DNA from: Ceratodon purpureus
Lineage: Eukaryota; Streptophyta; Bryopsida; Pseudoditrichales; Ditrichaceae
Assembly: GCA_014871385.1 (NCBI GenBank)
Contig: CM026424.1
Location: 19,931,321-19,995,320, forward strand
Direction: 5' to 3'
DNA: 64,000 nt
A program made the translations under genes and the position numbers. A model generated the notes under the pieces. That model saw only the letters and a program-made list of their open reading frames with translations. It was not told the origin of the DNA and did no database searches. Shown here piece after piece: positions 1 to 64,000 of this stretch (its first letter is position 1; each line of letters opens with the position of its first letter).

Positions 1-3000
1 TAAGTCTATATATTGATATCTACAAAAATTCAAATCCTTGTAAACTACAATGCACATGAAGAAGTAACAACTATTAATGAATAAGGTAACATCATTTGGA
101 ATTCTTGTAGACTTTCATTTCAAAAACGTGAGTTTACAATATAAATTAAGAATTTTTAAAACCATAATTCATACAATCCGAGTTCTATAATAACTAAAAC
201 ACCATAATATACTATTTTGAATTTGATATGATCGTAGAGATAAAGTTTATTGAAGACGTCAAACAATAAAGAACGAAGCAGCAGTGAGTGTGAAGTTAAG
301 CTCTTCACAGTCGTGAATGCCGTATTAGTTAAAATGCGATTTAAGCAAATTATTTGAAGGAGAGTGACATGCATACCGACGCTACTTATTAAACAAATGT
401 AATTTATTTATTTGAAGACATTTATTGCATTTAAGATTATTTTGATTCTTATGAAGTCCAATGTTATGCATATCAATTGAACTTGCGTATTTTTTCATTA
501 TTGATGCATATGATTTAAATAAGAATAGGAAATAAACATTACTTTGAAATATTAAAAACAACGAAATAGTTTCCAGTCCTAATAAAATTTTATAATATTG
601 AGTTCTGAATTGCTTTGAATTTTAGCCATAATTGGAAGATATGATTCAAGATCTATTATTGTAATGAAATTCTTTATAAACTTCTAGATTCGAACAATAA
701 GATTTAAATGAAATTATACATGTCTTATTAATTGAATCCAACACATTCATTAATTAAAAAAAAAAAAAAACAGTTTAAGTTAAATTATTAATGCGTTTAA
801 TTTTAGGTTATATCCCTTTTGGATTATAATTATTACATTGTGATAAAAATTAATTCATCAAAACATTTAATTGCTATTTATTAAATATCTTTAATTAGTT
901 GATTTTCCACATTTATTCATTATTGGATTCATTTTTAGTTTTCTTCATTAAAAGTAATTTATATGCTAAATATTTGAATTCAAAGCCTTGATTTTTGTTA
1001 ATGAACTGACTTTACTTGAATGGCATTGTTTTTTGTGAAATACAACACTTTAAGGTGAATATATATTTAGACAATTGTTTACTTTATTCAACCAATGACC
1101 ATTGGGATAGATTGGGAATCCGAAATATTAGTTGATATAACATGAAGAAGATGAAATTAAGAAAAATAATTAAGGTCATGTTTAGAATTACAACTCTTAT
1201 TGTTCATATAAGAAAAAAAACCAATAAATAAATTAGTGTGTTAATTTATATTTCATAGAAAAATATATCAATAATATCAGATTTTATTTTTTTAGTGCGT
1301 GAAGGATTAGTAATTTTAGCTCGTTAAGATATTTTGGGTTAAAAACAATGATTGTTATATAACTCAATTGAATCTTCCTGAATTTAGTTAAGTATAAGTT
1401 CTAATTTATCTTTTGATGATGTTAACGTTAAATACAAAGAATATAAAAATTATCATTTTATTTCTACTAAATTTAAAACACTATTTTATCAAATTAAATT
1501 GAATTAGATTAAAAATACCCATCTGAATAAAGTCATTTATAAATAAATAATTTATCAAACCCGACTAAATGACAAATATGTTAGTTAAAATCTTAAATGT
1601 TTATTAGAAATTGGTCAATAATGTCAATTATTGTAGGTTCAAATATATTGGTTCTTTCATATATAAAGAACTACAAATTAAACCAAAGAAAGATAGTTAA
1701 ATTCCAAAAATTACTTCGCTCCACCATAGCAATGACTATGAGGCTACCGATTTTCAACATTCTTTGTAGATTCTACAACTTAGAGATTGAGTGATATAGA
1801 TTCCATGTGGACTGCATTGCACTGGAATCACCATAAATATACTTTTGCGCAACGTAAACCCATCAAAGCAATAGTCTTTGCAATGAAAACCAACATAAAT
1901 ACAAAGATTAACGGGATATAAAATGTTCTAATATTGAAAGTAAATTTAATAAGGAAAATGCAATCTCGTAGGGATTGAGACCTTGAAGCTATCAATGTTA
2001 ATTTAGACCAAGAGAAAGTGTGAACAGAGAAGTGGGGAAATGAACTAGAAACAAGTGTGTTTTGGATTTTAGTGGGGCCCACGTCAATAGAGAACGTAGT
2101 TTGACTTTATACCCAGACACTTGCCCTAGCAGATCGAAATGGTGAAGCGCGTATAGAAGAGCGGACCATGGTACTATTGCTATTTATACCCGCCTCCTTC
2201 AAATCACACATTGAAGCGGTACTTATGACGATTATGAGGTCTGAATCAGATTTTACAGAGAGTTCGTTTCAGAAATAAAAAGGGACAATAAAGTGTCCGT
2301 GAAGAGTTCAGAGAAACTAATGAAGCATCAGAGTTTCAGATTGCACTTTTGTCTTCATCATGTGTATTCATAGTACTTCAATATTGTAAATCGTAGGAAA
2401 AGTGCAATTTTTAATTATTATGTTAACTTCCTTATTAAACAGAGTAGGTTATTATTCAAAAGAATGGAAATGCGAATCCAGTAGTTTGCCAAGAGATATG
2501 AATTTAAGATGAACAGAGTTTAACTCGTAAAGTTCAGAATGTAATATGATCAGAACTGCAGAAAAATAGCCCTACTTAGAACTAAGGGTCTTTTCAAGTA
2601 AATCCAACCGCAGATCTTCAAACTAACTTGTATGTCAAAAGCACAACAAAATCGGTCGCACTCATTTCTCTCTAATTGGTGGGACGTAACTCTTAAAGTT
2701 GAAAAGCAAGTTCTTCTTCCTGCGGGAAAAAAGGATTTAGTGTTTTGATTGCAAAAATACCATTTTTAGTGTTATGGGATGAGTGTCTCGTTAATCTTGT
2801 TACTAAGGTAGTTTTATACAAGTCCAAAAAAGATGATATTTGAAGACGTTGAGCAAGGTTGACAATAATAATATTTTCTGCAACTGGGAATGCTAACATT
2901 CACTAATACGGGCCGTTATGTGACCACTGTTCGGCCTAAAAATAAACAGGGATTCTACTGGCTATCCAATACATTAAAGTATTTAATTTTGATAAACATC
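1..3000. other. AT-rich intergenic DNA, no gene seen
   Basis: Strongly AT-rich throughout, with only short unrelated open frames and a short A-run near 757-770. No splice-supported coding stretch, tRNA or obvious repeat was recognised. Base composition becomes visibly more GC-rich near 3.0 kb, which is where I place the approximate left limit of the large element. Confidence 0.6.
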
Positions 3001-3377
3001 AGATTGTTAGTATTTTATAACAATTTAAAAGTGTCCTCATGGGGTAGATTTTGGTAGATTTTGTCAGATACTATCAAATTTGGGCAACTCTGGTCAGGTC
3101 CTCCCAGAGTTGGCTCTGAAATTGCCCTAAGTTTGGGTGCAATCCGCTTTTGACTTCCATTACAATTCAATGTAAGCCCTAGTACAATTAACTACCGACA
3201 TGTATTCATAGTCCTTCAAACTCGGAGTGAAATCAGTGTTTTTATCTTTTTTTTTAAGCAATAGAAGGAAAATCATTGCAAGGAGATAAAGTAAAAACCC
3301 TCCTCGGCCAAAAGCCAGGGTGGAAAAAATCAGTAACCGTAAGTCACTATATAATATAAGAGGCACGACTGGGTGAA

Positions 3378-3728
3378 CTAATTTCCAGTGGCCAGTAATA
3401 CCAGATCCAGCGCGGAACAAATCATCATGCATCCAAACCGAATCAAAAGAGCATAGCGCATTGAAACATCTTCAGGAGATTTAGAGGTCTGGATGACCTT
3501 GAGAGTTCTGGCCCTGCCATAGGCAATTATTGCATTCCAAATATAGTATCTATCCTTCTCGGTGCTCCAGACCGTGCCTTCAAACACGAATTTATTTCTA
3601 CGGATACATGAGCCCCATTCCCAAACTCTATTCAAGCCCATATTTATCAGCCAGATAGGAAATAGTATTTTGAGATCATGCTGATTGAAGGGGATCGACA
3701 GTATATAATTGACTGACGCTGGCGCCAC
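3378..3728 (-). other. Possible decayed coding segment at left side of element
   Basis: An open stretch of about 115 codons with a balanced protein-like composition, including the motif CIRRNKFVFEG and a Trp-rich lead-in. It begins at a copy of the palindrome and has no clear ATG start or splice sites. The Trp/Arg-Asn/Phe pattern is faintly like the region after the zinc knuckle of LINE-type reverse transcriptases, but this is weak. A related short duplication lies at 3,880-3,920: both copies pair the palindrome with the downstream word AAAGTCAGTTTG. Confidence 0.2.
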
Positions 3729-4620
3729 TCGTCCGATAAACAGAAATTATTAAAGTCAGTTTGTAAGAACTATGCTTCGGAATTGATGAACTCTCGGCAT
3801 GCATTCTGGTCGAAGCTAATAGGGCGTGGATTAAATATGATCTGTAATCATACTCGATGATAGGATTATAAAATCGATTGGCGCTGGCGCCACTCGTTAG
3901 AATTACAAAGTCAGTTTGCTCCAACATGCTTTGATCTAGATGACAATACATCCGTGGTCAATCAGTGGCAACCATCGACATCTTCCTGACCGGGCTAATA
4001 CAAATATCTCCGATCGTATTACAAAATTCAAAAATTGAAGTAGTGTTCACAATGCTAAGCATATTGTGGTCCCGAGACACTTATGCGCTGCCAATTCGAT
4101 GAAACACGCCTAAATATCCGCGGAAAAAAATCTAATGTGGATAAAACACTCTATCAACGGTACTAATGTATAAAGTTGATTCCACATGTACGCACCATCA
4201 TGAATTTACTCATCAACTCTCCGGCGCTTATTCAGGGAGGTCGGAGGAGAATCTCCATTCTCGACTGCGTCCCATCCCTGAGTCGCTGCGGGATTATATT
4301 CGCTGCTTGGACTGTCGTCGTCGTCTGTTGATACAACCGAAGCGTTAAAACAAATACATGATGGACTCATTTAATCACACACTAGTCTATGTGAATGATT
4401 TAAACAAACAGCGAATTGCACCATTGCTGCAGCCACCTGAAGAGGAGGTATCGCTGGATCCGCTTGTACTCGACTCCGACTCAACGATCGACGGGAAACC
4501 AAAGTTTCGCAGCCAGCAAGGAGGGAAAGGTTCTCTGCAGGACTGCCGGGAGCAATCCCGATAAACTGCCACACGAATGGCAAGACAGAATAGATGATAG
4601 TAGTGGCCACATGGAGAAAT

Positions 4621-5286
4621 CTACACTTCATTGGCAGGAAATCCGTGGTCGCACATTTCGCATCTCCGACCATCATCCGGGGCAGGAACTCTCGGATTGT
4701 GAATGCGCCGCGAAAGTTTGAGGTGAGTATGCTCCGCATAGCTATTCAGTGTCTCAAGCACCAAGTCGTTCTCAGCCTGAAGCTCGTCAAGGACCTCACG
4801 AAGATATGCTGTCTCACGCTCAGCCTCAAGAAGAAGTGCAAGTAGTGAGTTGAACTCATTGAAGCCAGGATGGTTGCGCAAGTTTGTCTCTGCACGAGAG
4901 CGCTCCCGTCCAAGCTCACCCATTTTCTCCCGGAGCTCTATCAAATTTGCTCTAGTCTCTCTCCTAACCTCCGGGTCAACCGTGGTCGCATCGATATTAT
5001 CCGCCTGCGAAATAGCGTCTTTCACACATTCAGCACATAGCACATACCGGCTGTATACGTCACGAAGAATTTCCTCTAGCTCAGAAATCTCACTACAGCC
5101 TTTACCCTCCTTTGGAAGAGAGGGTTTCTGCAAATTAAACTCGTCCCTCAACATACGCTCGCGCACTTCCGAGAGGGCTAGTGTCCTGCCGGCATCGTTC
5201 GCCAGCCGGCATTTGTGTGCCAAAATTGCAGATACCCGAGAAGGGCGAGGACATGGACTATTGCGCAGCGGTTGCCCACTCGACAT
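4621..5286 (-). CDS. Coiled-coil protein of unknown function
   Basis: A 221-residue frame starting at the ATG at 5286 (MSSGQPLRNS...). The frame is open upstream for 35 more codons, but that part is hydrophobic and unlike the rest. From about residue 45 on it is rich in Glu, Leu and Arg with heptad-like spacing (ISELEEIL, LIELREKMGELGRE, LLEAERETAYLREVLDEL), indicating long coiled coils. The C-terminus carries a Cys pair, CEMC. A weak GTGTAG donor at the end could splice to a Ser-rich tail reading to 4387 (motif VESESSTSGSSD), so the true C-terminus is uncertain. It lies inside the element, upstream in orientation of nothing recognisable. No family was recognised. Confidence 0.55.
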   Translation of the reverse strand: MSSGQPLRNSPCPRPSRVSAILAHKCRLANDAGRTLALSEVRERMLRDEFNLQKPSLPKEGKGCSEISELEEILRDVYSRYVLCAECVKDAISQADNIDATTVDPEVRRETRANLIELREKMGELGRERSRAETNLRNHPGFNEFNSLLALLLEAERETAYLREVLDELQAENDLVLETLNSYAEHTHLKLSRRIHNPRVPAPDDGRRCEMCDHGFPANEV

Positions 5287-6350
5287 ACTGAAGTGCAGTG
5301 TGATATCTAAATACAGCAAACTCCCAATCTGCAGAAATGTAACTGGACCGAGAGTGAAGCATGTAACTATGAGCAATATTTTGAGTAACACAAAGCTAGC
5401 AATTGAAGAGGGACCACTCTGAGCATGCGAGATTCAGGTATACAGTGCAAGAGATGGGAGTTTATGCAAGACATTGAGTTGCTTATATGCATCTCCAAGT
5501 TGAGGAAGCCGTTTGTAAAAGTAGTTGAGAAACTCGAATATCAACTACAAAATCTTACAGCAGATTGACGGAGCGGCGCCGGCGCCAACTGCCAGTTGCG
5601 AATAATAACAATCATTTATTGATGTTTAGCTCACCCCCAGTTTACCCCCAGAATTGATTTTGATTTAAAACGATACGAATATTGCGTGACTATTCATCAG
5701 AGGTTATGCCCTGGTCAGCAGTAGCTTAACTGCAGACTGCTGCAGGATAGTGTCTGTGGGAGGGACAGCGCTGAGTTGTAGATGAAACCTCTCTAAGAGA
5801 ATGCAGTTTAACCTGGTTTAAAGCTTAATGGCGCCGGCGCCATGCTTATGTTGTATCTAGGTTGTAAGTAATTCCGTCAGTAATCAATGTATTTTTTTTT
5901 GTGTACTATATCACTGTAAGACCTCAACGCATTTGCTCTTACAACAACCTTTCTGCATGCAGCAGAGTGATATCTATTCGTCCGGCTTGGAAGGAGACAG
6001 TTAATGAAATGGCTTATACTTGATAAGTTTATTCTGATAAAGCAGAAACTTGTGATTCAACCATCGGATAGAATATATTGGCACAGAAAGTAAAATAAAG
6101 TAGGCATCTATGTTCAGTTGAGCGAGATAGTAAGATAGGAGCTAAGTAAACATCCAATCTGGGAATGCAATTTCTTATGTAATGCAGCCAATGTAAGGCT
6201 AGAGTGAACAAATAGTGATACTGAGTTCTAAGACTGATCTACATAAACGTATAGAACTATCATTTAGAAAATGTTCTTATAATCATGGAATGAAGCGAAT
6301 TCTCCACTGGGAATTCTCTTGGCGCCCGCGCCATTTCTTCGGCCAAGTAT
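5287..6350. other. Intergenic, with three palindrome copies
   Basis: No coding stretch is supported. The interval holds palindrome copies at 5575 (exact), 5830 (exact, full 16-base form) and 6321 (one mismatch, GGCGCCCGCGCC). These lie between the coiled-coil gene and the 3' end of the transposase frame, both on the minus strand. Confidence 0.6.
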
Positions 6351-8285
6351 CTATCTCATGTGATTCATTCTCCAATTCTTGATGATCTCCTCCACCTCAG
6401 CCTGACTTAGTGTTGCCTGATGTGGCCTTTCATCATCAAGTGGTAATCCAAGGACAACGTTGTAAATGTGGTACATGTGTTTGCACGTCATGAAGTAGTG
6501 ACCATTCTTGGTATCTGCCACACTGCTTACAAAGAATGGACAGTTGCAAGCAGGTGTGTCACTAATGGTGACAATGTAGCTCACAGGTTTGTTGAAAGTT
6601 CTGGATACGGTATTCAGGGAGAAGCGGTATGTTCCAGAAACATGTTCCTCATCCATGAGACGGACTTGGGCAACCATCATTATCCCCTCTTTCCTACGAG
6701 AATTACCTGCGTCGGTCAGTGTTCTTCGATTTACTCTCTTACCGCAGCGTCGGCCAGGTCTCTTCAGTGGGTCATGGGGCGACACCTTACCCGGCGTGCT
6801 CAGGTCCATCTGATATCTTTGAGCTCCGATACCTGGGCTATCCCCTGTGTTTCCCGAGGTTTCCACCAATACGAACCTGACATTCCCCAGTCTAGCAGCC
6901 TCGATTGAAGAAAGCTGAGTCCCGTATTCAACAGGCCAGATTCTTGGAAGGGGTGGTGGCTTTGCTCCGCGAAGAAGCTGAACGTGATCTGTAGCAACAC
7001 AACCTCGCACGGAAGATCCACAGAACCAATATACTTGGAAACTTTTTTTGAAACGATGCTCCATCGTCCCGTAAAAGCTCGTCGCGGCGTGACTTGCATC
7101 TGGCCGCGGTTTGATGTTGCGTCCACAAGTATCCCATTGACCATTACGGAAGATCACAGCTGAGCATCTTGGATTCTCATTTTGTAGACATCTTCGGATA
7201 GCCCACTCCTTGTGATCTGTTTCTTTCTCAATGACAGGCAGACCGAACTGCATTGCATTTGTGGTATTATTGCCATTCATAGGATATGGATACGGAGTTC
7301 GATATTCAGCCCGCGGAGAACGCCAACAGTCAGAGTGTGGTTCCATTGGTGGTGGTGTCACGTGCTGTACACCACCAAAACCTTCGTGTCCAACGTTGAT
7401 ATTTCTGGTGAGCATACTGGTTTGTTCCTGGTACGGGTTAGAAGGTCCGTTTAAAAATTGAAACGGGTACTCACTAGCGTGCGCAAGATATTGCTCACTT
7501 GGGGGATGAGGATCCGAACCTGGAAACCTGAAATATTCGGAATGGGCAGCATCATTCGCGTTAGGAGGTCGAGTAGGCATCCCCTGTCGTTGGCTCAACC
7601 CTTGCATCATCTCCCTTGTGTGAGGCATGTAGTTCACCTGCCCTGATGGAACATTCGAATGGATCGACTGAGATGCGCTGCGATTTTGCGTCATGGGGAT
7701 CAGTGTTGGCGCCGGCGCCATAGCCCCCATGTGAAAAGTCTCGAATGCTCGAGTAGGCCGAAATGAATCTGGGTGGTTTGATGGCGCTGAAGGCAACCCT
7801 GAGGACCGAGCGGGTCGATATGAATCTGGGTCGTTAGATGGCGCTGGCGCCATCCCTGGGGCTCGACTGGGCCGATATGAATCTTGAGGGTTAGATGGCG
7901 CTGGCGCCATCTCTGCGGCTGATACATGGTTCTGACGATGCTGAACTGGATCCTCCCGTGAGTTTGTCCTTGGCGTTAGAGGGGAGTCGAAGAGGTTTCT
8001 CTGAAATGATGGAGGCGGTGGCGGTGTGGCAAATGTGAACCCTGCCTGAGTCATTTGATCAGGAGATCGAAACATGTCGGCTCCTTCGTTCGTTACCGGT
8101 CTCGATCTTTGGGCTTGCGAAGATGTGACTACTTGGGGTTGATGTCTGAGTGGGGTTCTGATGGATCGACTATCCTTGTCTGGCCTATGAGACCGTGCCA
8201 GCCTGCGCCGACCAGGACGTGAATGACATCTGAAACTCTGTGTTCTATCCAAATCGCCCTCTAAACCCAAACCCCGTGAATGAAA
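6351..8285 (-). pseudogene. C-terminal half of the transposase frame: Pro-rich linker and SWIM zinc finger
   Basis: This stretch is in the same frame as the upstream transposase, directly after the TAG at 8288-8286, and its first codons are not an ATG (8270 is TTG). A long Pro/Ser/Gln-rich linker contains three 19-residue repeats around 7735-7915 (MAPAPSN..DSYRP), two of which carry the palindrome as codons. Near the C-terminus (DNA about 6450-6570) is a SWIM-type finger, CNC followed by CKHMYH, the domain that usually ends MULE/FAR1-type transposases. The order DDE then SWIM supports one ancestral protein of about 1,518 codons. Alternatives are a separate gene or removal of the TAG by an intron; I found no splice pair that keeps the frame. 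Confidence 0.65.
7735..7915 (-). repeat. 57-bp coding minisatellite in transposase linker
   Basis: Three tandem 57-bp units each encode about 19 residues of the pattern (M)APAPSN-x-x-DSYRP-x-R. Two units hold the intact palindrome (7840, 7897), and in the third, near 7781, it has decayed to encode SAPSN. A further palindrome starts at 7708. Unit length is a multiple of three, so the frame is kept. Confidence 0.8.
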
Positions 8286-10907
8286 CTAGGTGCCTTCGAC
8301 TGCTGACTTCACCGCCATGGCTAGGCGCTCTGGTTTATAAGACCTTGCTGCGTTTCGCCACATCAATTCGGCTTTTGATGGTCCACGTCCACGGAGCAGA
8401 CCTTTGGATGCCGCCAAACAGAACTGCTGTTGTAGCAAAGATCTTGTCATGTCTTCCGCGCAAACTGTATATAAATCCATTTTAACCTTCAATCCACTTG
8501 CAGAAGTTGCCCACATCGAACTATGGACTGCTTCGCAGAGATTTGTGGTTGGTACAAGGGCTTCACTCTCCAGATCTAGGTCCAGTTCATTAAGATGATG
8601 ATAAGCAAAAAGCGTGCGCCGTGCCATCCATCATGTCATCCATGCCTGCATGTTTCGCAGATTGTCCTTGTGCACTGCGCCTGAGTTTGTCCAGAAATCC
8701 TCCAGTTCTAAAGCAATATCCCGGAATTCTTCGTTTGTTGGAGCAGCAGCCCATCTCTTGCACATCTCTACGTGGTGAGGGCGGTATTTCTCAAGGATCC
8801 ATTTATTCGTATGATCCCGAATGCTTTGAACAAAGTGAAAGTAGCAAGTTCGTAGGATTGGGTCACTGGGATTTGGAACTTGTTCATCGTCCTGGACATC
8901 GCCATCCAAACCCTCTGAATTTCCAAAGACCTTCCGGACTGCGTTATAATTTGCAGGTGCAGCGTCGGCCATAAACCCTTTGAATTTTGGCCGAGGCTGT
9001 CCACTTCGAACTACTGTCTCAATTAGTAACTCCCAAAACTTGACTTGGTTTTCGGTATTTTCCAACTTCATTTCACAAACTGCTATTGTCAGCAGCCTTC
9101 CCAAGTTGTGATCATATACATGTGCTGCCATGGTTGTCCACAAGTTCACACGCTTGATGTGGTCAAACATGATAAAGGAATCTCTGAGATCCCCGCACGT
9201 CATCCTTTTCACAAGGTTCACACCGCTACCAATGCCCACGGTTGACATTTTGAAAACAAACTGGATGCCATTATGGGACTGACCTGGGAAATGGCTGTCC
9301 TGAATAAAACTGTAGCGAGAGTATTTTTTCAACGCAAATATACACCTCTCTTGATCCGCCCTAAATTTCGTCACAACGTATTTGACCCGTCCCTTGTCGT
9401 GATATGGTGGCGCAGTTTCGAGAATCTCATGTAGCTGAGATTCGGTCATAAGTCGTTGCTCATCAACAGTGGTTGCCTGAATAATTAGGTCTAGGAAATT
9501 TCTGTGGGCACAACGAAATCCTACCCAACCGGGCGCATCGAGGAGCCAAGGGTTTTGATCAAGATACCTCTGAATAGTGACGGTCATGTTAGCATAAGCC
9601 TCTCGACTTCTACCTGGAGGTGATGGATGGCTATGTATGCCAGTATGCACAACCGCCCGAGTATAAATGTCTGATTCATGGTGAACAACCCAAAGTACGC
9701 TTGAACATTGCGACACACAAGTTGGAGTCCACCGGCAAAATGAGCACCTCCAGTCACCATCAATTGGAATACTTCCGGGCGTAGGCTTGGCCTGACAGCG
9801 GCCTTCCCAGTATAGCGTGTTTGGTGTTCCATGGAGAGTAAGATGGCTGCATTCTGAACTCCTGCAGATGAAGGATCCACTGCAGAACGATTTTCGAACA
9901 CGAAGGCCTGCGTCGTCTAAAATGTTTGACTTGTAACTATTGGACTTCACCCATGGATGAGGGTCGAATGATATATCCGTAGATATTGTATCGTCGTCAA
10001 TCAGTGGAGGGAGTTCGAAAATATAGTTCCCATCATAGACCATGGGAAGATAGTTGCATTTGCTCCGTGAAAATTCAGCAAACGGTAAGTACGCAAATTC
10101 TCCAGTACATCCACGGCTTGCCAAGCCCATTAGAAGGGGTAGTATAGACTTACTACCTGGATCCTGATGGTCTTCCTCTGTTGCACTCCTTCGAGTCCCT
10201 GCGCGCATGCTCGGGTATGAAATGTCCTCTAGTATAAATTCTTCGGCTCCCTCGGCCTCGGGTTCTGGGTCGCTTCCAGGAGCGTTTGTTGCTTGGCCCG
10301 CTAGTTCATCTTCGGGGGATTCGCTCCCAAATCGAGGCGATTCTGGCATGTCGTCATCAGCGGTAGGCCGCGATGTCACCGGAGAAAACTGGCCCTGAGG
10401 AGTGGAGGTTTCGTCAAGGCGTTCAATCGGGTAGTCTTCCAAGCTTAATGATCGTTGACCGTCTTGACAGGCTTGCGCTGCTGAAGATGGACCTTGAAAC
10501 TCTCTACTGCCGAACGACATCTGGCTACCTGTGCTGGTCGTGTCGACAGATGTATCGTCTAACTCAATAATATTGGTCGGTTTCCTTGCAACTATACCAG
10601 CTGTGAAGTCAGGCCGCGAAGGATCCGGATCCATCTCTCCAAAAACTATGTATGAGGCGCGGTCAACAACTGGCAAACTAAACATGGACTGACCTAGTTT
10701 ATCCTCGTGCCAAAACTCTCCTCTAAACGCGCCTTGTGAATCTATCCTCTTAATGTGGACAGTGCCCTCTTGCAAGCCGAATGCGAAGACTAGTTCTAGC
10801 TCTGGTATTTCTATATCAGCGTCAGAGGACGTGTATTTTAAATGTAACAACTCCCCCGCCAAGCGTAAGATCAGCTGGCTAGAGGTTGCCATTTCACTGT
10901 GACTCAC
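8286..10907 (-). pseudogene. MULE-like DDE transposase, N-terminal and catalytic part, interrupted by TGA
   Basis: From the ATG at 10907 the frame runs 758 codons to a TGA at 8633-8631 and then continues in the same frame to a TAG at 8288-8286. An acidic N-terminal region is followed by a Cys/His finger around residues 385-430 (CSFC ... HTGIHSHP), of the WRKY-GCM1/FLYWCH style found in plant MULEs. Next is a catalytic region: first Asp in FIMFDHIK (about residue 583), second in GFMADAAPANYNAV (about 649) with the following CYFH (the Cys..His of MULE transposases), and the Glu in TTNLCEAVH (about 792). That Glu lies beyond the TGA, so the stop separates D, D and E. This is best read as a recently broken transposase; readthrough or recoding is the alternative. 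Family assignment is by motif only. Confidence 0.7.
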
Positions 10908-11553
10908 TACAAATTACTAAGCAAATTGGGGAATGGGATGGGTGGAGTGTTGGACGTTTAGCTTCGAAATACTACAGACGCTGTAAGTCACGTCGATGTA
11001 AGTTTCTAAATCTCCTATATGGATTTCAGTTCGAGTTCGTTCAACAATTTCTAACGGGTTTTTGTGTAAGTAATGCCGAAGAATCACAAAAGCGCTCTTC
11101 CAAACGGTTAAATGTATCCTAACTGTAATGCTTCGCCGCCATATTGCAGATAATTAAATTACGTATCGCATCTGAAGAGCTCAACAGTAACATTTCCGGA
11201 TACTCAGCCGGGATCCACACTCGCCCAGGCTTTTGATCTAAACTACCGTCGGATGAGAACGATGGTCCAAACGGAACTCTGTGGCATTGATGTGTCACGA
11301 GTACAGCTTCTGATCTCAGGTATAAATGGAGGCGCTGATGTTGACCTTATCCTCAAGTCCACCATTGAGCACTCTCGTGAGCTCGTGTCATCATCGTGGT
11401 CCAACTTTGCTAGGGCAGCTCACTCTCTTGGTTTGATCACCACTCTTGTCAAACATTCCTGTCTGGTCATGCTTTTATCTTAGACACTTCTTTCAAGTTT
11501 TGCGTAGAGGATCCGCCGCTGGTTGGGGTTCGGTCGCTGTAGCGGTTTTCAGA
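10908..11553. other. Divergent intergenic region between transposase and ParB-methylase genes
   Basis: The 646-bp gap separates two divergently oriented genes and probably holds both promoters. A short open frame at 11253-11483 has no splice support or recognisable domain. No clear TATA box was identified. There is no palindrome copy in this interval. Confidence 0.5.
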
Positions 11554-14500
11554 ATGGGCAAGTCAAAGCGCAAATCTGAATCGGACAATGGTTTGCGCAA
11601 GAAGAAGCGGATGGGGTCTGTCACGCTGTGGCTTGAACGCGAGGTACGTGGTACAAGGATACATTACTTCAAGCGATGTCGCTAACATAGGTTGTGATGT
11701 GGTGTATGGCGCTGGCGCCATTTTGAGATTAGGGTAGGCTGTCATGTGGTAAAATGTGGTCATTCTGGGGACGAACGGGTATTGAGTACCTGTTGGGTCC
11801 CGATGTTATGCTTATGCGTATCCCTAACTCCAGTTTGATTTGGGGGAGGCCCTTTCCATTTCTCGGCATCCTATTGCTCTTAGGAACGGACATTGCGGCT
11901 TAGAATAGAATTCTCTGTAATAGTCTGGTAGTAACTGCTGGATTGCGTGAAATGCGATTTGATTGTTCTTATGACGTCTCGGATCCTTATGCATCCTGTT
12001 TTCGTTTATGTTATATACCTTAGTCCAATGCGCCGCACATTGCATTGTGTCGTCGTTCTTGGAGTGGATGGTGCCGGCGCCAGTAGGTACTTCACCATTA
12101 GGCAGGCTGTTTTTTTTTGTCTGAAATTATGTATTCGCGGCATTTGCTCATCCGGTTGGAGAGTTTAAAATTTCTCAGTCATGGTGACGGAATTCTTTTC
12201 TTCATGTGTCTCTCTTTGCTCGAATGATGTGCGCAGTCCCGTGGTCACCCTGATCCCTTTTCCATATTCTTCTCGTCCTTCTCGCTTATTATTCTCTCCA
12301 TTCTAGCTCTATTTTTGAAGTTTACAGAATTTAAAGTTTGCTTGAGTGCATCGGAGATTTCAAGCAGACGGTGCCGGCGCCATCTGACGTATAATGTGCT
12401 CTATGTTGGTAAATGTACTTTTATCGCCTTCGTTGAAGGATTCATTCTTCTGGCATTGGCCCTTCCCATTTTCGAATTTAGGGCATGCGCTGGTTGATAG
12501 CTTATTTATACACTGTTGGCCTTCGCAGAATAATGATCCGACCATTGACTGGGGGGAGGCCGAACCATGCAATGAGGACGATGCGTTCGAGAAGACCATT
12601 GATCGGAGCATCGACCTGAATCCAACTGTGACGTCCTTCGAGAAATTCCAAGAGACCTTGTTCGGCCAACTCAACATCAGCAAACACTTTGAGATACAGA
12701 AGATAAAACCCCTGCGTCTGGAGATTCCGCTGTGCAGGCTTAAACCTACGTCTTGGGTTCGCCAAGCTCTCCCTGCAGATGTGCAGACAGTGTACGATGG
12801 ATTCCACATCGGGAACTGGGGAACTAACTTTTGGGTTACTTGCTCCGGTAGCCCTGGGAAATATCCAGCGGAAGGATTTAAGGACGTGGCTCGATGGCAA
12901 TCCGTTTCGGATCAATTTGATAGTGAACTCCAAGAGCTTTGCAAGAGCGATCCTGGGAACATAGGAATGTACGAGAAGATGATCGGTCACCATGTGAATG
13001 TCTGGGATGGGAACCACCGAGCTCTAGCATGGATGAAACACATTCAAGACAACAATGGAGAGCCCATAAAGGTTAACTGCTTTGTTCTAAACGACAGTGA
13101 AGCAGATCGAGGCTGGATTTCAAATTTTATGCGGGACATCAACGAGTAAGTTTCGGTTTTTTTTATTTCCTTCTTGTCCTGTGGAGTGTCTATCAAATGC
13201 CGGGTTTGTGCTGTGAGTTTAGGGAATTCTCATGTCTTTTGCGAGTCACCTTGGTACGCTGCTGCCTAGCTCTATCCCATGTCCATGGTGGTGTTACTCA
13301 CAAAATGAAACATGATTGAATCAGCGGGACCTCGAATACCACAGTCAAAAAGCAGCTCGCCCACGTGCTGTATGAAGTGATGCAGATAGCTAAAAGGGAG
13401 CCAAAGGAGTACAGGCACTATTTTACCGAGCCAGAAATGGATCGAATTAACGATGTCTGCAAAGGGAGGTGGTACAACATGACTTGCGATGCCGTCACTG
13501 AAGTGTATTTCAAGGTCAGAATTTTTCTATTTTCTTGATACTTCGTGATCGAAGGGAAGTTTTGCATTTCTTATATTGCGTGAGTTTTGCGGTGTGGCCA
13601 TACTTTTTTGTGAGTGTTGTAAGAGCTTGCTCTCTATTTCCTAATTTTCGGATCCGACTGCCTCAGTCGCCTAGAAGTTGTATAGCGGTATTATGTACGG
13701 ATAGTACGTCCGAGTTGTAAAACTTCTTTAACCGGACAGTCCTATGGTTCTTTTGATTTCCATTTGATCGATGACTACGCGTATGATCTAGCTCGGCATG
13801 GAATTTTAAAGGTTTACATAATCGATCTTAGTTTGCTTCATTTCAGTCCTCACGAGCAGCACATGGGGCCAGCGCCATCTGCTCAGGTAGTTATAGAAGC
13901 ACGCGACTTTGATTAGTTCTGCTCTATTTTTGTGGATTATGTTGGAAATGTGTTTCGAATTATGCTGGTCTGAAACCTTTTAATGATAATAGTCCACTTA
14001 GTTTGCTTGATTATTCCACCGTCCCCCGGTTGTTGTTGCATTATGACCGATAGTATTTATATTTCCAGTTGACCGTATTGCTAAAGTTTTCTCCCCTATC
14101 CAGATCCGACAAGGTATTGGTTTGGCACTTGTGAATAGACTTAACCAGCAATATGTTATGCTGGTTTCCTGGATCAAGATAACGTCATCAATTAGCACTA
14201 CCTGTTCAGTTATGCACATACTTGGCTGCATTTTTTATTCCCGAGTGTCTGTATTCGTGAGGAAACGCGCAAATATTCTTTGTTTGCTATGATAAAAAGA
14301 ATGAAAAGTCTCTAACGGTTGGGGTTTGTGTAACCAGCGTGAGATAACATTGGCTGAGCGAGCAGGAGTGAAGGCCTTGAAGGATGATGTCCAAAATCCA
14401 ACGCCTCAGGAAATCGAGCAAGCAAAGTTTGACGGGGCTGCACCGATACGAAAGGAGAAGCTGGACTACATGAAAAAGATTTTCAGGCTTTGCAATCCAA

Positions 14501-17500
14501 AATATCACCCCCATCTCGCTGATGAGCTCGACGCACACATGCGCCAACCCCCTAGGAAGACAGGTGCAATGACAATCGACAACCTCGGCATTCTTGTTGG
14601 GGCACAAGGGGTGGACATTCATACAGTCTTGAAGCTTTGGAATGGGTCCAGTGCCGACAAAGAGAGGTATCACTTCCCCGACTCTGATTTCACGAGAGCA
14701 GCATTTCAAAAATGGTTGAATCGCAGGGCCTGGTGGGAGCAGGTACATCCTTAATCATTCGTAGAATGTTGGCTTCTTATCGATCCTCGGAGGATTACAA
14801 GAGAAATCTGAATTTGAATTGTATTTATTCTCCTGTAAACGTGCTCGTCCGAAGTTTGAAAGTTATTTATCGTTATACAAAGTCCGAGCAGAACTTCCAT
14901 GATATTTTCTTGTTATTTAACTGTGTAATCAACGTGAAATATGAACGTGAGACAATGCTCTGATTGGGCTGAAGACTGACCTACTAGATGCGTATATAAT
15001 TTGGCACAGATGGGCAAAAGGGCATTTGAGATAGTTACGGATTTGGTGAAGAAGTCTAAACCAGAAAAGGGGGTAGGAATCGTTCGGCCAGAAGAAGTTC
15101 GTCCCTTCTTTGACAAGTATTTCGACAAGGTTATGGTGTATGGTTTTCTCCAATTTTTTCCTGAGATCTTCAAACCTGACGGAGGACCTGTTCGGCACAA
15201 ATGCTGGGAGGATCAAAGTAATTACGACTTGGGCGAGAAGGCTGTCCGCCGGTTTGTAATGAGGTTTGTACGTTGGATTTGCGAGACGACTTCGTTGCTT
15301 CCGAGGGAGAGCGGCGATCTTAGTAAATTTCCCGTTTTCGCTGACTGGCTCCGGGTTAGTGAAGAAGGGGTTTATACTGCAGAGCAGATGTTCAATTTCG
15401 ACCCACCACATCTTAAATGGCTTGGTTGGTACATCGAAAACTTTCCGGATGTACAGGGCTTCATGGATGTGAATGATGAAGCCATTCTTAGCTGCGTTAT
15501 TAAGGAGATTGAATCCGTAGAATCTGCGCCGTTCTCGGAAAAGGCCCAGGCTCTTGAGGCGACACTCGAGGAATTCAAAGATTTGGCGAAGGCAGAGGGC
15601 GACGAGGATTCAGGAGATAGCACGGTAGTTCCATCCTCTACACTGCTTTCTGCGTTATCGGGTAGGCAAAACGCTGTGTACGTTCCTATAACTAACTCTG
15701 GGACTTACTCCACTCATTACGGTCCCATATTGTTTACTGAGCTGCAGGAATTGATTGCCCAGAAAACCGGGAGGGAAGTCCCCGTTGATCAATCGCAGAT
15801 TCAGGATGCTAGTGGCATCATTGCAAATGTTCTGGCGGAAGTCATGAATGTTCCCTCTTCTGTTCACGAAGAAGGCAATACCAAAATCGGGAGCGATGGT
15901 CGAGAGGTTGCCAGTTCTTCACACTCGCACGACTTAAGACCCAGGAATGTCCCGCAAGAGGGAACGGATAAAGATGTGTTGCTTCCGAATTCCTCACTTC
16001 CCGGCACATCACAGCGTAAGCAATCTTCTAAACTTGGGAAGAGCCGTTCTAAACCAGAACCTGGAAGACTGTTACCCGAAAAATACGAAGCCCAGAAGAT
16101 TGAGGGCGTCGCTCCCACGATTAAGTTATCTATGAACTACTCATTCGCTAGCTTTGTTGAAGGGATGAAGCGATCAGATTTCAATACCTTACTTGGCGCT
16201 ATCAAGCAGGTGATTACACTTTGCTCCAATTGATCCACCAAAAATCGTGTCGACCTGGATATGCTACCGAACGGGAACTAACGACCTGCTGTTTGCTTTT
16301 GTTGTAATATATTGTCTGAGTGTTTTGTTATAGTGTTCTGATAACCGATATTGCTCGTGGTTTTAAGGTCACGAATAGGTCACGTCATTCAGATCGTATG
16401 GTTGGTTCGTACTTCATTCTAGGAGTCGGCGCCGGCGCCACTAGTCTCTTTTGTGTATTTGAGTCTTGTTTCCGTCCTTTATATGTCGTGAATTTCATAT
16501 CCTTAATATATGGCCATGAACAATAGGTTACGGACCTGCTGTTTCTGGTTGTACTATGTATAAAACGTGATAAGAATGTAGTATGATTTCCCTTGTTATT
16601 GTCATCTGGCGCCGGCGCCGGTTCTCCCTGGGTCTCGTGGTAGTCATCATTCATTCAGTCTTACAGTGTTCAACTTGCGCGCGATCTCGATTTTTTTTCT
16701 GGAATTTCCGATCGACCATCTTTAGAAGTGATTTATATGGCCTTCTTTGGATACTTTGCTTAAGATCATTGATAGGTTGGTTATGATTGTCGACTGCTCG
16801 CATTGCTGTGAGCCTGTGTGGTCAATATTGGCATTATTCGAGTTTAGTTGGTTACCTACTGTATTGGAATGGCGCCGGCGTCAACTGACATGTCAACCAT
16901 TGGCTGATCATTTTTGTTTGTATCATTATCGTAGATTAATGGTGGAACGCTTCGTCAGCACAACAGAGTATGGAGCCCGCATTGTGTTGATCTTATTGTG
17001 TGTGACACCCCTGACAATAGCCCGGTTCCAGATGTTGAAATTAAAGGGAAGTTCGAGACACCTCCGTGGAACATGGTTAGGCGGACTACCTTCCCTGCCA
17101 TATTTCATGCCGCGGAATCGTTGCTTGCGGATACAGGTTTTATCCTACTATTTGTACCTGCCGAGGAGCAGCCGACATTGATGTCTCCCAGCTGGGCCAG
17201 CAACTGGGAATGTATGCGGACCTTTTATGTCATCAACCATAGGCCATTTTTTCCGAGATGGGTATGCCTCATCCACTCTCGCTATCCTAATTTATTAATT
17301 GTTCGTGCTCATTTTTAATTTGCATACATTGTGTTCATATTTTCTTTGTTTAAACTTAGTCTGTTGTGTGTGATGACTTCAGAAGCGTCTCTTTAAAGCG
17401 AAGGTGCTAAGGCGAAGATCCATGAGTCACATGGAATTCCGATTTAATGAAATTGCGAGTAAAGTAATGGATTGGAATCCTGAATCGTCGGATGTGCTGG

Positions 17501-17967
17501 AGAATGTTGTGACGGATGTTAATCTGCTTCGGTGCAAGGAAACCGTGTCATATCGAGGGTCGAAACAAAAGTCTCCGGCTTTTATGGAATCGATGATAGA
17601 AATCTGCACTGGGAAAGGGAGCGCTGTACTTGACCTAACAGGCGGAATCGGTAAGGATCTAGTTAATATACTGAGTATTTATAAGTAAGGACTATCTAGA
17701 AGGTAACTAACGACGCGTTCGTTTTTCACAGGATCATCTGTCCGGGCTTGTGAGCTAAGTGGCAGACATGTACTCGCCTTAGAGGAAGACGAGGACGCTT
17801 ATAATATGTGTCTAAATGAATTCCCAGTCAATCGCGCCCACGACAAGGGATTGGAGGATAATCGGATTCTAACCTTGCAGCAGCACTTCGCAGAGTTGGA
17901 CGGACAATTCTCTCAATCAACTTCGCAAGCTGCCCTGAGCGGTAGTTCACATGGATTGGCTGATTAA
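11554..17967 (+). CDS. ParB-like domain fused to DNA N4/N6-methylase-like domain (8 exons, 1,110 aa)
   Basis: Exons by GT-AG sites: 11554-11643, 12529-13145, 13325-13514, 14338-14742, 15010-16209, 16935-17261, 17383-17650, 17732-17967. All codon phases agree across the seven introns. Residues 1-30 hold basic clusters (KSKRK, RKKKR) resembling a nuclear signal. Residues about 55-235 are ParB/sulfiredoxin-like, with VWDGNHRALAW (about 188-198) matching the family's D-G-N-H-R box. Residues about 300-834 are an unrecognised middle region. The C-terminus has VDLIVCDTPDN (motif IV position, about 858) before VLDLTGGIGSS (SAM-binding motif I, about 1027), the permuted order of beta-class N4/N6 DNA methylases. 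Motif IV is DTPD instead of DPPY, so catalysis is doubtful. The role is inferred: DNA binding and modification linked to the element. Confidence 0.82.
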
Positions 17968-18205
17968 AGGGCGATATTAGGAATAGAATCATGTGCCGGT
18001 GTAGAATCTTAGATTCACAGTCACATTTTGATGCACAATCGAGACTACTGAGAAGTGCAATGCACTGTGTTTGTACCTCTAATATTCTATACAATACACA
18101 AAACTTGAGCCGAATTCAAAATCAGGTTCATTGCGTGCTGAAAGTTTGATTTGCCCAATCATGTCCTACAAAATTTAATTTAAACCTGCTTACAAGCTAT
18201 GCTGC

Positions 18206-18701
18206 TCACTCCTCACAGTCTGTGTCACTGACTAGACCAACCCAATACTTTGAAATCATCTCATAGTCCTTCACTGAATCACCTGTTTCAGTTCCTGCTT
18301 CGCTGCCTGGCTCCATCGTAGCTGATTGCTCAATGTAGTTCGGTCGATCCTCAGTCCTTGGAGACATGGGTAGGCTCAATTGTTCTTCACCGTCCGTGGT
18401 TTGCATCCAAGGCGCATGCGCTATCGAGCGATCGAGACGCGAATGCCATACACAGCTGCATTCTGCACAATTTCAAAATCATCATTAGGAAACGAAGTCT
18501 GACCAATCTGATTCGGCTGAAACTGTCCATTGAAATCGCATTGAAACACGTACAGTCGAGAGGTTCATACAGATTGAAGTTACCTGCACAACTGAAATCG
18601 AATGTCCTCCTACTCCTTGCCCTCTGCTTCGCTCCCCAGTACAATGTGGAGCGACTTCTCCGCCTCGGAGCCTTCCTAAATCTTCGCCTGGGAGTCGCCA
18701 T
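18206..18701 (-). CDS. Small two-exon basic/acidic protein, unknown function (124 aa)
   Basis: Exon 1 is 18701-18584 and exon 2 is 18462-18206. The donor G|GTAACT and acceptor TGCAG give matching phase. The N-terminal exon is highly basic (PRRRFRKAPRRRSRS), followed by a Cys/Trp/His-containing stretch (CAECSCVWH), and the C-terminal half is acidic, ending in VSDTDCEE. The charge split suggests a nucleic-acid-binding head and acidic tail, which is inference. It faces the ParB-methylase gene tail to tail, 238 bp away. No family was recognised. Confidence 0.6.
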
Positions 18702-19273
18702 TAGGTGTGACGTAGAGCAACCTCTGGAGTCTGGCTTCTACTCCACTCTTGAGATCAAAGTTAGCTGATGGGACGTATTGTATGGACTGCATTGCGCTCC
18801 TGTTTATGAGAGTATGCAGTAATGAACTTGTACAAGACGGCCAAAAGTAGGGCATGCACGTTGTCCAAGGATAGCAATGCCCATTATGAAGGATGCGCCA
18901 ATATCGTCTCTCGATTGCACTGGTTTTTGTGGATCTGATCTCATATCGTTTCTTTCAGAGAATTTATGTCGTGTGCCGCGTGCATTTATATACCATATCG
19001 GCAATTTCAAGTAAATGTAATAAAATGGTAGTATGGTTGAGTTTTTAAACGTAGTTTGTTAATCAAATTAGGTCATTAACCTGTAGTCGTAACTGATATT
19101 TTATAGCCTGTGGACATGGTGTAATTGCTTTTTGACGTCGTCTTCCTTGGCCATTTTTGAGACCTGGGATCACATAGATAAATTTCAAAGTTGCTGGTAT
19201 CATTGCACCAGGTCCCTTGTCTCTGTCGTTTCTGTTTTTCGTGCTTTTTTGATTTTGAAGTCTTGTAAGTTCA
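18702..19273. other. Intergenic region inside element
   Basis: The 572-bp gap lies between two divergently oriented element genes. No coding or palindrome copy was seen. It probably carries both promoters, but I could not identify specific sites. Confidence 0.4.
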
Positions 19274-19918
19274 ATGGCCAAGAAGCACTCAACTTCGGTT
19301 CCGTCAACCTTGCTTGTTAATTTAACATCTGGAGATACTCCATCGAAGGGTCATATTATGGACGCATTGATGGTTGGAATGGCAACGCGGTGGGTTGATT
19401 ACATCCCTGGTGCGCAGATTGTCTCTGATGAAGGTGATAGTAGCGACTCCGATTTCGAACCAAATCATGATTCCCTTGTGCCGAACTCCTCCTTGGGCCC
19501 TCGATGGTTTCGATCACTATCTTTCAGTAGATTGATGAAACTCTTTGCAGAGATTCTTCCCCTGTTGGATCCTTGCCCGGACGAGTCGTTCCCGTGGTCA
19601 TCGGTCTGCAAGGGAGTAAGCGCCGATAAGTTTCCTTATCATCCGCACTTCATGTTGATTAGCGGAGGGAGTTTTGGGCCAGTTTCCGACCAAGTATCGC
19701 TTTACTTAAATCGAAATTGGGAATCGCTTCCCGCGATGCAGGTGCTCGTCTCGAGACAGGTCAAAGGAAGCCTCGGTATGCAAGTCCTTCATTTTTGGCA
19801 GCTTGACCATATTGCGAGACGTTGGATCCACCGAGGTACCGGAAGATATTTGGTAACTCACGAGAAGGGCTGGGAAGAACTTGAGATTCAGGTCACTCAC
19901 TCCAGCCGGGACGAATGA
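19274..19918 (+). CDS. Unknown protein of the element (214 aa, single exon)
   Basis: The frame starts at the ATG at 19274 (MAKKHSTSVPS). An acidic patch lies around residues 52-65 (DEGDSSDSDFEP), followed by a denser, Trp- and aromatic-rich region (GPRWFRSLSFSRLMKLF; HPHFMLISGGSFGP; HFWQLDHIARRWIHRGTGRY), suggesting a folded domain of about 140 residues. No catalytic signature was recognised. It is the last gene of the element on the right side and is followed by palindromes at 20137 and 20313. An upstream exon is possible but not needed. Confidence 0.55.
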   Translation: MAKKHSTSVPSTLLVNLTSGDTPSKGHIMDALMVGMATRWVDYIPGAQIVSDEGDSSDSDFEPNHDSLVPNSSLGPRWFRSLSFSRLMKLFAEILPLLDPCPDESFPWSSVCKGVSADKFPYHPHFMLISGGSFGPVSDQVSLYLNRNWESLPAMQVLVSRQVKGSLGMQVLHFWQLDHIARRWIHRGTGRYLVTHEKGWEELEIQVTHSSRDE

Positions 19919-20911
19919 TCGACTACAAGGTTGCTACATGCGGCCAATACCCCGTTTTTTGCTATTCCGTCTAACTTGTTTCGTTTGCCTGTGTTAAAAT
20001 CGGAGTATTGCATACCGCTTTTAACGAGTTCATCAGATCTCTGATCATGGATTCCTTTTACCTTCTTTTTTAGTCGTTTGTTCACTTGTTGGTGTTCGAT
20101 CCGATAATTTCTGTTTTCGGGAGTATTTAGTCGAGTGGCGCTGGCGCCAGTAAGGTTGCTTGTATCCCGGATTCAAAGGTTTAGCTTGATTTTGGCTTCG
20201 TACGGTCACTTTTCTAGAATCTTTTGTCATAACTTTCCCGATTTTTGTCGGTGATTTGTATCTTGCTGAGTCGGCAAAAATGATGCTGCAATATCATTTC
20301 GTATTTGCATATGGCGCCGGCGCCACATGATTATTTTGAATGGTTCGATTGATTCGTGTAAGTTGTAATGACTGGTTTAGTGCTTACGGAATATGGGTTT
20401 GTGTGATGGACTTGTAACCATTTATATTTTGGCGAATTAATTACGATGGTTATGCTTTTGGGATTTAAGCAATCTTTGTTAAGAAACCCCTATATTTTGG
20501 GTGCATATATCTCTTGATATTCATTCTCCAAAGCCTTAGGGCAAAATTGTTTTCCGATAAAATTGCATTCCGCATATCTATTTTTGTCATCTTCACTGGT
20601 TGCTGAGATCTTTCCTTGAGAACACCAGTATCACGGGTGTATTGTTGTGTCGCGGAATGACGTATTTGTACGTTTCTTGTATTTGTACGTATAGTATACT
20701 GGATGATTTTCATCAATACTTTATGTTTTCATCTTTCTTGTATGCGACTGTATCAGTACTTGGTGTGTACAGGTATAAGTCATCAGTGCTGGACGAATGT
20801 CCGATTTCGTTCGCCTTGTTTTTTCTGCTACGTGTCTTTTCTGTCAGACAACCTGGCAGTTGCCAGGTCTACACGCACTCCGAGTGGCACACTCTGAAAC
20901 GCTCTTCCCCT
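19919..20911. other. Right flank of element interior, two palindromes
   Basis: No supported gene. Palindrome copies are at 20137 (GGCGCTGGCGCC) and 20313 (exact). Base composition is mixed but less AT-rich than the DNA after 21.04 kb. Confidence 0.5.
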
Positions 20912-21012
20912 TCCCGTTCTTCTGTTTATGTTCTTTTGTGGGACGGGTTTGAGTTGGGTTGAAAAGCGGATGGGGGAGCCACAAGCCTTGGTGGATGCAA
21001 GGGATGACACAT
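20912..21012. repeat. Putative right-terminal segment of the element (copy A)
   Basis: About 100 bp ending at GGGATGACAC is repeated in inverted orientation at 36358-36460. The copies share long exact words such as CCACAAGCCTTGGTGGATGC and GGGATGACAC, with scattered mismatches. Both copies stop matching at the same outer point, the behaviour expected of an element end. The corresponding left end was not found. Confidence 0.65.
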
Positions 21013-23409
21013 GGTATTGGCACTTGAAGTGTAGATTTAATCAAGACTAGTGTCATGAATCTTCTTTACCCAGTTTGTCTCCATGTGAAATTAAGTGAAT
21101 ATACTAGAAGGTGACATGATTAGATACAGCCTTGACGATAAACCTTGAAGATCTTGTAATTTATATTGTTTCTAAATCTAAATTTTGGAGAAGAATTTTT
21201 TTAGTTTGTTGAGTATAAGATCCTACAATTAAATTTGTTTTCAAATGTCACAATGTCAAAAGAATTAGTTTGTTTTACCAAGAGGTATTAAATGACAGTT
21301 TTGAGGAGAAAATAGTCTTAGTTTTCTAAAGATTAATAACTTTATGCTAACTTTTAGTCTTTTCTTCCTTTTGTCATTTTTGTTACATAATTTAAAGGCT
21401 TGTGTCTTCAAAAATAAGAAATTTTCACTCTTTGCTGAAGCTAAGAATTAAAATGTCTTTAATTTTGAAACAATATAGTTTTGTGTTGAAAAAATATGGC
21501 TTTCTGTGAATTATTGAGGAAATTAGTATTGTAACAAGTAAATGACTTGAGGATTCATCAAAAAAAATTAAAAATAATAAATCTCAATACTTGCCTTTTA
21601 AAAAAATATAAGGTGGAGAGGTATAAAATGATAATAAAACCTAAATCACTTATTTTATTGACATAAAATATAATAATATCAATTCCAAAAGTTAGGGTGT
21701 TTTAGGAATCAATTGTAATCTTTTCCTTTCATGAGAGCATTGTGACCGAAGTAAATTCGTTCAACAAGAAGATTATAATGAATTGTGGCCCAAGAGTTTT
21801 TGTGTAAATCTATATTGAAAATGGAATCACGACCCTTTTCAAAGCAAAGATAATAATAATAATAACACTAAAGTCCAAAAAAATATCATTATAAAAAATA
21901 CCAAATTATAGAAGTATTTATTACATCAATTTTTTTTGAAATATTCTATATGCGACTTTAATTTTTTTATCAAAGTTTCTCGCTAGAACAAAGAAAAATA
22001 AATTCCATGAAGTTTTTGAATTATTAAAAAAAAAACATGATTCACTTATATTATGTAGGATTCCAACACAATGGAGAAAACATGCCCTACAAATTGACTC
22101 TTCCTCTGAGTAAATATAGAAGCTAACTAAGGATATTTCTACTATTGAAACCTCTTCATATCTTTGTATTCCAAATCAATGTTTTTTTTTTTGTAAATTG
22201 ACCCTAAATTTGTAATTGGTTGTTGTAAATTTTAATTGAAGTGTGAACAATGTTATACAAAAAGATAAAAATTAATCCAAATAGATATAAGGAAAAAATT
22301 GACAATTCCTCAAATTAACCTTTAAAAGTTTGGTCCATGTGTAAAGGTTGAGTTCTACAATGAATCATCAATATCATTGAGGTAATATGTATATAAGTCC
22401 AATTTCTAACGTCTAGTACGTGAAGGTATGTATCTACTATGATTTTTAAAAATTCACTAATTTTGAAGCATTAAACTGAAAAATTAAATATGAGACTCCA
22501 ATATTTTACTAAAAGTATATATCACAGTGAAAAAATTATGATAGATGAAAATCATCCATAATCTTGAAACTACCAAAACAATTAAGCTACCAAAATAAAA
22601 TATAAATTATTATTATTATTAAACAAATGATTTTAGGAATTAAATTTCAAAAAAATCAATATGAGATAAAAACTTGGCTTCATGAACTTCACTTTCTTGA
22701 GCATAAACTTGTTTTAAGCTTTCATTTTTATGGTCTCTTAGAAATCAAAAAGTCCGAAATACATTAAATAATAAATCATTTTTATTGTCTTTCTTACAAT
22801 TTGAATTAAATGTGAAAGCTAAAAATAATCTAATTGTTCTAATTTCAACATGAACGAAGTGGCATCTTCCCACCAAATAGCATCATCAAAAAGAGACATT
22901 GGATGAAAAACTTCCGCATCCTCTAATTCAAAAATGGCTTATACAACTAGTAGCCCCACTTAGGGCAACATGTATGCCTACAGTCGGTGGCAAAGCCTTT
23001 GGAACAACCAACACTACATTCTAGATATCAAATCTACAAATCCTCAGGCATTCTAGCTTTTAACTCCAGTGGCGGTTTTGGGTATGCACTTCTTTTCCTG
23101 GCACCTCTGTCGAGGTTTTGGGCATCTGAAAAGACTCTTCAAGAGTTGCTGCGCCCAAGTGTGTGCATGTTGTCAAAGGAGTGCTCAACTTCAAGTTCTG
23201 CTGTACTACTGTAGGCAAGTATTGTTATCTCCGGAGCACAGTCTTTCATTTTTGTTGGATTCTCTACTTTCAGGGTTTTGGAGCTGGAAGCCCTCGTTGG
23301 GAAAACCTCAAACCTCTTCTGCTGGCTGTTGATGAGGTGACAGAATTCACTTCGTATTGTGAATCCACTTCACAGGAGGGTTTCCACCACTTTCTACCAG
23401 TTTCAATCA
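21013..23409. other. AT-rich intergenic DNA and 5' region of MED32
   Basis: From 21.04 to about 22.9 kb the DNA is very AT-rich and shows no gene. From about 22.95 kb the composition normalises. The interval up to the MED32 start codon at 23410 may include its promoter and 5' leader; short open frames at 22987-23332 lack domain support. Confidence 0.5.
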
Positions 23410-24720
23410 ATGGATCATTTAGTGAAGAATTTGGAGACTGCCTACTCGGTATGGTTTGCTGATTGCTACTTACCCATGTGGTTTTTGGTTCGGGGATGGG
23501 AAGTTGAGAACTTTAGATGGGTTAATGCTTGATAGTAGTGAAGTGTGTGTTAGATTGTGCATTTTGTTTTCTGTTCGATTTCTACCCTTGTTCGTTGTGC
23601 GATGTTTTGGGTACTTTGTGTTTTGATGATTCTTTCGCTCGTGAGGTGATTTTATTTATTTATTTACAGGCTCTGATAAGTGCGTCAACTGCTGTCTTGG
23701 AGGCGAAGGATGCTTCTGATATCGAGTATGTATTCGTAGTCCTTGATCCATGTGTGGGAATCTAACCATGTGTTGGCGTATGATATGTATCGCTCTTTTC
23801 TTGCGTTGGAAATGTGACTCTGGTTGTTGACTTGAGAGTCGATTTCATAGGGAACCCTAAAAGTAAGAACCATCAGAGAACCTCGTGAGCTGAAATTGGT
23901 TTAGTTTGGACTTCGGAAACAAACCCCTTGTTAGGGTTTCACCTAGTTCTTCATGCTTGTGGACGGTGCTGTCAGTTGTTGGTATCCGAAGGAGATGTCT
24001 TCTTATTAGAGAGTCTTGTTCTTCTGCCTTACACTCACCATTCTAAAATTTAAATCAAGCTCAATAGAGCAGCATGTCATTGCGAATAGTTGCGAATTTT
24101 CCTGTCAGACCGTTTTTGCTTGTCTTTGAGATATTCTACAATTCAACTCGTCTGTAGCATCTAGACGAGTTAGTTTAGTTTTTCTTCCCAGTTTTAAATG
24201 TTCGAAAAATGTGACTTTGTAGGAGGACGGCAAAGACAGACGATGCGTTGGAGCGTTTCTACAATAATTTGCAGCTCTTCCACGCTGCATGTGATCAGAC
24301 TCAAGAATTTGTGGTACTTATCCAGTGTCTGTATCATTACTTTAAGTTGCATCATTAAGTGGAAGGTTCTAACACCAAGTTAAATTCTGCCGTTAGACAT
24401 AGATTGTGCATGTGAATCCTAGTCTTAATATGAATGGACTGGCTGGCTGGCAGGAGTATTTGCGGCTTAGAATAGGGTCAGAATGCCTGGTGGACGAAGC
24501 AACAGGTCCACTGACAGCAAAGAATGGGAAATCTGGTCAAGATGGGGCAGAGAACAGGGTGGCGATTCCTTCCTTGAGTGCTCTAAGGTTAGAGCAAATG
24601 AGCAAAGCAGTACGATGGCTGGTCATAGAATTACAACAAGGAGCAGCGTCAGCTACTCCTCGACCTGAAGACAACAGCGGAGGCCTAGACATTCGACCTG
24701 AAGATGACACACATCAGTGA
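23410..24720 (+). CDS. MED32: Mediator complex subunit 32 (150 aa)
   Basis: Exons 23410-23448, 23670-23725, 24223-24313 and 24454-24720 join in consistent phase. The product starts MDHLVKNLETAYS and contains STAVLEAKDASD, then FHAACDQTQEFV, IGSECLVDEATG, and LEQMSKAVRWLVIELQQG. These match the conserved blocks of plant MED32, a small, mostly helical Mediator subunit that bridges transcription factors and RNA polymerase II in the nucleus. The length of about 150 residues fits the family. The tail is acidic and contains a short repeat (RPEDN, RPEDD). It is a single-copy-looking host gene next to the mobile element. Confidence 0.9.
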
Positions 24721-25381
24721 TGATTTCACTGCATCCTTGTTTGTGTTCAGGATCAAATCTTCATTCATTTGAACCAGAACGTAGAAAAGACTTACAGTGG
24801 TCTGTTGTGTTGCTCAAATCAGATTCCTCCTGTAGATAAAGTATTTTGTAACTTATATTTAGTTTACCCTCCGTGTTATGGAAATATTCTGAGCTGGGTC
24901 AATACTTCCAAGTGTGAGGATCTTGCTTCACCGATATCAGCAGAACACGACTTACAATCCTCCCGTAGCGATCAGAACTAGAACTACAATCGAACTCATC
25001 TCAAACTCTCAGGGTAGTCCACCGCCGGAGGATTGCCCATACACTCTAGCTCTAATCCAAATCACGGTGCTAAATGTAGAAACCAGACATCTCAGTCGTT
25101 CCAAGAAGAGTGATCCTGGACCGGTTGGTTCATGCCAACAAAACTCCGCTTGCTTACCAGGAGTAAGCCACCCACCATTTTGACCATTTCATTTGTAAGT
25201 TTCGTCCTCTCCAAACATCTAGTTATGTGATGTACTTCTTGTTCGAAGTTTGAAAGACGCAAATCGAGAAAACATAGATCCCTGTAGATCCTTGCAGGAC
25301 AAAGAGGTGTTTTAGAATTTGTCAAAACTCCGATGCGGTCGTTGATTATTACTGTGTTGCCACTTAGTGGATTGAGCAAAA
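24721..25381. other. Intergenic between MED32 and tRNA-Gly
   Basis: This presumably contains the MED32 3' UTR. Open frames here have no splice or domain support. Confidence 0.5.
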
Positions 25382-25452
25382 TGCACCGGCCGGGAATCGA
25401 ACCCGGGTCTGTACCGTGGCAGGGTACTATTCTACCACTAGACCACCGGTGC
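25382..25452 (-). tRNA. trnG-GCC: tRNA-Gly (anticodon GCC)
   Basis: Read on the minus strand, the 71-nt gene begins GCACCGG and ends CCGGTGC plus discriminator A, giving a perfect 7-bp acceptor stem. It has an A box (TGGTCTAGTGG), anticodon loop CTGCCAC with GCC, and B box GGTTCGATTCC. CCA is not encoded, and a TTTT terminator for RNA polymerase III follows directly at 25381-25378. These are the features of a nuclear plant tRNA-Gly gene. No intron. Confidence 0.97.
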
Positions 25453-25695
25453 CACGTCATAGGCCACATCAGGAGCTGACGTCAGGAGGCAGAACCCCCA
25501 ATTGCTGATTGAAAAGGTTTTTTGAGAGAACATATAACAGAGAATTTCTGCAGAATAATCAAGTTGCAGAATTGTGGAAATGCGCTCAGAGGAGAGAATT
25601 CGCATCCTTGGGGAAGAGATGTGCAGCAATTCGTCTGCGGAGGAGGAGGAAGTGCTACAATCTGCTGTTGCGGGAGACGGAGGAGTTTTGGGAGG

Positions 25696-27935
25696 ATGAG
25701 TGCGGTGCTAGCTCGGCCATCAGTGGCCCTGCACCTGCTATCCGCCAATCCCTCCCTCAAACGCCACTCCGTTTCGTTGCTCCGCACTCGCCATGTCCAC
25801 CCAATTCGCAGCTCGCCTGGGCGTCTCAGGTTGCTCTGCAGCCTCGACAGCAATGCCACCAAGGCTGCTGCACCTTCCAGCAACGAGCTCTCGGCGTTAG
25901 TTCCCGGCGGGAAGCACTTGTCGCTCACGGACCAGGTGTATAGCTACATCTTGCGTCACACTCGGGAGCCGCAGGTAACTCACAGCCATTGTGTTTGTCG
26001 CATCTTCAGCTTTTAGTATTCTTTCTGCTGGAGGGTTTTGGACCGGAATGTCTCACTTGTGGGTTATACGCTTTTGATTCTCGTTTGAGCTATTTGGGTA
26101 GGAATTTTTGAATTGGGTTGTCATGTGAGAACTTGCAAATTTGGGTGGTGGACTGAGGCTTGGAGTGATGCTCAGATTTTGCAGGAGCTGCGGGAGGAGA
26201 TGGCTGAGTCGCCCGGCAGTAATATGCAGGTGAGTGAGTGCGTTTCTATCTGGTTTGTGATGCCTGGGAATTGTGGGATTGAGTTTGGTGAGTTTTGTAG
26301 GAATTCGGGGTTTAGGGTTTAGGGAGCACGTCATTGTGATGTTTAGTTACTGTGCCATTTAAATTTTGTTTCTTTCTCGTATGGGAACGTGGTGTTTTTT
26401 GTTCGTTAAGAATGTATGGTGCTTGACTATTGCTAGAAGTCAGAATGTTCAGACGATTGCTGGCGTAGTGAATTGAGTATAATGAATTGTACTGAAGTTT
26501 GCGGAGTGGTGTTTCACAGATTCCACCAGATCAAGGACAGTTTCTGGCGCTGCTTGTGCAATTGATTGGAGCAAAACGGTGCATTGAAGTTGGTGTGTTT
26601 CATGTACGAGATGTTCCGTTTCTCAAGCTCTTCACATTTAATAACTCGACAACGCATGCGTTTTCTATTTTCTTTTGCGATACTTGTTTGTTAAGTGGGT
26701 CCATCTACATACATATTTTTGTGCAGGGGTATTCGTCTCTGGCTGTGGCCTTGGTGCTTCCTGAGGGAGGTCGGCTCGTAGCCTGTGATAGGGATGAAAG
26801 GTCTTTAACCATAGCAAGGGAGTACTACAGACGTGCTGGCGTTTTGCACAAGGTATATGGCGTGTTACACTATGGCTGATCTTGTTCTTTATCCGCACAA
26901 CTTTTCATTATGATTATTTAACAGTGGTCTACTTCGCAAGTGCTGATGACTCTATGATGGACCGAAACCAGGTGGACATCAGACATGGCTTAGCAGTGGA
27001 TACACTAAAGAGCCTGCTGCAAAATGGTGATGCTGGCAGGTGTTGCAACGACTTTTGTCTGTACTTTCATTGTTTCCGTTGCCTCTATCTTTGATTTTAA
27101 TTGCTAGATAGATGTCAACTATTCGTACTTTTTTTGCACATGCTTTTATCTGCTCTTACTAGAATTTCATCTTCTTTCACATTCCAAACATCACCCCACC
27201 TACTTTCTTCTACTTTTTCTATCGAATGCTTACGTATCCCTGCTGTGTTTGTGGCGTTGCCATTATTGTTGTTGTGTATGCAGTTACGACTATGCATTTC
27301 TGGATGCAGATAAAATGATGTATCGTGAGTACTATGAATTGTTACTCCAGCTGGTAAGATTTTCCCTCAATCACCCTTCACTAATTTGGTTTAGCCTGTA
27401 AGAGAGCTCGGCTTGGCTTAATTAAAAAATCAGCTTCTCTTTGACCGGGTGATCCTTATGGCAGGTCAAACCTAATGGATTGATAGTTGTGGATAACACG
27501 CTGTGGTATGGAAGAACCGCAGATCCCTTGGTAATTGCAGTACCTTCCCTTGTGTAACTAGGTCTACATGTTGTAGTCTGATTGACATAAACATATCAAT
27601 GACAATGTTCTGTAATTTGGAAGAGGTTTGTGTGATTTTGAGGTATGATGGTGACTATCGATTTTTTCCCAACAGGTCAACGATAAGAGAACTCAATTTC
27701 TTCGGGAGTTTAACAAGTTCCTAGCAGTAGATGAACGGATAAGTGTCTCCATGGTAAGTACAGCGCATCTTTGTGCTAATATCAAGTTCTGGTTTCATGC
27801 AGATTTATGACTTTTTGCTGGTGTGGTTTTCGCCACTAGCTAAGTCTCATCATGACGACTAATTGAGTTGTATTCTGTTGAATTTCACTGTAGGTACCGA
27901 TTGGTGATGGCATGACACTCTGCAGGAAGCAATGA
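25696..27935 (+). CDS. Class I SAM-dependent O-methyltransferase, CCoAOMT-like, plastid-targeted (285 aa)
   Basis: Nine exons in consistent phase: 25696-25974, 26185-26229, 26520-26603, 26727-26852, 26972-27039, 27284-27353, 27465-27530, 27676-27753, 27894-27935. The first 50 or so residues are Ser/Arg-rich and suit a chloroplast transit peptide. The catalytic domain shows the order of methyltransferase family 3: a CIEVGVF-GYSSLAVAL SAM loop, VACDRDE acidic SAM-ribose strand, YDYAFLDADK metal and catalytic Asp, VVDNTLWYG metal-binding Asp-Asn, and a terminal PIGDGMTLCRK. It transfers a methyl group from SAM to a catechol-type phenolic in a divalent-metal-dependent way; the natural substrate is not predictable here. 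His replaces the usual Thr in GVF-T-GYS. An ATG further upstream is not excluded. Confidence 0.92.
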
Positions 27936-28920
27936 CCATTTATCAAGTTTGAGCTTGGTGTTAGCTTCACCCAGTTATAACCAGACCCTATAAATTCCTT
28001 TTACCGTAGAAGTGAGATTTAAAGCCCCCGTACACTAGTTGAGAAGTCTCTTTCAGACATTTTGTGAGACCAAAATTCACGAATGCCTCGTAGCCTGTAG
28101 GGTTTTGTCGGTTCTAAAGGATTTTATTCGCAAATCCTACAGTTTGTTGGTGGGAATTTTTACCCACCCATTGGCATAAAATGTAAATTTAAGAAGGCCG
28201 GAGATCGGTTCAAAGCCGTCTAATATGACTTTAATATGATTTTTGTCACTACTAGAGAGAATTCAGAGAGTCTATTCGGATCCGAGCTTATTCTTTCCTG
28301 ATGTTTTCTTGATCTCAACGATTTCCATACTGGAAGGATATCTTTTCCAAGGACATGTGTGTTACTAATTAACTACGACAGAACGGAATTCGCTTCGTTT
28401 TATGTTTCAGAGACTTAACGAATGGAGTAACCTGATATCGAATAGAACTGCAGGGTGATGGAACCTTGATCAGCTCCCATCAGCTGATCAGTATGCTGAA
28501 GAACATAACATCTAATCTTCAAGAAATGTGTCAACGGAATCACTTCAGAATTCAGTGCCTGGTTTGAAGATAATATTGCCAACACTAAATACCATAACTA
28601 GTGTACTGTAGTATGAGATTCTTAGATCATAGCTCAGGATGAACAGGTTCCGCATTGTCAACTCGCTTGTACTATTTCTCTTTCAGATTTAACTCTATAG
28701 GTGTGAGGTCATTCTCATTGCACACTGGTGTCTTCCAGAGTTATCCAAACATAATGGGGTCTGCTCAAATCCCGTGTCTTCTCTGCGGTTCAATGATCCA
28801 GCTACTGATAAAGCTTCTGATAGTGCAGGGCTCACCGGTTTCTAATCAAGAGCTACACAGAGAAGGCGATGGTGCCAACCGGCAGACCCTGATGAAAACC
28901 AAAAGCGTGGAGCTCATAAT
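27936..28920. other. Intergenic between O-methyltransferase and L1
   Basis: No gene is supported. It includes the 3' UTR of the methyltransferase. The L1 promoter module begins at about 28927. Confidence 0.5.
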
Positions 28921-28926
28921 TAGATG

Positions 28927-29070
28927 CCAAGTGGCCAATTCAAGGTACATTCACTCAAAAGCACAATTATACGTGGAAAATATTTACTGGCCAGTGATAT
29001 GAAAGCCTTCTAACGGTTCAGATTTCCATCCTTTTCCTAGCTTTTGGTTTCATTGCATTGGTATATAAAC
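28927..29070 (+). promoter_or_regulatory. L1 promoter: conserved module plus TATA box
   Basis: CCAAGTGGCC at 28927, CAAAAGC near 28957, ACGTGGA at 28971, ACTGGCC near 28986 and TATATAAA at 29062, ending about 130 bp before the ATG. The same ordered words recur upstream of L2-L5. ACGTGG is the core of the ABA-response element in plants. Confidence 0.65.
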
Positions 29071-29198
29071 AAACCTCACTCTTAGAATATAACAAAACAT
29101 TTTCTCAGTCTTCGATTGTCTACTCATCACTACAGTATAACTGTTCTTTGTTTGACTTCAGTTTCATACATTCTTCATCGTTTTCAGAAGCTATCAGA

Positions 29199-30415
29199 AT
29201 GGCAGCAACCGTCGCCATGGCTACTTCATCTTTGGTTGTGGCTCCAGTAGTTGCAAACAAGTTGTCCTCGTCGGCAGCTCTGGGTGGAGCTCAGGTCCAG
29301 TTCGCTCCCATCTGCAACGTGAACGTTAATGGTGGCCGTGTTGTGGCCGTGACCGCTAGCCACTCGGAGGTATGCACATTCTCTTCTCCGATTTTCTTTT
29401 CGAATGCAATAACATGTCAGATTATTCGCTATTCCCTGTGACTGTTTTTCTCTGCTCACTGCAATTTTGAGTTGCACAGCCCTTTCAGAGTCTAAATTAT
29501 GTGAGCTGATGTTCGTGATTCAGGAAGAGACATCTGTAACAAGGAAGGTGTTGAGCTCTGTTCTGGCAACTGGGTTGGCCATCAGCTTGGCTGGGTCGGC
29601 ATTTGCGGCCTCTGGTCCGGGTGGCGATGGAGCTGAGCGTACTGCACGCAAGGCAGATGAGTTGCTGCAGGGCGCAGATGCATTGATCAAGAACGACTCG
29701 CCCCAGCGCTTCGGCCCTGAGCGAGGATTCGGTAACGGAACAGACAAGGCTGATGAGGACCGCTTCTCCCAGAAGTAAGAATGCACCATAACTTTCTTGT
29801 CTCCAGAACGCCATAGCCGCTCTTACTAGCAACCAGCCTGATCTATAGAATTGGCATTGTGTTTTAATGCACTTAATTATGCTTCTCCCTGCGACGCTAC
29901 GGCATTGGGGCTTAACAATGCCAGTGCTAATTTTCTCTACCTCTGGCGAAGACAAGTGAGCTAAATTATATTGTAATTTCCCTTCATGCAGGGCCGGAAG
30001 TGGAGCCATTCCTGAGCTTCAGGATGCGACCAGTGCCCAGGTGTCTGGAGCTCGCGACAAGTTCGCTTCCAATGTGAAGAAGACCCAGCGCAGAATCGAC
30101 GGAATCTGGGGCATGGGCAAGGGCATGGCCAACGATGTGGTTGCTACCGCACAAGGTAAGGCTGACGATGCCGCCAAGGGCGCCAAGAAGGCCTTCGGCC
30201 AGGCCGCCAAGAACACCGTGGCCTCGAACGTGAAGAGCAGTGCTGGAAATGTGGCAGCAGATGTGAAGAGCAAGGCCGACGAGGTGGCGGCGCCCGTGAA
30301 GAGCAGCTCGGGAGGGTTCTTCGGGAAGATCAAGCAGCAGGCGAAGGGCATTCAGGGCGCTGTGGCGTCGAAGGGCGCAGATGTGCAGAATGCCATTCCC
30401 AACGTTGGAAAGTAA
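29199..30415 (+). CDS. L1: thylakoid-lumen LEA-like protein (281 aa, 3 exons)
   Basis: Exons 29199-29369, 29524-29774 and 29992-30415 join in frame. The first 57 residues are Ala/Ser/Val-rich with almost no acidic residues, typical of a chloroplast transit peptide. They are followed by a second hydrophobic signal, RKVLSSVLATGLAISLAG, ending SAFA before Ala-Ser-Gly, typical of a Sec-type thylakoid transfer domain. The predicted lumenal part has a conserved block (GDGAERTARKADELL, RFGPERGFGNG), then an Ala/Lys/Asp/Gly-rich helical tail with repeats such as SSAGNVAADVK, like LEA group proteins. The closest paralogues are L2-L5. A protective role against desiccation or light stress is inference. 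It retains the first intron but has lost the intron in the last exon that L5 keeps. Confidence 0.9.
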
Positions 30416-31640
30416 ATTCTACTTTGAATCTTCCGTCAGCGCCACTGTCAGTCGAAGAGGCACGAATTTGTATGAGATGTCTGACGTTGAGTTAGACGTA
30501 AACCCGGTTTTGGAGAGTTGTACACTATTCTGTCATCTTTTCTGTGCAAATTGTATAGAATCTTCTATCCCCGAGAAAGTGAGTCTTGGGTGATGGAAAG
30601 CACGAGCAGGTTGTAAATTGCGTCTTTGAATATAATTATCTTTCTCAGAACGACGATTGTTGTTGCATTTTCTGAGCCATTTTGCAGTGCTGTTTGAATC
30701 TTCTGGCTTTGTTCTTCAACATCGTCACCCTTTCATTCACCTAACTTACACGAGCCTTCGCGTATCACGTAATGCGTGCTTTCAGTTTTTTTGTTTTTCA
30801 ACGGGACTATCCAGCAAGAAAACACACATGTTTTACTGACGCGGCCACAAACTCATCACAGCCTATATAGAGCATCACATAGAGCATCGCATATTTCGCA
30901 TTAGGCGGTCAAGTGCGCATGCATCTCCGAGTATGCCAGTAGAAAATGGTCGGACCTATGGTGTCCTTCAATTGAGAAATAATCATCTCTGTAATATAAG
31001 CTCAGGATTTTTCGAGTAAAGATTTTGGCATCGTCAATTCAATCTACACTAGTTTCCAAGTACTGAGTAAAATCAACAAAGATACCATCTTGGCTGAAGT
31101 CTTGGTTGTAAAAAATTGTGATCTGCCATATCAGCGCTACACAGAACATGAAGAGCTAAGCATTCATTTTGGTTAGTCCTACTGTAAGATACATCGGAAT
31201 CACCAAGATAAAAACCACTCTCTACTTGAAATTACACTGCAAAATATCCACAAAAACCTGAGTGTTCTATACTGCAAATCAATTCAGGTTTTAATCAAAC
31301 TTCATTAGTAGCATAACATTGCAACAGGCTAGCGTATGTCAACACCCATTGAGAAGAAAGATAGTGAATCAGAGTCAACTTGTATTTTCAACTGCAAGGC
31401 TATCACCACAGCTGCACAAACTTCACGAAATGGATCAAGGTACACCCAAGTGTACGAAGATTATGAAAAAGCACAATGATGTTCGGCTGCGAATAACTAC
31501 GATAAGTGCAGGCCGTATACCAGAAGGTGCTCGAGCCCAACGAATGTTCTCAGATTCGCCGTGCAGTCGACCTACTAATGCAAAAGTGCAAATCCATATC
31601 ATTTCGTCACCAAGTTCAATTGTCTGACAGTCAAAAGCAG
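30416..31640. other. Intergenic L1-L2
   Basis: L1 3' UTR and spacer. From about 31430 the sequence resembles the L3 upstream region (words such as CCAAGTGTAC, AGATTATGAAAA, ACGAATGTTCTCAG), showing that promoters were duplicated with the genes. No other gene seen. Confidence 0.6.
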
Positions 31641-31642
31641 CA

Positions 31643-31780
31643 GCCAAGTGGCACTTCCTGAGCACTTCCTACCACAAGCACAATGAACGTGGAGTATGAT
31701 CACTGGCACAATCTTCAAATGTGTCTAGCGGCGCAGATACATCTGTGAATTGTCCTACTTGGCCTCGCTGTGCTATAAAT
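31643..31780 (+). promoter_or_regulatory. L2 promoter module
   Basis: CCAAGTGGCAC at 31643, ACGTGGA at 31687, CACTGGCACAAT at 31701 and TATAAAT at 31774. TCAAAAGC lies just upstream of the first element. The spacing resembles L3 and L4. Confidence 0.65.
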
Positions 31781-31956
31781 TGGGTTCGAACCACTTGTCT
31801 ACCAACAATCTCATTTCAATTCACAGCGTCAAACCAACCATCTTCTTGTGCCATCTCAGAAACCATTCTGTCTTTGAAGTACTGTAACTGCTTCCGAACC
31901 TTTCTATTAGACTTTGTGATAGCCTCAGTTCTTTACAAGTACCACTTCTCTTTACA

Positions 31957-32992
31957 ATGGCAGCAACATTGATGGTGTGTGGTTCTGTGGTCGCTGCTCC
32001 TTTGAGCGCTACCACATTGTCCTCGTCTGCGGCTTTCGGTGCATCGCAGACCCAGTTCGCCCCGGTTTGTAATGTGAGCAGCAATGGTGGTCGCGTTGTG
32101 GCTGTGAAGGCCAGCTATTCTGAGGAGGAGTCATCTGTCTCGAAGCGGGTGTTGAGCTCTGTTCTGGCGACTGGGTTGGCCATCAGCTTGGCTGGGTCGG
32201 CATTTGCTGCTTCAGGCCCGGGTGGGGATGGAGCTGAGCGTACTGCGCGCAAGGCAGATGAGTTGCTGCAGGGCGCAGATGCGTTGATCAAGAATGACTC
32301 GCCCCAGCGCTTCGGGCCGGAGAGAGGGTTCGGAAACGGAACAGACAAGGCTGATGAGGACCGCTTCTCCCAGAAGTGAGTATTGAGTAATCTCACCTTC
32401 GTTTGCAGAATCATGGCGATGGATCGATGGAAGGTTTAGAAGAAATATGATTTGATTATTTGTTAGGGTATACATGCAGAGATGGAAGGTTTAAACTCCT
32501 ACTCAGCGTTTTTCTTACTCGATTTCTTCGTGCAGGGCTGGAAGTGGAGCCATTCCTGAGCTTCAGGATGCGACCAGTGCCCAGGTGTCCGGAGCTCGTG
32601 ATAAATTCGCTTCCAATGTGAAGAAGACCCAGCGCAGGATTGACGGAATCTGGGGTATGGGTAAGGGCATGGCTAACGATGTGGTTGCCACCACTCAAAG
32701 CAAGGCTGACGATGCCGCCAAGGGCGCCAAGAGAGCGTTTGGCCAAGCCACTAAGAACAGCGTGGCCTCGAACGTGAAGAGCAGTGCTGGAAATGTGGCT
32801 GCGGATGTGAAGAGCAGTGCTGGAAATGTGGCAGCTGATGTGAAGAGCAAGGCGGACGAGGTGGCGGCGCCCGTGAAGAGCAGCTCGGGAGGGTTCTTCG
32901 GGAAGATCAAGCAGCAGGCGAAGGGCATTCAGGGCGCTGTGGCGTCGAAGGGTGCTGATGTGCAGAGCGCCATCCCCAACGTCAGAAAGTAA
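31957..32992 (+). CDS. L2: thylakoid-lumen LEA-like protein (291 aa, 2 exons)
   Basis: Exons 31957-32375 and 32536-32992. The first intron of L1 and L5 is absent, with SYSE and EESS now contiguous. The targeting regions and lumenal block match L1. The last exon carries an in-frame duplication of the 11-residue unit SSAGNVAADVK, making this the longest copy. The sequence ATTKNSVASN-type segment groups it with L4, whereas L1 and L3 share AAKNTVASN. Same predicted lumenal role as L1. Confidence 0.9.
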
Positions 32993-34031
32993 ATTATTCC
33001 GAAGGCTTTTGTAGTGCCTGTTCTAGTTTCAGTTTAGACCAATTTGTAAGATAAGTCTGTGGTGCAGGAGCCCATTGATGAGAGTTTTGGAGAGTTGTAC
33101 ACTATCAGGATAGTATGGATGCTTCGCGAATTGTATAAAGTCATGTCCCTGGATTACGGAGTAGCGAGCTGTATATCGTGGCTTTTCAATATGATTGATC
33201 TTTTGAAAATTATGCGTATTACACTAGACTTACAATTCACGAGTTTTGCCACCGTTTCCATGTCACTTTGATATAATTTACCGGTTCTTGTGCTACAATC
33301 TCCTCAGTCGTCATGCAATTCACGATTGTTCAAAGTCTTTAACAGATCTTAGCTCCAGAGAAAGTGAAAGAGGTATATGTTCAGAATGTGATAATCTTTG
33401 TTTGCAAGTGTACTGAAGAATAGAAGCCGAGTAGTCCTCTTAATTTCAGACGAACATCTCTCTTTGTCTCGGTTGTTAGATGTTGAATCTAGTTTATCAA
33501 TTCGACTGAAGTAAAAAAAGCAACTTTTTTTCGTCAACTATCCATTTGTAACACAAGAACTAGATATTTGTATGAAACACACTTCAGAGTATCTATGAAA
33601 AATCTGATAGACCTTTGACGTGATTTTCAAAAATCAGGAATGCTCCATGAAATGACACTTGATCGATTGTTGAAGATGCCAGCAATTGCTGCACACAAGA
33701 GAACAATTTGACCAAGGTAAATCCGGAAGAAACTTCACGCCATAAGCTTGACTTTCCGCTGTTCAGGTGCGAGACTTCTGTATCTCCAAAGCAGCAGCTG
33801 TGCTCTCCAGGAAATGGATTTGCGGACATCCAAGTGTACAAAGATTATGAAAAGAGAAATCGATGGGCTGCGAATGACGACGATTACTTCTGACTACGCA
33901 CTGGATGGTGCTGGAGACAAACGAATGTTCTCAGGCTTCACCGTGCAGTCGACTAACGACCATTCCGCACAAGTGCAAATGCTTCTCATACCCTCACCGG
34001 AATCGAATGTGGGTCGATCACCAAGTGCTCA
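32993..34031. other. Intergenic L2-L3
   Basis: L2 3' UTR followed by spacer. The part after about 33,820 is a diverged duplicate of the L2 upstream region. No other gene seen. Confidence 0.6.
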
Positions 34032-34165
34032 CCAAGTGGCGCTTCATGGGCACAGTCGAAAAGCACATTGAACGTGGAGCAATCTTACAGGAACAATCTT
34101 CACATTCATCAAGTGGCACAGATTGCCATGGAACTTGTCCTACTTTCCATCGCTGTGGTATAAAT
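34032..34165 (+). promoter_or_regulatory. L3 promoter module
   Basis: CCAAGTGGCGCTTC at about 34032, GAAAAGCACA near 34058, ACGTGGA at 34072, ACAATCTTCA near 34096 and TATAAATT at 34159. Confidence 0.65.
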
Positions 34166-34327
34166 TGAGCTCGAACACGAACGTCTCCATCAGTTTTGAG
34201 TCTTCTAACAATTTTCCTCTCTTGCTCTCAAAGCAGTCTTCTTCTCGCGATTTTTGAAAGTTTCAGTGTGCATCTCTTCCTACACTCTCATTTCCTGCGC
34301 TATCTGGAACAACCCACTCTCTTCAGA

Positions 34328-35325
34328 ATGGCAGCGACGTCAATGGTGTCTGGATCCCTGGTCGCTTCTCCCCTTAGCACCAGCACATTATCTTCCTCTG
34401 CAGCTTTTGGTGCATCACAGGCGCAATTCGCCACTGTTTGTAATGTGAGCAGCAATGGCGGTCGAGTTTTGGCCGTGAAGGCCAGTTATTCCGAGGAGGA
34501 GCCATCAGTTGCGAAGCGGGCTCTGAGCTCTGTTCTGGCAACGGGGCTAGCCATCAGCTTGGCTGGGTCGGCATTTGCGGCCTCAGGTCCAGGTGGGGAC
34601 GGCGCTGAGCGCACAGCACGCAAGGCGGATGAGTTGCTGCAGAGCGCAGATGCATTGATCAAGAATGACTCACCCCAGCGCTTCGGCCCAGAGAGAGGGT
34701 TCGGAAATGGCACTGCGCCTGAAGATGTTGATCGGCTTTCTCAGAAGTGAGTGTTGCAAGGTTTCGCTATTGCCTAAGTACTCTTGGTAATAGAGCATAA
34801 TCGTTAGGGTGAACGATGTTCTCGATGTTTGTGAATTGTGGAGTGAACAATTGGAAGATGGAAAGTAGTTCTAACAAGACAAATGCGTTTCCTTTTTGCA
34901 GGGATGGAAGCGGAGCCATTCCTGAGCTTCAGGATGCGACCAGTGCCCAGGTGTCTGGAGCTCGTGACAAGTTCGCTTCCAATGTGAAGAAGACGCAGCG
35001 CAGGATTGACGGAATCTGGGGCATGGGCAAGGGCATGGCCAACGACGTGGTGGCCACAGCGCAAGGGAAGGCTGACGATGCCGCCAAGGGCGCCAAGAAG
35101 GCCTTCGGCCAGGCCGCCAAGAACACCGTGGCCTCGAACGTGAAGAGCAGTGCTGGAAATGTGGCAGCGGATGTGAAGAGCAAGGCCGACGAGGTGGCGG
35201 CGCCCGTGAAGAGCAGCTCGGGAGGGTTCTTCGGGAAGATCAAGCAGCAGGCGAAGGGCATTCAGGGCGCTGTGGCGTCGAAGGGCGCTGATGTGCAGAA
35301 TGCCATTCCCAACGTTGGAAAGTAG
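34328..35325 (+). CDS. L3: thylakoid-lumen LEA-like protein (280 aa, 2 exons)
   Basis: Exons 34328-34746 and 34902-35325; the first intron is absent. The start at 34328 (MAATSMVSGS) aligns with the other copies, so the longer upstream open frame is leader. It differs from its sisters before the splice site (GTAPEDVDRLSQK versus GTDKADEDRFSQK) and after it (DGSGAIPEL versus AGSGAIPEL). Its last exon is almost identical to that of L1, suggesting conversion. Targeting and lumenal features are as for L1. Confidence 0.9.
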
Positions 35326-36357
35326 AGAGTTAGACTGGATTCTTCATTGAATTGATATGATATTAAGTCACTTACAGTTTGTACACAAGTCGCTCGCTTA
35401 CTGAGTAGTGTGGAGAGTTGTTCAGTACACTCCTCTGGCATTGATGCTTTACAAATGTATAGATAGTTGTAGTTCTGAGATTGAGTCTCTGATTGTGAAT
35501 ATTTAACGCAGTTGCGATGTAAATGGCATTTTTTTAAATATGAGTACTACTTTCGAATTCATTGCTTCGATCTGAAATTCCATTTCCCAGTACCCTCTTC
35601 GGCAGAACTGTAAATATCGCTCTTAGCGGTGACTCTTCTCACTTTGATATCCTTGCCATTGAACATGACATATTCGTGCTTCAATTGGCACTTGCAGTCA
35701 CACATAACGAACAAGTTACAAATGGCGCAAGTATCCATAACATAGCATATAATGGAATTTGAATGATTTTGAACATCACCGATCTGTGTTATGTGTTGCT
35801 CCTATCAGGCATTTTCAGATGTGTGTTTCGAGCGTCATATAATTTTTTATCTCAGAAACAGATCATACTTATCGTCGTGTTTTCGACACTTACTTCTAGA
35901 CTTCATTTTTGGATAATGTTTAACTGATTTCACACCCAGAGTATGAAGCAAAGTTTTAGACTTGAAGAAGGCATTGCGATGTTACTCTCCAACATCTGAA
36001 AGCATTTGAGATCTGTCTTTGCTGCTGCGGTAGCCAAACTGCGGTAGTACTCTGCATATCATTGTAATCTCAGGACATCGTTCCAATAGAGTAAAACACA
36101 CCAAAATTATAGAGCGGCGTCTATCATGACTCATTCGGAACTGAGTCCAACCCTTGAAGGCTCAATGATCTAACCTATGAAATACGAACAAAAGCTGTTC
36201 GCTGTTCGCTATTCTTTTCCCGCTGAAGGGAACAAGAACAAGACATCATTGCCAAGAGTACCAGATCACGCTTTCAGCTCAGAAAGAAGCTACATGATGC
36301 TAGAGTACATCGAATCTAAACGTTGCTGGCGCACAAATTATGAATCATCAATAACGC
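35326..36357. other. Intergenic L3-L4, left part
   Basis: L3 3' UTR and spacer. No gene is supported. Confidence 0.55.
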
Positions 36358-36460
36358 GTGTCATCCCTTGCATCCACCAAGGCTTGTGGCTCACCCATCC
36401 GCTTTTCGACCCAGCTCGTGACCCATCCCACAAAAGAACAAAAACAGAAGAACGGGAAGT
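36358..36460. repeat. Inverted copy of the element's right-terminal segment (copy B)
   Basis: Begins GTGTCATCCC and matches the reverse complement of 20912-21012 over roughly 100 bp. Similarity stops after GAACGGGAAG. It may be a solo end or remnant of a second, deleted copy of the 18-kb element or of a shorter relative. Confidence 0.7.
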
Positions 36461-36540
36461 TACACCAGCAACATGTCATACATCCTTTTCATCGAACCCT
36501 CCACGTACACAGACTCACACACACTCAGGAACACTCCTAA

Positions 36541-36804
36541 GAGCATCCCCAGTGAGGCCTGAACCGTAAACCTGTAATCGGAAAGATGTAGAAAGACGTG
36601 AATTGCGGTTCAGGCCAAGCCTGTAAACGAGCTTGTAAGTCTGTAATTTACAGGTCGAAACCTCATTTTGGAAGGTTTTTTGTGGCAAACCTGTAAATCT
36701 GTAAACGGTTTTGGAATGTTTTGCTTCGGAAAGGCACTCAGGTTTGGGAGAACGACGTTCTCATAATTACAGGCTTACAGGTTTACAGCTCACTGGGGAT
36801 GCTC
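36541..36804. mobile_element. Tourist/PIF-Harbinger-type MITE
   Basis: A 264-bp element bounded by a perfect 16-bp terminal inverted repeat (GAGCATCCCCAGTGAG and its complement) and flanked by TAA on both sides (36538-36540 and 36805-36807), the 3-bp target duplication typical of PIF/Harbinger. The terminus resembles the GAGCATCTCCA ends of plant Tourist MITEs. The interior is non-coding with repeated CCTGTAA words and subterminal GTAAACCTGTAA inverted repeats. Confidence 0.88.
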
Positions 36805-36987
36805 TAAAGCATTTCTGACGGACAAATTGGTGTGCTGTGAAAGGCGACACTTCCAGCACTTCACAAGTATCTCAGGCCATTGGATCTTTGCTGCATCCCC
36901 CGATGTATGTCCTCCAATTCTCTGCGCACTCGACATCGACCACTCTTCAAAATTGCAAGCGCGTGTGTGACAATCACAAAGTGCAAG

Positions 36988-37105
36988 CCAAGTGGCGCCT
37001 CGAGGACACCTGATTCCAGAAAGCGAAATGTACGTGGAGAAAGCTCACTGGAACAATCTCTGGGTGTTCTTCGCGGTCCCATAGTGCATCTCGGTTGTAT
37101 AATTT
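36988..37105 (+). promoter_or_regulatory. L4 promoter module
   Basis: CCAAGTGGCGCC at about 36988, AGAAAGCGAA near 37017, ACGTGGA at 37032, TCACTGGAACAATCT near 37044 and a TATAATTT box at 37098. The MITE lies about 180 bp upstream of this module. Confidence 0.65.
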
Positions 37106-37249
37106 GAGCTGAAATCACTTCATTTTCATCTATCTCAAGCGTTGAGCATTGCTTCTCTGATCACATCTCATTTTTCAATTTTCCTCCAAAGTTCTCTCAA
37201 TATCTAGAGTGTTTATATTTGCTGCTTACAAGCGAGCCCTATCTTCACA

Positions 37250-38261
37250 ATGGCCGCAGTATCTATGGTATCTGGATCCGTGGTGGCTGCCCCCCTGAGC
37301 GCTACCACATTGTCCTCGTCTGCCGCTTTCGGTGCATCGCAGACGCAGTTCGCCCCAGTTTGTAATGTAAGCAGCAATGGTGGTCGCGTTGTCGCTGTGA
37401 AGGCTAGCTACTCTGAGGAGGAGTCATCCGTCACGAAGCGGGTGTTGAGCTCTGTTTTGGCAACTGGATTGGCCATCAGCTTGGCTGGGTCGGCATTCGC
37501 TGCTTCAGGCCCGGGTGGGGACGGAGCTGAGCGTACTGCTCGCAAGGCAGATGAGTTGCTGCAGGGAGCAGATGCGTTGATCAAGAACGACTCACCTCAG
37601 CGGTTTGGTCCTGAGAGAGGGTTCGGCAACGGAACAGACAAGGCTGATGAGGACCGCTTCTCCCAGAAGTGAGTATTGAGTAATCTCACCTTCGTCTGCA
37701 GAATCTTGGCGATGAAGCCCTACATTGAAAAGAATGGTCTTCTAATTATTTTTGCAATTGCTATCTAGTATGCATGGAGAGATGGAAGGCTCCTACTCTT
37801 ACTCAGCGTTCTCATCTCACTTGATTTCATCGTACAGGGCCGGAAGTGGAGCCATTCCTGAGCTTCAGGATGCGACCAGTGCCCAGGTGTCCGGAGCTCG
37901 TGATAAATTCGCTTCCAATGTGAAGAAGACGCAGCGCAGGATTGACGGAATCTGGGGCATGGGCAAGGGCATGGCCAACGATGTGGTTGCTAACGCACAA
38001 GGTAAGGCTGACGACGCCGCCAAGGGCGCCAAGAGGGCGTTTGGCCAAGCCACTAAGAACAGCGTGGCCTCGAACGTGAAGAGCAGTGCTGGAAATGTGG
38101 CAGCAGATGTGAAGAGCAAGGCCGACGAGGTGGCGGCGCCCGTGAAGAGCAGCTCGGGAGGGTTCTTCGGGAAGATCAAGCAGCAGGCGAAGGGCATTCA
38201 GGGCGCTGTGGCGTCGAAGGGCGCTGATGTGCAGGATGCCATTCCCAACATCGGAAAGTAG
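37250..38261 (+). CDS. L4: thylakoid-lumen LEA-like protein (280 aa, 2 exons)
   Basis: Exons 37250-37668 and 37838-38261; the first intron is absent. It is closest to L2 in the signal region (SGSVVAAPLSATTLSSS), in the start of the intron (GTGAGTATTGAGTAATC shared with L2) and in the SVASN segment of the last exon. It lacks the 11-residue duplication of L2. It ends DAIPNIGK. Same targeting and lumenal features as L1. Confidence 0.9.
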
Positions 38262-40830
38262 AGTGTTTGGAATTCTTTTTCTAGTGTTTTGGGTTCAGTT
38301 TAGACGAATGTGTAAGATAAGTTTGTTGAGGTGGTGTAATTAGATGTGGTCTAGGTGCTCTTCGATGAGTGCTTTGGAGAGATGTACACTATCAGGTTGG
38401 CATTGATAGAAATTGTATAAAATTGTATCAGAGCTGATAAATTGAGCAGCAACTGAATCGTGTATTTTGGTTTTTCAATAAGAGTATTCTTTGAATAATT
38501 AGGCCTATGATATTCTTGAGTTGATGAGTTTATCTCTATTTCCCACTCTCTTCGCATAATACTCATCCGACCTTATAATTTGATATTCTGAGGTTGAGGT
38601 GTCAATGTGCTCTATGCAATTTCACATCACCAAAAGAAGGTCTACAAATGTCTACTTGTTACAACAAATTCTCTCATGTGTATATGAACTACTTCACAAG
38701 TGAAAACTCAAAAGTTCACATGTCAATGATAAGAAGTAGAATAGAATGAATATAATTTTCAACATTAGTTGTCATAGATATTGGGTCAAAGCTCTTCCAT
38801 CTCCAACTTGTGCACTCTGTAAGCTTACAACAAAATAATACCAATTAAATTTCAGCAAGACCCTGAAACTTCGAAACATATCAATTCTCCAATACTCCAA
38901 TAGATGGGGCCTGCACCTTAACCTCTCAAAGCTGCAAAAGATAAAATCACAAAGACAAATAGCTGCTACATGACTTAGTTCCTTTACAAGAGAAAACCTA
39001 TAATATTCTTTAATCTTAGACAAATACACTACAATCCCACAAACTCATCACTTACTACCTAAGTTAGATTGTTGCAACAATCATCACTACCATCTCGTCA
39101 TTTCTGCTATTTTTCTCTTAATGCATATGTTCGTTATATTTAGATTGTAGTGGCAAAAATTGGACTTTAAATCTCTATGAAAAGAGAATAAAACAATCAT
39201 TTTGTGAGATGATTCTTTCTCATTGAATAGGTATTATAATCAAATCTTCTATATTTTTATTAATATTTCATAATTATATGGTAAACCACCTTATATGTTA
39301 TTTTCAATGATAAAATTTGATATCAAATTTGTAGATATTATATATTGGAATGTCATTTGAATGATTTATTGGAAAAATAAATCATTAGAAACCATGTTAG
39401 CATTGTCAACTATATGTAAATTAACTACAGTTTGAAATAGAAATCAAGATCTGCCCAAAATTAATTAGATCACAAAAACTTCAAAAATTCACCAAAAATT
39501 GAAATCTATCTTTTTTCCAAGTTTTTTTTTTTTATATATATGTAAATAAAATTTTAAGAGTAATTTCAGTGCTCAGATTTTCAATCCAATGTTTCTCCAT
39601 ATGTATTTTTTACTATCAAAGACAAGCCTTTGAATTTAAATTTCAACATGTTTCCTTGTGAAAAATCAAGCATTTCTTTAGGTTTTATAGAACGTATGAG
39701 GATAAAAAGTGCATGGAAATATTTTTAGCCCACCTAGAAACAAGAATATTGAAGAGCCTCAAGTCAAATTTACTTTTTAAATTGATTTTTTTGTAAATTG
39801 GTTCAACAAACACTTTAAACACATTTGAAATGTAGGGGACAAATTACAAACTTTGAACATCATGAAATCACAAACATGAAGTAATGTATATCTAAGATTT
39901 GGGTACATATACATGTATAGATAATGTACTAGATCCTATGGTTAGTTTTCCTAGAATACATTAATCCCTAAATTTCCTTGTGTTTTTAAGAGCTTGAATC
40001 CTCAAAACTGCGATTTTTTACCACTATGCCCTCTCGAGGATATGAAACAAATTTTTTAATTTTTTTTGGAATATCATCCGTAAGATCTTGTACCTAACCC
40101 TACTTATAGGAACTGATCCAAATTTCAATTGTTGGATGTTTTTCATTAGTGAGATCAAAGTGTTCAAAGTTACAGCAGATATTTTTTTGGGCCTTAGCCG
40201 AGAGGCATGGTGCAAATGGGTCAAAGGGAGACTTGATGATTATTACTTCAAACATTTTGGTCACATTTTTTTCAACGTAGCTAAGGTAGTAATACCATAA
40301 ATCGATAGAATAAGGAGTTTTGAGCAATTTGAACTATCATTTTCTCAGAGAATTATTGCAAGTATTTAGACAAATCAAAAACAAAATGATAAAAGTTGTT
40401 TTCATAATTTTCTGATGAAAATAAAATTTCCTAGAAATATTTTAGCAGAAAAGTTTGTCTACTCCATTTCTTGTGTTGTAGACTTCATAAAGTCTGCTAC
40501 TGGCATAGACACTATTCCAAACGCAGCTCTACCCAAAACCAATAGAAGATTTCAACGCTTGTCAGGTATATCAACGGTTCTCAAAAAATCTCAACGCTTA
40601 TCTAACTGTACCAAAAATCATGGATCATGATTCCTGTTGGTGCGGTTTCAGCACAAGTCTACTACACAGGTTATGGGGGGGTCTTGGTTTATGTTATTAC
40701 TACCTTAACCCCTAAAGGACAATAGTCTTGGAATGGGCGTTTTTCAAATTTGGGCAGGTTCCTAGAATTCCAATTTAATTCCTAAATCTTTCAAAAAAAT
40801 AATGTAGGTAGGCATTTTAAAGAGCTTTGT

Positions 40831-40832
<2 letters not shown>

Positions 40833-40861
<29 letters not shown>
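40833..40861. repeat. Poly(A) tract
   Basis: An uninterrupted run of about 29 A. It is not attached to a recognisable retroposon body, and I see no target duplication. Confidence 0.9.
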
Positions 40862-40865
<4 letters not shown>

Positions 40866-40964
40866 TTTTTGAACATACTGAAAAAAAGTTACGGGGTTTT
40901 GAGTGTCAAAAGCTACATTCAGCCAATTTTTGGGCAAGCTCACAGCCACTGTGAATGCAGCAAA

Positions 40965-41025
40965 TTCTGCCCAAAACTGCCCAAAACTGCCCAAAATTGC
41001 CAAAATCTGCCAAAATATGCCCAAT
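40965..41025. repeat. Short tandem repeat, TGCCCAAAAC-like units
   Basis: About five degenerate 10-11-bp units (TGCCCAAAAC, TGCCCAAAAT, TGCCAAAATC and similar) in direct repeat. Non-coding. Confidence 0.7.
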
Positions 41026-42451
41026 GACAAAACTTTGAAATTCCACCAAAAATTGAGATTTTAATATTTTTCAAAAATAAAAATTACTATGTATAGAAAA
41101 GGCAGTAGAGCATGTTACCGCCGTTCGGATTTTTAATCCAAATGTTTTTCATATGCTATTTTTATTGTCAAAAAACGGCCTTTGTTTGTGAATTTCAGTA
41201 TACCCCCTAGCGGAAAATGATTTTTTTGGCAACCTTCCACAACTTTTTTGAATATAATTTTTTAATCAGAATTAGATTACTCAATATTCTTTAACGTGCA
41301 TCAAAATCCCCAAAATCCATAATGCAAAAAAATGGTTTTTTGGGCCTTCAAAACTCTGTTGTTCCCTTTTTGCGCAGGGAAAAAAAACTTGTTTTTCAAC
41401 TATGAACGTTATGATCTTGCAATTGGTGAGGAATGAGTGTATAAGATTTGGTGGACATGTAGACATACAAGTTAGCTTCAAGATCATATGGTTAGATGTA
41501 CTAATTAAGACATCAATTTTGCAAAATCCTACTTGCTTTGAAGAGGGGCTGTTTTGAGGCAGTTTTGATGAAAAATACCCTTAGAACTTTAGGGGTTAAC
41601 TAGGTTAGGTATGCTCATGCAAAATTGGAGGCCAAAAAAACGTTCTATAGACCTTCATAAAATTTATTTTCTATAAGAAGGTATAAAATTGACAAAATAG
41701 TAAAACATGCATTACAAAAATAATTTGTGAACTAAAGAAAAAGTGAACTAAAGAAAAAGTGAATAGTGAGTGAACCTTTATAAATTTGTGATTTTTGGAA
41801 AAAATAATTTTCAAAAAATTCAAAAATCTCGAATTTTGACAAATATTTAAAGGAAAATTATAAAAATTATAAAAAACTTCGAAGCTTGTCTTTGTAAGTT
41901 TTGGAGGTGCCTTTGTAAAATTGGTAAACGTTATGACTTGGGTCACTATAGAATTTGAGTAGTGATTTGATTATGAACATATTTCAATTTTTGTTTTCTT
42001 TAAAAAACCTAATTTTAGACTGCCTGTTTTGGACTTGAAACCAATAATTTCTAAATGAAGGTTTTAAAATTCAAATTTGGCTTCAAAAAATTTACTACGT
42101 AGACCTTACCATAAAGGAAGCATTCAGTAAAAATCTTTAAAAAAATATACTTTTAACTTCTTCATCTAAGCTGCCCGAATTTGCAAAAACCCATTTTGTG
42201 TTTTAAGAATAGTTAGGGGTTAAAATTTGAATTAAAGGATAACTTATATGAAATGCTAAGTTCGGCGTTGCCGTCAGCTGTGAAGATCGGTGTGCCATTT
42301 CTCATAGCACCCACGTTGAAGAAACATCTGCTTGTCACCACAATTGTGACAATATTAATGGGATCTATGAATTCGATAAACTACACATTGGCGCCGTGTA
42401 TATGATTTTTAAGGAACTCATATTGCCGGTTCTTTGGGGTCAAAAGGAAAA

Positions 42452-42895
42452 TCAGTGGGTTGAGTAGTAATGTAGTAATGCTTTGCATAAACACTTCTTG
42501 AATAGTAGGTGCATCATAGGAACATCAACACCTCTCATATGAGTTGTATATTCCAATGGTATGGGTGAAGTTTGAATAAACTCCCAAATCGCTCCATTTT
42601 GCTGAGGAACCGTCACCACTTTTTCACATGGAACTTCAGCGGGTACAGAATGAGTAGATTTAAGAAGAACTGGCTTTTTATCCTTCCATATAACACATGA
42701 TATGGTGTCGGAATCATACATTCGCCATAAGGTTGTGACCTGAGACACATTTTTTAAAGAACTTGTGTTTTTCAAAGACACTGGAAGACCAATGCGATTT
42801 GCCCGTATAGTCCTACATGCATGCATTGCCTTAGCTAAAAGTGTGATAATTAGTCTAATATTTGTAAAATAATTATCTATGGTTATACAATGACC
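42452..42895 (-). pseudogene. piggyBac-like transposase fragment
   Basis: The minus-strand frame runs from 42895 through the ATG-like codon at 42826 to the stop at 42452. It reads TIDNYFTNIRL (catalytic Asp and following Asn of the piggyBac DDD transposase), CRTIRANRIGLP (the conserved GTxRxNRKGxP block), WKDKKPVLLKSTHS (the Trp-x-Asp block before ST) and YTTHMRGVDVPM (the MGGVDxxDQ block, with Asp-Gln lost). The N-terminal half and the C-terminal Cys-rich finger are missing, and stops flank the fragment, so it is a relic. A class II cut-and-paste element with TTAA targets is expected; no ends were found. Confidence 0.82.
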
Positions 42896-45800
42896 TAGAT
42901 CCCATGGGCATCAAGCAATCTCAAAATCACATTGTGTACCAAACGTACATTCCTTACCATTGGTTGAGGTAGTTCTAAAGGTGGAGGAATTATGCCATTC
43001 TTTTTTCCAACGATAGATTTCAAAGTTCCATACAAATTTTGAAATGGAGTATTGCAAAGGGGTGTTGAAGAAATATTTATTGTTTTCCCTATAATATGTT
43101 GAAGAAATACATATCAAAGAAATACATATCAAAGAAATATATATTATAGGGAAGGCAACTTAAAGTTGATATTTTTTAAGGCATTATGTTTCAATGTATT
43201 TTTTAATCCAACTAAAACTTTATAATAAATAAAGGTGATAAGGTTCTATTCTTATTTTGTTAGCTCTAATCCTGAAGAGATTGTTTCATTTCTTAATTTA
43301 ATATGGAACATTGCACATGTGTACAACATTACAAATTTGTCGAATAAACTTTCAATTTTTTTCTTCGAAATCATAGGATTGTTGAAAAAAATTAAAAATG
43401 AATCTAACAATTTATTGTAACTGTTAGAACCTCCAAACGAACTGTCAAATGAGCTGCAATTGCATTAGTGAGTTGTAAATAAGCCTCCATTCATAATTCT
43501 CTATCAGAAATAATAAGACTCATATTTGTATATATATATGCCTTACCTTGTAGCGCAATTCATCTGACACAGTAAAATTTTGGATGTAATTTTTGTTCCT
43601 TCAAAATCTTTTCTTCAATGTGTTATAGATACTTTCCATTAAATTTCAATCTCACGAAGTAAAGATAAATACATGAGCCTTCAACTAATATTGTATCAGG
43701 TTTTTCATTCCCCAAATGGTAATGAACATTTTTAAATGTGTAATCACAATAAAACCTATTATTTAATTGTTCAAATGTCTAATGTTGGTCATTATCCAAA
43801 ATAATAATAAAAATAAGTAATGTTACTAAAAAACTAACCAAAAAAACTATAAATCCACATTTATTGATGTAGTCTACTGAAATTGTGAGATAATTTCAGA
43901 TTTTATAAACTGATCATCATTCGATAACTACTATAATTATTATCATAGAAAATATAAGTACAGATGTCTAAATTCTCTACCTAAACTAAAATCAATATTT
44001 TTGAAGATGGCATTAAACATTTCTTTGAGGTATCTCCACAAAAAACATTTCCTTGACGCATCTCATTTTTAGAAAGTACAATTGGCCCTCCATATATATC
44101 ATTTCCACTTACATATGACTTTAAAAAATTATCCTTAAAAAACTTATGAATGACATTTTGAAACAAGTGTGTTGCAACTCTATGCTCATTATCGAAAAGC
44201 AATTAAATAAGAACTACATATACAATAGGAAGAACAAGTTTTTTTTTTCTTCCTTCTTGGTTTCATGTTTGACTTTTTTTTCCAAAATGTAAGAACTCCT
44301 AAGAAAAGTAATTCATTCATGACATGTTTACTTGTCATGTAATTTTTAAGTTTCAAAATTTTCTACTTCACATGATCTATAATATTATCGTTGATATAGT
44401 GAGGACCGTTACCTTTGTGAATTGGATGTTGATTACGTAAGTTTTTCAATCTTGATAATGATGATATTTGCTACTTCATCTTGGTGAACCGATATTGATG
44501 AAAGATGAATGCTTATATTTAGAAAGATGAAATCCGAGGATAAAGCTTCATCAATATTTCTTCTATACACTCATGAATTCTAAACAAATTCAACACCATA
44601 AAACTCTTTATTTTGAAGCGGTCATTGGAGTAAACTTGTATAGTATGATTTGCCATTAATGTACTATAAGTTTTTGAGTTTAATTCCGTATTTTGCATCA
44701 TATAAGGGTTTTTCTTCATGTTTAGTAATCATTGCCTCCTATTACTTCCATATAAATGACGGAACCATAACTAGTCTTCTTTTTTCAATCTCATTTACCT
44801 TGATTTTCTTTCTTAATTATCCTCAAAATGAATTTCCAACAACACATTTGTCTGCATAATATTCATAAATGAAATCATTTCAAAAAAGAACTACAGATGT
44901 ATTTTTCATATACTTTTTATCATTAAATATATATTTTCATCTTCAATATTATATTACAATTAAAACCTATTGTAAATCAATTTGAAGAACGTTCTTTAAA
45001 ATTTTAATAAGTACGTTCAATTTACATGACATTTTTTATATTTTGGTTTTTATTAGAAAAGAATTTGATCTAAAAAAATGTTAGTATATCTATTTATTTT
45101 TGCTGCAAGAGCTTACTGCAGTGTTCAAAAAAGTAGGAGATAAGCAAACTTGCACAATCAACCATGCAATGAATTATGGTTTTCCGTATTAAAAAACGAA
45201 ATGGCTCATGTAAGTTAACTTGAATGTATTTCATTGATAAATTCTAAAAATCAAAATCCTTTTTTGTCTTTACAATAAAACATTTTTAAGTTCTTAGTTT
45301 ATTTTTAAGGTTTTCATCATAATCCTCACTTTGATCTACAATGATATTGCAACCTGCCTCAATACTATGATGTCTATTAATAATGCTGAAAGATGAATAT
45401 TCACACATTCTGCCGAAAGAACCATCTGTAAGACTTTCGTTGGCAATCATGGCTGTCCGGCATGATCTTCCGGGTGAATCCTCTGAACATCAAAGCCAAA
45501 TATCTAATGTTTAGGATATTTATATTTTTAAAAAAACCAAGTCATCTGAACGTATCTATCAACAAAACATTTGTTGTCAAACATGATGGCTACAGCATAT
45601 CGACTGTCATTTAAAACTGCTGCAAACATACCTATGTTGAAGAGCAAACTGATTGGTTAAAGACTAAGGCTTTTACATTCAAGTCTCTAAGTCTTCATTC
45701 TTGCTTTTAAAATATAAATCTGTCAGCCGCTTCTCGGACGCCCTCAAGACCAATTTCTTGATTGCAAATGCAACACCAAAATGTACATATGTTGTAATTC

Positions 45801-46769
45801 TTTTTGTATGATGTGATATATCATTTGTCTTAAAAATTATAATTGTAACATGTTGAGGTATAAAAGATATATTATAATCACGTAAACGAAATAATATCCT
45901 CTGACATGATTCATTTGAGTGATTATCATCAAACCTCATCACAATTCTATACCCAAAATCTGTGAAATCCACATGCTTGCTTGCCCAATAGTTCAAAGTT
46001 GCCTTCATGGTTGTGAACAAAGAGCTCTCAACCTCGCCAAACTCGTTCCCACATCCATAGGAACTAGTTTTTCAAAGGCGGCTGTCCATGATGGCAATTT
46101 CTTTTTGACCTTTTGGATTATTGTCTTTTAAGTTTGGCATGATACATATAAATTATTTGTTGATACTTGTGCTTGTTCAAATTAATGCTTGTGCTTTAAA
46201 ACTTACTTTTCTTCATGCAATTGTACATCACGGTAACTTTGACTCTGCGCATCTCATACTCATTGAAATCAATTATAGTATCTTTTCCAAATAAGTATAT
46301 GTAATCATGTTGTTCTTCAAACTCCTTTCAATTCTCTAAAGACCGTTAAGTTTTGTCATATTTCTTATTGTCAACATCTAAATAGACAATTATTTTGCCT
46401 TGCAATGTAGTTGTATCCAAACCACCATTTGTGTTTTGCAAAACTAATATGACTTTTGAATTTTTAGCACTTTTAGCCTTGCTAATTGGTTTCTCTTGTG
46501 AGTCATTCCTTTTTGACTTTTAGAAATTAAATTGTAACACATGTCTCCTTCTATATGTTGACATTCCTACCATTTATTGTGTTATCTTGACACTTCAATG
46601 AACCTTCAACGCACATATTGACTAATTAGAAGAATTTCTATCAAATCTTCAATCCTCCGCACAATCTAGACGCGCAACAACAGTCAAATATACTTTCTAT
46701 TTTTTACTTTTAAAAACCTCAACCTTCAAGATAACAAATACAACCCTTGTAATTAAAGGAACAAATTAT
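42896..46769. other. AT-rich DNA with decayed coding traces
   Basis: No intact gene. A tandem of AAATACATATCAAAG units lies around 43105-43140. On the minus strand, 43981-44202 and 45679-46100 contain moderately protein-like stretches (for example SWTAAFEKLVP and FTDFGYRIVMRFDDNH) broken by stops; they may be remains of a transposon or lost gene. I could not assign them. Confidence 0.35.
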
Positions 46770-47267
46770 ATGGCGGATGAAGGCTGTTTTGAATGGAGTC
46801 GACTAATACAAGAGGATTTCGGGACAGTCACCGGTGGCTGCGACAACTGCCAGCCACCAGGTGACTGTCAGAAATACTTTTGTTTAAAATGTTTTGAAAA
46901 AGGGTGTGAATGGGACATGAAAGTTGACGGTCGTCATCATTTACATCCGGCACTGCGTATCGTTAAGGCAAACAGCTGTTATGGTATTGTACCAAGTGAG
47001 CTTCCCAAAACGATGAAGGTCTCTAAAGTCGCAATGTACTATTCCGGAGTGTATGGAAGAATAATCTACCTACGCACCCTAGCTGTAGCAGTTACAAGCC
47101 CGCGGCTGTACTGTGGGGGATGCTCAAATGGAGTTCTCAACTCGGTGGACTTTACACTTCTGGAAGAAAACAAAAAAAATGCCCAGTTTTGTTCCATTCA
47201 GTGCTATCTGAAGGCTGTGACGCCAGAGAACTCCTCACAGTCGCCGCACATGAAGATCCGCATATGA
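46770..47267 (+). CDS. PLATZ-family zinc-binding protein (165 aa, intronless)
   Basis: It starts at the ATG at 46770 (MADEGCFEW). The Cys/His order matches the plant PLATZ domain: CDNC...CQKYFCLKCFEKGC, then HHLHPALRI, then a linker with SKVAMYYSGVYGRIIYLR, then CGGCSNGVL and FCSIQCYLKAV. PLATZ proteins are plant-specific zinc-dependent DNA-binding proteins that tend to bind A/T-rich DNA and act in transcription repression. The family is usually interrupted by introns; this copy is a single exon inside an AT-rich, transposon-bearing stretch, so a retrocopy or a young duplicate is possible. The Ser-rich tail common in longer members is short here. Confidence 0.82.
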   Translation: MADEGCFEWSRLIQEDFGTVTGGCDNCQPPGDCQKYFCLKCFEKGCEWDMKVDGRHHLHPALRIVKANSCYGIVPSELPKTMKVSKVAMYYSGVYGRIIYLRTLAVAVTSPRLYCGGCSNGVLNSVDFTLLEENKKNAQFCSIQCYLKAVTPENSSQSPHMKIRI

Positions 47268-50080
47268 AGGATGTTCGATTAGATCTTCATACTTCCTGCT
47301 GTTCAGAATTGTTCTATACCTTGATATGCTAAAAACAATTATAGTGCAAGGTTTTGAAGAACGTTGCAACTCTTAGATTTAGACATCCACAAATTCTCGT
47401 GTAAAAAGTTTTAATTATGCTCTTCATTGGTATGACTTGAAGAAATTCTTTTTTGATAGTAAAAAAAGAATGACAATGAATGCATTTATTATTCAAATTA
47501 TTATTTTCAAAAATAAATTTTACCTTGAGTTTTGAAGGTGAAGATGCCATTAATATCATAGTAGTCTTATAGGTGGACATATTTCTAATCATCGTTACAA
47601 TGGAAGTTAACAATAGTGCTACTTAAAACCATCTTCATGAGATTTTCTTACATGAGATTTTTTTTTAATAGTTTACTTATAATTGATTATACTTGAAAAC
47701 AAAAAATCTAAATTTATTTTAATTCTAAAACTCATCAAATCAAAGAAATTTATTAGTAAGAATGTATATAAGTTCATTGTAGTAGATAATGGCCTAATGC
47801 AAAGGCTTAGAGCCTAAAGCAAAGACTTTGAGAATCATTGTTTATTTAATTTAACCAGCATTAGTTTTAGATTTGGAGGTTCAATGATATGCATAGTTTT
47901 TGTTTACCTAATAACTAAATTACCTAAATATAAGCTTCTTCTCTAAAATCGTCAATATTATGTTTATAATATTTCATATGATTAAGGCTTAGAAATCTAA
48001 GATTTTTTTTTATAATAAATAACATCTTTCTATATTATAGTATGATCATTTATGGTTTAAATTTTGATGTTTATCTTAATATTTCAATTTTAAAGTTTTT
48101 ATGTGGGCATTTTTTTATCATTCAAATATTGAAAATATAATAAAATATGGATATAATGGCTTTAATAAATCAAATTTAAAATTAATTACATATCTTCGAA
48201 GTATTGTTTGACTTTAAAAAGGTGCCAAATTCAACAATTTACAGACATTTGTGCAATGTATCCGTAGTATCCCAATATCCATAATTCAAATACCATGAAA
48301 TTTCATAGTACATTGTTTTTAATCATAATTATTTGCACTTAAAGAAATTTTGAATTGAGCATTTAGCTAAAAATCAAGATAAACTAAAGTATAACCTTAT
48401 TAAAATTTCTTTACATTTAAACTTGAATTTTGAAGAATTGACTTTCAACAACTCTCCTTCTTTATGTTTGATTAGAAATTATCTATGCTTTTATATAATA
48501 TGTATTTCTTTAGTAGATTTTCAAATCTTACTTTTTAATCTTTGAGATCTTTTTTTCCACCACAAAGTCATGATCACCACTACTAAAAGTTAATATTTTA
48601 CGATGTTTCCTTGAAATTCAATTTTATAATTTTACACATGGTTATAGATGGTGTAAATAGTAGGTCAATCCTACATTTTGGTTTCACATTTTGGTTTTAC
48701 ATTCACCATAAAATTTTTGGTAACCTCCTCTAAGCCATTTTTTCCACACTTTATCTCCACTTCAAGCAGTCCCTTTCATTTATTAATAACATCCACCCCG
48801 CTTTGAATCTATCTTGAACAACTTATCCTTTATCACATTTGGTTTTCCTTTATCATATCTCTACGTCTATGCTCCCTCTCCAACCCTTTTACATTATTAA
48901 ACATATTTTTTAACAGCAGTCTTTGGTTTACTTTCCACCCAATTGTTAGTATTTGTAATCAATACTTCTTTAGAAACTTCAATTGTTTTCCTGAAGTTGA
49001 ACTTTTTCAGGGCACTTATGTTACAATTTTTTTTTTTTTTTTGATCCAACTAAAACTTTGTGTACTGGCTCTAAAATGCAAAGCTCGTGAAATCAACTGT
49101 TAAGCACTTCATTGATCCCGTTACTGCACTCCTAACAGTGCAATGCACCGTTATGTATGGTAACGCCAAAGATGCACGCTCCCATGGTTGGGAACTTGTG
49201 CTTAAGACCGCGTTATGCACTAGAACGAGTGTGTAACCCATGTTACTGCACTAGCGCTCAAGGGCGTAATGCTATACTTTCTAATTTTTCAGCGTCAACA
49301 ATACTCTCTATCTATTACTCCACACCGAGCCGGTACAGTACAGTCCCATGCCAGCACCTCGTTGCCTTTCCACTTGGGCACTCAATTGTAACTTAGGCCA
49401 GTGCTGATGTTGGAGTGGTACCATATTCACAACCTGCACTGCAATATCTCCTCCTCACATACGTGTCATCACATGCATTCGTCTAACTATCCCAGTTTCG
49501 TCACATTCCCCTCCACTTCGTCACCCACACCTGCATGACCACCGGCCAAGCCAGTACTCAACTGGCATCCCACACCCAAGTGATTGAGTTATGTTGGAAC
49601 CAGTTATTCTTAAAATCCATCATCCATAAATGGATCAGAAGTCATTTTATTTTAATAAAACCGTCATTAGGGACATTCAAAATCACTATAGAATTTGTAT
49701 TAGCGAATAAAAAGCCATCATATCCATGTATTTAACATGCACATGCTATTGAATCATGAATTTGAAGCTTTTCAAATCTTTTAAATAATATTCTTTGAAC
49801 TTTATTATAATCCCTGAAAAATTCCTTCGAGAAAAACCAAAGAATATTAACTCTAATATTAACCATTGTTGAAGGTCCTACTTTACATCGATCTTGGCAA
49901 ACCAAAGACGTTGGATTCCCAATCGAAACAAACACCTTCAGAAGAGTGATAATCGTAGCTCACTGGTGGGCTGTATCATGTCAATGCTGACTCCAACGAA
50001 ATCCACAAGGAAGTAACCGGAACAACCGGTGGCCAGAACCTGCAACAGGCGGTGTCAGCCAAGTGTGTGGAGCATGCACC
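47268..50080. other. AT-rich intergenic DNA
   Basis: No gene is supported. Composition shifts to more GC-rich around 49.05-49.6 kb (recurrent TGCACTAG and CGTTATGCAC words), which may mark a short unclassified repeat, then AT-rich again until the L5 promoter. Confidence 0.45.
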
Positions 50081-50086
50081 AGTCGG

Positions 50087-50229
50087 CCAAGTGGCGAGCT
50101 GAAGCTGCAGTCGCTCAAAAGCTCATCCCAACGTGGGACTAGCACACTGGCATTTCCAAATCACGGCTCAGATCAGGCCCAATCTCGCCAATCGCCTCCT
50201 TATCGCATCATTTGTCCAGCTTCATAAAA
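50087..50229 (+). promoter_or_regulatory. L5 promoter module
   Basis: CCAAGTGGCG at 50087, TCAAAAGC near 50114, ACGTGGG at 50131, CACTGGC at 50145 and a weak TATA-like CATAAAA at 50223. The order matches L1-L4 although the rest of the upstream region is diverged. Confidence 0.65.
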
Positions 50230-50373
50230 CCTCGCCCCCATCGCTCCGACTATCAGTTCACTGCAAGACCAACATCTTAACCTGCTTCGACAATCATCTC
50301 AACATTCTCTACACTCAATCAGTAGACTAGCATTCGTATTTGTTTGTTGATCGATACTTGTTATCTAGATATC

Positions 50374-51625
50374 ATGGCAGCTGCAATGGCAATGACTTCG
50401 GCGTCGGTGGTGGCCGCTCCAGTGAGCGCCTCCAAGTTGTCATCTTCTGCAGCTTTCGGTGCATCGCAGGCACAGTTTGCTCCAGTGAGGAATGTGAACG
50501 TTAACGACAGCCGGGTGGTTGTTTCAGCCAAGTACTCCGAGGTTGGTACTAGCTAGTGATCGATGTTGGAGGTTTGGTAGTCATGAAGTGGGTTTGATGT
50601 GTGTGTTGATGTGGGGGTTGTTGAGGCTGATGGTGGTGGTGTTGATGTTGTGTAGGAGGAGAACACACCTGTGGCGAGGAAGGTGATGAGCTCTGTTCTG
50701 GCGGCTGGGTTGGCTATTAGTTTGGCTGGGTCGGCGTTTGCTGCCTCGGGTCCGGGTGGGGATGGAGCTGAGCGTACTGCACGCAAGGCAGACGAGTTGC
50801 TGCAGGGTGCTGATGCGTTGATCAAGAATGACTCGCCCCAGCGGTTTGGGCCGGAGAGAGGGTTCGGCAACGGAACGGATAAGGCTGATGAGGACCGCTT
50901 CTCCCAGAAGTAAGAAATGCGCCATAGCCACTTTGTTGTTAGTAGCTGTTGGTTCTAGAAATGATTGGTATAGCGTTTCAATGCGCTTGATTAGAATGGT
51001 TCTTCTTATGTCGTTCTTGGAGCCTATTAGTAATCTGTGAAGAAGAAATTGTTTGGGATGTGGACTTAACGGCAACTTTATTTTTTGTATAATGCAGGGC
51101 CGGAAGTGGAGCCATCCCTGAGCTTCAGGATGCAACCAGTGCCCAAGTGTCGGGTGCTCGTGACAAATTCGCTTCCAATGTGAACAAGACCAAGCGCAGG
51201 ATTGATGGAATCTGGGGCATGGGCAAGGTTAGAGATGATTTCTTCTCTTTTCTGAGATAACTACAGTTTCTATTTCTTGAATACTATTTAACATGATTAA
51301 CAAATGGTCTTACTTTCGTTTATTCTACGTATGTGTTTAGGGTATGGCCAACGATGTAGTGGCAACTGCTCAAGACAAGGTTGGTGACGCTGCTACCGGT
51401 GCCAAGAAGGCTTTCGGTCAAGCAAACAAGAACAACATGGGCTCAAGCATCAAGAGCAATGCAGGAAATGTGGCTCAGAGTGTGAAGAGCAAGGCTGACG
51501 AGGTGACCGCACCTGCCAAGAGCACTGGTGGTGGCTTCTTCGGAAAGATCAAGCAGCAAGCAAAGGGTGTCCAGGGCGCCGTTGCCAAGAAGGGCGCTGA
51601 AGTGCAGAGTGCCCTTCCCAAGTAA
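50374..51625 (+). CDS. L5: thylakoid-lumen LEA-like protein (278 aa, 4 exons)
   Basis: Exons 50374-50541, 50656-50909, 51098-51227 and 51341-51625, all in consistent phase. It is the most diverged copy (for example NMGSSIKSNAGNVAQSVK in place of VASNVKSSAGNVAADVK) and has the fullest intron set, including one after GIWGMGK that no other copy has. Its last exon is also less GC-rich than those of L1-L4. It has the same dual targeting signal, ending SAFA before the lumenal Ala-Ser-Gly. It probably reflects the ancestral gene structure. It lies 12 kb from the rest of the array. Confidence 0.9.
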
Positions 51626-53226
51626 TTTTTTGATAATCAGGTTTTGTGTTAAAGAGTTAACACATATGGGCTTGATTGGTAGAGAGTTTTCTATAAATTT
51701 AGTGTGTACTACTGTTGGGAAGGTTGCAAGATGATACGGTTTGAGCTGTATGCAGTTGTAACTTTGAGACTTCTCATGTACATTTGAGAACTTGTAAATT
51801 GTGAGGCACTGTAATTGGCACACGGCGTGCGGACCTTCATTTCCTGAATAAAGCTCCAGCGACAATCAGCTGAATTTGTACTATTTACATATACCCTGAG
51901 TTTTCTGTTACTTTACAGCTTTTGTTTGCTCCATTGTGAGAAGCTGTCCTGGATATATATTAGAGAAGTTGCGCATTCTCATATTGTGATATCGAGGCGT
52001 GCAATTGATAATATGTTTTACAGCGGTTAGTCATAACGGTGTCTAGGAGTGGCATCCTGTTTGGCACCAGTAGCTGACATGATTTACTCATAAACTTGAA
52101 ACATGTAGCCCTAACTTCTCACATAACGCTTCAACAGGTATAGTTACTGTGTTGTGTTGTCAATGCTTCTCGATTGAAAAGTTTATTAGAAGCATTTCAG
52201 ATTATTTTTAGTCTCTAAACTAGGACACATCTTATCCACTCGTTCGCAGATGCTAATCTTCTTTTCAAGGAACATATCGGTTCAACTTGCAGAAGGGCAC
52301 TCTAGACAAGAGAGAATTTGCAGTTCTGTAACTCTTCCGACTCTATTTTCAGAACCAGCTGGTTCCGTTGTGACGAGTAATGTCCTAATTTAAAGAAATT
52401 CCTTGCACAGATCAGACTAATAATCTGAATTCGATGAACAGGAAGAGAAACGTAGCGGTTCTACTAGACTTGAAAGCAAAGAGTGAGTAGAAAAAGAAAA
52501 AAAGGATTTTTTTTTTGTCACAGTCGTGGCTGTTAAGGATGATTGTGATTTCCGAGTCACATAAAACTATCGACGAAGGAAGTCAGTATTGTGCCATTTC
52601 ATGACAAATGTAACGCTTTGTGCCTTCAGTTTGCCCACTTCATATGCTCAAAATTGCAGCGTTTACAGGTTTCGGAAATTCAAGTAGATGAATAAGAGCT
52701 GTTCAAACATCATGATGCATCACTAGATTCCAAAAAGTACAGATCAAATTCGAGAAAATAAACAGACAGGGCTCACTGTTAAAAAAAGGTTAAAAATGCA
52801 ACTACCATGGCCGATTCGGAATGTTGAAAAACTGTCATAAGCATCTGTTCACGACATCGACACGAAAACCGACTAAAAATTCATGCACAGAAGAGCACAT
52901 ACTCCACTGTTATGGATTAAGCCAATTTTCATATGAATCAATAATTACAAAAAAAATCAACATGTTTGAGAATATAAACCTCAGCCATTGCTTACACATG
53001 GCATGGTATGTCTCGTTCATAAAAGAAATTCGGTGAACTGTCTGAGAACTAACTAAATCGCGATTACAAAATCGACACAACCAATTACTCTGTCTAAAAA
53101 TCCTCCAAGAATCCTGAAAAACTTCACCACACTCCATCACACCGAAGCGACGAAATATAAATCAACCAAGCTGAATTTCACATCGCCGAGGCTGAAAATA
53201 TATATGCACCCGATCAGCGTGAGCCT
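51626..53226. other. Intergenic between L5 and glycine-rich protein gene
   Basis: L5 3' UTR, then spacer with no supported coding sequence. Confidence 0.55.
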
Positions 53227-53804
53227 TTACCGGCCACCTCCACCGCCTCCTCCACCACCCCCACCGCCCCCTCCCCCTCCTCCGCCCCCTCCTCCACCAC
53301 CTCCGCCTCCTCCACCCCCACCACCACCTCCACCGCCTCCACCACCTCCACCACCTCCACCACCTCCACCGCTACTGCGTGATCCCCACCCCCGGAACAA
53401 CCCCTTGGCAGAAGTCACGAAATCTGCACATGTTCAAACCGAATATAAATCACCTCGGAAGATCCACAACATCAACAAGAATACCAGGCCTGAGGAATCA
53501 TTGATCACTTCGAAATCAACTCTGAAGCTCTGAATATCATGATGCCATGTGCAAAATCAATCAAATGACCTGCATAGTGATATAACTCTAAGAAATCATA
53601 AGACTTACCATCTGTGCTCGTCAGCTGCTCATGACTTCTGGATCCAATACCAGCTGCATCGACATCCACAGAGAGCTCCGAGTCGGCTGCAACGATCTCG
53701 CCATCACGCAATGGCCTTGCTAGTACTGCCGGAAGCACAGCACATGAGCAAAGTAGAAGCAAGTACACTGTTAAGCTCACAAGTATCAGTCTAGAGCGCC
53801 CCAT
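53227..53804 (-). CDS. Secreted glycine-rich protein (130 aa, 2 exons)
   Basis: Exon 1 is 53804-53609 and exon 2 is 53423-53227; donor G|GTAAGT and acceptor TGCAG keep the frame. The start MGRSRLILVSLTVYLLLLCSC with a following small-residue stretch ending VLA is a classic signal peptide. It is followed by an acidic spacer (ELSVDVDAAG), then FVTSAKGLFRGWGSRSS and a run of about 47 Gly closed by Arg and stop. Such proteins belong to plant glycine-rich cell-wall or extracellular proteins. The Gly run is encoded by a repeat likely to vary in length among individuals. The antisense poly-Pro frame is its shadow. Confidence 0.75.
53232..53372. repeat. (CCNCCN)n / (GGN)n trinucleotide microsatellite
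   Basis: About 140 bp of CCT, CCA, CCC and CCG triplets on the plus strand. On the minus strand all are glycine codons GGN within exon 2 of the glycine-rich gene. The third position varies freely while the frame is kept. Confidence 0.9.
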
Positions 53805-55477
53805 CTCTCCAGCATCGATCAGATGACCTCGTAAATATGATAAGTGAGCCAGTGTCAACGAGGGATCGCTTTCTTATAGGTGAATATGCATTGGGAAAGT
53901 CCACACCCCACGAAGCTGCACCGCATCCCGAAGTTGCCCAAACGAATTTGGAGAGTTCTACCTCCTTGGAAAGGTGGCAACGTCCCGGGGAGCGGTTTGA
54001 GTGAGAAGACTTCACCACCTCGGCGACCTGCATCGTCGCAGGAATTTGCACCTGATCTGGCACCAAACTTACTGAAACGGAATTTTTTAGTTTCAGTTCC
54101 ATTTGGGAAAGTCAATCTCGATCTCAATTGGGATTTGATTGTTCAAGGGCCGTTTACACCTGATTTTATCCAAGTGCTACACGAAATTTTGGGCTGGCAA
54201 AGGAAGAGGAAGACTCTGTGAATTGGCCTCATTTGATCCATGACATGCTTCAACAATGCAGGGGGACTACCCTTCTAAATTGAATCCAAGCAAAGTTTCT
54301 TAGATTTTTAGCGTACAAGAAGATGCCATAAGAAGCAAATATAGAATAAGTTGATACTATATAGGTCCTTAAAAGTGTCAAATATATTCATATCAAATCC
54401 TACCTTGTAATAGATTGAAGTTGAATTTACTTTAAAATTTGAGTTTTTGCTATGATACAACATGTATTATGAATTTTAAATCATTCTAAAAGTTTGCAAA
54501 TAAGATTTATCACACTTATTAGAAGTCTTTTTAGTTAGCATACAACACTCATGAATGTTTTTTTTCTCCGCCATTAAAACATATCTTAATATTCTAAATC
54601 TACAAACACATATATATTATAAGGTCATATTGTGCTAAAACTTATGTACTTTCCATTCCACAGATTTGAATTGAGTGTTGCAGCTTACAATAGATGTTTC
54701 TTTAGACTATAATATCATTTCATTCAGAATTCTTCACTGACTTTGGGAAAACTAGAGATAAGTAGGAGATGGTCACACTATTTCACCTGCGCATTAATTT
54801 CTTCCAATTAAACACATATCTGGGACTCACTACCAATGGGTCAGGGTGTCGATGGACCGGGTTTTTGAGTGGGGGTGTTGAATGATGAAGGACAGGGGTT
54901 TTAGGTGGGCGATTGGGAGGAGAGACCCAGTCTGCATCATGTAATGGTCCTGGTACGCATGATTGATACGATACAAATGCCAGGATCTAGTCATATCAGC
55001 AAGACGCGTTTTGCAGGCACCAGCAGAGGAATTTCCAAAGTAGTAACTTCCACACTAATGCTAAGGGGAGAGTATTCAATAACAATCAAGCGCTCTAGGC
55101 TTCAAAATACACGTTCGTTCCGACAGCAGTTACAAGGGTCAGGCCCTAATGCAACAAGCAAACTTGAGTAACGTAAAATTCCACAATACAACCCCAGGTT
55201 ATTTGGAATTGCACTCACGCAAACATGTTAAATCAACCAAGCAAAAGAGTATGATAGTTACTGGTCATGATTCATGGAAACATATGCTTATGGTTGCCAG
55301 ACAGAAAACCCAGACCAGAGGAATTAAATTGCCTGATTCCAAGTGATTGCAGCTACGAAGGCGCTAATTGATAAACCTGGATTCTTTCCCAATCTATCAT
55401 CTGAACTAGATTCTCAAAGTCACTCCATAAGAAAAAGAATCCTTCCTGCCTGTATAATCTCAGGAGCTCATCCCAGC
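53805..55477. other. Intergenic: promoter of glycine-rich gene and 3' side of eS24 gene
   Basis: The 53.86-54.2 kb part is moderately GC-rich and has open frames on both strands without domain support (53880-54221 plus, 53855-54127 minus). From 54.25 to 54.8 kb it is AT-rich. No gene supported. Confidence 0.45.
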
Positions 55478-56430
55478 TTACTTCTTCTTCTTGGCATCTC
55501 CAGCGGCCTTCGTCTGCAACCCAGCCCACCCAACATGGAACTCGTGAGAACTAAAATCCAACCAACATTGAACAAGCTATCCTGCCCTCAATGCACTCAA
55601 CAAAGACTCTGCTGGACAGTTCATTGCACTGCCTGCCCCGGACCAATCACGAAATATTGCCACTTTGATAAAAACGTACCTTCTTCACACCCCTGATCTT
55701 CTTGGCACGGTTCTTGCGCTCCTTGATCTGCTTCCTAGACTTCTCCACCTTGGTAGCAAGTCCATTCTGCACAAAACCCCAATTCATCCATCAGCACTCA
55801 AATACAACAAAATTCCCAAAACAAGCAAAAACCATCCAACCATCAATCTAATGAATTGGATCTCACACAACGCTTCCTAGAAAAAAAGCCAATTACAAAC
55901 ACGACGACCTAAAAAAACTCACCCTAATAAGCCTGTACTTGGGCTCGTATTTCTTCGCAGAGTCCACAGAATCGTAGATGAGGCCAAATCCAGTCGACTT
56001 GCCTCCTCCGAACTGAGTCCTGAAGCCGAACACGAAGATGCTCTGGGGGTCCCGAACCTCGTACAGCTTCGTGAGCTTCTCCTTCAACTCAGCCTATATG
56101 ATCAATCCAAACGTCATACTCACGCACCACCCCAAATTAAACCCTAAAACCCCCCACATCAATACATAATCAAACCAACCCCGCTCCCAAAAAACACCAA
56201 CTCACCTTGGATACATTGGCGCGACCCGGGTGCAAAACGTCGATAACCTGCAAAAACCATAACCACCCCAACCATCAAAACCCAGAAACCCTAAACCCTA
56301 ATACAAGAGAGTTGCCACTGCATAGAGTAATGGATTTTGTGGAGTCGGGAGTGCTTACGAACTGCTTGCGGGCCAACAGGCGGTTGGTCATGAATTTGCG
56401 GGTGCGGATGGTGCACGCCTTTTCCGCCAT
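55478..56430 (-). CDS. RPS24: 40S ribosomal protein eS24 (135 aa, 5 exons)
   Basis: Exons 56430-56359, 56247-56206, 56093-55923, 55766-55680 and 55513-55478 join in frame. The product begins [24 protein letters not shown] and contains [50 protein letters not shown] and a Lys/Arg-rich tail ending GDAKKKK. This is the full-length eS24 protein of the cytosolic small ribosomal subunit, which binds 18S rRNA. Length and blocks fit the plant family throughout. Telo-box motifs lie in the promoter and in intron 1, as is usual for plant ribosomal-protein genes. Confidence 0.98.
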
Positions 56431-56554
56431 CGCTGCGGGCGAGCGAGGGTGCGTGGGGATGGTGTTGCGGAGGGTGGAGAAACAACGCAATCGAAAGAGA
56501 AGGGGTGTGGTGCCCTGCGTTGCACTTAGCCCCCCGGGCCGCCCCCAACCCTAA
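56286..56554. promoter_or_regulatory. Telo-box motifs of the eS24 gene
   Basis: AAACCCTAAACCCTAA at 56286-56301 in intron 1 and AACCCTAA at about 56547 upstream of the ATG. A further AAACCCTAAAA lies near 56139 in intron 2. Telo-boxes are known elements of plant ribosomal-protein and translation-factor genes and coordinate expression in dividing cells. Confidence 0.6.
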
Positions 56555-58897
56555 TCTGGGTACTCTCTTCGAAGATGTTTTTCATCCACTGGAACTGCGT
56601 TCGTTGGTCGCGTTTTCTTTTCTCAGGGCTTATTTTTGCTTTTTCTATGATTTTGTATTTTTATTCAGTTGTTTACTCTTGATGGGTACTTTTTCGACCT
56701 TTATACATGGCTAGATATCACTTAAATGTTAAATAAATACTACTGTTGCAGGGTAGCAAGTTTGTTCATAAATGATTTTAAAATTTCAAGATTTAAAATA
56801 TTAAATTTAAAGATAAAAATTTAAGAATGTGAGAAATCATTTTTGTGATGTATGCCTATTTGTGAGTTATCAAATTTTACTTTTGATTATATTTTTGCCA
56901 AAAGTAAACCAAGAAATTAAGTTTTTTGAAATCCAAACTTGGTTTCTTCAAGTAAAATATGCATATTTATTTGAGGTAAACAAAGCTGCTATCATGGAAA
57001 GGTTATAGATTCTAAAGTCTATAGTCATGCCTCTCAACTTGATCATAGTTCAAACATGCCTTCAATTTAGCATTCTTTATGGAAGCTTTTTAACATATGC
57101 ATATGACTAGATATTATACATATCACCTAAATATTAATGGATTTTTTCAATTAGATGATTTAGAACTCAAAACTAGTTTGAATTCGAGTTACCAATTTGG
57201 AGAAAATGGATTCGACATAATTGTCACTCTGAATTTGATTTTTTTTCAATAAGGAGTTGTTCTTGCACTTTTTGGCAAATTTAAAAGGGTTTCTGATAAA
57301 TCCATAACAAAGAAGCCGTAAAGTAGTGGTCATATAAGCATTCAAAAAAAATGCTAAAAACAAAAATCTACAAGCAGAGATCTTCATTTCAATGCGCAAT
57401 GTGCTCAAACTACAGCAAAATGCAATGCTCAATATAGTATACCAAATACAGTGCCCAGACTAGTAAAAACACCCTCACCACCCACTTTATTTATTTTTTT
57501 TAAAATGAGGGGTGCACTTTCTAAGTGAATTTTCAGCGTATCCTTGCTGCCAGCTTGATTCTAAAGAGGTTAAGAACAAGAAACACTCAAATTCGACCCT
57601 TCTAAGGCATTTTTACAGTGCTTTCTATTTCTTGCGTAACCCAAAAATGGTTGCTTTGTCACGTAGGGGTTATCAAAATATTGAATATACACCAAATTAA
57701 AAAGCTTAAGATTGTCAAAATGTTTTACAGAACTTGTACAAAATTGTTTGCAATACTTTCAAATCAAATTTTGAATATCATGTTTTTCAAAGACATTAAC
57801 GATATATATCTATACCAAATAAAATCTTATAAGTTTATTTATTCAATAAAGACCACTCTAAGCATTTTGGATTCTAAGTACTAATCCACAAATCAACGCA
57901 AAATCTTTATCTAATACATAAACAAATTTTTATATATCTATTCTAGTATCTCTAAACACAGAATTTATTTACAATAAGTAGCATATTCATATCTGTCTAA
58001 TTACAAAAGATACCATATTCAAAAGTATTGAGGTACATGGATCATCAGGTTTTGTAACAAACTTTGTCCTAAGATCACATGTATCCAGTGTTTGGGTTCC
58101 AAGGAAGCACAATCTGCATACAACTACCTGACATGTGCACATGCTTACACCCACATAGCAGTCAATTCTCTACAGTTCCTTCACATTCTGTGTATTACAT
58201 TCTACATGCACACACACGCCTATGTAATAATATAGTACATGAATATGAAGGACTCCCACTTCTACTTGTATAGAGTGAGTAAGTCCTTATATTCTCTCTC
58301 AGCCAACCATGGTGACAACCAGAGGTTATCTCAAATGTTGTGATAAGTTATCAGTTCCTGTCCATTTGAAACTGAAACTGTTCACCTTGCAAGGACCAGT
58401 GATTTGCAACGTCAAAGGTCATGTCCGAAGGTGAAATGTAAAGTGAACTCTCCTCAGATTGCAAACCTGTGAAACTCACAAAAACCTCGATCAGATCAAC
58501 ACAGACTTAATCTAGACAGACTGCAATGAATCGGAGGAAATAAAACCAGATTTACGAAATCATCAGTAGTTATTTTCATTAAGAAAATAGTCTAGAGTAC
58601 ATCAGTGAGTCATGCTAGCAGTAATAATTACAAACAATCACTTCAAATTGTAAACAAATCTCATCGATCCATTGCAAAATATATCACAAAGACAGTGATA
58701 AATTCACTAGTTCCTCCGATCTAAAAGCCTGTAAAAAACATCCCGGAAACCAGTACATACAACCAATCACATAACAAACATTCCCCAAGTTCACGGAACT
58801 CAAGGAACCCCAAACACACATTCTAGACAAGAAATGAACAAGGATTCGGTCGATGCACGGAACAGTTGTTGTCTTCGACGTGTATGCTAGTTGAGAG
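56431..58897. other. Intergenic between eS24 and ERF genes
   Basis: The first 130 bp is GC-rich and should be the eS24 promoter. From 56.75 to 58.05 kb it is AT-rich with no gene. The part from about 58.3 kb up to 58897 is probably the 3' UTR of the ERF gene. Confidence 0.5.
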
Positions 58898-60347
58898 TCA
58901 CAGACCTGAAGGGAGCTGGAAGGAGGGACTGGCAGCGCCGGGCCAAGTTTGGGGCAAGTTATAAGGTGCCGTCAAGTTGTAGCACGCCGGCTGCACCACC
59001 AAATCCATCTCCATCGCGCTCTGCTGCACCTGGAATGTCGTCGTCTGGAATTGGAACTCCTGTCCCGTGAAGCTAGACGGCGGGGAGGATAAAGAGGAGG
59101 TGCTATACGGGGAGAAGGCCTCTGCGAAGATCCCTTCCATGTCGAAGTCGCTGATGATGAGCTCTTCCATGTTGTTGGGATGATCCGGGATGAGGAGGTG
59201 GTCGGAGATGTCGGGGAGGTTGAGTTCGAAGTTGTCGTCGTTCCAGAGGATGTCGACTTCTTCGTACCCGAGGGGGGTGTCGGGGTTTGGGGTAGGGAGG
59301 AGTTGCGGTGGGGTTAGGATCAGTGGAGTGGCGGGTGGGAAGCGGGCGGCGTATGCTTGGGATTCGTTCTTTATGAACGAGACGACGTCCTTGAACATCG
59401 CCTCGTTGGCGATGTCCGTGAGGTCCAGGTGGGACGGGATCTCGGTGTCGTATTGGTCGAGTTCCGAGCATGGGAGGTTGAATTTTTTTTTCTTCGTGCA
59501 TTTCAGGAGCTTGCGCGCCAGGTCGACGCCTCTTGCCGCGCTCTCTTCAGCTTCGAACGTGCCGAGCCAGACTTTCTTATCAACGTCTTTCCACTCCGCG
59601 ACGCGTATCTCGGCCACCCACTTGCGGAGGTCCGGACGGAAGCGCACCCCATAGTGGATGGAGCTCCCCTTGCGGGGCGACGAGATTTGTTTATGAGGTT
59701 CTTCATCCCCCTCCGACTTTGATCTCGCTCTCTTCCCCCTGCAAGATGCAAAATCACCGAAAAAACTTCAAGCCCTAGTTCACTGAATGGCATATATGTT
59801 CTGTACCCAAACTAGCATAACTAGTCAACTTAAGAACCCCAGATCATGGCCAGTACCAGATTTTGAAAAGGTTGCTATGTTGTAACAAGGGTCCGCAAAC
59901 TATAGTCTACAGTCAAAGAAACCTCTTAACATGAAACTGAAGCATAGTGCACATAATTTGGACGATGGAAAGATGTTCAAGTACTCTCAAAATACACATG
60001 ATCCGGCAAATGACTAGCCATCTGGATGCTTTACAGTGAACAATGCCATGATTCGTGTTCTCATTCACGCTGTAAGGGAGTGGAATGATAATGTACCGCT
60101 GCTTGGGGACCTGGCTATCGCCATCCGTGGTGGGAAATGGTAGATCAACATCTTGCACTTTGGGAGTATAAATGGCTGCCTTGAGACGATTGCCATCGGC
60201 TATGGCAGCCTGAGAGCGACCATAGCCATTGCGAATGGATGGAGGCCGACGGCCATGCGAAGGCGCATTCCGAGTCCCTGTGCTTTCGATGAAGTGCTCC
60301 AGGGCAAAGCAGCGGTCATCCAGTGCCGTTATGAAGCTCTCCGGCAT
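58898..60347 (-). CDS. AP2/ERF-domain transcription factor (363 aa, 2 exons)
   Basis: Exon 1 is 60347-60097 (ATG in MPESFITALDDRC) and exon 2 is 59738-58898; donor CG|GTACAT and acceptor TGCAG restore the frame. A basic patch GKRARSKSE may act as a nuclear signal. The AP2 domain (about residues 110-165) reads IHYGVRFRPDLRKWVAEIRV, then VWLGTFEAEESAARGVDLAR, close to the ERF consensus YRGVRxRxxGKWVAEIR and WLGTFxTAEEAAxAYDxAA, with changes at the Arg-Gly and Ala-Tyr-Asp positions. The C-terminal half is acidic with Pro and Gln runs (GYEEVDILWNDDNFELNL; DFDMEGIFAEAF), typical of activation domains. Target elements (GCC-box or DRE) cannot be fixed. Confidence 0.88.
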
Positions 60348-63300
60348 TTTCAACAACCAAGCAGTGATCAACCTGATAATCCAAATAAATATCGACTACT
60401 GTTCCTTACCCTGCCGCTCTCAGTCGGTGATCGATGATCCTCTGCTTCACACAACTGCTACTTGCTATGCGTGGCTGTGTCTAATGGTGTGCAGGAATAT
60501 GTGCAGGACTTCTAATTCGGTGCAGCTATACAAACACAAAAAAAAATGACAAACCAAAAAGCAAGCTCGTGATGTTGTACGCTTGTTCTCCTTTTGTTCA
60601 TACTATCCATACTCACGACAACAATCCCCAACTTGCTCCTGTATACCCCATACAAAATGTTCGCCACCTCTCTCAAAACGTTTCACCGACTCTTCACAGC
60701 CCTGCTCCTTCACCCAAGTTCTTAAACACCGATACTTGTCACTGTGCACCCAGATGTGCGGAGATGACCCCCGTTCCTCCAACTTACACCTTTTGTAGGG
60801 AGCTTTACAGCCGTCGTGACATCACATCATATGCAAATATCAAGCTATGGAATATTGATTGCCGAACTCCACCTCTGTTCAACACAGAGACCCTCGAAAG
60901 ATGGCAGACAATGGCTTCCAAAAGATAATTGCACTGAAAGCTTGAGCTTAGTTATCAGCTCTCACTCAGGCAGGCTTGATGTACTAAGTATGCTTGGCAG
61001 CTACACAAGGTGGTCCAGCTTTGATGTTCTAGCTCAGGGAAACATTCGCATTGAGCTTTATAAGTGCTGCTACACCGCCCTCAAACACATACCGGTACTG
61101 ATCAGGGGATCCATCCGCACTGTTGCCACTGAATTGTGCCTGTTCTCTTAAAATTCCCTTGAATTTATGATGTCATTAATCTGGCGGTATAGTTTGTGCA
61201 ATCCTTAATGATGTTGTCATGAGTTGATTTTGTCAATGACAGACACTGTGTTGTTGAATTTGCAGCTTCCTGAAGTTCGTGATTGGCAAATGAGGAATTT
61301 GCTGAGGTTAATTTTACTGATTCTACAAATTTCCAAATTTCCGAAAATGCCAGTGTGCCTGATCAGCTGAGTGAAGGATTAGATGCGGTTGATGTCTCCG
61401 ACATACCGGGTTGTTTTCATGTAGATTTAATAGTAGTGTGGCGCTAGTTGCAGACAATGAGAGTAATTAAGCATGCCAACCAGGAGGGTGTCATTGGATT
61501 TTGAAGCTTGACGTTCCAAGCTGGATAATTGACCCTGTTACGGTATGTCATGTTTGGTATTTTCAAGAGCTTTTGTATGATATGATAAACAGATAAAAAA
61601 AGACAAAAGAAAAGAGGGTTTGACCGCATTTTAATGCAACATTTTTTGATATTACCATAGCACTAAAAACGGTAACTAATGTGATTCGCATTTCAAAATG
61701 CTATTTGGTTTAAGCCTTGACTCTACGAGACGCAGAACACCTTCCAATGCATCCTTTTACAGATCTGTTAAGTTGTGACGTTGTGACCTATGCTATTCCG
61801 GTTGTTCTCCCACACTACTTACGGTATGGTACTTTGTTGTCTTTTATGACTGCTCTGATTTGTATTTTTTAACAAGTGTGGATTGAATGTAAGCACACTC
61901 AACCTCAAAATAACTGTCTATTTGACATACATTCTGGTGCTGTGTTGCATGCACTTTCAAAACCCCACCTGGTCCAAATTTCAATATTACATATTGAACA
62001 GCCTGCGTTGCCTCCAAGGATGTTCTATTCCATACACTCAAACAGATGTGAAACATTGAGTGTTTGATGTCAAAATATTTAGGTCTCTGTGTCACCATCA
62101 TTTCCTCCATGGTTGAAGAGCACACCATGGGCATTGGTAAGTGAAAACACAAGACTTTGGATGAATGTTGCAAAATTGAGTCGACATCGCGGTGTGCGGA
62201 GCGGTCATTGTGGAGTGCAAAGTGGACATTTATCGAGAATTCTACATCAGTTGGGGTGTTTGGAGTGTTTGGAGTGTGGAGTGTGGAGTGGGGTTGGAAA
62301 GTTGACTTTGTAGTTCTAGACCGTGTGTCTTCCGATGTTATAATTTGTGTTCTTTACCTAGAACTCTGTTTTGCTGCGGAAATCAAAAATTAGTGTTCCA
62401 TGGGCTTTCCCTGATGGGTGAGAGGTACCTCAGCTAGGAATATATGGCTTAGTACGTAATCCACGGCGTATACCTATCCTTCAAAGTTTGTACCTTATGT
62501 TGAGCAATGCGCAGCTTTGTCTCATATAATATTTCGCACGGACTCTGTATGACTCTTTACTTGGTTCAATATCAAATATGCCAGTCCATACAAATGCGGG
62601 TAGTTATCAGGTTGCATGTTTGAAAGGATTTCCTCAACAAGCTTCGTCACTCATGTTTGCCTTGAGAAAGAGTTCATGTTATTCAAAATTTCTATTTCCC
62701 AAATTTAGTCTACCTTACCACAAAAAGACAAGGCAGAAGTAGCATTGCAGGTTCATAATTTCACACAGCTCTGAAATTGTTTGTTCATTTCTACACAGTC
62801 ACCATCTGTGTTTTGTTCGTCTAATGGGTATGTCAAAATTCTCAAAATCCTTGGAAATGGGTGTGCAGAAATCGGTTGTTGAACATGACTGTGGTAATCT
62901 GTAGAGTTTATAATGCAAATCATGTATTTTGACACGCTCTTACCCACATACATCAAATACCATGGGCACATGAATGACTAACAGAATGTCAACTTCATTG
63001 CAAACTTAGGGGCACTTCGTACCCGTACCGGTCTAGGCTATTTAGTACTAACGAACTCAACCACTACTCCCAATTACAGAACCAGATTCCAAAATTTTGA
63101 TCCTAGACACAGCATCCAATATCCCTGATCGTTGACCTGGCACTTTGCCAATGTTTTTTCAATCTTTATTGGTCGTCAAAGCCAAAACATTGGGCCGATG
63201 ACATTGAGACATGGTATGCGAACGCCGGGGGAAAACCTAAACAATTGTTAATAAAGCATGTGTTTTTTTTAGATTTTTAAACTCTTGGATTCTGATTTTT

Positions 63301-64000
63301 TTAATACTTAATTTGAAGGTTTTTGAAATCTATCAAGATCTAATTGATCCACAAAGGTATTGCTTGCAGTTATGTCTTGTACCATTTTAATAATAGAAGG
63401 CATTTTTAGCACTAAGTGATGTTATTTTTATTCATTTCATAATTCTTCCAATTAGAGTCAATTCTATTTTTATTTCAAAATAGACATGAAATAAACATAT
63501 TTCAAAATATTTCAAAATGTGTGTCTAGCAAAGTTAATTGTGGTTTTTCCAATGTAATTATACTCTATCAACTCCTTGCCGGTTTTATATACAGTATGTT
63601 TGGAGCTTTAGATCACAATGATATTAAATGATGAAAAAAATCAACAATATATTTGTAAAATATTTTTTTGTTTAATATTTTATATTCATATAATGATTTT
63701 TGGTCTATCATTTTGTAAGGTTTTATTTTGACAAATATTCAAATTTTATTTAAATTAATATAGTGACTCTCATGTCAAAAATTTATTTAGACATTGCTAC
63801 TTCATTTAAATCAATCAATTATCACAATATAGATTTAGCACTACAAAAAAATTCAGATCTAAATGTTAGATAAATGTTGGGTTCTTGTAGTTTTTAGATT
63901 TATTGGCTCAACTAAGGTCTTAAAAGACAATTAATCTAATGTGAACAAATTATTTTGTTTCATCAACCCTGAGTCACTAGCCTATAAGCAAATCTCCTCA
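60348..64000. other. Right end: ERF upstream region and non-coding DNA
   Basis: 60.35-61.2 kb is moderately GC-rich and may hold the ERF promoter and leader. Open frames at 60569-60928 and 60816-61151 have no splice or domain support. A short tandem of GGAGTGT words lies at about 62,255-62,300. From 63.2 kb on the DNA is AT-rich with no gene. Confidence 0.4.

Follow-up and report, generated by a model that had tools for sequence, protein, structure and literature searches.

Fusions of a ParB-like domain with a DNA methylase, like the ParB-CTPase fold itself, are described from phages and bacteria (PMC12704722, PMC5512222). The Sola1-1_Ec32 transposon of Ectocarpus encodes a ParB-like/DNA methyltransferase protein, which was proposed to bind and modify its own transposon, and green and red algal cases are cited in the same report (PMC12477816). 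Proteins that act on their own elements are also represented by the anti-silencing protein VANC21 of Arabidopsis, which binds the motif YAGTATTAY in non-coding parts of VANDAL21 (PMC5735166).

We found a land-plant, MULE-type variant of the algal proteins in the moss Ceratodon purpureus. The window, i.e. the whole stretch of 64,000 nucleotides that was analysed (C4:19931321-19995320), comes from an assembly of 362 Mb in 151 contigs, one of which measures 110.5 Mb. The ParB-methylase gene that it contains is carried as an accessory by a large DNA transposon, whose MULE/IS256-like transposase is encoded on the opposite strand. As far as the description of Sola1-1_Ec32 goes, the two systems share a ParB-like part and an N4/N6 methylase in about 1100 aa, a transposon of about 20 kb and the opposite orientation of the transposase gene; compared in this way, by description only, the moss element differs in having a MULE/IS256-like rather than a Sola transposase. 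The moss protein also has an atypical motif IV, a motif that lies outside the algal description used for the comparison. In the phage and bacterial fusions, a ParB-like part is likewise joined to an N6_N4 or adenine methylase and linked to mobile elements, whereas in the moss protein a long middle region separates the two parts, the gene is interrupted by introns, and motif IV is changed. The first-pass annotation of this DNA knew of no such fusion in plants. A search of the literature on ParB, methyltransferases, mosses and transposons, mostly openly accessible papers, gave no moss report among the titles listed, but the fusion was already present in algal transposons (PMC12477816), so that the domain fusion itself is not new. 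Transposon-borne ParB-methylase proteins are thereby extended from algae to a moss.

The gene lies on the plus strand and is real. Its eight exons join in silico, through seven GT-AG introns and without internal stop, into an ORF of 1110 aa. Exon 1 (11554..11643) encodes a basic N-terminus and is present in the copies C8b, C8a, C1 and C11 described below. Exon 2 (12529..13145) encodes the ParB-like region, with DGNHR at 13006-13020, and exons 3 (13325..13514) and 4 (14338..14742) are matched in other copies. Exon 5 (15010..16209) corresponds to a fast-evolving middle part, exon 6 (16935..17261) contains the methylase motif IV, DTPD, at 17004-17015, exon 7 (17383..17650) the start of motif I (DLTGGI), and exon 8 (17732..17967) the end of the methylase domain and the stop. 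In the protein, DGNHR occupies residues 190-194, DTPD residues 858-861 and DLTGGIGSS residues 1027-1035. Both the joining in phase and the location of these motifs agreed with the first-pass annotation. The predicted splicing is supported by conservation, since the frame was intact and the exon borders matched in all seven genomic copies read (the window copy and six others), and by an independent annotation of C. purpureus, P0001 (M758_11G066700, 1084 aa), which is 77% identical with 97% query coverage. The acceptor position of exon 2 varied slightly among copies, the exon 5 donor of C7 was modelled as GC instead of GT, and in C9 and C7 exon 1 could not be placed. A pseudogene was ruled out by the stop-free eight-exon ORF, intact in each copy read. 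Protein searches covered 5.8 billion sequences, candidates being pre-limited by shared words and length. With the 1110-aa protein as query, P0001 was the sole match at E<=0.001 among 7996 candidates scored, and a four-sequence profile again gave P0001 alone among 5555 candidates. No viral-contig relatives of the ParB-methylase were confirmed.

P0001 matched the genome in at least 80 places, which we grouped by hand into at least 34 loci on 10 contigs. Among the matches listed, 18 of the 20 exon-5 matches with an assigned locus were stop-free and 2 contained a stop. Contamination, which the first-pass annotation had already discounted, was rejected on account of these loci, the many copies on chromosome-size contigs, the intact copies and the introns. 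The seven copies read were those of the window, C8b, C8a, C1, C11, C9 and C7; they are not all independent, since C8b is a 98-99% duplicate of the window copy. Exon 2 was 69-76% identical to that of the window in five other copies (alignment A6), and exon 7 showed 81-94% identity in five diverged copies. VWDGNHRA and CDTPDN were identical in all seven copies and in P0001; right after the former, C7 has I in place of L. The dN/dS ratio (NG86) was 0.05-0.09 for the ParB-like region, 0.03-0.07 for exons 3-4, 0.18-0.33 for exon 5 and 0.03-0.05 for the methylase, these ranges being those of the computable pairs (saturation affected 11 of the 40 domain-pair values, each of which involved C9 or C7). 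The ParB-methylase gene is under purifying selection.

The ParB identity of exon 2 is suggested by its GNHRALA motif and by weak profile matches. GNHR, invariant in the seven copies and P0001, corresponds to GxxR, the P motif named for the ParB-CTPase fold in PMC12704722. A ParB-like partition protein profile (phrog_1033) matched five of six exon-2 proteins over about 40 residues with E values of 0.08-0.25, the window's own protein being the exception. The sequences LxPxxWVR ahead of the GNHRALA box and NFMRDIN behind it presumably resemble ParB boxes, and we take them as a lead. Other PHROGs scored equally well or better on exon 2; phrog_34256 (function unknown; 0.0044 in one copy, better than the ParB PHROG) and an Rz-like spanin PHROG (0.035) were judged to be chance or uninformative matches, as were TehB and TUTase (E 0.009-0.7). 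No ParB match was found in Pfam up to E 1 or E 10 or in NCBIfam up to E 10, searches in which the HMMER filters drop most matches above 0.1. Alignment to F-plasmid SopB with hhalign had a probability of 2.8%, and the ParB part alone matched phages and plasmids at E 2 or worse only. An AlphaFold model of P0001, built with five window exon pieces (6-row alignment), had a pLDDT of 31. Of the first-pass proposal of a ParB-like domain, the motif and the weak PHROG matches remain; Pfam gave no ParB match.

The C-terminal domain derives from an N4/N6 methylase. PF01555 (N6_N4_Mtase) was the only Pfam family with E <0.001 in the protein (window protein, E 7.5e-5 and 23.2 bits, below the 26.7-bit cut-off); four of four members matched, with a best value of 4.1e-5. 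PHROG DNA methyltransferases gave best E values of 1.3e-5 and 6.2e-6 in separate searches. DTPD precedes DLTGGIGSS, a permuted order that is co-linear with a Flavobacterium phage DNA methyltransferase (P0002; E 5e-6, with 24.7% identical residues in an alignment that covers 91% of the 229-aa query). Pfam (sub-threshold), PHROG and the phage alignment concur with the permuted methylase read by the first-pass annotation.

The transposase gene (6351..10913, minus strand) contains two in-frame stops in the window, leaving ORFs of 760 and 644 aa (8631-10913 and 6351-8285). In five of the seven copies the gene is uninterrupted from stop to stop (1482-1718 aa), and in C8b two overlapping ORFs of 815 and 742 aa take its place. 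A search with an 872-aa piece gave 15 homologues, whose aligned parts share 28-35% identity with it. Fourteen of them, tagged lgn, ena or jgi only, are probably metagenomic; the fifteenth comes from the liverwort Riccia sorocarpa. One of ten homologues scanned (P0004) had a SWIM zinc finger above the cut-off. The model of P0004 (mean pLDDT 53), used for its one strong fold match only, had the ISCth4 transposase (6xgx) as top and sole PDB match at E<=0.001 (probability 0.99); P0004 has the SWIM finger in addition to this shared fold. ISCth4 is, we assume, a member of the IS256 family. From this fold match and the SWIM finger, the transposase is provisionally called MULE/IS256-like; the Pfam MULE model matched neither it nor the scanned homologues. 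No viral-contig relatives of another homologue, P0012, were confirmed.

Three further conserved segments accompany these two genes: ORF1 (4621..5433, minus strand), coding for a coiled-coil-like protein conserved between copies; an inter-copy block at 18193..18744 (no strand assigned), which could be a further gene; and ORF4 (19259..19918, plus strand), aligned in C8b, C1, C8a and C11. In these four copies, ORF1, the transposase gene, the methylase gene, ORF4 and a right-terminal block all align collinearly with the window, and C9 and C7 align partially. Six of seven copies, all but C9, have an ORF of at least 180 aa where ORF4 is expected (in C7 by position only). The right end of the element lies at 20895..20909 (plus strand), where homology to the C8 copy stops; with C8b the stop is sharp, at window position 20909, and the flanks beyond are unrelated. 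A right end was located in five copies. Leftward, the C8b duplicate matches the window down to its first base, and the left end probably lies outside the window. MULEs make target-site duplications of 9-11 bp and have terminal inverted repeats, which are absent in some of them; neither feature was found in the DNA read. The first-pass annotation had spoken of the element's own DNA, and the gene is indeed borne by an element, of which that annotation had missed the transposase gene and the dispersed palindrome described below. ORF1 of the C11 copy (L029:2846-3793) had a sub-threshold RING-like C-terminus. In C1, C11 and C8a, extra conserved blocks and palindromes extend to about 6 kb left of ORF1. 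Blastn did not match them to the window, and further genes may belong to the complete element.

A short palindrome is associated with the element. Its consensus, TGGCGCYGGCGCCA, was found at 13-20 sites per element in all seven copies; none of 40 dinucleotide shuffles had more than one site. For GGCGCYGGCGCC with at most one mismatch, the window has 32 strand matches, all within 3715-20324 (shuffles, 0.07). With at most one mismatch to GGCGCCGGCGCC, seven sites span 3880..7908 (3880, 5575, 5830, 6321, 7708, 7840 and 7897), the last three of them within the transposase ORF, where they encode MAPAP-type peptides. Six lie in methylase introns (11708, 12070, 12370, 16428, 16608 and 16871; span 11708..16882), and a subterminal pair starts at 20137 and 20313 (span 20137..20324). 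Positions 3715 and 13865 each have two mismatches to the palindrome. A 57-bp tandem repeat occupies window 7756-7915; there, as in the transposase ORF of other copies, palindromes form MAPAP-type repeats in a low-complexity linker.

By the same threshold, the seven copies hold 114 sites, of which 58 are intergenic, 35 in methylase introns and 21 in the transposase ORF. Methylase exons had none in 23.2 kb, as against the 35 in 21.5 kb of methylase introns; the 21 sites in the transposase ORF show that they can also lie in coding DNA. Some of the intergenic sites of C9 and C7, where exon 1 was not located, are probably in intron 1. No site was present in 25.5 kb of right flanks of the five copies with a homology-set end; C9 and C7, whose right border was set just past the last site, were excluded from this count. 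Sites persist in C9 and C7 despite little non-coding alignment to the window. On contig C1, by hand count among the matches listed, 27 of 50 exact sites were within 25 kb of one of the four methylase loci known there (a uniform spread would give 0.4), the other 23 lay farther from any known methylase locus, and 46 of the 50 were in clusters. One cluster on this contig without a known methylase locus (L046, C1:695001-705000) has four palindromes at 8298-9013, three of them exact and two 174 bp apart like the right-end pair. In the 10 kb read, element proteins had no match and no ORF reached 200 aa; the cluster is possibly a diverged or non-autonomous relative, and it neither supports nor excludes the link between palindrome and element. 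With the sites masked, the observed/expected CpG ratio was 0.84-0.94 in the seven elements vs 0.45-0.80 in right flanks; methylase introns alone gave 0.73-0.98, the C1 introns (0.73) falling below the C1 flank (0.80). A high ratio may be what low cytosine methylation would leave; youth or base composition could do likewise.

Comparison with VANDAL/VANC, as described in PMC5735166, shows in both cases a MULE-type element with an accessory protein and a short motif in introns and intergenic DNA; the moss motif is repeated in the element's non-coding parts, with 93 of 114 sites intergenic or intronic. The moss effector differs by its methylase and ParB-like parts, and 21 of the 114 sites are in the transposase ORF. 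VANC targets vary between related elements, whereas the moss palindrome is common to copies about 60% identical in protein. The main text of PMC12477816 lacks the string 'palindrom', and no dispersed palindrome is mentioned in its description of the algal element; a full-text literature search with GGCGCCGGCGCC gave no moss or transposon title among the matches listed.

Our leading explanation, to which we give about an even chance, is that the element recognises its own DNA at the dispersed palindromes, as VANC proteins do. The protein, with its basic N-terminus, would be imported into the nucleus and act on members of the transposon family to which it belongs, with the palindromes as putative loading sites. 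These would be engaged by the ParB-like domain, of which GxxR is the nucleotide-pocket motif, or by the helical part behind it. The methylase-derived C-terminus would then mark, or merely cover, element DNA, and host silencing methylation might be kept off or replaced. We lead with self-recognition because the palindrome is dispersed and conserved. It is also favoured by the seven intact ORFs, the low dN/dS and the invariant CDTPDN and VWDGNHRA, by sites that exceed shuffles, outnumber the reversed word genome-wide, are absent from methylase exons and from the right flanks of the five copies with a homology-set end, survive in C9 and C7 where little non-coding DNA aligns and lie in part near methylase loci, and by the higher CpG ratio of elements than of flanks and the VANC precedent. 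It is weakened by the 23 of 50 C1 sites away from known methylase loci and L046 without an element gene (both among the matches listed), by the 21 sites in the transposase ORF, and by the weak ParB homology, the pLDDT of 31 and a motif IV without aromatic residue. A more specific form, tentative and rather doubtful, resembles ParB-parS: an NTP-gated clamp would load at family palindromes and spread, and the altered methylase would be a SAM-dependent reader or shield against silencing. The palindrome supplies a candidate recognition sequence, which is retained where the alignment of surrounding non-coding DNA is lost and can be counted across the genome. With TGGCGCCGGCGCCA as candidate site, gel-shifts, ChIP-seq and methylation calling from long reads become direct tests of how transposons discriminate self from host DNA.

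Because the elements read carry their genes together, the partner of the palindrome could instead be the transposase, ORF1 or ORF4. The palindrome might serve these proteins in synapsis or autoregulation, the ParB-methylase acting elsewhere or at the ends only, a minority possibility in our judgement. DNA transposases often bind subterminal repeats, and all seven copies have, near their right side and right of the genes, the palindrome pair, spaced 176-187 bp. However, sites occur throughout the element, also within introns and at a distance from the right end, and end binding alone would not need them.

Under self-recognition the C-terminus may or may not transfer methyl groups. An active N4-cytosine or N6-adenine methylase marking the palindromes themselves, like a bacterial modification enzyme, would agree with the phage methyltransferase match over most of the query and with the kept motif I region; we consider it unlikely. 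The usual catalytic motif IV is (D/N/S)PP(Y/F/W), in which an aromatic residue is expected for base stacking. The moss sequence is DTPD in the seven copies and P0001, opposite DLPY in the phage protein, and the aromatic residue is missing in each copy read. For this reason we call the domain methylase-derived rather than an active methylase. The loss suggests weak or no methyl transfer, and since DTPD is invariant, motif IV seems to be under selection. Of the N4/N6 methylase signature in the first-pass annotation the origin of the domain holds, with an atypical motif IV; its suggestion that the protein methylates or marks the element's own DNA is reasonable as to marking and weakened by DTPD as to methyl transfer.

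A G+C-rich, self-complementary 12-mer could also have a structural role (as a hairpin, nucleosome or replication signal) that involves none of the element's proteins. This appears improbable, since the reversed word, likewise palindromic and of the same composition, was 39 times rarer genome-wide (24 vs 938 exact 12-mers), and the flanking bases are conserved: in the strand-symmetrised consensus the 12-mer is preceded by T (86%) and followed by A, and its central CG is partly TG or CA.

That the gene is a domesticated host gene merely adjoining a transposon, its frame being intact while the window transposase is broken, is highly improbable: it occupies at least 34 loci, near-identical copies lie at unrelated sites and end abruptly on the right, and the order with the transposase is conserved.

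Elsewhere in the window, a transposase fragment matching DDE_Tnp_1_7, which we take to be of piggyBac type, was found at 42452-42910 (minus strand; Pfam E 5.5e-10). An ORF at 58898-59767 (minus strand) had a sub-threshold match to the AP2 domain (27 bits vs a cut-off of 33.3). At 29497-38294, similar gene copies are arranged in tandem with two alternating ORF types; one of the copies has a weak apolipoprotein-like match.
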